Of a stretch of 64,000 nt of DNA, positions 1 through 64,000 are shown in pieces. The position numbers were made by a program, and so were the translations under genes. A model generated the notes under the pieces. It was given only the letters and a program-made list of their open reading frames with translations. It was not told where the DNA came from and made no database searches. The number at the start of each line of letters is the position of its first letter. The first letter of the stretch is position 1. The stretch comes from Xiphophorus maculatus (Eukaryota > Chordata > Actinopteri > Cyprinodontiformes > Poeciliidae): NCBI RefSeq assembly GCF_002775205.1, contig NC_036454.1:7011882-7075881 (forward strand), in the 5' to 3' direction.

Positions 1-137
1 TTCCAACCACCTTTCTCCTCGCTTGGGCTGATTATACTGAAAACTAGTGATCTTCTGTAAATTTCTTAATGAGTCTTTAAAAGGCGCAGTGCTAATTCAG
101 CTACATTTTCCCTGTTATTTTTGCCTACTTCTTTAAG

Positions 138-1945
138 GAGGAGCGGTCCATACTTGTTGCTCTGTGGATCATCTTGTTTCTCGGGGGAAACATTGTATAC
201 ATCTACTACACTTTCAGCCATGAGGAGCTGCACCACAGGTCAGTGGAAGCTGAAGTGCTTTTGTAGGAGCTCTGTGTGTGTTCATCCACCATCCTATGTT
301 GATTTATTTTGAAGTTATTCCATCATGGTGTGTTTTATTTTCACTTCCATTTCCTTTAGGGAGTGTTACAGTTCTTGTTGGTCATGCTCTGTGAGTATTT
401 TATGTTTGGAGGTTTTGTTTTCTTATGTTATGCTTCTCATTTTTCATTGATCTTGTTTTTAAATGCACCATGCTGAGTAAAAAAATAAAAACTGTTCACA
501 TGTAGTCTAACTCAATGTTGTTATTTTTCTCTAGTCTTATATTTGCAAAGCCCAGTCTCAACAGCTTTGACTTCTTTGATCTTATCTGGGTGGTTGGAAT
601 CACCGACTTTGTACTTAAATATGTCACCATCGGCCTGAAGTGCTTCGTCCTCTTCCTGCCCAAGATTATCATGGCCTTCAAGTCAAGGGTAAGAACCCTT
701 TAATATTAGTTTAGAATGTAATTTATTTCAAATAGAATACAGCTAAAATGAGCACAATTGTCTGCGTTAAACATGTCTTACAAGTCTTATGTTTTGAAAT
801 GTCTCAGGCAGGTAAACAAAGAGAGTAAGAAAAGAAGCTTGCTTTTCTATGAAAATAATGTTTATGCCTGTTGCTTTATTATTTTCATTTCCAAGAAGAA
901 AAATAAATGTTCCTCAGTTATCTGATTTTCTGTAATTTTTGACTTCTTCTGCACAGCTTCTTAGATGCTGTTTCTTTCTGTAATTTGTCATTTGCAGATT
1001 TTCTCTTTATTTAGTTACTTCAGAAAAGATGCAGGCCATGTATTGTACCTAGCTCACAAATTATTTGTCATGACATTAATAATAAGTAATTGCTTTGATA
1101 ATGTGTAACTCTTGCTAGTTTGTATTAACTACATTTTTTATACTTTTTTTAACTTGAAAGCAAAGCCTAACTGGTGTGATATTATATAGCTAGAAATCTG
1201 TCTGGAGTGAGTTTAAATTTCCATACATTTTAATGTAACTGTAGCGCTTTTTGATAGCTTAACAACAAAAAGTATAATTTTGTTAATCCGCTTAGCAGTG
1301 GATTTTGAACTTTCAAACACAACTGCACATTAGCGACCTCTTTACTTCACCTTCTAAAGACAAAGACTTAAAGTCAACATTTCAAGCAGTGAAGAGTTCA
1401 CAAATGTGAAAAAAAAAAACAGATTTTCTAAACTATGATGAAATTCTCCCTTGAGTAAAGAAAGTGCTAAGGGGTCACAGTGTGAAACTGTTTTGTATTC
1501 ATAAGCTTTTTAAATGGTGCTCCTTAGGTGTGCTGTTTTCATGTTGTTGTCTGCTTGAGACTTTTGCTCTAGCCTGAGGCAAATAGAACATGTCTGCAGA
1601 TGCACACTCGCATTGATTTCCATACAGGTGCAGTTCTTTGTGTTGGTGTGTGTTTGTGTGCTCGGTAGACGGTGGTGGCAGGGAGGAGAGGGGTGATAAA
1701 AAGTATTAGGATTAAATTTTCCACTGATAAACAAACCTGTAGGCATATCAGAACCACTTCAGCAAGCAACTGAGCTCATTTAGCCACGAGGGAGTTACAG
1801 GGGTGAGGTCATCCCTCCCTGGAGCTGGACCATTACCTGTTTCCTCCACTCACACGCACGCGCACCCCCTGCACACATACAGGGTTTAAAAGCTTACAAA
1901 GGAGTGTTTAAGTGCTGGGAAATCCCAAATTGTTTTATCAGTTTA

Positions 1946-1997
<52 letters not shown>

Positions 1998-4900
1998 TCC
2001 TCTGTAAGGTCTTCTACATTAAACCCCATGAAAGCTCATTATTAGTGTTTAAATCTCTCTACTGCATGCGGTCCAGTGAGTCACTAAAGATCTAACACAA
2101 TGACTGCAGTCAGCACATGTCCGCTTTAAAAATATCAATGCAATGCATCAATTTTATTACTTGTTGCATTAAAGCAAACTATTTTTTCTGCACAAATAAT
2201 TCACCTGATCGCTTAGTGCAGGGTGTCCAAAGTGCAAAAGATTTTGTGTGGCCCCAGACTGCAATTCAAGAGTGGCTTCAATTCAGCCAACAAGCAAAAA
2301 TGTTAAACACCCACTGTTTTTGTTACTGTGATTATTTTATGAAAACTGGTCCTAACATTTTAGAAATGATGTCTTTCTTATATTTCAGGTGTAACATAAA
2401 TTAAAGATTTATTTTCTTGAAGAACTCTAACAAGCATTTAATAGAAGTATTCTGTATAGTTTATTGTTAAGCATGTAAAACAAACAAACAAAAAAATCAC
2501 TATGAAATTAGTTTGTGTTTTCTTAAAAAAAATCTAATTTATTGGGCTGGAGGAACTTTCAACTTAACAGTTTCAGCCCACATGGCAACACGTTTTAAAC
2601 ACCACTGTCGTAACACATAATTGGTTGTTACTCTCTGCGTTTATTATGATGAAAACGTTATGAAACCAATGAGCCACAAAGCAAATCTGGGAATCAGTAC
2701 AGAATCTACATGCATATTTACATAAATGTAAAACATAAGATAACAAGTTGTTTGCTTAACAGATTAATTTCTTCATGAAATGATTAAAAATAGGATAGAC
2801 AATTGATTTTGAGTAGCTATGTGATTTGCAACCCTAATGAACTCTTTTTCTTTTCAGCTTTGTAAAGTAATAGCTATTACATTCATTTTCACAAAAGACA
2901 TTAAGAAACAATGCAAAAAAGTATGAAAGAAAAATACTGACAGATGAGAACAAAGCTGAAAGAGTGACAATTTATCTTTTGAGGAGTGAGAGAAATGTCA
3001 GATTGGTAATTTGGAGATCTTAAAGACCGACACCCTGTTGAGATTTTTTAAGTGCACTCAATGTTTAGTTTTTTTTAAGAAGTGTTTTAGAAATTTCTTC
3101 TTTGAATAATAATGGAATGTCTGCTTATTTATGTTTCAGACATCTAATTTATGTATTTTGTGGCTCTAAAATATATTTCCCCTCCAACATTATTTGCCTT
3201 TTTCCCCTTGCTGGTTTGGCCTGTAAAGGTAACTTAAAAAATCCATTACATCCTTGTGAAACGATTAACTTTGATCTAGATGAATAAAAAACTACAAACA
3301 CAAATTAGACTATGACAAAATAACAATGTCTAAGATTCCACAAGGAGAGACTTGAACTCATTTCTGCTGTTGTCGTTTTCTTTGTGAGATTCACAAATTA
3401 ATTCCTCTACAAGAAAAAAAAAATAATTGCTTTGGTTTCTTTGATTAATAACCAATGCCTTTATAAGGAAAACACAGATATGCCCACCACACAAAATATA
3501 ACAGGCAGGAAACTACTCAAACAGGGCCTGAAGTGCAGCTTCCTCAAAGCGACTGGCTTGTGTCCAAACTTTAAATTTGACAGTTTTTGCGTGGGCATGA
3601 TTGGCACTGTGGGACGTAAGTCAAAGCCGAACAATAAGGAAGATGAATTAGCAGTTAGCAGAGGTCTTTCTCCCCTACCGACCTGGCTGCTTGTGCCTCT
3701 TTACCCACAGTCATCAATCTTTGTCTTCTCCCGTGCATGAAGTCATTATGCAAGCTGGGATGCCATAGGGCCCAGTGGGGAATCAAGTTTACCTTCATTT
3801 ACCCACCTCTGTTGTTTTTTTCCCTTAATCTCCCCAACTCATTTAATGCACTTTGTAGCTGTAGGGACAGAAGAGTGTTTCTTTTCTGATTATTAGGAGG
3901 GAGTCCCTTTAAAGACAGTTTCCGAGCCCCCGTAGGGCTGGGCTTAAAGTGGGCACAGGGGTAGCAGGTGGAAAGAGGCGCTGCCAGTTTCCCTTGCAGT
4001 GAAGGGAAATTGCCTGTACTGCTGTGAAGCCACTGAGATCTGGACAGCGGCCATGTTTGGGCCGGAGGCATGCTGTTTTAAGCTTTTAATACCACACTGC
4101 TCTTGACTAGATAGAAGAAGGCCCTGAAGCTACTGAGCTCTTTCTGGGTTTCTGACGGCTCAAACAAAGAAAATCCATTATCATTTTGGTGTATTATTTT
4201 AAAAAAAATTTAAGAAAAACTTGCTTTAACTAATTCACACTGTCTGATTACTGGGTTTCTCATCTACCATAGTAGTTGTTCATTTTGCTTGGTTTTCCAG
4301 GGTAAGTTTTACCTTCTGATTGAGGAGCTGAGCCAGCTGTTTCGGGCTCTCGTGCCAGTGCAGCTGTGGTACAAGTACATCATGGGCGAAGACCCGTCAA
4401 ACAGTTACTTCCTGGGAGCAACACTCATCATCATTTACAGCCTCTGCAAGGTAAGCAGGACCTCGGAGCAAAGATGTTGTTTTGGTACTTTGCATGCGGA
4501 TCTTATGAAGTACAAACACTCATTTTTAGATTTCAGCTGTGTTTTTAGGCTAAAGCAGTGATAGGGACTTGACTCTGAGACTTGGACTTGAGTTGCATAT
4601 CAGTTGCAGATACAGTCTATGGGCCTGATTTTTAATTACGGTATCCTCAACTACAATTGCATAGGATATTCACTCACATTCATGATGTAACTCCGCATTC
4701 AAAATCTCATATAATTAAAATACATTAAGGAACTTTTAATTGAGAAATCTAACATAATGGCCAAGGTGTGTGGTATGTACACATTATGTGGAAGACTTCT
4801 GGAGATAAACCTGAGATTAAATTTACATTTAAATAGGAAAAATAAGGTCTCACAGTCTGGAGGAATAAAAGTTGATTGAGTGTGAAACCACTGGGAACCT

Positions 4901-7900
4901 ACAAGGAAATATTGGAGTCAGTCATGTTTCCCTCTGCTGACAAGCTGACTTTGCTTTCCAGTCAGACTTGACACCTGCCAACAGTGTCACTAACTAGTCT
5001 AACGACTATGTCATCTCTGTTCTTGATTGACCAGCAAGCATGTTTGACCTAAAACCTTAAAGAATCTATAGTAATCTTTTGTGCCAGAATGGATTGCCAA
5101 ACTGAAATGCTCTGAGGTGGAAGTGGAACACAAGGGGAAGTTACTTGCAGCAAGAGATCACAGTTAGTTCTGTTCAAATAAAGACACTTAAAAGTATTTT
5201 TAAAGCTCTGAGTCAAATATCCGTCAGTTTAGAGTGCTGAGATCACGAAACGCGAACGTATGAATCCCTGGATTGTGCAAGGGTTATTGTTATAATGCGG
5301 TTTGTATTGTCACATATATGTGACATCTTGGTCCAAGCAGTGATTCAGTAGCTGCGGTTCTTGTTTATGAGCCTCTCATCTGAATCAGATGGACAGTTTC
5401 CTGTGCAGTGAAAGAGGTGTTTTCCAATATCAAGGCATAGTAGTGTTTCGATATTAACATACGCTGATCCGCATGTATTGTTTAGTCAGTTTTGTATTAG
5501 TCAGTTGGATAACTGAGCAACTATAAAGTTAAAATAAACATCATCAGATCAGGGAGTTGTAGAGTTAAGTGGGAGGAAGGTTGTGAACCATTTCTGAGAA
5601 AACTAGCGATTTTCAAACAAATGCTCTGAAAATGAAACGGTCAAAACAATTTTAAAGATTAATTTTGTACGTTTTCTTAGGTGGTAGAACTGCAGACAGT
5701 TTTCAAAAACATTCATACCCTTTAAACATTTCATGTTTTATGTTACAACATTGTACATTGCATCATATTTTATGTTATGCACAAATTATGCACCTAGAAT
5801 TCTGTAATTATAAGTTAGTGAAGCTTAAGAAAAGGGACATATGATGTACATGATGCATGACTTCTTTTACTTACATCCGAAATTGTTGTGTTGTGCACAT
5901 CAACCTCCCCTACTCTGATACTCTTGTACCGTTGCTGTTGTAATTTTCCAAAATGTTCATGGAGTAAGAATATGTTTGCACAACAATATGACTTACATTT
6001 GTGTGCCTCATTCTCTTAAAGATTTAACACAAAGGCCTTCCATAAATATATATCCTTGTTTTGTAGAACAGTGTTTAAATGTTTTTGTTGTTTGCTTTTT
6101 GTTTCTACTCATTCTGTTTAGATGCGATCTGTATTTTTATTTATTTAATTTAGCATTCTAGAGCTCTAAAATAAATTGGAGATTACTTTTTGATAGAGCA
6201 CTATGCACCCTAAAAGTGACACACGTTGCTTTACACAAGTTGAAAACACAGGAACAAGCGTGCAAAGAAAACTCAACAATTACATCAGTAAATGACGTTA
6301 ACAAGAAAGTAGACAGCTGTCATGAAATTTAAAACTGAAAACACACTTGTAAATGAGAAAATACCAGGGACATACAGTACAGACCAAAAGTTTGGACACA
6401 CCTTTCTAATTCAATGGGTTTTCTTTATTTTCATGACTATTTATAAGGCAAGAAATCCCACTTATTAACCTGACGGGGCACACCTATGAAGTGAAAACCA
6501 TTTCAGGTGACTACCTCTTGAAGCTCATCAAGAAAATGCAGAGTGTGTGCAAAGCAGTAATCACAGCAAAAGGTTGCTACTTTGAAGAAACTAGAATATA
6601 AAGGGTGTTTTCAGTTGTTTTACACTTTTTTGTTTAGTGCATATTTCCACATGTGTTATTCATAGTTTTTGATGCCTTCTGTGTGAATCTACAATGTCAA
6701 TAGTCATGAAAATAAAGGAAACTCATTGAATTAAAAGGTGTGTCCAAACTTTTAGTCTGTACTGTATGTAAACAATGCAAAAATATGATAATTCTATCAC
6801 AATAACAAACTTCAACCGTAACCAAAAAGATAAAACATAAAATTACTTTATTATTGTTATTTTGAATCTGAAACAAACAATCTAGTTACTTAATATTTGT
6901 TATATAGATAAATAAAATAAAATTATGGATTAAAAAAATAACAGAATTTCTAACACTTCTAAAAATGAAATTAACATTAAAACCATTGTCTGTTACAATG
7001 CTAATAATTTTTTTTTTTGGTATTGCTTATCAAATTCAGCATTTCAGACAGATCACTGCAGACGCAAGCAGAATGCGTAGACACATGCTTTGAAAGTAAA
7101 ATGAGGATAAGCACAACAGGCCCAGGTTTATATTGTTTAATTTCCCATAACAACCTCACACAGAAGGGTGTTTTTTTTCTAGATGTTTTTTTTGTGCTAG
7201 AGAAAACCACATGAGAAATCTTTGGGCTCCTGCATTGTAGTGATAATGCAAAGTACCTTAACTTTTAGTTAATGTCAGCAGTTTTCAGAATGGTTAGTTA
7301 GTCTGTTTATCTCGTCACTAGCTTGCCTAGTTCCTTCGACTCCCACCTTTGCGTTCTATGGTTTGGTTATACTTGGTGGAGCAGCCAAAATGATAAAGCA
7401 AGGCCTGAAGCAACGACCATCTATATTTTGCAAACATCAAAAAGTGGAGATAGGTTGATTTGCTTATGGTCTGTGAACAGTTATAACAAGAGCTTTAAGT
7501 ATACAGCCTAAGCTAGCTATTTACATACACTGTGCTAAAAGACACAATCTTTTTTTGTTACTTTCTGATGTAAAATGTGACTAGCCTTTTTCCTTTTAGG
7601 ACAGCTAGGATGACCATAGCTATTTATGCTTACTGAATACCAAAATAATGAGTGAGAGAATTTGCCTGTAAGCAATCTGGGAAAGCCAAGAAAATAATAT
7701 CAAGGCTTCTGATTCAAACTTCCCAACTTTTGAGTCAAATGGAGACACACCTGTTGGTATATTTTAAGACAACACTCCTAAGCACAGTTCTTTATTGTGT
7801 GAGATCATAAAACAAAGTCAAAAGTAATGACATTTTGGAAGAGCATGGTGAACCTCCCCATGTCTGGCTCATCCATGAGGTAAATATTCCAGATGCCTGA

Positions 7901-10900
7901 AGGTTCCATGATTATGTGTTCAAACAATTACATAGAAGGATAGGCACCAGGAATGTCCAGGCATCATATAGTTCAGGAGGGAGATGGGTTCTGTATCTCA
8001 GAGATGACCATGTTTTTATTGAATGGTCTCTATCAACTCCAACAACATTGTAACGTCACTGACAGAAGCTGGTAAGAGAGAGTATTTGTCCAGAGTACAA
8101 GTCATGTACCATCATAGAAAGAAAGGCAAATCAGAGATAAATAACCCGTTGCTCCAAAAAACATACATAAAAACCCCCAAAAACCATTACAGTGTACAAA
8201 TTCAGCCAGGGACAAAGACCTTTTGGAGACATGTCATGTGTTCTGAAAAAGCTAAAGTTGAAGGGTTTGGCCTGAAAGACCAGTGTTACATTTGCTGTAA
8301 AGGAGGAAAACTCGTTAGCCTGAGATCAACATTCAAACTGTGATGTAAGTGGAGCCTTATTATTTCCGGAGAGTAGCAACCACAGTCACCTTTACAATAG
8401 CTACAATCCTGGAGATCCCCTCTAAAGATTCTTGCAACTGCCTGTTTTAATAGTTGAAATGCATTAATACTCACAGTGGAACGGGTGTTAGATTGGCTGC
8501 TTTACTAACGCTAGCCAATAGTGTGCCAAGTAGTGGTGTGCATAGGTATTACAGCTTCCCAAGGTGGATTTTTCAAATTGACGAATTTTCCATGAATAAC
8601 TTGGAGTCACTTTCTGACAATACGGAACAACATCATGTTGTGTGGAGGGGGGTGTTTCTGCTGGATTGGCCAATACAGTTCACAGATTAGATGGTATCAT
8701 AGGGAAAGAACATAATGTAGAAATATTGAAGCAACATCTTAAGACATTCGCCAGAAAGTTTGCACTTGTCCACTGATAGATCTTCCAATGGACAATGACC
8801 CTTATGATCCATATTATCAATGTATAAATCAGCTTAAAGAGAACAAAGTCAATATTTTGAAGTCACTGTCACAAAAAAATCTCTCAGAAAATGTGTAGAG
8901 GTGAAAAGAAGTGTGCAAGCATGGCATCCCATTAACCTGACCCAGTGACACCAATTCTGCCAAGAGAAATGGGCCCAAATTCAAGCAAGATATTTTAAGA
9001 ATCTTGCGGAAAAATATACACAAAATTTGACTCAAGTCATACAGTTTAAGAGGCAACTTTACTTACTTTGCTTTACTACATAGGTAAAGTTTTAAATTTA
9101 ATTAATAAAGGAAAAAGAAAAAAAATATACATTGTATGTAAATATCCAGTTTCAGTTGTGTAATGTGTTCTAAATATCAGATAACATATTTTAAAGCTGA
9201 TTAAAATATCTTACAACATCCAAGAGTTTAGCAATATTTCGGTTTACGTCAATAACACCTTCTAAAGCACTTCTGTAATTGTACTCACTCCTCACCTAAA
9301 CAGAGACAGAACCACATCTATAAGCAAACCTGGTCTTTTTATCATATCAGAATCAAGAACAAAGAGGAAATGAAAAGCAGAGGAGAACGCTTTCTTAGAA
9401 AAGGTTGCTTAGATAAGTGGTATTAATTTACCACATATATCCCTGCTGCAACTCCTTATCTGTAATTTTGTTTTTCACCAACATAAATATTTAAATGTTT
9501 CAATGCAGCATAAAACCTGGACGTCCTCAGTTGTTAGCATTCTCGCATGCAGCTGGTGAGCATCTTTAATGATCACTTCAGTTTAAAACTAATTGCACTC
9601 TGTCCTTTTTAATTGCAGTGCTTTGATGTTTGTGGACGGGTATCTGCAATACGCAAGGCGTTGGTAATGCTCTGCAGCTCCCAGGTCAGCCTCAACCCAA
9701 TTAAATTTCCTGCACACATCCATTAATGAAATTCTATTGTTTGTTGTGTTTTACATTTAAACAAGAATTTAAAAAAAAATATTCATTTTCATATTTTCTG
9801 GTTGATTGATTGTGGGGGTTTTTTTTATCCAAATTTAGAGTTACGGAGTCAGGGCCAGCACTCAGCTGTGCAGCGAGGCTGGTGACGTCTGTGCTATCTG
9901 TCAGGGGGATTTCAAAGATCCCATTGCTCTCATCTGTCAGGTAAGAAGGTTAAATTCTCTAATGAATAATAAGTAATGCACGTACACCTAAGAGACAAGC
10001 ATCAGTAAAAACATAGAGATTTACTGCCCCCTATTGATTGTGTCTTTCACGTGGAGGTTACAGTACATCTAAAAAGTATTTTATGTCGCAGACTTATTTG
10101 TTAATGAATTTAATTCATTATTTTTCTTATAAACTCTTCATAAAATATACTATAATGACAGCAAAAACATTGCATTAAATTACATTTAAAATTAATTTTA
10201 AAAAACACTTAGTTATTTAATACTTTATTAAATAACCTAAATAACCTTTGGCACCAGTTGCAGACTAAAATCTTTTTAGTCTGCAAAAAGATTTTAGTCG
10301 GTACACCGTTTTTGGTACCTACAACTGTAGGTATAAATACCAAAAAGCGGTGTACCGTTTTTAGTACCATACTTCTCTGCACATCCCCTCCAGCTCAGTC
10401 AGGTTAAATGGACTGTTGCATTGATATTTCCTTTTTTGGGGGGCATCGTTGCTGTTTCATTGTTCCCCCCTGCCTCTTTTGTTCTTTCCCCTCAGTCTCT
10501 TAAAAAAAGTCGTGTCTAGTCTGGTGCCTGACCTGATATCTCCTTCCTGCCATTACAGAGAATCTGCCTCTGATATTTAAGGCAACCAGACCCATCATAC
10601 TTGTTTAGCTTACTTAAATTCTGTGCTACTAATAACTGAAAAACAAATGTCCACAGTCCAATTATTTTTTTCTCTATCTCCCTCAGATTTTTGTGAACAA
10701 ATTTTCTAAATCAGTTTTACATCTACGATATCAATAAATTATTGCTAACCACAGAGGAACTCCAGAGCATGGTGATGGTGGGTCCATGCTGTGGGGATTT
10801 TTTTTTCTGGGTCAGAAATTGGGACACTTGTCCATGTAGATAGCATAACAGAAGCATTCTTAAAAAAACCATGTCTAAAGTCTGTTGTTCCTGGAAAAAC

Positions 10901-11605
10901 ACACTTTTATTATTAGGGGTGGGCATTTATCGTATTGTTTATTATGTATTGTGATCATTTTTTTCCATGATAAAATGTATGATTTATCATTCTCATGATA
11001 AATTCCGAATAACAATGTTTAAAACACCCCCAAACTGTCTGTATTTTTGGGATTGTAATTTATACTATTTTCTCCACAATTTGTTTAAAAAGAGTATAAA
11101 TAAATACAAAAAAATCTATGATTAAATGCAGATACTGGTGCAGTTTAGTGATACAAATCATACTTTAAGTGACTGGTGTCCTAAAGAAGGGTATTACAAA
11201 TAGGAATGTTTTTTTCAACAGCAGTATTTGTGGGACTGTGTCAGGCAGTCAGCCATACAGTAACCTAAAAAATAAGTAATAACTTGTTCTTATCATCACA
11301 CAAAATATTGATAAACTTTAAATCCATATCACCCACCCCTAATTATTACTTATATGAACTTGTGTCATATTAAACATGCCTCACATTAGATAAAAAGTAC
11401 CGGAGCATTTAAATTTGTACTTTTTTGCTGCATGTTAAGGGAAACCTTTGTGCTTTCTGATCCTCCACAGCATGTGTTCTGTGAGGAGTGCCTGTGTTTG
11501 TGGTTCGACCGCGAGCGAACATGTCCGCTGTGTCGCTCCACCGTCATCGAGGCCCTGCGGTGCTGGAAGGACGGCACCACGTCCGCTCACTTCCAGATCT
11601 ACTGA
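138..11605 (+). CDS. rnft2: RING finger and transmembrane domain protein 2 (3' part; 5' exons lie left of the window)
   Basis: Coding exons are 138-238, 535-688, 4301-4450, 9619-9684, 9839-9940 and 11471-11605 (stop TGA 11603-11605); all have AG/GT borders and phases that join. The first two exons encode hydrophobic membrane segments such as ILVALWIILFLGGNIVYIYY and the stretch around FDFFDLIWVVGITDFVLKY. Exon 4301-4450 has EELSQLF and QLWYKYIMG, typical of RNFT1/2. The last two exons carry a C3HC4 RING: CAIC, then C and H in ICQHVFC, FCEEC and CPLC, followed by the family tail WKDGTTSAHFQIY. The endings LCLWFDRERTCPLC and LRCWKDG look closer to RNFT2 than RNFT1, and the hrk-fbxw8 neighbourhood agrees. 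Family role: a membrane E3 ubiquitin ligase, with RNFT1 tied to ER-associated degradation; RNFT2's substrates are less clear. The 138 exon start is inferred from a strong polypyrimidine tract ending in AAG; more coding exons must lie upstream. Confidence 0.9.
1949..1991. repeat. (TA)n microsatellite
   Basis: An uninterrupted TA dinucleotide run of about 20 units lies inside an rnft2 intron. It is a likely length polymorphism. Confidence 0.95.
2219..2607. mobile_element. hAT-like interspersed repeat, non-autonomous
   Basis: The left end reads CAGGGTGTCCAAAGTGC, followed by a GTGGCCCC tract. The right end, read on the other strand, begins CAGTGGTGTTTAAAACG and also contains a GTGGGCTGAAAC tract. 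This layout resembles the common fish hAT-type repeats that start CAG-GTGTCCAAAGTG. No clean 8-bp target duplication was found, so boundaries and class are tentative. Confidence 0.4.
6375..6764 (+). mobile_element. Tc1/mariner derivative, 390 bp, internally deleted
   Basis: The element starts CAGTACAGACCAAAAGTTTG and ends with the inverse (TTTTAGTCTGTACTG), flanked by TA on both sides (6373-6374 and 6765-6766), as expected for Tc1/mariner. The terminal inverted repeats extend about 65-70 bp with few mismatches. The interior (about 6455-6600) resembles a transposase C-terminal coding tail: a frame with LKLIKKMQSVCKAVI and then YFEETRI before a stop. It is therefore a deletion derivative keeping both ends and the transposase 3' end. 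It sits in an rnft2 intron. Confidence 0.85.
7518..9150 (+). mobile_element. Degraded Tc1-like transposon of the Sleeping Beauty/salmonid type
   Basis: The left end has TTTACATACACTGTGCT, like the outer repeat of salmonid Tc1 elements. Downstream, in order, are decayed blocks of a Tc1 transposase gene: TCTGGCTCATCC about 7863, CAGGAGGGAGATGGGTTCTG about 7974, CTTTTGGAGACATGTC about 8219, ATGGACAATGACCC (as ATGGACAATGACCCTTATGA) about 8790, and GAGAAATGGGCCCAAATTCA about 8964. A right-end TGTATGTAAATATCC is near 9133. The frame is broken by many stops and indels. About 285 bp at roughly 8345-8630 does not fit the family and looks like a later insertion. The outermost limits are approximate. 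Confidence 0.75.
8345..8630. repeat. Unexplained insert inside the Sleeping Beauty-type remnant
   Basis: Transposase-like sequence on the left stops near 8345 and resumes near 8630 with ACATCATGTTGTGTGGAGGG. The intervening sequence is not part of the Tc1 family as I know it, and I do not recognise it. Confidence 0.4.
10260..10355. repeat. Compound inverted repeat (two or three hairpins)
   Basis: GCAGACTAAAA at 10260-10270 pairs perfectly with TTTTAGTCTGC at 10274-10284 across a 3-nt loop. GTACACCGTTTTTGGTA at 10301-10317 pairs with TACCAAAAAGCGGTGTAC at 10338-10355 with one bulged base. Inside this second arm pair, CCTAC and GTAGG (10318-10331) form a third small stem. It lies in the last rnft2 intron and is probably derived from a palindromic mobile element. 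Confidence 0.8.
10915..11340. mobile_element. hAT-like MITE with GGGGTGGG ends
   Basis: The left end is GGGGTGGGCATTTATCGTAT and the right end is ATATCACCCACCCCT, so the termini are inverted copies of GGGGTGGG. The flanks TATTATTA and AATTATTA match at 7 of 8 positions, consistent with a hAT 8-bp target duplication. There is no coding capacity in the 426 bp. Class assignment is by termini only. Confidence 0.6.
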
Positions 11606-12039
11606 GCTCTGACAGGATTTACAGAATCAAAGGGGATACGCTTCGAAGCAAGTTGGACAATGCTGTGGTAAAAGTGTTGAGAACTGAATGATAGCGCACA
11701 TAAGTCTAATTATCCACGCTGAGTCAAAGCATCAAAGTCAGTCATTTTATTTGTGACATATTTTCTCTGATCATGTCATAAAATTATTTATTGTGATGAT
11801 GGTGTACAGAATATACAATCTGTATTGTGAGGGATGTTATTTAAAGTAAACTTTGATTTTAAATTAGGTTTAATTATTTAAATGAAGTGGAATGTTTGAG
11901 CAGGATTACCAGTGGCAAGCTATAGTTAATGTGAAGTTTTTGGTCAGCTTGATCTATATTAAAGACAACATTCCATTTTGCTACTGCTGCTTTTCTTGTG
12001 GATCACATAGTTTTGTGCGTTTTTGTGAAGCATGTTTCA

Positions 12040-12045
12040 ATTAAA
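12040..12045 (+). terminator. Putative rnft2 polyadenylation signal
   Basis: An ATTAAA hexamer lies 435 nt after the rnft2 stop codon. A 3' end near 12060 would give a 3' UTR of about 450 nt. Confidence 0.5.
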
Positions 12046-12070
12046 GACAACCTGAGGGACATTTTCATTG

Positions 12071-12076
12071 TTTATT
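12071..12076 (-). terminator. Putative hrk polyadenylation signal
   Basis: TTTATT on the plus strand is AATAAA on the minus strand. It is the first AATAAA I see downstream of the hrk stop, giving a 3' UTR of about 1.2 kb. It faces the rnft2 signal only 26 bp away, so the two transcripts probably end against or slightly across each other. Confidence 0.5.
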
Positions 12077-13256
12077 ATCATAATTGCTGAAATTTCATTA
12101 GAAATATTTGACATAAAAAGAGCCCAGTTTATACAAAAAAACATTACATCAGAAAAGAGCTTATTCTCAGTAGTCACAAACAGCATAAAAGCATTTTATG
12201 CACAGGTCCAGCATTCATGGTGAAATGCTACATAAGACAGCCTCAACAGGTAATAATAACGCATACACAAATCTCTAAACAGGATCCAAACACTGTAAAA
12301 AACACCTATAAAAGCATCAGCTGTTATTTACATGTTTACAAAGAGAGTTTAGCTTATCTAAAAAAAGTACAGTGCATTGTGGAGCTTTAGAACGGGTGTA
12401 TTTCAGTGCATTTTTAAAGATTTCCTGTAGTATTTGTAGCCTATATGTGTCAGGTCTAATCAGTTTGATCCAACTGTCCCTGATGCACTCGGATCATTGG
12501 AGGAGAGAACATTCAAAGGCGCACCATTAGTAAGCTTTTCCCTCCGCTGGTACCAGGGGAGGATTACATCACTGTTTTGTTTTGTAAATGGGATGACAGA
12601 ATCAGAGTGAGAAGGGGGCAGGACAACTGCAAATTCTGTCAGTTTAAAACTCCAAGTCCATCCACAGTGGGAGTTAAGTCAATTCAGTCAGCCTTCAATC
12701 TTGGAATACGAAATCTTTTAGGCCATCCCTTCGTCCTCTTCAGTCTGCACATTTCTCCAGCAACAGCATCCTCCTGCATCTCTTGCTTTAGTGCAAATGA
12801 TGTAAGCCCATTTGCTGTTCCGCATGTGATTTTTTTTTTTAAAGGCACCAGTCTACAGTGGGAGAAATGTATCCACATAAAACACATTAATTAAAAAAAA
12901 AAGTATGTCCCAAAAGTCAAACATGTCAAATCAGCTAGTAGTTATTGGGCAATCAGCAGCTATTTGATTATTTTTCCCCCCTCTTTCTTTTGAAAAATCG
13001 AACAAATATCTGGATTTTAGAACAAAGGTGGTATTTTGTGCTTAAAAATGTAGCTTTGTCTTTAAAAGCTGGGACTTGTTTCATTCTTTTTTTCTTTTTT
13101 TTTTACTCCATTGTCTACACAATGCATAAAAACAAGAAGAATCAATGGGATCAGCTGTCTAAAGGGGCTGCAGCCTGAGAAAAAAACAGGTTATCTTTTA
13201 AAGATTCATAGACACTGATGTTATCTCACCTGTTGCGGAAGTCGCAACCACGCGCC

Positions 13257-13550
13257 CTACAGGTGTCGCCTCGCGCTGAGCAGCACAAGCAAGGTGACTT
13301 GCACCGCGAGGCACAGGAAGCCTTTGAAGTGGCCGCGCCCGGTCACTGCTGCCACCGTCACTCTGTCTCCGCAGCCGAGGTCGCCGGTTGTCTCCCCGGC
13401 TGTCCAACTCTTCTCGAGCTGGTCCCCGATTCTCCGTAGCCGCGACGCGAGCAGCTGAGCTACGGAGCAAGCAGAGGTGCGTCGGCGCGATGCGCTGCAG
13501 CTGGAGTCTCCCGGCCGCAGCAGAGGCTGGTCTATCGGAAGCCAGCACAT
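13257..13550 (-). CDS. hrk: Harakiri-like BH3-only pro-apoptotic protein, 97 aa, single coding exon
   Basis: ATG at 13550-13548 (revcomp of CAT) and stop TAG at 13259-13257 give 97 residues; human HRK is 91. Residues 31-48 contain a BH3 helix, with LLASRLRRIGDQLEKS around the L-x-x-x-I-G-D core (I41, G42, D43). This is the part of BH3-only proteins that docks into the groove of BCL-2 and BCL-XL. Residues about 77-92 (GFLCLAVQVTLLVLL) form a hydrophobic tail anchor followed by RRHL, as in HRK, which sits on mitochondrial and other internal membranes. The frame stays open upstream, but no in-frame ATG lies there, so this ATG is the first. The coding region is GC- and CpG-rich against AT-rich surroundings. 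Position between rnft2 and fbxw8, with orientation opposite to both, matches human HRK. The 50-76 linker is poorly conserved. Confidence 0.85.
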   Translation of the reverse strand: MCWLPIDQPLLRPGDSSCSASRRRTSACSVAQLLASRLRRIGDQLEKSWTAGETTGDLGCGDRVTVAAVTGRGHFKGFLCLAVQVTLLVLLSARRHL

Positions 13551-13818
13551 CTTCGCCTCTGACTGAGCCTCCGCGCTGTTCCCTTCTTCTCTTAAAATCT
13601 GGGAAGGATATATGAACCCTCCTCCTGCTCCCTCATCAATCCTTAACTGTGTTTGCGATCCCCAGACTCTCCCCACCTCTCGCTGCTGTATTATTCATTA
13701 CCATGTCACATGGTGTTTAGGGTTTACATCATCTTCTTCCAAGAGAAAGATGCGGCGCTTAACACTCGGATCTCGGATGTTTGGGTTCATCTGAAGAGTC
13801 TTTTGTTTAAGGAGACTG

Positions 13819-13826
13819 GACGTCAC
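13819..13826. promoter_or_regulatory. CRE/ATF-like site
   Basis: GACGTCAC differs from the palindromic CRE TGACGTCA by one base in the GGACGTCA register. It lies about 270 bp upstream of the hrk start codon. Mammalian HRK (DP5) is induced in neurons through JNK and a c-Jun/ATF site in its promoter, so the position is suggestive. A single short match can arise by chance. Confidence 0.35.
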
Positions 13827-14042
13827 GTTCTTTTTCTCTGATGTACAAATTACTCTCACGCTATTCGCACTTTCAATCCACCTCACACACAGAGAACAAA
13901 TTCTTACGCTATTATTTACACATTTTAGCCGCAAATATACCACTGAGAAAAAAGGAGAAAAACAAGGAATTAAATACTAGCGGAACCAATATAGTGCTGC
14001 TTTGTCCCTCATCGGTCTGCTTTTAGAGAAGAGCGACTTTGT

Positions 14043-14072
14043 TTTTGTCGGTGCCACAAAACACCGACAAAA
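14043..14072 (+). promoter_or_regulatory. Perfect 11-bp hairpin upstream of fbxw8 start
   Basis: TTTTGTCGGTG (14043-14053) pairs with CACCGACAAAA (14062-14072) around an 8-nt loop, ending 88 nt before the fbxw8 ATG. If transcribed it would be a stable 5' UTR stem-loop; otherwise it is a palindromic DNA site. Confidence 0.5.
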
Positions 14073-14160
14073 GCAGCAGCCCTGAAATAGGCTACTGTTA
14101 AACTTAAAATTACATATTCTGTTCTGTAAAACTTCAAATGCATGCTTTTTGAACGATGAC

Positions 14161-17100
14161 ATGGCAGCGAACGAGCTTGTTGCCTTCAGGGAACGCTGGA
14201 AACGAGAGTTAAAGAATAGAAAAGAAGAGAATGGACTCGTCTGCGTTCCTTCTTCCTCAAAGTCCTCCTCCTCCAGGGATCATCCAGAGCAGAAAGACTT
14301 AAAGAAACCTCGTGATACTGTAAAACAAGAGGAATCGAGCTGTACTGAGGATGAGGGAAGTGTTAGTGGTGGGAGCTTTGCTCTAGAGGCAGATCAGCCT
14401 CAGTATGTCTCCATTGCACGCAGTCTGTTGGAGGGGAGGACCAGTCCCCTGCTGGACAGGATTCAGGAGGAGAGAACGAGGAGAAAGAGGCAGTATCATA
14501 ACATGACCAACATGTGCAGCGTATCCCTGCAGCAGAGGCAGCCTCAGTGGAAAGTGAAGAAAGAAGAGGAGCTTGTGGATCAACTCATTCTGGATCTGGT
14601 ATGATGAGGAAGATGCTGGTTGAGCACAAATTCAGTGTGAAAGCGTAGTTTCCCCCTTACAGGTTTCTTCCATCTTTGATTTTTGCATTTCAGATAATCA
14701 GTAAATAAATAATCAATTAAATGGAGCACATAAATGACCTGACATGCAAACATAATTGGTTTAATCATTAGCTGTGCCATTAAGCATTTGCGATAATGGG
14801 CATTGTTTTTTCCCCATCAATGTGAAGGAATGGGCTGCATCTTTTTTTCACCAGAAGTGTCTCAATTCAGTCATATTGAAGCGTTTCAAACATAAATGTT
14901 TGGCCATATTTCTGTCATTCAAGAGTTTCACTTAGCCTCTCCAAATCCCTTGTTTTTAGTGATTCAGAGGTGGTCTTACAAATGTACTTCAGACTATTGT
15001 CCTGCTGTACAATAACCAAAGTGCTCCTGGGCTTTGGGTCATGAGCTGGTGGCCGAGCGTTCTCCTTCAGGATGTCTGGTATAGAGTGTGTTGCCATTAC
15101 CCTGAGATTTTTTGAAGCAAAAAAGCCAAGACATGAGAAATCTCCAGGGTAGCAAAAACTTTTTACAGTATTGTACCCATTGTATCTTGTGTTTTGTACT
15201 GTAATCCCTTTTCTTTGCAGAATGAAGTCAACGACATTCCCTTCTTTGACATTGAATTGCCGTACGAATTAGCCTTGAAGATATTCCAGTACCTCAACTG
15301 CATGGAACTTGGTCGATGTGCCCAGGTGAGGTGCAGAAACAACAAAAAACTGTGTACAGCTGAATGGCTTAGCTCCTTCTAAAGAGGTTTTTGTCTTTAA
15401 ATTGTCAATTATTGGCATGAAAAAATCTAAACTGGGGAAGTGTAGAGGGAGAAAGTTTATCTTGCCTCACAATAATTACTTAATCCTTTAAAGTTGGTTT
15501 TCTTTTGCTATATTTCAAAATTTTATGCAGATTGAAATTCTTGTTTGAAGAGGAAATAATAGCCATGAGAAGTTCAATACAAATGGTAAAATTACATTTT
15601 GGTTTTTGTAGAATAAATGTAGGCAGTGTAAAATTACTGGGAATTTAATAACTGAATTTCAGGCATAAACTATGTAGACCCCTTGAGTTTTCCCAGCACC
15701 AGAACTAAACTAGGGGAGGCAGAGTTTAGTTTCTGTGCTCCTCGGCTTTGGAACAAACTCCATGAAAACATATTTATCCAGTTCCTTTACTTCGGTCAAC
15801 CAATCTAACTGGATTTTTTAATACTGTATTTCTTTTTGTCTTCCATTCGTATCATGTAAAGTCCTTTATTTTTGTCTAGTGCATAAATTATTCTATTAAA
15901 AAACATTTCTGTCTTAAAAGAAATTGGTCTCAAAAGGCCCTTTTAATGATATGCCAACCTATTGTACATAGATTGACACACTGCCCCCACCTGTTGCTGC
16001 ACTCTACAAGTTGGCTAGCTGAAATAAAGTGAATGGACTTTATTCCTGCTCTCACTTCTGGTGTTTTACCACATACGCTTGGATGGTTGGATCCTGACCC
16101 CAGCTGTAGACCTGCTCTACATGCTTTTTTTTATAGGGTCCAGATTATGTTATTAATTAAATTAAAACAGATGAGATGATCAAGCATACTTTTAAGAGAC
16201 TTATAAATCATGTCCTGTCATTAAAATCCATGTATAACTTTAGTTTTATTGTTTCTTTGTGCAGCGTCCGTAATTTGGCGATTAGTTACTTTAATTACCA
16301 TTACCTTCTTCATTCTGTATTGCTTTGGGCAGCTCATGACTTTATTTTGTGCATGTTAGTAAATTAGATATTGAGTGGCAGATCCACAGCACTCGTGGTG
16401 CAGAGAGCCTGTTTTGGCAGGCGGCCGGGCTCGTTAAGCGGAAATGAGTGATGCAAGCTCCTAATGTATGCTGACTCAAACCACTGTCATGTTGTCCAAC
16501 CTCCTCCCAGGTGAGCAGGGCATGGAGAGTCCTCGCGGAGGATGGCGTTCTGTGGTTCAGGTTGTGCCAGAGGGAAGGTTACCACCAGGGTGTCTCGGTG
16601 TCCAGCTCCCCCTGTTGGAAGAGCACCCTGCGAGACTGCAGGAACTCGGCCAGAACTGTCCGCTCCAACTGGAAGGTGAGCTTGATCTGTTCTACTTCAC
16701 TGAAATGGGAAGGTTTTTTTTTTTTAATCAAATTACTAAAACTGTCTGAGAGGTGAAGTCGTCTTATTAAAATAACACAATAAAACTAACGTGTGATTGA
16801 CAGCAGACCATGATCACTACAGTGTTTATTTGCCAATATTTACGTGACTTAGAAATCTCATTGCCAATAACCACAGATTGTAGAGGTCAACTGTGCTGTT
16901 CTCGTTTGATTTACTTGTGGATAAGAAAAATAAATTCATAATGCATCTCCTTGCATCTCCTTCACATTTTGCCAAATTACAACTGCACATTTGATTTACT
17001 GGGATTTTATGTGATAAATCAACACAAAGTGGTGCTTACCAGAGTAGTGGAACAAAAATGATGCATAATTTTTTTAATAATTTCCAAAATGGAATCTTGA

Positions 17101-20100
17101 CTACTACGGCATCCATTTGTATTCAGCCAAAAACCATTATTTTCAACATTTCAATAGTTAGTGAATGGATGACATCAAAAATGTACCCCACAAAACACGG
17201 ATAAAGAGAGCACTTAAAACGCCATTTAACACATGTTGTTATTTGTTTAATAACAATATGTTAAGCTTTGGACATTTTACAAAGTACTGTTCTTAATAAT
17301 ATTGACCTTTTAAGACATGGTGTGGTAGAAAACTAACATTTACCGTCACTTTAAGCATATCAACTCCACAGTTAAACATGGTGGTGGCAGCATCATCCTG
17401 GGGCCATGGTCAGAGTTGATCGAAAGATGGTTGGAGCAATGCATGGCAGCAATAACAAACCTGTCTGAGGATGCATAAGACTTGAGAATGAAATATGTTC
17501 ACTTCTCAGCAGAACAGAGACCATAAACATGCTGTCAGAGCTACAATGGAATAGTTTAGTGTATTCATGTGTTAGTGTGGCCCAATCAAAACCCAAATTT
17601 AAATACAATTTAGATCCCGAAGCAAGACTTTGATTTGAAGTTTATTGATGCTTTGTACAAAATGTAACTGTGTTTTTTTGCAAAGACGAAAAGCCAAAAA
17701 TGTAATTCTTAAGATGTGCAAAGCGGAAAACACATTCACACTACACTTTTCAGATTTTTTATTTGTACAAAATGTTCCTTCCACTTAACAATCATACACT
17801 GCTACGTGTTGGTCTACTACACTAATTAAATTGTTTATAGTTTTAAGCTCTGCATCTGTAACTCTTCAGAATCGAGTGGGATCTGTCAGCCAGCTGCAGT
17901 TCGAGTTGGGGAAAATTCTGTGCGACGTCAGCTCCTGTGACAGCTTCGTGTTGGCCGGGTGAGTTTCAAGGACGAGCAGATCATGTCTGATGTCCTTTTT
18001 GTTTTAGCAGAGCTCACTTGGTCTCATTTCATCTGCATTGATTTCTCTGTCGCACTAAATAAAACTTGGTCATAGATTTTTGTGATTTAAAGCCGGGGGA
18101 TTAAATGAATGTAGAAGACGCTGTGTGTCCCTGTCTAAACCAATGCCAAAATGTTGCATTTACATTGATGAAATGATAAATCAGGGGACGAAGTTTGGAT
18201 TTATTTTTACAACTGAAAACGATGTATTATGCTGAACAACAACATCAAACAACTAGAATGCTAATGAGGACTTGGCCAAATACACAATGTTTTATATGGA
18301 ATAAAGTATTTCTTATTGACAAACACAAGGAAGTTAAAGCTGATTTAAGTTCCCATGTGTCAAGTTATTATTTAAGTTAACTATTTCCTGTCAGAATAGA
18401 AGCTAAAGAAACCCAGCCTCCTCTGACTGGCTAGCTCAGGTTGTCTGAGCAGACTTCACCCACAATTCCTCACTGGCTCTAAAGTTTAAGGGATTTTATG
18501 TATTTTGTAAGAATTGACAAACAGCATTTGGTTAACTGAAAATTGTTTGAATCCTTATTTGGCCATGAGCTACTTTACACGTAGACAATGATGGTAACAT
18601 AATGACCTGTGAAAGACAAGCATTTCACTACACTCCCATTCAGTTAATTTTATTTATATTTCAACTAAATAAACTTAACACTAGATAAGAAAAGGACCCT
18701 AACTGAATAATATTCAAATTAATTTAAATGCAATTCATTCTAATACAGCCTAGTTCAGTATAATTTTATGCTTTTGGCCAGACATGTAGCTCCAAAACAT
18801 GATGATAGTGTCATTATTAACTGGGTAACACTTAAAGTAAAGGAATCCAGATCAGACCACTAAATTGAATTGTACTGATTATCTTTTCATCATGTTTCCT
18901 GTCAGTTGGCGAACCATATTAGGATCCAATTGAATGCTTTGTTTTCTGTTATAAGCTGGAAAAACAAGAATGACTTCGAAAAGGGTCACGTTGTAATGAC
19001 AAGACAACCATGTCATAGCATGTTTAAAAACTGTACCTTGTGTGTGCTGTTCTCATTCCACAGTGGCCATTATTTAAATCATTGTGCCTGATTGATATAA
19101 TTGTTGTAGCTGATTTTACAGGCACATTCAGAGGCTTTCACAAGACTAAATTTGAGAATTAAACAGCAGTTTTATGACTTCAGCCACACATTAAAGCCAT
19201 ATGTCAGACCTCTGATGAAACCTCATGTGAGCAAATGACAGCAGGAACAAGGGTTTTTACATTGACAGAATAAGTTTTGATCAGAAATTGTGAATTAAGA
19301 CAACTAATTCACAATCATATAGTCACATTATTGCTCTTCTTTGCAAAAAAAAACAAGTAACAATTACATTTATTGAGGAAAGAGGACATGAATTGCAACT
19401 TAATCAGCTAAACCTGCCCTTAACTAGCTGGTATGAGGCAGTGATAAATTGTGAGGAACCTGGAGGGCTCAATAAGGGTGCCCTTAAGGAGATCTGCAGT
19501 GTCTCCTGGGACAAAGGCTACTAGATTCCCATTAGTCCTGCTGGATCCCTTTAGAGAAAACAGCCTGTTTGTGTGGTTTCAAATTAGTAGATGTGCGGCA
19601 CACAGTACTTAAACATTGAAGACATTTAATAAGTGGCCTGATGCAATGTGAACTCACTGCTAAATCCTCAGCTTTATGTATATGCTGCTAACATATTCAT
19701 GATGTAAGTACATTCCTCATTTTTGGTACTTGAAGAGTAATTGAGGTAAATGAAACTATTTCAATTTGTCTAAAAAAGAATCAATAGCAGTTAAGAGCAA
19801 GTCAAGATTGATTTGATTGCTGACAGAAAACCAGTGGGAAGGTTGTTGGCTTTAAAAAAAAAAAAAAAGAAACAGGAGAAGCAGCGGCCATTAACCCAAC
19901 TCAGACAGAGCAGATCTGCTGAGGCCTGCATAAATACCACTGTAGTCTGAGCAGAAACTTCTCCCCACAGAAGTTTGTTGGGCGACATCCAGCATGGTCG
20001 TCATGCTGATCGCTGGCGTTTTGATGATGCACCAATTAAGGAAAAAGTGTGTGCTTCTACTCCTGCCAAACCCTACAAATCCACCCCCACACACACACAC

Positions 20101-23100
20101 ACACGGAGAGCTACTCGCATATACGCTTTGTGTCAAACTGGCTGTTACTGTACGACACATTGCAGCTCCAAGTCACAGAGACATGATTGAATCTGTGAAG
20201 GTGGCAGCATGCTCGTCTCTCGCAGTGAGAGCTAATCAGCCAGGGCAAAGAGATGAGAGAGGAGGTGTGTGGAGTTCAGAGCAGAGGGCTGCTCTGCTCC
20301 ATTTGTTAGACATTTCTTCTCAAACAAAAGAAAAGTGTGCAGATGGAGGAGTGCTGAGAAGGGATGATCGCACACTATCATCAAGTCCTTAAAGTACTTC
20401 AGGGAACTGCTTGTCTTTTATTCCACTGAAAGCTAATCTGACCTCTTTTATTCAAAACATGTTGGTTGTATAACACCACTCTAAAGCCTAAAAGACATTT
20501 AAGCAATATCTAGTAACTCATCTGTTGTGTTATATTTAAGGTACACGTCTGGTGATGTGAGGCTTTGGGATACGTTGCACTGGGACTCAACATCTTCGTT
20601 CCTCAAGACCAACAGTCTTTCGGCGAACACGCACCCTAGGCCGCACGTTAGTCACGTCCAGATCAACAGCACAGTGGCTGCTGCTTCATATGAAGATGGT
20701 AAGTGGGTGTTTGTTTAATGTGGGTCTATTATGCAAAATTCACATTTTGCATGTTTTTATACTTCCGTTTGGATTTCAACAGTTTCTAAAAAACAGCCAA
20801 AGTGCTTAAAATGCCATCCAGCTGGGTTTTTTTGCCAATAAGAAATTTTTTTTGTGTCTGAAAAATGAGCATTTTCAAAAACCTTCCAATTGCTAAGTCA
20901 CAATCGACGGGCTCTGCACTGTTACCTATCAACTAGGGATGCTCCGATCCGGTTTTTTTATTGATCACACATGAGGCCGATCTCTGCCGATCACCTGGAT
21001 TGGCTGTTAATTTTTCTTAAAAATTCGCTATAGATATAAATGATACTATGTTATCCGGCAAAATTTAAAAATGATCTGGCAATAAATTCACCTAATTTAG
21101 ACATAAACATGCAAAATACTTGCAGGCACAATACAGCAGGTATTCAGTCAAAAGGACAACTGAAAAACCTGCAATCAGTAAAACAATATTTAACAGTAAA
21201 ATTCTCAGCTCCATAAATTATTAGTCAAATAAATCTCACAACACTTATCATCAAATACGTATATAAAATAATGTCAAGTAATAAAGGAGACATCCATTTA
21301 AAGTTAAACGCAGGTTGCATCAAAATAAACAATCCTGAGTTACTGTCAAAATTTCCTGACTAGCTGATTAATGCTGGTTCTGATTGGCTGTTTCTGACTG
21401 AGCGGAATAATTCTGCAGAAACAGGGAGGAGGCAGAGGAGATTGATTATTTTCATAGATTATCTATCTTATGTTAGGACAGCGAAAGTTTTAATTTTAAT
21501 TTAATTATCTAAAAATCGTTTTGTTTGTGCTGCAGCTTTAAGCAGACGTTCGGCGTGAGAGTTCATTGCTGGGTGGAGGATGATCGGCGCTACGTCTGTG
21601 AAATATCACTGCCAGTAGCGCGTAGCGGCGGTTCAACAGCGAGAGCAGATCCAGCTTCTTACACCGCCAGCTCGAAGACTTAAATTATTTTTCGGTTTAT
21701 TTATTTAGCTTTCTGACGTCATGCTAATCCGGGCAAGTGTTGGTAGTTGTGCGCTGCTTTACCTGCTACCTGGCCGCTCCGGTCCGGATGTCCTTTTGTT
21801 CCTGCATTGAGCCTTGGTGCAGCCAGACTCCGTCAAGTGTTTGTTTTTTTTAAATGTCATATTAGATTCGTTGTGTTGATGCATTTTGACGTGGTAATTT
21901 TCCGCCGCAACACGCAAACGTCCCCCTTCATTCTCAGAGAGTTAAAGTTCCACACGTCATGGTTTGTTGCCGCGCGCTTGCGCAGTGTGAAGAAAATAGT
22001 AGAGCAGCTGCACACGCAGGCTGCGAAGTGAGATAAATGTGATCGGTTTTGGTGATCGGCAACAAGAGACCGCGATCACCGATCATACACTTTTTCACGG
22101 AAATCGGCCGATTATGATCGATGGCCGATCGATCGGCACACCTCTACTATCAACCTCGAGCTCCTCATCTAGCAGCCCGAGAGAAGCTCCGCCCACTTAG
22201 AAGATGAGCACAATTTGGTCAGCTGGTTTTACTACTGTCTGCGCAGTACAATAGTTGCAGGAAAAGACTAGTGTTTGTTTTATCCACTTACCATTCATAA
22301 TTCACTTGCTGTATTCTTGTTGGTTGCGCAGGAGGCTCTACTTGTGCTTTTCAAAGATGTACTGTTGTATATTTTTGTATCTCTTTGCAGCCATTTACAC
22401 ATGAGAGTATAATGTTGAGTTGGGGGTCGTGGGCAGCAGCAACTTATTTGAATTTAAAGTGAGGAGAGGCCCTAAAACAGCTCATTCTGAAAAAAGGTGC
22501 TTAATAGGCAGAACTGACCAGACTAAAATCTCATGATCTAAGAATAATTTTGTGCAAAAAATGTAATGAACATATTTGGGAAACCAGCAATCTATAAGAC
22601 ATTTGTGAGCAAAAAGATAAATATATAGTAGAAAGACAATGCTGAACATTGTCTATACATTTAGATGCCTATTAAACCTTTATGCACAATGTCTCATTTT
22701 CAGCATTTGCTGTAGTGACAAAACTGTTTGCACATAGAAATCAAAACTCTTTTAGTCAAAGGTTGTGTTTCTGGCTTAGGCTGTGTAGACCTGTGGAGTA
22801 CAGAAACAGGTGGGGAGCCCATCCACCACTACCAGATTCCCGGGAGGATCCAGGCTTTGAGTCTGAGCCCAGACAGTCCGGTCCTGGTCTCAGCCGCAGG
22901 GTCAGACGTTCGGCTCGACAGCGCCAATGACTGCGGCTACTGGAGGACTGTCTGCGAGACTCGGCTACCCAAAATAGTGAGTGGGACACTTTGGTTGTGT
23001 GTTAATGAAAGATGATGTTCCACAGATGCAGATTTTTTTATTGTGAATTGTACTTTTATCGTATGTATGGCAGGTAGAGAGCCTGACTTTTGTACCAAAC

Positions 23101-26100
23101 CAGGCAGATCAGTCCCCACTGGTGGTTTTAGCGGCTGGAGAGGACGTCTACTTGTTGAACCCTCAGGAGGAGCAGCCAAGGACCCTGCACTCTGTTTATG
23201 GTCATCCTGTAACCTGTCTGGACGCCTCCAACAGCCTCACTGCTTTTGGGGTGAAGCGCACAGGCTGGGCCATGCATGATGGAGGCAACAAGGTGGGTTC
23301 AATTTCACCCTGCAGATTTTGGTAACTACTAAAAGGCAGATCTGAGAAGAGTAGTACAGTAGCTCAGATAGAAACACCAACAGGCATTTCTTGTGACTAA
23401 GGTGTTCAATAAGAGGTTGTTTTGACTATACAGCTCTTCGAAATAAAAAGTCAAATCAAAGGCATTCATATCCCCTAGATACTGCAACAAAATCACATTT
23501 GTTCATGATTATTTTCAATATTACATACAAATCTACAATATTTATATGAACTGACAATATAGTATGTGTGTGTTAATGGAAGAGATGGAGCTGTGTCAAG
23601 GTTTTGCCAGGGGTAAATGTGAATGTTGGCAAACTGGTTGTAGCAACCTGAACCCTCTGCATCTGGAGTTTAGATGTGCTGTAAAAAGGACTGCAAGCTA
23701 CCTTGATCTCCCAAATTGCAATGAAAGGTTTCCATTAGAGTTAACAAGGCCACTCGTTTTCTCTGCAGGTGTGTAATGAAAAAATGAGACGTGGAACAAA
23801 GTAAATTGCAATTTGGTTTGGTTAAATGGAAATATGCTGGTTGTTATTCACAAATACAATTCATTGCAGAGAAAAGCAAAGGGGACAGAAATTTCAGGAT
23901 TATGCTAATGTTTTAATTAAATGACCATATTCCTTTGCCTGGTAAGTGAATTAAGCCCTTATAGGTAAAAGATGTGTAATCTCTTTGAAACACAGAGTAC
24001 ATATTACATGCTGTAAAAGATCCAAACTCAGATATTGTTGTGAACTTTTACAACCAGCATTTGTTTGTCTAAATGTAAGCTTAGTCTCGTAGTGGCATAA
24101 TCACCATTACCTTGTTTCTCATTAGATTCAACAATCATGAACCTGTGGGGGGTTTGTTGATATCTGAAATAACTCTCCTAAGTTACAGCAAGCCTTCCCT
24201 AGACACTTCTCTTAATTACTACAACCTTCAAGTGTACTTTTATCAAGTGTTGTTTCTTAACCAGCTTTTGTTTGTTTCTAATAATACTGTGTTTCCAAGG
24301 GCCTTGTGTGGCTAATTGACTCTTAAACCTTTACTTAGTACAAAGAGCCTTGAGACAAAATACTCATTTGGGGGATACTACTCCTGGGCCATTTAAGCCC
24401 TGGAGGGTATGTTACCATTGCTGATTTTCAACATAAATTAAAAATAGACGGACTCAAAAAATGCACAGTGAACAATTTGCTTTTATTGGTATCTTGAAAG
24501 AAGATATTTGCTGGAGTCTGTGAGAGATTTATTTATTTCTATTGGCAAAACAGCCACTCCTACATCATAGCTTCTAGAAAACTGGATGTACTTATTCAGC
24601 TGCAGCCCTAAAGCACCACATAGTGGACCAAAAGGAGCGTAACACTGATGTCTGGCTATAATGACAGTCTATTGTTTGAGTCCTCTCTACAGCTTTGTTT
24701 ATTTCTGCAAATTAAAAGGTGATCCATTTAAAAAATGATGCATGAATCTCATTGATAGAATTCCAAATCTAAATAATTTCCAGGTGACTAATGTTTGTAA
24801 TTGCTATCAATCCTAGATTTTCTTTTTGTGAGTAGTCCCCTTCTAAGACCTGGAAAAAAATAAAAACACTAAAATAAATTGGACTACTAAAGGTAACAAA
24901 TGGAGCTCCAGCTTTATTTGAAGAGGCATAAAATTCTAAAGCATTTAGAAATTAAATGGTTTTTATTTCTAAAATTCAATTTGTTAGTATCTCAAGCTTC
25001 TCTTTCAAAAAGATGATTTATCATCTTCAAGATGAAATGTAATATTTAATCTTAAACTGACTTAGTTTTAATTCAATCAGAAGTTTGTTAAATCTTTCTA
25101 AAATAATTTTTTTCAGCTCAGATCCGGGCCAAAATTCAGCTCTAAATAATGCCAATTCATGATCAGTGAACACTCTCACTAATTAACAAATTTTGGAAAT
25201 TTAATTAACTAGTCTTTCACTCTTGTTCCACTTCTATCAGCTGTTTCTTAAAGCACAGATGACAAAACACAATTTGGCTGCCACCGTTTTTACTGTCTTT
25301 AGTAAAGAAACATATGCTTCATTAAAACCTGTCAAGATGCACAGAGCTGATATCCGAGGAAATCATCTCACACCATTTTTCACACGTAAGAGTGACACTT
25401 TTTCATTTACAGCGTCTCGACTCGGATGAACCGAATGACATTAACCTGTTTTGTTAACTTTATTCAGACTTTGTGTTATTTTTTATTGTCTTACTTTGAT
25501 GCAGTTGCATTAGTAAAACTCCGTTCAAACTGTAGATATTTCTGCCGCTCTTCCATGTCTTTGTTGGTTTGTCCTGGCATGTGTGTAGAAAACGTGTGTG
25601 TGGCTGAGGCTTGCCTCCAGATCCTTGTTACTCCTTGCCTTCCTCTTGTCAGTGGACCAACATCACCTGGGCACACACCCAGCTCATGGCTCTGTTTTCA
25701 ACATGAGCTGGCATTCACATTGGCAAAGGGTTCATCTACTACAGAAGCTCTGCCTCAGTGCTGTCAGAAAAAAAACAAAACTGTTGTTTCTTTATGAAGA
25801 AGAGATCAAATGAGCAGATTTATCTGAATGAACACAAGTCAATATGATCAGATCAAAAGTTCACCTTTAATTGAAAAAACATAAAATAAAAAAAAAATAA
25901 AACATTCCAATTTGATACACATAGTAACTAATGTTAAAATAAACTAATCAATAAATGTCAATGCTGTAAGCATCAGCTAAAATATTCTAAAGTGAATGTT
26001 ACCCACCTGAGACTTTCAAGGCAAATCCCTGCAGTCACTAACTAGAGTGTATTAGTTCATCTGTTGCCCAAACTCAGTCTGTCAAGTGAGAGTTCAATTA

Positions 26101-29100
26101 AAATACTTAAATCACATCAGTATTAAAAATTCTTAGATTTTAGGATCCTATAGTGGAATTAAATCACCTGTATTTACCAAAATAATGTACTACATGGGGA
26201 TCAAATTAGTTTTTCATCCTATGTCTCTTGTGTTCCTCTGTGTTTTCCGAACTCTGTGCACTGTGCAGAGGATGGTTCTGGTTCCCCACAATGGCTTTGG
26301 CTTTCCGCACCACCTGCTGCTCAGATATAACAGATAGTGCGGTCTGTGGGAGGCCTGTTATTTTGCTGGCCACCTTCACCACCCAGCTTAATTGATAGTC
26401 AGGAATGAGGCCAGGCTATGTAGTTGCAAATTAGTGTAAAATTGTTATTTTGGGTTTTAAACTGCAGCTATCTCCAGCATAACCTAATACCGGTAACTTC
26501 TTAATTTAACAGTGTCTGTTTGCAGATTTTGCTATATTGCTCCCTGACCTAGCTACTTGACCTGCTAATAGCTTTTTCTCTTTCATAGTACAAGTGTGCT
26601 GCCGGTTCCTCGACAGGAGGAGTACTTTTGAATTTATCCGAAAAGAACAAAGATATATTTTTTAAAAGTACATAAAAGAACATTTCTTTTCTTTAAGCAT
26701 CAAATAAGATTCAAGTTCGTTTTGATGCTTTTCAATAAAAAGGAAAAAAAAAATCTAAACTTTTCTGTATTTCACCTGTTGATTAGCGATTTTCCCCATC
26801 AAACTAGTGTGTATCTTTCTTTTATTTCACTGTTGTATGAAACTTGCCCTAGGTTACAAAAACAACAAAAAGATAAAAGTGCAAAGGACAATTTCCTTGT
26901 ATCTAATGCTATAGATAGATAGCATAGCATAGATAATGCAATGTATAAATCAATATGCCAAGCCAGACATTTGACATATTGAAATATATTGCGGCTTACG
27001 CGTCACAAATCTGAGACAATTCAAATGTTTTGCATGGAAGTGCTACTCAAAGGTAGAAGTAATGTGGTAATGACATTAACATTACTCAATCTTAAGCCGC
27101 ACTGTGCAGGTGCACTGTCTGCACTAGTGAAGATCACCGCTGCATGACAAATGCCTAACCCATTTCTGATAGTGTTGGGCTACGGTACCCATCCAGGGAC
27201 ACCAAGAAATTTTACTTAATGTGAATGCTGTAGGCACAACGATTGGAAGGATGGTTGGAATTAAAGTTGGAAGGAGAATTGGAAGCAGGGTTGGAATGAG
27301 AACTGGATTTAGGGTATAATCTTTCTGTGATTCTGTAACTTAATTACGGTAGTTAATTAGCTTTCTATCTCCAGACCAAACCAAAACATGTTAAGCAATG
27401 CCACAGAAATATTGTTTAGGGGTTAAGTTTTGCACTAAATTACTCGTATTTTCAGTGAAGAATCCAAAATTAACTTCATACAAATTTGAAGAGTTAATCT
27501 CCAAAGTAACTGCATAAATATTTTTCTTTTGGTTTTGCAAATGATTTGCTGTGCTCATTATGTTGTGTTGTAAGTACCAAATAATGTGAAAGCACAAACT
27601 GTGCATAATATTGCATCTGGTCCAGTGGGCTAATCTCTGTTTGTCCACATGGTGTCTAAACCAAATGAGGCCCTGAGCCCGTATTTGTTCCAGATGTGGG
27701 TGTTTGTATAAGATTTAATGTAGTCTTGCATAGAGAGAAAGCAGTGGTTCAGCTTTTTTTCTCAGCAGGCTATTGTACAAGTGTGTCCCTTCCCTGATTA
27801 GGTCTGAATATGGAGGACGCTGCTGAATTCTTTTATGGAGGCAAAAATATGCACACACCCAGTCCAACACAACTCATAATTTCTCCTTTCTGCTCAATAA
27901 TAAGAGTAACTGCTGCAGTTAAGCCTTATGAGTTCCGATATAGTCGCAATAGCAACATGAAAGGATTTCTCTGAGGAACAGCAGTGATTTTATAAATGTC
28001 ATCTGTTTAAAAGCATGCAGAGTAATCACATTAACATCGCAGTGTAATTCAGACTTTCTTTTGTCTGCAAGCTTCAATAGCCGAGCACCAGAGAGAGCAT
28101 TAGCCTAACCACTGCACTGTATCCGTGCTTACTAATATTCTTCCTGGTCTTTGAACAGCCCCCAGTCCTATCACAAATCAGCTGCTTATCCTCTCTCAGT
28201 GACAGTTCTTCATTTTAGTGGCTGAGGTGGGGACGTATTTAATAAAATTATCTTCCTAATTCTGCGGTGATTCATTGAGAACAGCAGGCTGAACCTCATT
28301 TCTGCATTCCAGTCTCCTGAGCTGTCCAAATCCTATCAAGCTGTCATTTCGAAGTCCAGTGTGGTTTGGGCTCTGCCCTGGGGTGGAGCACAATTAAAGC
28401 TTCACTTGGCCCAAATATGGGGACACACAAAAACTGCTGGCACCTTCTGAAGGTTTATACCCTGCCTTCCTCTATTTATTAGTTTTTATATGTATATTTT
28501 TTTCTTCTTCAAATGTCTTTCTTTTCTGCTGTCTGTTCCTGCCTTTTCTTTTCTTCTACCTTTTGGCTTCCATTCTTTCCATTTCCCCCCTCTGTTTTCC
28601 TTTTTGTTTAATTATTCAAAGGCAGTTCTGCCTGGCGGTTAACCCGTTTGTTCTGTCTGGTTTGGATGAGAAAACACCAGCTGCTAATTGATCAATTAGG
28701 CCAGCACCAGATGACATCATTGAAACTTCTGTAAAGAGTTTATTGCAGCCATCAAGCTGTAAAAGACAGTAATTCAAGTTTGCCTTCAAGTTTCTCTCTA
28801 GTTAATCTACTTAAGTCCTTCTGTGTTTTTACTTTACAAACAAGGCTCTTTCCCCACAGGACTGCACCTTTATTGGCTGATATTTCATATTATTAATACA
28901 CAGTTGTATCATTAGTTTTAAGGCACCCTTTTTGTGAACTGAAAGATTTGTGTCTGCTTACAGGAAGAGGTAAAATATTAAAGGAATGGTAACACTTTTT
29001 CATAAAAAGTACCGGTACTCCTTTTCTGTTGCTCTCTGGCAATAATTCAATTAATTTCAGTTCAGTTTAATATATAATTCTCTCTAAATATAATCATCCG

Positions 29101-32100
29101 CCACTGTAAATTGTATTTGTTGGTAAAAGTTATAAACTAGCGGCTGTTTGTTAGAAACATATGTAAGTTTGAATTCAAATGGGTTGTCCAAATTGAACTC
29201 CAAATACCACTTTTAATGACTATCGCAGTCTCAAAATTTCCTTCCTCTGAAACCAGACCTTATTGAAGGTCTGTTTAGCATCAGTGTCCTATTCAAGAGT
29301 CAACGGCGCCCAAGCTTCAGACAGTGCTAAGGCTATGCAGCCCTCACAATCCAGACTCATTTTTGCTCTCAGGTCAGTTAAATAAACTTGTTTAAAGCAG
29401 CAAATGTTTCATAATCTTTTTTTAAGAAGGAAGCTTGTTATTTTTAGTGTTGTAAATTTGTTGTCATATTTGAAGAACAACATTTTCACCTGACTTCTTA
29501 GGTTTTAAATAGAGAAAACAAACAAACAAAAAACTTTAAATGTTTTTAAAACATTTTCTTCCACCTCATTTTCTTCTATGAGGTGTTATTTGTGGAAAAT
29601 TATGTTTAAGAAATGAATAGTACCTATTGAGGACTGGACTTTTACATTGCTATGTACTAAAAGTGTGGATTTACATGGAATGTTTTCATGCCTGATATAC
29701 ACTTTTAAATATAAAATATTGCAGTATGCAGAGTAATTTGTAATATTTTCTACAAGTTTTTATTACATCTACCGACATTTACACTAACAGAATAGATAGT
29801 TTTAAGCATATTATTTGTTACTGTCTGAATTTTTGTTGAGGTTTTTTCCTTTGTATTTAACGTTATGGCAGTTTTACAAAATTGTGACTTTACATTGTAT
29901 CATATCAGCTCTGAAATGAACGGATTTCCTCGGTCGACTGATGTGTGATCCTGGATTTCAGATCCACGTCTACAGCCTGGAGACCGGGAAACCAACAGTT
30001 TGTGTCGGCAGCTCGCCGGGAGATTTCACTTGTGTCAACCTGAAAGACAGCCCCCCTCATCTACTAGTGTGTGGAAACAAAGACAGAAGGTAGGACACCA
30101 AAAACACTCACAAGTGCAGATAGAGAATGCAAAACATAATTCACCAGTGAAAACAAAAACTGAGCTAGGGACGTAGACAAATGTTTGATGAAGGAGGCCT
30201 AGCAGAATATTCTGGAAGTAGAGAACAGGTGTTTCCAAAATGTGCGAGAAGACAATAACTCTATTATATTTGTGCATTATTCAAGACAGTTTCTTTGAAA
30301 AAAGAAGCTTCTGAAAGCTTATTGAGAAAAAGAAATGCATTGAAATACTAACAGGAGTGATATTTTGCTCTTTGTCTTCTCCATTACCTACTACATGTTA
30401 AGAGACGAGAATTTCTGGCTGTAATGACTTCACCCAGCAGCAACAACAACACACACACTAATGTGCACATGCTTGCCACATTTGGCTTGCCTGTTAAAGA
30501 AAAGACGCATAAAAGATCCATTCTCATCTATTCTGCACTTGTTAGAGGGTGCCGTGGTGCGTAGGATGCCAGGAAAGGAGAAATCCCTGGCATGTCTTCA
30601 TCCAAAGCTGCCCCCGCTGTTTCTATTCAGCCCCAAACCCATCTGGCTGTTAAGTAGTTGGCTTTAAGCGAAGGAGAGACCACATCATACTGTTCAGGTT
30701 CTGTTTCTCCCATTCCTGCTAGTTATGATTAACAGCACCTGCACAAAGACAAAGAAATAGTTCCGTTTGTTTTGTGAGTGGCTTCATTCTTGGTCTTTGA
30801 TTTTTGATCAGATTTCATCCAGATAGGGGAAAAACAACTCTAGCTTGGCTCTGCCACTTTGGCGTCAGCCGATGCAGCACAGAGTCGAGGACAAATGGGA
30901 ACGGTGGAGACTGACGGACAGTCGGCGTTCTTGGCCCTTTGTCAGGGTGGCATCAAGCCAAAGCCTAATGCATCCCTTCTTTTTGTCCAGATGAGTTTTG
31001 TCACTCTGCATTTTTTTGTGAGATCCAAACACCGGATGAAGTGTCCAGATAAGGCCTGTGTGGAAAAAAGAACACATCTGTGCAAACAAGACAAGTCTGA
31101 GCAGGAAATAAAGAGAAAACAGAAAAGTGTGAGGTTGTTAGCTAATGGGTACCTGTTCTGCAGAACGCTTTGTTCTGCAGACATTAACGGTATGAAACAA
31201 AACAGTTTGAGTGATCAGTTTGCTTTGCACTATGATCCTTTTACTCAGTTTCCATAAAATATTTATAGATTTCAACAATGTAAAACTCAAATGTTTTGTA
31301 AGCAGGTGACTTGTTTTGCAGTTGATTTAGGGTGTTTGAGCAGTTTTCTTTTCCTTTTTTCTTTTTTGGGGATTTTTATCTCAGAATAAGACATTTGACC
31401 AAATAGCTCCAGATCACTCCCCCTTTGCCAGTTCACACCAACACATTGCTATTTCATCCCTTCCTACTTCCATTTCATATAGGTAAATCATTTGTACTTA
31501 ACTTTATCTGATTATTTCACCAGCTAATATTTAACCAAACATCTCTTGGTCAGTTTGCTGCTTTGCCTATTCGTACATGTTGCTGTTTACCTTCTTTTGA
31601 TACCCATTAGCAAACTAGGTATGTCCTCATCTATGCATAACAGTTTATTTCACGTTGTAGACAATATACCATGAGTAAATTATGATAAAGTAATTTTCAG
31701 AAACAAAAATTTAAAGATATTTGGTTGGTACAAAATGTCCGAAGACTAACATCTCCGTATCATAACCAAAGGATTTGGTTATGATATTCTTTGATCCTTT
31801 TAAAAAACTGATCCTTTTAAACACTGACAAAAACTTTAAAAGCAAACAGCATTTTGTGTTTTTCACATCCAAACATTTTTTACAATATTTGAAAGTGCAG
31901 ATTTAGGTTAGGAAACTTTTACATTTTTAATGCAGTCTACATGTTCCCTGCTAAATGCTTAAACCACCTGACCTTTTAAAGTCTTTGTAGAGTCGACCAA
32001 CATTGAATACATATTTAGTCTATCACAGTTTAATCCTGTAGGCTCTTAAGCTGTTCAGAGCTCTGCAATTATTGACATTAAAACACATTTTCACACTGTG

Positions 32101-35100
32101 AATACATTTTAGGTCAATAAAAATATTAAAGTCACTGCACAAATAGATTCTTTCTGAAAAAAACAACATGAGGAGCGTAAAGCTGTCCAGTTTGATGAAG
32201 AGCGACTTTGTTAGCTGTGCTTTAATAATTTAAGTTAGGTTTTCGGTCTTTCTTTAACCTCCTGAGACCCTGCATCCTCATATGAGGACATTACATTTTT
32301 GTAAACACAGATGTAAATAATAACATTGATTGAATGGTCTTATCGTCACACAGATAGACCCAATGTCCTCGTCTGAGGACATTGGGTTTTGAGATAACCA
32401 CTTATTGTAGAAAGCTGAAATTTCATTTTTAGGCCAATTGGGTCCTTATGATCCCAAATGACAAGGAGAAATGTATATGCAAAAACAGACCCATTGTCCT
32501 CATATGAGGGCATTGGTTTTGACATAGTTCAAGAGCACATAGAAAGCTAAAATTTAATTTCAACTAAAATTAGGTCATACTAATCCCAAATAGTAAGGAG
32601 ACATAAAAAATGCACATCAAACAAAAGCCCGGGTCTCAGGAGGTTAAATCATTTTTTAACACATACAAATGCATTTTTAATATACTTATGAATCTGAAAA
32701 TACTTTTATGTTTATCCAAAAATTACATACACCTTTTGGTAACTGGCAATACTGAGATCCAACCAAACTAAAACAGAGTCCAGACATTGTAAGAGGGAAA
32801 TAATTTCTAATCCTTCGGTTATCATTTCTACTATAAGTTTAGCTAAAAAGGCAGATGCTTGTGGAGTTTTTTGGTTATGTTTCAAATGGATGCCCACCAG
32901 AACAGAATTTTTAAAATGTGAATTTGTCAGTCTTTTCTCTGTTGTTTCTGTAAATTATTGATGCACACTTAACTCTAAAAACAACACAGTTTGCTTCAAT
33001 AAAAAGATTTCTATCTCACATGAGGAGATAAAAAGTGTATTTGTTAGAATAACTTGAAGATGATGTGACCCATAAGTTTTCAGACTTGAATCTGGACACA
33101 TGAAACTAAGCTCCAATGGCCATTAAAGGAGATTTTATAGCATTCTTAAACACTAGATTTGTTGCTTTGATGTACTACAGTGTATGCAATAGTCTTTGTC
33201 TCCATTTTGACTTGAAATTTAGTAAACATAGTTCATGTGGATGATTGTGAACTCCAGATCATTAGACTAAATCAGACGTCATGCTTGGGATGATTAATGA
33301 CTTCTTCTGGCTTTCGAAAAATAACTGTTCAGGAGTGGGCTGTGCGTCTCTCACACTTTCTTCGTGATTAATGGAAACGATTCTGGCCAGTGACAGTTCA
33401 GCAAAGACGGTCGCCTCCAGCATTAGGTTTATGGCTTCCTGTGGTCTGCCAGTAATGTTCATTCCTCATTGTTTAAACGTGTGCCTCCATCACGTAATGC
33501 CACTAAACAGGCAACGAGCTGAAGACAAACAAGTCCACGGTGCCCATTTAGCCATTTAACTTTGATTCTTTAAAAAAAAAAAAAAAGTTTTGATAGTGGA
33601 AAATGAAATCCGCCTGAGTCCCCAGAGTAAATTTGATTATGGTAATGAATACTTGGAAGAAGGTTGATCCTGGATGGAGTCATGTCCTGGATGCTTTCAG
33701 CTGCAATAAAGCCACGCCGACAACAGATGGAGCTGAACGTCCCCTGGGCTTTTGTTGCTAATGAAACACACTGAGCAAAAATCCTCCTCTTATTGCATTA
33801 AATCCATTGTAGAAAGCAGCACTTTAAAATCCATAATCATAATTATTTTAATCATAATCTTGCACTATATTGTTTTAACACATTTTCTTCTAATAGCAAT
33901 AACTTTAAGAACAAACATCAACATGTATTACAATTTCTTCCATATTTTTTTTAAACACTATGACCAGGAGCTCAAATATTCAGCTGTTGTTTTTGTAAGG
34001 ATGATGTGTTCTGGCCCAGATTTTTGTTGGTTTTGCATTTTATGAATTACTTATGCTTAAGCCTTTCTATGTTTCTTTAATTTTGTTGGTTCTGATGTTA
34101 AACCAGACTACTTTACATGTTTTATCAGTATAGGTATTCCTTTCCTGAAATAAAAAAGCTATAAGGGTTTCATCATGATTGGATGCAAGACTTTTGCAGA
34201 AAAAACAACAAAAACAATTATAATCGTGGGAAAAAACATGCTTTTAACGGTGAGACTATTGCAGGTGGGTGGGACTATTAACTTTCACAATGTCATCCTT
34301 GCGCAGCAGAAAATGTAAGAGTGCTCATTGTTTCTGTTCCTGTTTAGAATAGTTTTTTAATTTCCTGTTTGTTTTATCAGAATAAGTTGGAACAAAGTCA
34401 CAACAAATCTCATTCAGATAATTAGTCAACTTGTAAGACCAACAGATTAAATTTATTTATTTGCTCTCCTCTTCCATACAACATGATCTATACGATGATG
34501 CAGATTGCACATTGTGTGCTTGCCTCCAAAGAAAGCACACAACTAACAGAAAAGCTCATGTGCTGCTCTTGCTAAACAAAAATCCCAAGCATAAAGCAGA
34601 ATCGTTCCCTTTCTGTTATGACGCAGAGTGAGAGTGTTTGACCTCAGGTCCAGCTCCTCTCTGGTATCCCTGTACGCCCACCACCTGGGTGTCACGTCAG
34701 TGCAGGCAGACGACTGGAAGATTGTGAGCGGCGGAGACGAAGGACTGGTGTGTGTTTGGGAGATGAGGATGGGAACTAAGCTGTGGGAGATGCACAACAG
34801 GTAGGACTTTAGAAGATCCAACTAAAGATTTTCTGACAGTTTTCCACCTTATGGTTGTGCCACTAGCTCTTTTTGTTGTTATTTTATTTGCTATTTTTTA
34901 TTATTTGTTTGTTTTGGAAGGCATCCAGTAAGGCATGTTCGCTTTAACACCAGCACCCTGGTAACAGCCAACATCCCCGATGACAAGTCGCCACGTGGGG
35001 CCTGCATCACAGATGATGACCTCACAGCTCACCGCAGGTCACCATCTTCTCTTCTACACCTATTAAAATGACTTTATGCTTGACATCCTTAAAACATCCA

Positions 35101-38100
35101 CTTACTCCTCTTAAAACATCCATCCATCCATCCATCTTCTTCCGCTTATCCGAGGTCGGGTCGCGGGGGTAGCAGCTTCAGAAGGGAGGCCCAGACTTCC
35201 CTCTCCCCAGCCACTTCTTCTAGCTCCTCCGGGGGAATCCCGAGGCGTTCCCAGGCCAGCCGAGAGACATAGTCCCTCCAGCGTGTCCTGGGTCTTCCCC
35301 GGGGCCTCCTCCCGGTGGGACGTGCCCAGAACACCTCACCAGGGAGGCGTCCAGGAGGCATCCTGACCAGATGCCCGAGCCACCTCAACTGGCTCCTCTC
35401 GATGTGAAGGAGCAGCGGCTCTACTCTGAGTCCCTCCCGGATGACTGAGCTTCTCACCCTATCTCTAAGGGAGAGCCCAGCCACCCTACGGAGAAAACCC
35501 ATTTCGGCCGCTTGTATCCGCGATCTCGTTCTTTCGGTCATGACCCAAAGCTCATGACCATAGATGAGGGTGGGAACGTAGATCGACCGGTAAATCGAGA
35601 GCTTCGCTTTTTGGCTCAGCTCTCTCTTCACCACGACGGACCGGTACAGCGCCCGCTTGACAGCAGACGCTGCGCCAATCCGCCTGTCGATCTCCCGCTC
35701 CCTTCTTCCCCCATGCGTGAACAAGATCCCGAGATACTTAAACTCCTCCACTTGGGGCAGGACACCCCCCCTGACCCGGAGGAGGCACACTACCCTTTTC
35801 CGGCTCAAGACCATGGCCTCGGATTTGGAGGCACTGATCCCCATCCCGGCCGCTTCACACTCGGCTGCGAACCGCTCCAGCGAGAGCTGCAGATCACGAT
35901 CTGATGAAGCCAAAAGGACCACATCGTCTGCGAAAAGCAGAGATGAGATCCTAAGGCCACCAAATCGGACCCCCTCAACACCTTGGCTGCGCCTAGAAAT
36001 TCTGTCCATGAAAGTGATGAACAGAATCGGTGACAAAGGGCAGCCCTGGCGGAGTCCAACTCTCACCGGAAACGAGCCCGACTTACTGCCGGCAATGCGG
36101 ACCAGACTCTGACACCGGTCATACAGGGACCTGACAGCCCGTATCAAAGGGCCCGGTACCCCATACTCCCGGAGAACCCCCCACAGGGCTCCCCGAGGGA
36201 CACGGTCGAACGCCTTCTCCAAGTCCACAAAACACATGTAGACTGGTTGGGCGAACTCCCATGCACCCTCCAGGACCCTGCCGAGGGTGTAGAGCTGGTC
36301 CAGTGTTCCACGACCAGGACGAAAACCACACTGCTCTTCCTGGATCCGAGGTTCGACTATCCGACGGACCCTCCTCTCCAGGACCCCTGAATAGACCTTG
36401 CCAGGGAGGCTTAAGAGTGTGACCCCTCTATAATTGGAGCACACCCTCCGGTCCCCCTTTTTGAACAGGGGGACCACCACCCCAGTCTGCCAATCCAGGG
36501 GAACTGCCCCCGATGTCCATGCGACATTGCAGAGTCGCGTCAACCAACACAACCCCACAACATCCAGAGCCTTAAGGAACTCCGGGCGGATCTCATCCAC
36601 CCCCGGGGCCTTGCCACCGAGGAGCTTTTTAACCACCTCGGTGACCTCGTCCCCAGAGATTGGAGAGCCCAACCCAGAGTCCCCAGGCTCCGCTTCCTCA
36701 GTGGAAGGCATGTTGGTGGGATTGAGGAGGTCTTCGAAGTACTCCGCCCACCGGCCCACAACGTCCCGAGTAGAGGTCAGCAGCACACCATCCCCACTAT
36801 AAACAGTGTTGGTGCTGCACCGCTTCCCCCCCCGAGACGCCGGATGGTGGACCAGAATCGCCTCGAAGCCGTATGGAAGTCTTTCTCCATGGCCTCTCCA
36901 AACTCCTCCCACGCCCGAGTTTTTGCCTCAGCAACCGCCCGAGCCGCATGCCGCTTCGCCCGCCGGTACCCATCAGCTGCTTCCGGAGTCCCACAGGCCA
37001 AAAAGGCCCGATAGGACTCCTTCTTCAGCCTGACGGCATCCCTCACCGAAGGTGTCCACCAGCGGGTTCGAGGGTTGCCGCCGCGACAGGCACCGACAAC
37101 CTTGCGGCCACAGCTCCGATCGGCCGCCTCGACGATGGAGGCACGGAACACGGTCCACTAGGACTCCATGTCCCCCACCTCCCCCGGGACGTGTTCGAAG
37201 TTTTGCCGGAGATGGGAGTTAAAGCTCCGTCTCACAGGGGATTCCGCCAGACGTTCCCAGCAGACCCTCACAACACGTTTGGGCCTGCCAGGTCTGACCG
37301 GCTTTCGCCCCCACCACCGGAGCCAACTCACCACCAGGTAGTGGTCAGTGGACAGCTCCGCACCTCTCTTCACCCGAGTGTCCAAGACATACGGCCGCAG
37401 ATCCGATGAAACGATGACAAAGTCGATCATCGAACTGCGGCCTAGGGTGTCCTGGTGCCAAGTGCACATATGGACACCCTTATGCTTGAACATGGTGTTC
37501 GTTATGGACAATCCATGGCGAGCACAGAAGTCCAGCAACAGAACACCGCTCGAGTTCAGGTCGGGCGGGCCGTTCCTCCCAACCACGCCCCTCCAGGTCT
37601 CACTGTCATTGCCCACGTGAGCGTTGAAGTCCCCCAGCAGAACAAGGGAGTCCCCAGGAGGAGCACTCTCCAGTACCCCCTCTAAGGACTCCAAAAAGGG
37701 TGGGTAATCTGAACTGTCGTTCGGCCCGTAAGCACAAACGACAGTCAGAACCCGTCCCCCCACCCGTAGGCGGAGGGATGCTACCCTCTCGTTCACCGGG
37801 GTAAACCCCAACGTACAGGCGCCGAGATGGGGAGCAACAAGTATGCCCACTCCTGCCCGACGCCTCTCACCTTGGGCAACTCCAGAGTGGAAGTATGTCC
37901 AGCCCCTCTCAAGGAGACTGGTTCCAGAACCAGAGCCATGCGTCGAGGTGAGACCGACTATTTCTAGCCGGAACCTCTCGACCTCACGCACTAGCTCCGG
38001 CTCCTTCCCCACCAGAGAGGTGACATTCCACGTCCCAAGAGCCAGTTTCTGCAACCGAGGATCGGACCGCCAGGGTCCCCTCCCTCTGCTGCCACCCATC

Positions 38101-39024
38101 CCACACTGCACCCGACCCCTTTGGCCCCTCCCACGGGTGGTGGGCCCATGGGAGGGGGGGCCCATGTTTCCTCTTCGGGCTGAGCCCGGCCGGGCTCCAT
38201 GGGTAAAAGCCCGGCCACCAGACGCTCGCCATCGTGCCCCCCATCCAGGCCTGGCTCCAGAGTGGGGCCCCGGTGACCCGCGTCCGGGCGAGGGAACACC
38301 AAGTCCAAAGTTCTTGTCCATCATAAGGGGTCTTCGGGCTGCTCTTTGTCTGGTCCCTCACCTAGGACCTGTCTGCCTTGGGTGACCCTACCAGGGGCAT
38401 GAAGCCCCAGACAGCATAGCTCCTAGGATCATTGGGACACTCAAACCCCTCCACCACGATAAGGTGGCAGCACATGTCAAAAATAATTTGGATAATAGGA
38501 ATTTTCTGCTTCTCTGCTTTTGCAAATCAAATTTAAAAGAAAATCTATATTCTTAGTTGATTACTGCTACTTCTAGATGGTTATTTAATTTTCCTCTGGG
38601 ATTAATAAAGTATGTCTGAATTGAAGTGAACTGAATGAGCTTTCAGTCATATGTGTATTGATCATTAGCATACAGACAACAAAAATAAGAAGTTGCACTG
38701 TAGTCTGGTTTATTGCGTCAACGAAATCTTACCCCTCCCTGCAAAAAGTTAAAAAATCCTTCACATTTATGAAAAGTAATCTTTTTCACATGTCTAATGT
38801 TCAGATCTTAAATAAAAGTCTGTAATGCTGTAACTGTTGTTGGTTCTTTCCATTTCAGACACAGAGGAGTCATCAGCCATTATGACTTCTCTGAGGATGC
38901 CCTGTCACAGGAACACATCCTGCCCATCTGCAGGTCTGACTACATCGACTCATCCGGCTACAACTACAACATTAACCTGGCAGTGCCCTACGACAGGCTG
39001 TCTGGCTCCCATCCATCTCACTGA
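14161..39024 (+). CDS. fbxw8: F-box and WD repeat domain-containing protein 8, 11 coding exons, 651 aa
   Basis: Exons: 14161-14598, 15221-15325, 16511-16675, 17870-17958, 20541-20698, 22780-22976, 23074-23292, 29962-30089, 34627-34800, 34921-35037, 38859-39024 (stop TGA). They sum to 1,956 nt with all phases joining; human FBXW8 is 598 aa, also with 11 exons as I recall. Residues about 150-200 are the F-box ([20 protein letters not shown], then [12 protein letters not shown]). WD40 repeats follow from about 260: [43 protein letters not shown] and [13 protein letters not shown]. Family role: substrate receptor of the CUL7-RBX1 (CRL7) ubiquitin ligase, with cyclin D1 and IRS1 reported as substrates and a Golgi/dendrite role. 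The start is ATG 14161 in a good Kozak context (GACATGG); the same frame can be opened 12 nt earlier only by TTG. The Lys/Ser/Glu-rich first exon (146 aa) accounts for the extra length. Confidence 0.93.
16961..17827 (+). mobile_element. Degraded Tc1-like transposon, deleted internally
   Basis: The left end has TTCACATTTTGCCAAATTAC and GGGATTTTATGTGATAAATC. The middle has CATGGTGGTGGCAGCATCAT about 17379 and GGTCAGAGTTGATCG about 17409, both hallmarks of a Tc1 transposase gene. The right end has CTTTTCAGATTTTTTATTTG about 17746 and CGTGTTGGTCTACTACAC about 17804, echoing the left end in reverse. Much of the N-terminal transposase half is missing. It lies in fbxw8 intron 3. Confidence 0.75.
17959..20540 (+). 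other. fbxw8 intron 4
   Basis: 2.6 kb without an exon. It contains a poly-A run near 19855 and a short (CA)n near 20090. The longer open frames around 19994-20392 show no domain and no splice support. Confidence 0.6.
20934..22146. mobile_element. hAT-superfamily element, 1,213 bp, with perfect 8-bp target duplication
   Basis: CTATCAAC occurs at 20926-20933 and again at 22147-22154, directly outside the termini. The ends are TAGGGATGCTCCGATC and, inverted, TAGAGGTGTGCCGATC. Subterminal GATCGG/CCGATC motifs are dense at both ends, as in hAT elements. No transposase frame is visible, so the copy is non-autonomous. The interior about 21540-22035 is GC- and CpG-rich, unlike the AT-rich flanks. 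It lies in fbxw8 intron 5. Confidence 0.85.
27245..27316. repeat. Minisatellite, six units of 12 bp
   Basis: The units are GGAAGGATGGTT, GGAATTAAAGTT, GGAAGGAGAATT, GGAAGCAGGGTT, GGAATGAGAACT and GGATTTAGGGTA. Each begins GGA and most end in TT. The array is diverged, so probably old. It is in fbxw8 intron 7. Confidence 0.75.
28684..28699. promoter_or_regulatory. 16-bp palindrome with paired homeodomain-type half-sites
   Basis: CTAATTGATCAATTAG is a perfect palindrome containing two TAATTG cores in opposite orientation, a layout that can bind homeodomain dimers. It is intronic and functional use is inference. Confidence 0.35.
30090..34626 (+). other. fbxw8 intron 8
   Basis: 4.5 kb with no exon seen. 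It carries a piggyBac MITE at 32258-32643. The open frames around 30859-31257 and 33752-34045 lack domain or splice evidence. Confidence 0.6.
32258..32643. mobile_element. piggyBac-type MITE, 386 bp
   Basis: It is flanked by TTAA on both sides (32254-32257 and 32644-32647), the piggyBac target. The ends CCTCCTGAGACCC and GGGTCTCAGGAGG are perfect inverted copies over 13 bp. There is no transposase. Three internal palindromic units read TCCTCATATGAGGAC, GTCCTCGTCTGAGGACATTG and GTCCTCATATGAGGGCATTG. Confidence 0.85.
35117..38470 (-). mobile_element. Near full-length APE-type non-LTR retrotransposon, RTE-like (about 3.35 kb)
   Basis: The minus-strand copy runs from a short 5' leader (GGTGG...CCACC stem near 38451-38467) to a 3' tail of GGATG-type repeats, seen as CATCCATCCATCC on the plus strand at 35117. 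It encodes an apurinic endonuclease followed by a reverse transcriptase, without gag or RNase H. Length, order and the simple-repeat tail fit the RTE clade; exact family is inferred. It fills most of fbxw8 intron 10, antisense to the gene. Target duplications were not evident. Its high GC stands out from the AT-rich intron. Confidence 0.88.
35146..38324 (-). pseudogene. LINE endonuclease-reverse transcriptase ORF, broken by one stop and one frameshift
   Basis: The 5' part (38324-37158) is the endonuclease, with GTWNV near its N-terminus, [16 protein letters not shown] and STDHYLVV. A single TAG at 37160-37158 interrupts it, and the same frame then continues to 36777. The reverse transcriptase (frame open 36912-35146) has [13 protein letters not shown] and the catalytic FADDVVLL, then a C-terminal region with [11 protein letters not shown]. 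The switch of frame falls near a run of eight C (G on the coding strand) at 36826-36833. Family members normally have one continuous frame of about 1,000 codons. With only two lesions this copy is young or recently active, but cannot make the full protein. Confidence 0.85.
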
Positions 39025-39359
39025 CCGCTGCAAACAAAATACTGTCTGTGAAGCAGAATGGACAAAAGACACATTAATCTGTCTGATTGTCACACTGCTA
39101 ATTTTTAGTTACCCTTTCGTACCATTGTGGTGCTTTTATTAGGATGCAAACAGCTCATCTGCTGCAAGATTGCCACCTTGATACACATTGCTGTACATTG
39201 ATTTGTTTTAATATTTGACTTTTTAGATCAGGCACGGTATGTCATTTATCCACAAAAATTGTCATATTTTGCCGTTTTTCAGGGGGAAAAGAAGAGAAAA
39301 ATCCAGATATTTATCTTCCACTTTTATTTAAAATTCTGTTTTTTTTAAAATGAGGGGAA

Positions 39360-39365
39360 AATAAA
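39360..39365 (+). terminator. Putative fbxw8 polyadenylation signal
   Basis: AATAAA lies 336 nt after the fbxw8 stop. A second AATAAA at 39629-39634 could serve a longer form that would run antisense to the tesc 3' UTR. Confidence 0.5.
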
Positions 39366-39418
39366 TCATTTCAGTAATAATCAAAATTAGTGTTTTTATT
39401 CTTTTATAACAGTAGTGG

Positions 39419-39424
39419 TTTATT
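39419..39424 (-). terminator. Putative tesc polyadenylation signal
   Basis: TTTATT on the plus strand reads AATAAA on the minus strand. It is the first such hexamer after the tesc stop (about 470 nt), with another at 39395-39400. It lies within 60 bp of the fbxw8 signal, so the convergent transcripts probably meet here. Confidence 0.5.
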
Positions 39425-39892
39425 ATGTACAGTTTCAGTAGTAAAAACATAAAATATTGTATCCTGATTTTTGAGGAGGACTGGTCCTGTCCTCCAAATG
39501 CTCAGCACAGTAGATCACCCGTAACATACTTCATCTTATGTGTCAACCTTTTGTTTCAAGGTAAAAATCTTTCATGTTGCACAGTAGTAATTTCCAAAGC
39601 AACAGTGTGAGGTCATATAACTAAATGCAATAAAACTAAGAAAAGTTTGAGGAGTTTTAAAATATCTAAACTGCTCTACATGCTAACATACAGCAATAAA
39701 AAGACTTTCTATTATCAAACCTTAAGTTCACAAGTAGCCTGCAGTTTTGAGGATCTTACAAATTTTTTATATTGAAAACATGTTAGTGCTTGAAAAAGCG
39801 TTTTGCTTTTTCCCTTTTAAGGACAGAGGTGGTTCTGCTAAAAACAGCAGCAACATCAAGAGTTCCTTAGACCAACAATTCCCTCAAGTGGA

Positions 39893-42800
39893 TTATTTTC
39901 CACAATGCAGATTAGCGGTGTTCATATCCAGAAAGCGAACATACATCCTGGACTCCATTTCAAGGTCTTTTAGAATCTGCGGACAAGCAAAATGCTGTCA
40001 TTAAGTCACAAAGTGTATTTAGGTATTTAACAAAGCGAGAAAAAGTGCTAACCTGTTCAAAATGTTCCAATGTAATTCCTTCGTAGAAGTCATCCGGGCC
40101 CTGGAGCAACATGAATCTGTTATTTTATTGGTCCAACAGTGAGGAAGGAATATTAGCGGCGTGATTTTGGTGACTTCTCTTACCATGTTGGGCACATTTG
40201 TGCTCGCCACCTCCAGCATGGCAGCATCTGCTATCGCCCTAGCAACTTCCTGCCCAATGGACTCACTTTCTGAAAGAAGTCCCTCGACAATCTTGGATGT
40301 AAACAGAAAATGAAGACTTCACTGAAAAAGTTAAAACTGTAGAAGAGGATAATGACAACTGAAAAAGAAACGAAACATAGTTCTTTTTTAAATCTGAATT
40401 CTGACTCTTTTTGAAAAGTTTTTGGACAGAATCATTTAAAGAGCTATTTCTGTCATAATGTGAACTATTTGGTTTTCTCTCTCATGGAAAATACTACTCA
40501 TCCAGCATTTTTGTTCTCAGTTGTTTACTTTCCCAAAGCCATTAATTGAGGTAGTGCTGCTTTTAACTTTGCATGCTGTCTTTCACACTCTATTAATGTC
40601 TTTATAGGTTTAAATTTAAAGGAAAAAAGTCTTCCTTTCTATTCTTTTTATAACGTATTGTGATATTGCTCACTAAGTGACCTCAATCCTTTAATGGTTC
40701 CTAAACCTGTAGATTTTTTTAACCTTCTCTGTTGGGACTAATTATACACTACTTTTGACAATGAGAGTGTACACACACTGATTCATCTTGTACCTGCTAA
40801 AGCAAGACAATATGGAGCAAGTCATTATATCCACAATAATGTAACCTTGGCAAAATGATCAGTTAGAAAACATGTAATTGAATTGACTTCCAATGCTTTG
40901 TGCATGTTTTAGTGTTTCCTTTCATCATATTTGACCTCAATCTAGTTCAGATGCATTAAAAATTATTATGACAAAGAAAAATATGCCATGCATCAAATGG
41001 GACAGAAATCAAATTTTCTTATCTTAAGAGCTTTGGACTCAAGGTCACCTTTTGTTTGAGAAAACTGTCATTTTACTGACAAGAGTTAGCTTAGGTTTAA
41101 TTGAATTAATTTCCAATTTTATAACAGTGGAGATGCTTTACTTCCAGATCTGCATGCGGCCATGTTTATTCTAAGTAAAGCTGAGTGTCCATAATGGGTG
41201 TCTGCTACATGCAACCATATTTCAAAACAAGGATTAATGTAATCAGTGTTAAATAAAGCACATAATGAGCACCTACCTTTCTGTACTCCTCCAGCGTAAT
41301 TTTGCCATCACCGTCGGTGTCGTGCATGTTGAACAGGACTGGGAAAACAAAACAAAACAATTAGATTTTTGAGGAAATTTCCACCCACAAATTATGGGAT
41401 TGCGCCAGAGGAAGTTATGATTACAGGGCCTGTCAGGATGATTCAGGGATAAGATAATGAAGCAGATCCTTCAAGCCGTAACAGGATTACGACTGACACT
41501 GCAATGCCCAGAAAACCTTTTTGTTCTCTAAGTTACAGCAGTTTAATTTCTCAAATGGTTCTTTCACATATCAAAGACATCTGGATACTTTTAAAGATAG
41601 AGAGGTAGAATTGTTTGATTCAGATGGATGGAAATAAAACTTCTGCTCCAACAAAAAACAAAATGCAGAGTTCATATGACTGATAAAAAGGTGTTTAGCC
41701 TATTTAGACTAAACAAAAATGTCTTTTTACTTGGGACGACAAACAATTGGACTCTACAGACATTAGAGAGTACAATGCTTTTGAGTTCTTATCTTACACG
41801 TCTATCTTCTGGTTGAAACAGGAGTATAGGGCAGAGTCTGTAATCCTAAAGGGATACTCAAATATTGAGGTCATTTCTCAAGTTTGAGGAAAGATGTTCT
41901 TTGTACAAACTAGGAAACTTTGGTCTAAACATATGTTTGCCAATAAACATATGGCAAACATATGTTTACTAAAACTAAGGTTTTTAGTTCTTGCTGTACT
42001 TACAGGAAGGAATACTTTTATTTTTCAGGTAGTGACTTTTTTTTGTCATTGTCTCATCACACAAAAGAAATATTATGTTACATAATATAGGTTTTGGTAC
42101 CTAGAGTGCCTTGCAAAATGTTTATCTATATACTTGAGCCTTTTCACATTTTGTCACCTTATACTGTAAGTGCTATGGGCTATGAGAATTTATGTGATGA
42201 AATTAGTTCTTAAATGGAAGCAAAAGGTTATGATTTACAAAAGAAAAACATGCGAGTATAGAGTTTCAGCTTTGAGTGTTTTGTGATATTTCTCCATCAG
42301 CTTTGGTCACGTAAAGGCGGACAATTTTGCTAATTCTTTAGCAAATACATTTATCTCTGTCACACTGCTTGGAGTTTGTGAATATAACTTGCTAAGTCTT
42401 GACACAGATTCTTAATTGGTTTTAAGTCCAGGTTTAACACTTAATGTGTTAATTCAAACCATCCCAATGTAACTCTTGTTTTTATGTTTAGGGTTGTTGT
42501 CCTGTTGCCAGGTGAACAATCCCCCCCCCCCCCCCCCCGTCTCAAAACCTTCACAGCCTTTAATGGGATTTTTTCCAGGCTCCTGAGTTCTTTCCCTCAT
42601 TCATCAACTGTGACAAGCTGTCCTTTCTCCAGACAAATGTGGCCACATCATGATGTTGCAACCATGATGCTTTACTGAGGGATGGTGTGTTCAAGGTGAT
42701 ATAAAGCTGGTTTTCTACCCAATGTTTTACATACAGTAACACTTTCTTTCAAAAATGTAATGCACAGAATTGATAAATATCCTGTCAATAAATTATCCTA

Positions 42801-45800
42801 CATGAGCTGTGGATCTCTGCAACTCCCCCAAAGTTACTGTGGGTCCCTTGGCTGGTTCTATGTTTAATTAGGTGCTTCACCAGGCTGACAGCTTGGATGG
42901 ACTGATGAACTGCGATGTATTTTTATGACTTAACCCTGCCTCTCCACAGGTCTCTGTCCCATGTGTTGTTCAAAAAAAAAAAACACTCTGAGGCCTTCAA
43001 AGACTGATGAACTATTTACTAATTGCACTATATTTTATTTAAATATACTGGAGGAAAAGTGGTTGAATGAAATCAAACCCTACATTTTTTATATTTTTAT
43101 TTATTTTTTATCCCTGATCAATTTCCATCTATCTCACATCTATGCAATTTCCCAAACACAAACAGCTTCACAAAGTGCAACAGGAAGTGACGCAATGCAT
43201 CTTACTCAGTCACAGCCACTAACTGATACCCAAAAGGAGCTTCTTCTTACTTATTCTTACTGGTTGGAAAGAGCTGAAGGCAGCTGACTGCTACTTAGGA
43301 AATGCTTAAGTGGAGATAAATAATTAAATGCTAGAAATACAGACAAGTTGTAAATTTTTCCTTTTTTTTACAATTTCTGGATATTCAAAGCCTTTTTTCC
43401 CCTTTCTGCACTGAGAGAAGATAAAAGAAAAACATTAAAGAAGCACTTTAAATTTTCTTTCTTGCAACATGTTCATAACAAATTAAATCATAAAACATCA
43501 TTCACAATATTCTCCAATGGGATGTCTTGTGATTTATCACCAAAAAGTGAGCCTTGCTTTGCCTTTTGCTCAAGTAAGGATCTGATACATGATTTGATCA
43601 TTTTACTCTTAGAGATGTTCACGTCTGTGGTGGATGTGTTAAAAAAAATGATGTAGACATTCAGGAAGAGCTGCAACTCAGAATGCAAAAGCGTGCAGGA
43701 TTTCCTCTTCTCACTGAGATTAAACTGCAAGCTAACTCTTGCTCAGCTCAAACTGAGCTGAAGCATGGCTAGACATAATTAAGTACAGACTACTCAGAAA
43801 ATAAGCTGGAATATTAAAACTTTTTGATAGCTCTCTTTGAATAAACCAGATTTGACTATTTATTGATGTACTGCAGAATCAGTGTAAGTGTGACTATTAG
43901 TATGTCACTGCATAAACACAAAAACAGTAATTAGCAAAACTGTAATTAGCAAATAGTCTTTCACTGTATAGCAGTTTGCTTTGAATGGGAAAAATAGTTC
44001 AAGCAGCAAAAAGGACAATTCCAACCATTCTGTCAGTTTTCAGTTTGCAGATGTGAAACTGAAAATGTGATCCCAATAAATCACATTTTTTTCCATTATC
44101 TAAAATGTTTCATAGTTTGTATGCCACTGAGACCCCAGGAAATGCACAATATTATGGCAGGATATTAGTCGTAACAATATAAAACAAGTTAAAGGGGAAG
44201 GAATACGTGGAAAAATGTATCTTGAAAGAGATAAAGACATAGTTAACTGAAAATAATTACCAACTGTTTGCCCCCAGGTCATGCATTTGTCTTTGTGACA
44301 TTTAGATTTGAGAGTTTGCTGTGGCCACATTCACACGATGGAATACCTTTGAGCTGCTTAGAGGCAACAGCTGACATGCCGCTACAAATCCTCTGCTCAT
44401 TCACACACTTACATGAGTCGTGTTGTACTTTTGGCCTGGTATTCTGAGCAGACCAAGTTGTGTTGTAGTAAAAATGTTTTACTCACAGCGAACCTTCCGT
44501 TTTCTCATTGCCGCCTTCTCCTCCGCTGATGTTTTAATACTTGGAGGACGGAAGTGGGACATGACCATGAGGAACTCCTCAAAGCCGATTTCCTCATATG
44601 ATCCCAACTCATTATTATGCTGGTTCCTGTATTTCAATCAAAAGCATTGAAAATCACCTAATTATTGTTGATAAATGTAAAACAAATGAAATCTGTAAAC
44701 TACCTCACTACAGCATTAACTAGTTGCAATAACATTTTACCCACATTATAGCCTCCACATGACTTGTGTTTTAGAGAACAGAAATCACATGATTATACCA
44801 CAAACCAATGCAGAGAACACTCCAGCGAAAGACTTCTTTAAAACACGCTGCTGCTTATAAATCAGTCAAATTCTCATCATTCTCTTGCAAAAACACAAGA
44901 ATGTTCAACTTTGGATTTCTTCAGGCATCTAAAATACTCAATAATGTTTGCCAAACTCCACTAAGTGATAAGTAAGACCACCAGATTTTCTTTATTGATT
45001 ATTTAGTAATGCACATTTTCCTCCCACCTGCCTAAAACTGAATAAAGATCACATTTTCACAACTGCTGTTTGTGGAGAAACACTGAACTTTTAAAGTAAG
45101 AAAACAAAACTCTTTTGTAAGTGTTCAAATAGTATTTCCATTACATTCAGTCAAACTGCGGAAGTTGAAAACAACTCCCACCATGTAGCAAGTAAAGACC
45201 ACCAACTTTACTGATTTAAAGCCACGCTCCTCAGGGATGCTTCCTGTTTTTTAATTCTAAAGTTTTTACATAATTTATAATGCAAATGCATATAAACTCC
45301 AATTGATAAGTCAAATACTGAAAATTCAGAAATGTTTCCACCCTATTAAATGCAGTTACCGTATTTTCCGGACTGTAGAGCGCACCTCACTATAAGCCGC
45401 ATCCACAAAGTTTTTAAAAAACAAACTGGAAACGTACATATACTGTACATATACGTACATATCAGCCGCTGGTATCTCCGCCGCTCTTGGTTTTCCACAA
45501 GGAATAAATGTGCTATTAAGGATGTTAGTAACAGAAAGACCACATGGGATATGGTGTTGTTTGACTCTACCCACCTTTTATCAAAGAACGCCTTGATAAT
45601 TTCCGTTTTGATGGGGTTATCGGCGAGAGTTGGTATGTTCTCCAGGTGTTCTTTTCTGCAATGCAGCAAGAGAAAGTCCATTATTACAAAACAGGACATC
45701 ATAGGACAGTCTCTGCATTTTTAACTGATTTTAAGTCAATTTTATCAAATGTAGCTTGGATTTCTTTCATTCTGGTATTGATAGAACTTAATGTTCATTA

Positions 45801-48542
45801 ATTAATGAGCACCATCTATAATTTTCCATGCATTGCCATTCCCACTATCTATAAACTGTACGGTCTTTACTGCAGTGAAGACACTGACACATTTAATATT
45901 TCTGATGTAATTAACAGAAATAAAGACTTTTTAATTAACTTTTCAAATTGATATGATTATCTGAGGACTTTTAATTCAGATTTCTTGACTTTATTTTTCT
46001 CTGAAGAATTAATATGACATTTGTCATAGCAGTTATTCAAAATGGGAAAGACTAGAACGTATTTACATGAGTCAGATGTGTTTTGCTCTTCATAAATCAG
46101 GTAATTGCTACTAGAAAATTGCTACCCTCACATGCTTGCTCATATCTACAGCTAGAAAGCCTAAAACAAGTGGGTCAATAACAAACAAGGGCCCACAGTG
46201 CCACAATACCGGGTGAGGACAAAGAAAGGAAGACAAATCTGCAGACCTCACTAATGATCACTGTTAGATCATCGTGGCAAATAGTGGTATGTTGGACTCA
46301 CTAAATCTTCAAAACAACGATTAGATGAGATCAACATGCTGGTGCCATACTCGGGTAGTTATCCCCAACAGAATTAGGTGCCTTTGGTAGAAAGAACTGT
46401 CCACAGGACAGCGTCGATTTCAACCAATTAAACTTGAAAACAGAAGCAATAAAACAGGAGAGTTGTTTCCTGTTTGTTCAGCTAGAGGACTCCCACAAAA
46501 AATAACACTTATGTTATCATGTTCTACTGCTTGTCATCAGTTTAAACATGTTTGCTGTAATAAGAAGATAATCACATCTTTGGAAACTTGATTCGTATAA
46601 ACTTCCTGGCTCAATTTACTCTTTTCCAAACAAGCAAATAGGATTTCTGTTGCTCTTATGGTGGTATTATTCTAGTTCTGAGTTCATTTGCATAAAAACT
46701 GTATCTGGTGTGACTGTTGTCAGCAAAAGTTATGTCTGTGGGACAAAAAAATGCACCTTTCTGAATGCAACTTCTTGTTTGAATTAAAATAATTGTAATA
46801 TTAACAGCATTCATGATTTACTTTTCCAAAAGTAAGACATACTGTAAACAATTTTTCTGTGTAGGTCTAAGTTTTAAGAAATTGACACACAGATATTTGG
46901 ACCACTCTGTCTGCCGAATGTGGATTCAAGCAAATACTAATGGGGAACTATCTGTGTAGAACAGAGGGAACAGACATTTCCTGTCCTATTATCACAAACA
47001 TAAGCATGTGACATTTTCTTAAGGCTATTGGGACTTGAACTTATATTGTGTAGTTTTGTCAGACTATAATTCATATTTTGGTAATAAAGACTTTCATGTT
47101 TGGTGTGAAACAGATTATACTCATGTGAAGAATCACCTCATACCCACTGTCAAGTGATTCTATGGGCTTCTCTTTTCAAGTGGGGAACCTTATCAGAGTG
47201 CACTGCATCAAAAAGTCTACAACATTCAAAATAATAATCCAGTGGCCGCTACCAAGTAGTAAATTTGTTGAATTGCTGTATTTATCTATTGGACAATGTT
47301 ATTTAAAAAAATATGCACATTAACCTTTTTTTATTAGGCAAATAAGTATAGAGGGACTGTATGAGTTTCATTATGTTGGACATAAAAAAACACATTCAGA
47401 AACATTACCTTAGTGTTTTTTCATTTCCACACAGCTGCTGAAATCGCATGTGCAGGTTTTTAATCTGCTCGGTTGAAACTGAAGAAACAAAGACGTTTAT
47501 CATCAACATGTAAGCCAATATCCCCCCCCATCCCCCCCCCTCCCCAGTTACACACAGTTCAAGCAATCCAATAGCTAAACATGGATTAAAACCTTAATAA
47601 ACAAGAGTGCATTTGCACTTAAAGGGTTCCATCCTGATGCACGTTTATACTGCCTGAAACACTTAAATTGAGCACGTCCTGCTGGCAAAGTAAACAAACC
47701 ATCCTTAGTAACTGCATCTAAAATGATTCTCAGAATCATTAACGCCATTGGAAAGTTTTAGCAGTGTATTCTCTGTCAAATAAAGTCAGCAGCTGTGTCC
47801 GCTCAGAGTGTGGAGGTGAGTTATGTCTATGACCTCACACAGACACCAAAACAAGACTGTTGTTCTGGATGGGTGGAGTCACAGCTCAACACAGCAAGCT
47901 CATTTAAAAGAACTCAACTTGCACAAGACACAAACAAACAGGCTGAACAACAACAACTATGCGGTCTAAGATCAGTATCTACCAATGCAGTTGAAATTCC
48001 AATGCTTTCAGAACAAGTTCCTAAGTCTGCAACTACGTCTAAAAAGAAACAAAGACTACAGCTGTAACCCTTATGGAGACAAAGGCATTAAACAGTCCAA
48101 AGTCTCCTTCAGATAGTGTCAATAAAGGTGGGCACAGTCAAGGATGGATGCGCTCAAAGTACATGTCTGCACATGTGAAGGTATCCCACTAATCTCATCC
48201 ACTCCCATTAATTCTTTCCTCAAACACTTCCACTGCCATCATTATAAGTAAGTGTGACGGCTGCATTGGCTTTAAAACTAAATGAACGCTCCAGCTTCTT
48301 CAAGTTTAACTTTAACATCTACACATGCTGTTACATTTCTGAATATGGTCGAAAACATAACATGGATCATTAAAAAGAGCATTTCTTGTGTCCTTCACAC
48401 CAGCGTATTTCCCACTGTGGGGTTGTCAAACACCACTATAACCACCAAAATAAACAGATGTCTTGTTTTTCTTATACTTACATCCAGTTTTTCCCACCAT
48501 GTTCTCGTATTGGTACTCGGAGTGTGTTTGTGTGGCTCCCAT
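39893..48542 (-). CDS. tesc: Tescalcin (calcineurin B homologous protein 3), 8 exons, 217 aa
   Basis: Exons in transcript order: 48542-48482, 47478-47409, 45655-45575, 44626-44487, 41338-41277, 40291-40184, 40100-40053, 39976-39893 (stop TAA). They total 654 nt with all phases joining; human TESC is 214 aa. The N-terminus MGATQTHSE carries Gly2 for N-myristoylation. Residues 124-135 (DTDGDGKITLEE) form one canonical calcium-binding EF-hand loop, as in tescalcin; the others look degenerate. Family features are IIKAFFDKRN, FEEFLMVMSHFRP and the C-terminal MYVRFLDMN. Known roles: calcium sensor, cofactor for maturation and surface stability of the Na+/H+ exchanger NHE1, inhibitor of calcineurin, and a part in blood-cell differentiation. 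Teleosts may have two tesc copies; which this is was not determined. Confidence 0.93.
42105..43060 (-). mobile_element. Degraded Tc1-like transposon, minus orientation
   Basis: GTGCCTTGCAAAATGTTTAT and TTTTCACATTTTGTCACCTT mark the left end. Reverse-complement transposase blocks follow: GGGTTGTTGTCCTGTTGCC about 42491, CATCATGATGTTGCAACCAT about 42646, GGATGGTGTGTTCAAGGTGA about 42681 and CTGAGGCCTTCAAAGACTG about 42989. This is the same broad family as the remnant in fbxw8 intron 3. Frame is fully decayed. Confidence 0.75.
42521..42538. repeat. Poly-C tract (18 C)
   Basis: An uninterrupted run of 18 C lies inside the Tc1 remnant, apparently grown from a short C-rich position of the transposase region. 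It is likely unstable in length and error-prone in sequencing. Confidence 0.9.
45357..45510. mobile_element. Truncated MITE (TACCGTATTTTCCGGACT family)
   Basis: TACCGTATTTTCCGGACTG begins a repeat with CACTATAAGCCGCA, recalling the abundant fish repeat with CTATAAGCCGCA blocks. Only one end is seen. It also contains alternating GTACATATAC/TGTACATATA sequence. It lies in tesc intron 3, within about 65 bp of the exon 3 donor. Confidence 0.55.
45656..47408 (-). other. tesc intron 2
   Basis: 1.75 kb of AT-rich sequence. No gene, RNA or recognised mobile element was seen. Confidence 0.6.
47521..47545 (-). promoter_or_regulatory. G-quadruplex-like tract upstream of tesc exon 2 acceptor
   Basis: On the transcribed-sense minus strand this reads as G4, G9 and G8 runs separated by single A or AT. 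It sits about 43-65 nt before the exon 2 start at 47478, between the likely branch-point region and upstream intron. It meets the G-rich pattern for quadruplex formation. Confidence 0.6.
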
Positions 48543-49731
48543 CTCTCCGGCTGTCTGAGCGGTGCGTCGAGGCGCACGGTCTACTTGGACTGACTAAAAC
48601 TTTTACACACTTGCAGCTTTATCTTACTTCAGTGGGCAGGACATTGCTGGTGTGTTCTGCTGCCTCCATGTGGAGCGTTTTAGCATTTTTCAAAAAGAAA
48701 TTAACAACTTACAGCTTAAAAATCAGTTCTTACATTTCATTGGCATATTAAAGATCCGCAAACATCCACCAAACAAGTGTTACTCTCTCAATCTGAACGC
48801 TTACTGTTTTATGTCAGTTAGGATTACCAAGATTATTTGGTTCTATTTTATGGAAAGCATTTCCTGCTACAGAAAGACACCCCGGCCCACATAATGCTGC
48901 CACTACTGTACTTTAAAGTTGGAATAGCGCAGGCGGGACACATGGGTTCCAGTTGTAGTGGGAACTGGGAAATTAAGTGTCGTGCGAAAATCTGTTCCCC
49001 TCTGTGTTGGGAGCGCGCACTACAGCCAGAGAGGAGGTTCCGACCATTTCTTGGTAAAACAACTCATAATCGCGGAAATGTTGTAGCTTTCAGTTTAATC
49101 GACAGCTGCGGTTAAAACAACAAAACTTTAAAATCAATAAACAAATAGGGGTGGTCTTGTATGAAGTACTTCTTACACAGTTTTGTGTTGTTTTTTAATC
49201 CCCAAGAGAATCAGTCTTTTTAAAATATCCCTCTATGATTCTGAGATGTTTGAGAACTTGGTTCTTCTCTTTTCAAAGGGGAAAACAAATGCTTTTAGAA
49301 ACATCAAAGAGGAACACAATATTTCAGCCTGAAGCTCACACATTGTAAGGTAATGTTTCCCATGGGACAAGAATTAACCAATCACGTTGAGATTTAGGTT
49401 GCTCAATCATACCATCACACACACAACTAACCTTGAGAATTTGAAAATATTTGATCTTTATTTACTAAAGTTATAGTGGCGGGTTATACCAAATTATTTC
49501 GGTAGTCTGAATTAATCGATTCTCCTTCCGTAACATGAGAACTAATTATTCTTTCAAAAACTCCTTAACTGTGTTTATTCCTCCTATCATAAACAGTAAA
49601 TCCTGTGGATTTGGAAACATTTGTTCTTTATTAGCCAAAGTTACATGGGGGGAACCAAGCATTTAATCTGTCCCAGCTGGTATTCATGGTGATTTTTTTC
49701 TTGATGTCACATAAGAAAGCAGCACAAGTGC

Positions 49732-49865
49732 TCAAGTCCAGTCTTTGAGAGCTACCATCCTGCAGCTTTCAGATGCATCTCTGCTCCAACACACCTGAAT
49801 CAAATGAATGGCTCGTTACCAGGCCTGTTCAGAGCTGATCCCTAATGATGCAGGACTGGACTTGA
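49732..49865. mobile_element. Short MITE with 12-bp perfect terminal inverted repeats
   Basis: TCAAGTCCAGTC at 49732-49743 and GACTGGACTTGA at 49854-49865 are exact inverse copies. The interior includes CTGCTCCAACACACCTGAAT, a motif of a repeat family widespread in fish and other vertebrates. There is no coding capacity. Confidence 0.7.
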
Positions 49866-50668
49866 TCACCTCTGTTTTAGGTATTTCTGGCATCTGCTGA
49901 TGTGCCTTCATTAAACTCACACATTGTGAAAACGACAAGCTTGCAAAGCTTGGGCATTCATAAATTGTTAAAAGACATTTATTATGGAATTTAACAGGAA
50001 TAATCTTGGCAGTCCAGACTTAAAACACTCTTTACTCTCATTTAATGTTAGATTTGTGTTTTTAATACACTACAGTTGAAAATCTATTTTCCACTATAGA
50101 CTCTGTGAGACATTAGGTTTCGGGGGGCTCCTTCTGACCTCTTTCTTGACCTTTACCTTGGGCTGGCTTTGCATATGTTCCCACAATAAAGTAATAAATG
50201 CATTATTTACTTTAGAGAAAGAAACAACAGAGAAACTTGAAACACTTTATTTTTTGTAGTTTTCACCAAGCTTAGACTCATTGCTATTTCAAGTCGTGGC
50301 CATCTTGGCATTCCATGACAGACATCCTGAGTCTTGGCATCGTACATATTTCACATGTAAATATACAGAATAAAAGGTAAATGTAGGAATGTGAAAGTCA
50401 AACTTTCATAAGTGCGTGATACTCTGTTAAATCATGAGTTAAATCTATCGTAATTATTTTTTTTTTCAGTTCTCTGGTGTGGCACTGGGTTTATATTCTG
50501 CAGACTGGTGCTGGATGCAGGAAAATGTGGGAACACAAGCATTCTCTGAATTTGGGCAGGAGGGACTTACAGCACCTGGATAAACATCCTGACTTTTCTA
50601 GTCCACTTAGCTGCTTACTTGAAGTTATTTTTTTTTTCCTTTTATTTTTGGGTTGTATTTTATTTTAT

Positions 50669-50674
50669 TTTATT
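50669..50674 (-). terminator. Putative fbxo21 polyadenylation signal
   Basis: TTTATT (AATAAA on the minus strand) is the first of several in a T-rich stretch (50641-50680), about 290 nt past the fbxo21 stop. Confidence 0.45.
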
Positions 50675-50959
50675 TTTAAAATCAAACTGAGCTTTTTTTG
50701 ACTGGATTAAAAATAAATGAATATGTGTTACATCATGTAGAAATAGCATTTGTATCCAGTGATCTGAACTTTGTTTTTACAGCAGATAAATGGTTGTATT
50801 TGAACAGGTCTCAAAGCAACAACAATAACCATCTTTCCTTCTTTAAAAAACAAAAAAAGAAAGTCCCAGTCTGAGTGCAATAAAGGAACAGATAGGATGA
50901 TTGTAAATTGAGTAAGAGGGGAACAGGTATTTGTCAACCCTGGTCAGCAGGACCACTTG

Positions 50960-53900
50960 CTACATCGACTTGAACTGGTGGCTCATTTGTTCAGAGGCAG
51001 AAGCCCCATTTCGGCTGACAGATCCAGGAGTCATTCTGTGGTAGAGCTCTTGCACTGTGCCCAGGGTTTCCCTCATGTCCTCAGGGTATCGTGTCTGCAG
51101 TTCTTCATTGGCAACGTAGTGGGTTTCGGCAAACTCTGAGAAGTAGCGGCCCACCTCCGGGTGCCCAATCTCAAGAGGGGCAGAGTGGGGCTCCAGGTTC
51201 TCTGCGGAATACCAATGAACACACGTCACTGCACTGCTACATTGGTTGAATACACAACTTAAGGGTGTTTTTAGTCAATACTGTTTCTATAAAAAGAGGA
51301 ACAAGCAACAGAGTTTTACGAAATCAAAAGAATGTTGTGGCTTTGAGAAACATAGCCTGTAGGAAATCCTGAAGTGTTGAAGATTGAACAGATAAGTTCA
51401 AACAATGAAAGTCATGCAGACACAAGCTGGGAGATTTCACACATGGGGAAGTAAGTTCAGCTCTGGCACAATCAAATATAAGCTTTGGAATAACATTTAT
51501 AGTTCTGTGTATAGAGGTGCAGATAATATTGTTGATGCCCTCTAGTACAGTTGTGATATCAGCATTTAAATATATTTGCCGCCATCAATTGCAGAAGCAC
51601 AGTATCACACTTTTAAAATACTCCTGTCTTTAAGTTGAGCAATTTATTCATAGGATAAAAACCATCTCCTCTTACTTTTTGCACATCCAACTCAACTTTC
51701 TAAAGATGTGCACAAAGTCCGAGGAGATTGTTTTTGATATTGCAGAAAGTAAAAACAAGCCAATACGCCCCAATAGGAAAAACAGTATCTTTTGTTCTAT
51801 TTTTAAATGCAGAGCAGCAGGTCAGGTTTGGGTGTGGCTCCTGCAGGTTATGTGAGCACAGCTGATTCTACTCATCATGATCACAGCACACATGCTGGGA
51901 AAAGAGCTACTGGGTAATTTGGCAGTGTGAGGGCTATCAGAGGTGTTAGTAAAGTTTTGCAGCCTATATATAGTATAATATATAGTATTGTTTTCATGTT
52001 AAAGTGTTTTATGGTTACCGGTACTCCTTTTTAATAATAGCATTACACCTACGTGATATGGTTTGGAAGTCTTGATTTTGATCCTTGTTTCTTGATTTTA
52101 AGATTTATCATGTGTTTTTGTTTATTTAAAAATAATTACATTTTCCTTTTACAAATTTGTGGGGTACAAGCTCCTACCTTGAGGGGCTCCCTAAGGGGAA
52201 TGGTCAGAGATCATTTTCTCTCTGTATGCTTTAACCTTGTGGAATATTACAGAACACAATAATCTCTGACCTTATCTAGATTTCAAGTACTTCTTGAGGA
52301 ATACTTCATTTTTAAAAAAATAATTTTGATATGCTGCACGCCTTTAACATTAAACCTACAGTCTGTGGTTCATCAGGAGAAGCCCCCTGCTGGTGGATGT
52401 GAGGCGTACCCTGAGCTGCGTAACGGCACGTCCCGTCTTGTACCAGCACGTTGTAGAACGGTTGGTTAGCTCCACTGGACAACTGGTGGACCCTCATGGT
52501 GTTGATCCACTCCTGGCTCATGGTGCATTTAGGATCCCAGCCGTAAATCACACAGTTATACCCCGACCTGGAAGAATTTCAGTAAACAGTGTTTTACAAT
52601 TTGAGGTAATTTGTCTTTTTGTCTGCGTTGTGTTTTATAGGAACTTACCGCTTGTGTTTCATAATAAGGCCGACTGAATACTGGACCTCCAGGTGTTCGG
52701 GAGCGCTGCGCCGCTTCACCTCAGGAGTGACAGGATGCTTCTTGTGCTGGATGTGCTCCAGTGTGTGCTGCACTAGGTAGCCCACAGCTCCATGCTGAGA
52801 AGGATCCAAAGCCTGGATATGCTGCAGGATGTCCAACACCTGGGAGCAAGGTGAAGGAAAATAAGTGAAGAGCAGCACAATGCTAAATATTAAAATACCA
52901 CACAATAGCAATATAGGAAAGTATAGGTGTTCTTGTCATTTTACTCCAGCTTAAGATATAAAACAGTTATTCAAAATTAGACCTAAAATAATAATGAAAA
53001 ATCTGGTTTGTATTTGAAAACATTTTTGCTCAAGTCTGACCTTTTCTGGCCAGATTCCAAGGTGGAAGTAGAGGCGCGCCTGCAGCAGCAAATACTGAAC
53101 GTTATCTGGATTGATGGTGAGGTAGAGATCCAGCGAATCCCTCAGCAGCTGGTAAGATTTCTCATTTCCTTCCCTGATGGAAAACACACACCGCAGATGA
53201 TGCAGCTTAAACTAAAAATGTATTTTGTAAAAAGCAGGCACAGGATGGGGTGTAACATTTTATTCAGTTTTAAGCGCTCCAAGACTGTACTTATACTATC
53301 ACTGACTTACAACAATAGACCCCGGCAGAAGACAGTAACAGGAGCTGAGAAGGTCATAAGTAATCAATCAATTGATTAGCATGGAATTGAAAGATTAAGA
53401 TGTCTGTATCTGCAAAATAATCTTGCATCAGACATCCTTCATCTAATAACGTGAATGGTTCTTCTTACCCTCTTTTGCCGATGTTGAGCAGGTTCCCCAC
53501 CATCCTGAGCAGCACCTCTGTGGTGCTAATGGCACTGTAGTAGTCTGCCGTCACCTGGTGGCCAATGAGGTACTCGCATTCCTTCGCCGTCAGCTGCTTG
53601 CCTTTCCCAAAGGCATCAATGTAGACAAAGTCATAGATATCCTCACTCCTGCGTATGGAATGTTCTGTTAACATTTATTTAATAGGCTCAGAAAATGTAC
53701 TGAGTTGTAGACTTATATTTAAGCATTTATTATAAAAAAAATCACTTGATAAAACAATTTAAATTTCTTGCAATATTTTAGAGTGAGAACAACAAGAAAA
53801 GCTCTGATTTCAATAAATATTAAGAAACGCTTTATGATGCAAATGTAAAAGACTTTGATATATTTTAAGTGTATCTGTTTCCAATAGTCAGGGGATCAGC

Positions 53901-56900
53901 AACAAATTAGCAGAAACGTCTTTGTAATAAATGTAAAACTGAGCAACAACGCCAAAAAATGCTGTCATAAAAGGTTCTTTTTTAGTATTCCCACCCCTAC
54001 AAAAAGTAGGAAATTCAAATATTAATGAATTAAAAAATAGTCAAGGCAGGACTGATTTTTAACTCAACTCTGTCATGTCCTTTGGTTGCAAAACCCTTGT
54101 TTCAATCTAACTAACTTTGACTTATAATCACACAGCCAAAAAACGGGCAAAAGTAGAATTCAGAAATGTGCAGTCATTTAGATAAAACATAGTTGTCCAT
54201 TAATAAGCTACAGATTAATTAAACTGCCACATAACAGAAATTACACCACTATATCTACAGATCGCATGATTGTATATTTTTTTTAAAAAAGTGGAAATCG
54301 AGAAAGACAAAACATGATCAGTGATTGCTCAATAATTTTAGGCTACTGTGGTAATCTGTGCAACTGAAAGGTTGAAATCAGTGTGTAAATAATAAAGATG
54401 TAAATATTCTAATTTCAAGCCATACCCTCTTGGTCTCTGGCACCAGCGCAACAGGAAGTGGTTGGGAAAGTTGACGGGCTCCAGCTGAACGCCCAGCTTC
54501 CGGGCGAGCGTCATGTAAAGGATAGAGAGGCTTATGGGTATACCTGTCCGCCGAAGTAGCACCTGGGTGAATAAGAAGTACGGTGAAAATATTTCAGAAC
54601 AACATATTAGAAAAAGTTGTCAGCTGGTGCCTACCTGATGGATGTAGGAGTTGAGCGGGTTGTAGTAGTCGCACTCGTTGCCTTTATACTGAAGCTGTTC
54701 ATACAAAACTGCGTTCAGGGCCCACAACACCTGCCTCTGGAGCTCAAAGTCCTCCGTCATACAGTCACCTTCACACAAGTTAGTTGTTTCAAACAGAGCT
54801 CAGCTATTCAGGCTTTTTATTTCTACTCGCAATATATTTTAAAACAAACAAACAAAAATGCAAAATACATGCAAAAGGCCCCAAACAAGAAGAGCGTTTG
54901 ATTTATTTTATTTATTTTTTACTATTTTTAATTTTTTTTTCTAAAACACCTACTGTTAGTGACCCGAAGGCTGGGATGAGAAGGGTTCTTGATTCTCAGC
55001 ATCTTCTTTGCTTTTTCTGCCACATCATCTATTTGTTGTGAAATGGACTCCAGTGTGACATCAGCCAATGGGTTGCAATACTGATCCACCAGCACAGCGC
55101 CTAGCAAAGCAAATACAACCCAAAAAAGACATGCATGAGGAAAACAAGCAATTTTAAATTAAGGCGAGGGAGGAGAATACCCTTTTTTCGCATCTTGTTT
55201 TGACTTGCTTTTCAAAATGTGATTAAAACTGAAAACAATACTTTCTAAGCTCTAAATAAATCCAGAATGAAGAAATTGTGTAACTGTATAACTATTACTG
55301 AAAAGATATTTTATGCATCTTCCACTTTTTGTTCATTCAGGGACTGACCCACAGCATCATAGGTTCTCCACTGTACCCAACAGCAGGCATGAGGTGCATT
55401 TCTACATATTAATCCCTTGTCTTAGACCGGACCAACTTGGAGATTTTATATCTTAAGCTAATCCTTGTCTCAGCTGTCCAATGTACTTCCTGTTAAAGTC
55501 GCTCTAAGCGTCATAAACCTCCACTCCTTTTGTGAAAGAGGCTAACTCTCTCACACAATAACAAAACCTTGAGGTTATGAAAAAGATGCATTTGTAATCA
55601 ATCTCTGGTGCTCTATGAAGTAGTTATAATAATTTCACTTTCAATTTAGAAATTGCTACAAAACAAAAACTGACTTGCTGATATGTTGCAACCTTCACAA
55701 TGAATGATATTAATAAGGTAATGGCCAGCACTGATGGTTACCTTCCAGAGCCGACTGCTGCTCTGCGGGCTGGGCTAAGAAGGTCTTCAGATTCCTCAGG
55801 ATGTTCTGCTGCCTCAGGAAGTAAAGGATTTTCTTTGCATAGTATTTTAGGGTCAAGCTTTTCCTGGAAGAGGGTGGAGAGACATGAACATTTGCATCAC
55901 AAATGAGTGATGCAACAAAGTTTTTCTAATCACAAAGAATTATCTGAATCAACATCCAAGCCCCAGCTGATGGGTCAAAATCGTCTGTTTGTGGAGTGTT
56001 TTGGTTTGACTTTGAGCACAGTGTTACTCTCACCTCTTGTCTGAGTTGAGTATGAAGAGGAGCTCGTCTTCACAGAAGTGCTCTGGCATCCCGAGTGACT
56101 CGATCTCTGCAAAGCTGTCTCCAAGCACCTGGCCAACGCATGGCTGAGTTACAAGAACTCTGGATTAGTTTGCAACCCAGCGGATTCACATTATTGCACA
56201 GACATGCGCCCACACACACTTATCCCTTCCAATTAGGCATGCAATTCTCAAGGTATGATGATATTTAGGAAAATTTCACAAGTTCACTGTAGCATGGTAA
56301 TTACTCTAAACTTAACTACAATTTACAGCATAGCTTATCTCCTTTTTTTAAATAGAAAAGTGAAAATGATTCCTACTGCAGGAAAATTTATCTCATAACA
56401 CTGACAATTAACCATAACCATGTTTCTGTATTATTTATTTTCATGGATACAATTAATAAAATAAACACCAGCTATGTGTAGATGTAGTTTTCATGTGCTT
56501 ATTGCACAACATAACTTTTTATAAATAATAGAAAGTAACTTAAATGTCCTCATAGGAAAAAATATAGCCTTTCTGATCATTTTCAATAAAAATCTATTTC
56601 AGGAGTTAAGTAAACATATAGGCCTTTAAGTGGCTAACCCCCCTGAAGATATAATTAATACTTGATAGAAACATTCAGGTTCATCGTGATTTGAAAGATT
56701 TACATTTTTATCGTACAAAAAATGTCGGTATATGATATTTTAACTTTTTGGACTTTTAATGGATTTTTTGTCATTGGGGAGAAATAAATTAGGACGTTAA
56801 AATACCTCTAAGGTTGTAAAAAAAAAAAGACGGGTATGTTCAGCTGCAGGTAGGGGAGGTGACACACTGTGCAATTCTATGCAGATGGAGAAATTTCAGT

Positions 56901-57922
56901 AGTTGATTTTAAGCCCTAAGAACAGACTTCTTTTTAGTAGTATCGAAACTTTTTAAGACCTTGGCATATGAGTAACCGGTTCATGCCTCTATCCAGGTTA
57001 AAGCAGCATTACTGATTCTACATTATGTCAAATCTTTTCTTGCATAATATTACTTAATAAGAAGGTGATTACTTACAACTTCTGTGAAGAATCGCTTTGA
57101 AATGGATTCCACTGTCCTTCGTATCTGTATTCCAACTCTATGCCGGGTTATGTATTCCCTAAGCCAGTCACAGCTCTCATTTTGACGATAGAACCTCTGC
57201 AGTCTTGGCCATCTGTCGGTGTAAGGAGTAAATTTGTAATTTCACAATGACTTAGTTTTTTTTTTTTGGAGGAGGTTAAATCAGGCTCTAAAACCTTCAA
57301 TCATCCTGCTGCAGTAGATGCAGTTCAGAAAGAACTGATACTGTCAGACTAGTTGAAGGACTACATATAGGATTCAAGGTCAAACAAATTCATTTTAAGG
57401 GATTCTGCAAAAAGCAGGATGTACGTTTTACCAATGATAAATTTTAAAACCCATTTTCCTTACGAAGTTCATAGATGTCCACGGTCATATTGCTTAGCAC
57501 CGGTGAGATAAGGACAAATTTGGTGCATCAGCAGAATGACAGCTTCCTGTGAGTTCGCAGTAAACGAGCCAACCTTCAAAGCGAAAAGGAGGGTTTCATG
57601 ACCCTAAAGTTCTGGATAATATTAGGATTGTTTTCTGAAGATAAAGACGAAATGTTACAAGAATCTGCATAAAGAGAAGCTAAAAATATTTGCAGCACCT
57701 GATTTTGTATTGGTGTTCCCAGACCTTTCCCCTTCCATGGCAGACATCGTGCAGCCGTTTGCAGCAGCATGACACGTTACAAACGTCGACATGTTTGAGG
57801 ACAGGGAAACACAGAATATGCTCAAGCAACTCGGTCGGCAGGTCGGTCAGTTTTTTGGATTGGGACTCGTTAACGATCCCGTTCAAACTGAGCTGCTCCG
57901 CTCTGGCTACAGACGTCGCCAT
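50960..57922 (-). CDS. fbxo21: F-box only protein 21, 12 exons, 632 aa
   Basis: Exons in transcript order: 57922-57699, 57212-57077, 56128-56034, 55863-55742, 55100-54954, 54768-54635, 54562-54426, 53648-53469, 53173-53041, 52839-52649, 52567-52410, 51201-50960 (stop TAG). They total 1,899 nt; human FBXO21 is 628 aa. Residues about 25-70 are the F-box (LTDLPTELLEHILCF). Residues about 240-400 are a SirB1-type domain (RRTGIPISLSILYMTLARKL, NFPNHFLLRW, YIDAFGKGKQL). TPR-like helices follow (SYQLLRDSLDLYL, LYFHLGIWPEK). Residues about 488-575 are a YccV/HspQ-like domain (YSVGLIMKHK, YNCVIYGWDPKC, QPFYNVLVQDGTCRYAAQ). Family role: substrate receptor of an SCF ubiquitin ligase; EID1 is a reported target, and a role with ASK1 in antiviral signalling has been described. 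Start context AAAATGG is strong. The exon 5 donor was set by phase: using the GT 4 nt further on gives a stop. Confidence 0.94.
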
Positions 57923-59046
57923 TTTTACTGTTTACCCCGATTACCTCATTGCTGTAGCCCCGCCTCCTTATGGCGCAGGGGGCCTGGCTAAGGGTGGGGC
58001 ATGTTGCATGTACTGCATTGTGATTGGCAGATCGGTCCGAAAGGAAAGGGCGAGGGAAAAGATGCTGCCTTCAAAGTCCTCTTGAAATATATACATATTT
58101 CTATGGATTTGTGGGCATAATTTCAAACTGAAGAGTGGACATATTGCACAATTAACTTATTTTGAAATAATATGTGTACGTGTAACTTTATTTCAAGAAA
58201 AACAACTGTTTTTAACGTTTTTTACAGAACATGACAAAATGAAAGAGGAAATCTTCCTGTTACCTTATTATAGCTACACAACTATGACTACCAGATTTAC
58301 TTTACTCAAATACATAACAGAAAAAAAATAATTCTAGCTATGGTATTTCAGTAGCAGAATAATATCATAATTCAGTGCCCAGCATCCCAAAATTACTTCT
58401 AATGTTTTTTCCAGTAAGTACTACTTTATAGACGGTACGCGAATGCACCACTGCATTTTAAAGACATCGCTAACAGGTTGTTAGCCGCAGTTAGCTGTTG
58501 TTTTCGTTCCAAGTTTTTTTTACAGAAAAGTATTGGATAAAATAATTTCATGAATTTACATGGTTTTAGAGAAAATTTTATACGGGAAGCTGTATTTGGA
58601 CGTGTCGATTTAAAAACGACGTTAACTTTACTTAGCTAACTTCTTTTATATAGTTATCTTTTAACCAGCTATCGTTAGCAGCCAGCCTTACTATGCCGTA
58701 GTTATCTGTTTTTGTTAAACTTTATCTGTGGACCTTTTTGTATTAATCGGAGATATGAATATTACATACAGAGGAGTCTGATAAATCAGTAACATGTCGC
58801 CGAAAGACAAATAATTCTTGATTAGTATTGTTTGCAAATATTGTTAGTATCAGCTGAAAACTCACATGAATGTTGTGTTTACCTGTGGATAACTAACCGC
58901 TAACTACATTATCGTGTTTCCGAACCATAAGATGAACTAATTTAGAGAGGAATGTCTTAATAGGGCTTTTTTTTTTAGTTTATAAGGAATGTCTAAAGTA
59001 TCATTGGTGTATTGAATAGAATAGGAGCGTTTATTTACGAGTCGCC
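57923..59046. promoter_or_regulatory. Divergent fbxo21/nf2 intergenic region
   Basis: 1.1 kb separates two start codons that point apart, so it must hold both promoters and 5' UTRs, unless nf2 has a more distant first exon. The fbxo21 side is GC-richer, with CGCCTCC and a CCAAT box; the nf2 side is AT-rich. Confidence 0.5.
58023..58027 (-). promoter_or_regulatory. CCAAT box upstream of fbxo21
   Basis: ATTGG on the plus strand (within GATTGGC) reads CCAAT on the minus strand, about 100 bp upstream of the fbxo21 ATG and in the correct orientation. This is a typical NF-Y position. Confidence 0.45.
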
Positions 59047-60657
<1,611 letters not shown>

Positions 60658-63600
60658 GTAAGCCAATTGTCAATTTTAGTTTTTCATATCCTATTCTATT
60701 CTGCTTATACAATTTTAACTAAAATAACAATTTAGTGAGTTTTTTTAATTTAGTTAGTTTTAGGAATTCTTACAGTTAGACATAAAAGCAGGAGTTGGTA
60801 TACAGCTAAGTAGAGATTTGAAGCAACAGATGTTACCAGCTAATCTAACTCAAGATTATTTAATCGCCGTTTGGACAGTGGACACATTTTTAAATTGTTT
60901 TTGGTGCTCCCACAAAGTCTGGAAAATAGGAAACAGAATCTGATCATTTTTCAAGTCTGTAAAAATGAGTATGCAAACTCTATGTTTGTTAAAGTTTTAT
61001 AGAACGTGACAGTTAATAAACCCAACTAGATGAAGGTTATGTACTTAAATGCCCAAAATATCATAAAAATGTCAGAAAGATCTAGAAAATGAGTCTGCAA
61101 AAGTTCAGAATTTTAAAACGTAAAAACCTGGAGAAATATATATTTTTTCTTCTAAAAAGGTGCTTTAAGGTGAAGCATTCATGGAAGCAGGCACAACCAG
61201 CAAGGAAAATAAAATCTATCCTTTTAAACAAGTGTGACACTTAAGGAAGAGAACTCGCAGTCTCTTGAGGTGAAATAAACTCTATGTCTTTAAGATGATT
61301 TAGTTCATTTTTAACTGAAGTTCTTTTTGTGCATCTGTAGCTTCCATCTATTGTGTCCCAATGCCTACAGGGGGCACACGCCTACAGTCTTTTCTGAAAG
61401 ATGTTAATCAGGACCCTCTGTAATGCACCTTTTCCATCGTCCTACTCTGATCATGTGCAGCCATGTGAAATCAGGGGGCAGCACTTTACATTCAGTAATA
61501 CTTCCCTGGGGCATTCCTACAGAGCTTGCTCTATCACTCTTTTAGCCAGAGATGAGATTTGGTGTTTTGCTATAATCATCCAGTGCTACCTGTTAGTCAT
61601 TTACCAATTAGGCTTTAAAGTAAAGCTAAGTCATAAATCGATTAATTGATTTATCAACTAATTGATTAATTGATTGTTTTTTATTATTTTTGTTTTTGGA
61701 AAATCAGAATTTTTTCATCAATGGACTCCTTTGGTTTTCATAATTCAGAGGCCCACCCTGTTGTTTGACCAGGGTATGTTTTATGTTTGTTTTACATGTA
61801 TGTTTTACAGCTTCTTTTTATTTTGACTTTGAATATAGGTCAAATCTACAATGAAATAGGTCAGACGAAGATAATTTATTTGTAAGAAAATGAAGCCATA
61901 ATGTTACAAAAATAGTCACAATATGAAAAGGAAGTAATATGGCAATAAAGTTGAAATGATACAAGAATAAAGTTGTAATATAAGGAGAATGAAGTAGAAA
62001 TTTTTTGAGAATTCCCAACACATAAATTACCAAAAATTTGTAATCCAAGCCCGATTAAGATGACATGTTTTCTTGTAATTTTAAAATGTTATTCTGGCAA
62101 AATTACGTCTATATTCTGCTAACTTTGTGACTATATCCACATAATTAAACAAAACCTCTTATAGCATGGCCCCAACAATATGTCGTACATCTCACAAAAG
62201 GGATGATTGAAATAAAAATCACTTTTCTTTTTAGAAAAGAAACTGAGAAAAAAATTTTGCAGAGTTGGATCTGGTATGAAAAAAATCTGACATTTTATTT
62301 GAATCCATATTGCCCAAAAATTCTTCGGACTCTGTTATTGACATAATCCTAATGTAACCTTAGAAATTGTCAGTTGTTTATTTATGTAGCAAACTATGTT
62401 GCACTTCTATTCTTTGGCATATACTTTCAATGTTTATCTATACTCTTACTTTATTTATATCCGCTTGAGTTAATTTATCGAGAAAAGCCTAACAGCCCGA
62501 TTACTCAGTTAAGGCAACACACAGCCACGAGTAAGAAGAATATAAATGCATAGTGCATCACACTGCCTGCCTGCTTATTTCTTTGCTCTCATTAATTCCA
62601 ATAATGTCAGGAGGCGGCCCCCGTTCAGATAATGTCACAGGCGTGACAGCTGGATTAGTGCTTATCAGAAATGATCACTGATCCAGATACGTACACACTC
62701 AAGCTCACACCCCGCAAATTCAAGCACTTACAACACCAACAGACACATGCACATCTCCGTCACAACAGGCTGGGATGATAACGTGCTCTCATTTGTAAAG
62801 GGAATGGCATCCTCAGCTCTTAGTGCTGGTTATGATTAAGGCTGTCACCTTTTGCTCCGCACCTTTGTTACTTCAAAACAAGAAAAGACAGCTTGACTGA
62901 CTCTGTAAATGACGAGGTCTGAAGCATGAAATTGCCCACTTATATAACCGCTGCTACAGCATGTTTGCCCCATCTAACCTGAAAATCTGCTTTTGTGATG
63001 TATATGTGGTTATGCAACTTAGGTTTGTAAATCAATTAGTTTGAGTGATGATGGAGTTTAAGAATGAAATGCCTGGTGGGAAGCTCTGCTTTCATCTTGG
63101 TCGGAGTGAATTCAAGCCTGTTAAAAACAATGTTATTACTGTGAGCCCTGAGAGTTTAAGCAGCACTTTAAACTTGGATGAGTCTTTTCTTGTTATATGA
63201 AGTGAAGATTTAATTTAACTTTTTTGTATTTTAGAATAAAAGAAAGAACTCAGCATCAGCTGCTGTACAGATGTAGAAAGAACACACAGCTCTACTGATT
63301 AGAAAGCTGATCTCCCTGAATCAAGCTGATTTTGCCGTTAGTATTGTAAACAAGTGGAAAAAAGACATCAGTTTGAATTGTTTTATTCATTTAAGTAAGG
63401 ACAAAAACATTTTGGACTTTGCTTAATCCTTCATTTAGGGCTCTATCCATGTTCTTTAGAGACAAAAAAGCTTTCATAGAGTCCCATCGGATTACTGTAT
63501 ATCATACTGCATAACAATTTTCACCAATGTTTTTAAAAATGACTTTATACATTTTTACTCCCTTAACTGCATAATTTTGATTAAAGCTGATTTTCTTTAT

Positions 63601-64000
63601 GTTCCTATTTGTTCGTTACTTATTCATATTGGATTTTTTTTTAACATGGAGTATTTGTCTAAGCCTTGGAGCATCAACAATTTACACTAAAATCTATTAT
63701 CATCCATCTTTTCTCCAAATCTCTCCTAATCTATATCTGGGTTGGATATACTTCAGCATATCCAACCCAGAAGCAGATGTTTTATGGTCTCCATAGAATC
63801 TCTGAATTTAATCTCTGTAGATCCAGCTTGATGTAACTTTTTCACTTGTTTAAGCACTAAGCTATCACAACTTTGATCAACATGTGAAAGGATCAGGGGA
63901 AAAAACCTTACTGTTTATATATGACACTGAAACTACAACACTTAAGCACATATTTGATCTCCTTTCTGGATAGACAAATCTTTTTTTTTCCCACAAACCA
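60658..64000 (+). other. nf2 intron 3 (incomplete)
   Basis: No merlin exon 4 or other gene is visible in the last 3.3 kb. The block about 62500-63150 is less AT-rich and low in simple repeats, like conserved non-coding DNA, but this is only an impression. Short open frames here have no support. Confidence 0.6.

Follow-up and report, generated by a model that had tools for sequence, protein, structure and literature searches.

A single uninterrupted reading frame on the minus strand of Xiphophorus maculatus DNA (13257..13550) is very probably the orthologue of hrk (HRK, harakiri/DP5), a BH3-only pro-apoptotic gene. Coordinates refer to the 64-kb window, that is, the whole stretch of DNA that was analysed. 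The identity as a fish harakiri gene, put forward in a preliminary description of the locus, is supported because the Pfam family Harakiri (matched below its cut-off), the alignment with human HRK and the flanking genes agree.

Reading frame and protein features

The coding sequence is a single exon of 97 aa, identified by frame translation, Pfam and the alignment with human HRK. It starts with the ATG at 13550 and ends with the TAG at 13259-13257, the stop being included in the coordinates; the preliminary description had given frame, coordinates and strand exactly (97 codons, intronless, minus strand). The protein read on the minus strand from 13550 to 13257 is MCWLPIDQPLLRPGDSSCSASRRRTSACSVAQLLASRLRRIGDQLEKSWTAGETTGDLGCGDRVTVAAVTGRGHFKGFLCLAVQVTLLVLLSARRHL, followed by the stop. 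An A is present at -3 of the start ATG. Upstream of this ATG the frame is open as far as 13694, with no second ATG in that stretch, and seven ATGs lie at 13790-13636, each of which opens a frame of 1-30 aa.

Residues 29-47, SVAQLLASRLRRIGDQLEK (13410..13466, minus strand), form the BH3 region, in which 10 of 19 residues are identical with human HRK in the alignment. Its core is LASRLRRIGDQL, and the BH3 pattern h-x-x-x-L-x-x-h-[GAS]-D is present as LASRLRRIGD (residues 34-43). The BH3 core proposed earlier is present, but its spacing is L-x-x-I-G-D (L38-R-R-I41-G42-D43) and not L-x-x-x-I-G-D. In the window, 69 ATG frames are 60 aa or longer, and the hrk candidate is the one frame among them that carries the BH3 pattern. 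A putative C-terminal membrane anchor, also expected from the earlier reading, was placed by hydropathy and alignment at residues 77-93 (13272..13322, minus strand), the most hydrophobic 17-mer, with a mean Kyte-Doolittle value of 2.29. The hydrophobic C-terminus is followed by RRHL and the stop.

Similarity to human HRK

Harakiri (PF15196) was the sole Pfam family reported for the candidate protein. The match (E = 0.0075) reaches 17.2 bits, short of the curated cut-off of 27.9, so that by Pfam's own rule Harakiri would not be called; human HRK, in contrast, scores 179.9 bits. The match is colinear and aligns candidate residues 1-89 with positions 1-85 of the 94-position model. No further Pfam family indicating another BCL-2 homology domain was reported in the 97 aa (matches above E about 0.1 being mostly filtered out), and the four frames overlapping the candidate gave no Pfam family. 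NCBIfam, a prokaryote library, gave nothing, and no Rfam RNA family was found within the window at the gathering threshold. When the fish protein was compared with PDB by phmmer, none of the 19 sequences with an E of 10 or less was an HRK chain; the matches were avidins and an acyltransferase. The top match, avidin (E = 0.00037), comes from two stretches of E = 2.2 each and looks spurious, although it is formally stronger than the Pfam match.

The reference human HRK (UniProt O00198; PF15196) has 91 aa, compared to 97 aa in the fish candidate. In the human sequence used, residues 22-53 and 61-91 are identical to PDB chains named harakiri, and residues 1-21 and 54-60 are supported by the score of the whole sequence against the Pfam model given above. 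In the search of the 97-aa frame against HRK, which had been recommended in the preliminary description, the local alignment with the human protein scored 70, whereas the highest-scoring of the window's remaining 1607 stop-to-stop frames (25 aa or more) reached 45. None of 5000 shuffles reached 70 (best shuffle 61). The global alignment scored 67 (z about 7.9), again reached by none of 5000 shuffles (best 29), and the BH3 segment alone scored 52, compared to 34 for the next window frame (0/5000 shuffles).

The alignment shows an MC..P start and CSA.R, then S.AQL.A.RL...GD.L; at the C-terminus it shows LC.A.QV..L with one one-residue gap and RR.L at the extreme end, the hydrophobic tail thus ending in RR-x-L as in human HRK. 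The fish protein has IGDQL where human HRK has LGDEL. Its middle stretch is several residues longer than that of human HRK and dissimilar to it, and the divergence of the stretch between BH3 and anchor that had been noted earlier is borne out by the alignment.

BIK is a tail-anchored BH3-only protein that has an IGD core in its BH3 and a C-terminal hydrophobic anchor, as does the fish candidate; its genomic position differs from the HRK slot. A different small BH3-only gene such as bik, relocated here, would share these features, and the BH3 12-mer does not single out HRK because its scores with human BAX and human HRK are nearly the same (35 and 34). However, Pfam gives Harakiri and reports neither Bik nor any other BH3-only family (with matches above E about 0.1 mostly filtered), and the rnft2-fbxw8 interval is HRK's own place, which makes a bik-type gene very unlikely. 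The tail alone is not decisive either, since in 77 of 5000 shuffles the score was at least as high, and the same is true of two other window frames. Thus, BH3 and tail are each insufficient for the HRK name, which is given because order, ends and place agree.

Occurrence of such frames in shuffled sequence

As a null model, 10000 dinucleotide-preserving shuffles of 13200-13700 were scored for ATG frames of at least 80 aa, for the BH3 pattern and for a hydrophobic tail (hydropathy threshold 1.6). Of the shuffles, 2384 contained an ATG frame this long; frame length alone is therefore unremarkable in this G+C-rich stretch. This count, and the presence of further open frames overlapping the candidate, would suit an open frame that arose by chance in the G+C-rich sequence preceding fbxw8. 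When the BH3 pattern was required as well, 13 of 10000 shuffles remained; with the hydrophobic tail instead 49, and with both only 1, counts that are somewhat flattering because pattern and threshold were set post hoc, after the frame was known. The similarity to HRK was reached in none of 5000 protein shuffles and occurs at the sole slot where HRK is expected. Taken with the single shuffle that combined frame, motif and tail, this leaves a chance frame exceedingly improbable. The codon-position G+C of the hrk frame (0.64, 0.56, 0.77) fits a coding frame; it hardly favours this frame over a plus-strand one with nearly equal values (0.56, 0.64, 0.76).

Gene neighbourhood

The order of the block is read as spring1(-), rnft2(+), [hrk(-)], fbxw8(+), tesc(-), fbxo21(-). 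The hrk candidate lies between rnft2 and fbxw8 and is convergent with rnft2, and the flanking exons fit the syntenic slot of HRK to which the frame had been assigned, the name rnft2 being partly presumptive. On the left, a SPRING1 exon was found at L002 5097-5294 on the minus strand (PF10218, E = 1e-17). A coding-exon-like ATG frame of 167 aa lies to the left of it (L002 1660-2163, plus strand). The last coding exon of the left neighbour (11432..11602, plus strand) encodes a RING finger according to Pfam, and its PDB matches are RNF4, RNF141 and other RING proteins, with no chain named RNFT2; from its position and its sequence, we take it to be rnft2. A 106-aa ATG frame in the rnft2 region (8023-8340, plus strand) gave a weak SCAND3-like zinc finger match (E = 0.0012, below cut-off) and is perhaps a transposon-derived fragment.

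On the right, three exons of fbxw8 were identified on the plus strand (15194..22927), with the F-box at 15194-15379 and 16475-16753 and the WD region at 22719-22927. The best PDB match of the F-box and WD exons is FBXW8 chain 7z8b_F (E = 4e-15 and 5.2e-6). The presumed first coding exon (14164-14601, plus strand) gave only a meaningless FNIP_N match (E = 0.085). An EF-hand exon was found by Pfam at 41208..41360 on the minus strand; its PDB matches are calmodulins and other EF-hand proteins, with none named tescalcin among the best 60 of 270 matches, and together with the neighbouring minus-strand frames it is presumably tesc. The F-box, Transglut_core2 and YccV-like exons found by Pfam on the minus strand (52315..57931) are assumed to be fbxo21 from the domain set of that gene. 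Pfam names none of the neighbour exons 4214-4558, 23047-23322, 40022-40318, 44482-44637, L002 6713-6988 and L002 8925-9557, some of which we tentatively read as rnft2, spring1 and tesc. A LINE-type retrotransposon (35146-38324, minus strand) is located between the fbxw8 and tesc exons; its frames are of 588 aa with reverse transcriptase RVT_1 (E = 7.3e-36) and of 388 aa with an endonuclease domain.

In human, RNFT2, HRK, FBXW8 and TESC are found together in a locus table of PMC6445783. For a SNP in the HRK/RNFT2 region, a table row of PMC3990600 gives the terms intergenic, downstream RNFT and downstream HRK. A position downstream of both genes implies, as far as that row goes, that human RNFT2 and HRK are tail-to-tail, as in the fish window. 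On the evidence of these table entries, the candidate is like human HRK both in its neighbouring genes and in its arrangement with RNFT2.

CpG island and transcript signals

The hrk coding sequence lies inside a CpG island (13201..13600) with a G+C content of 0.61-0.62 and a CpG observed/expected ratio of 0.95-1.01, compared to 0.386 and 0.43 for the whole window. By eye, a TATA-like CATATAT (13608..13614, minus strand) was noted some 60 nt 5' of the start codon, a sequence that falls outside the pattern TATA[AT]A. Just 3' of the stop there is a possible splice donor, CAG/GTGAG (13225..13232, minus strand), which would make an intron in the 3' UTR. Candidate splice acceptors are present beyond the hrk stop, none of them clear. 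The 3' end proposed earlier near 12.05 kb would fit the AATAAA poly(A) signal at 12076 (12071..12076, minus strand) and the T/GT-rich stretch downstream of it.

The exact 8-mer TGATGTAA is present at 13724..13731, on the same strand as the gene and about 175 nt upstream. It exactly matches the c-Jun/ATF2 site in the promoter of dp5/Hrk; a passage of PMC3256215 gives that site as TTACATCA in reverse complement, which is TGATGTAA. Passages of PMC3256215 and PMC4207485 describe dp5/Hrk as directly targeted by c-Jun in mammalian neurons. Over the whole window there are 12 copies of the 8-mer, whereas 3.87 are expected by shuffling (largest of 100 shuffles, 9). Since there is about one copy per 5 kb, the chance of a copy within 200-300 bases upstream is a few per cent, and the site may be taken as weak evidence for ATF control of hrk. 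Four of the 12 window copies are at 12144-13731. A CRE half-site, TGACGT, is located at 13825.

Copy number and published absence from fish

The genome (704 Mb, 101 contigs) was searched with the protein. Two candidates were scored, and only the window locus was found at E up to 0.001. By this single-protein search, a second hrk copy from the teleost genome duplication appears only partly excluded.

Passages of three papers describe Hrk as absent from zebrafish (PMC6148235), as confined to higher vertebrates and missing from zebrafish, Xenopus and axolotl (PMC6124574), and as absent from fish (PMC8998228). These statements, together with the diverged region between BH3 and tail, would be in keeping with a decaying hrk pseudogene or relic whose frame is still open and whose expression is lost. 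However, a single frame runs from an intact start codon through an intact BH3 core and tail to the stop, where a relic this old would be expected to have gained stops or frameshifts, and the locus has a CpG island and a poly(A) signal. A relic is thus unlikely by a wide margin, and the Xiphophorus maculatus locus, read as an hrk gene, contradicts the general absence of Hrk from fish.

Among the literature matches listed, with most subscription journals outside their scope, there was no prior report of a fish hrk. In the matched passages, HRK is a cited downstream gene only in the catfish paper PMC12071039, is found in a reference only in PMC7473648 and in a list only in PMC3916415, and 'HRK' in the eel paper PMC8834532 stands for the initials of a person. 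The earlier remark that such genes are often missed in fish annotation fits those passages of the literature in which Hrk is described as lacking in fish or zebrafish; as regards annotation itself, NCBI or Ensembl models of fish hrk may well exist. The HRK family itself is known, and what matters here is the correction of the published absence and the dating of the gene.

Proposed mode of action

By analogy with mammalian HRK, the product most likely is a BH3-only protein anchored by its tail and neutralises guardians of the BCL-XL type. This short, probably disordered protein would be targeted to and anchored in the mitochondrial outer (or ER) membrane by its C-terminal hydrophobic tail. Control would be mainly transcriptional, with hrk turned on by stress signalling, probably through JNK and then c-Jun/ATF2. 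The BH3 helix (L34, L38, I41, D43) is predicted to enter the groove of a BCL-XL-type pro-survival protein and to displace BAX, which would lead to permeabilisation of the mitochondrial outer membrane and to cell killing, as expected from the mammalian protein. According to the relevant passage of PMC9171138, HRK seems to be BCL-XL-specific and could bind BCL2A1; a table in the same paper also lists HRK/BCL2.

Significance of a probable fish hrk

An intact fish hrk in the expected slot would date the gene to the bony-vertebrate ancestor, assuming vertical descent, an assumption that the synteny supports. In that case, work on the death of neurons in fish may be passing over one of the genes involved. 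That HRK dates back to the ancestor shared by ray-finned fish and tetrapods and was not an invention of higher vertebrates, with a JNK - c-Jun/ATF2 - HRK neuron-death switch already wired via the same promoter site, is a proposal that we hold tentatively and rate slightly below an even chance. If it is true, the absence from zebrafish would be a lineage loss or an overlooked small gene. The rnft2-fbxw8 interval would be a simple place to seek hrk in other fish and in amphibians.
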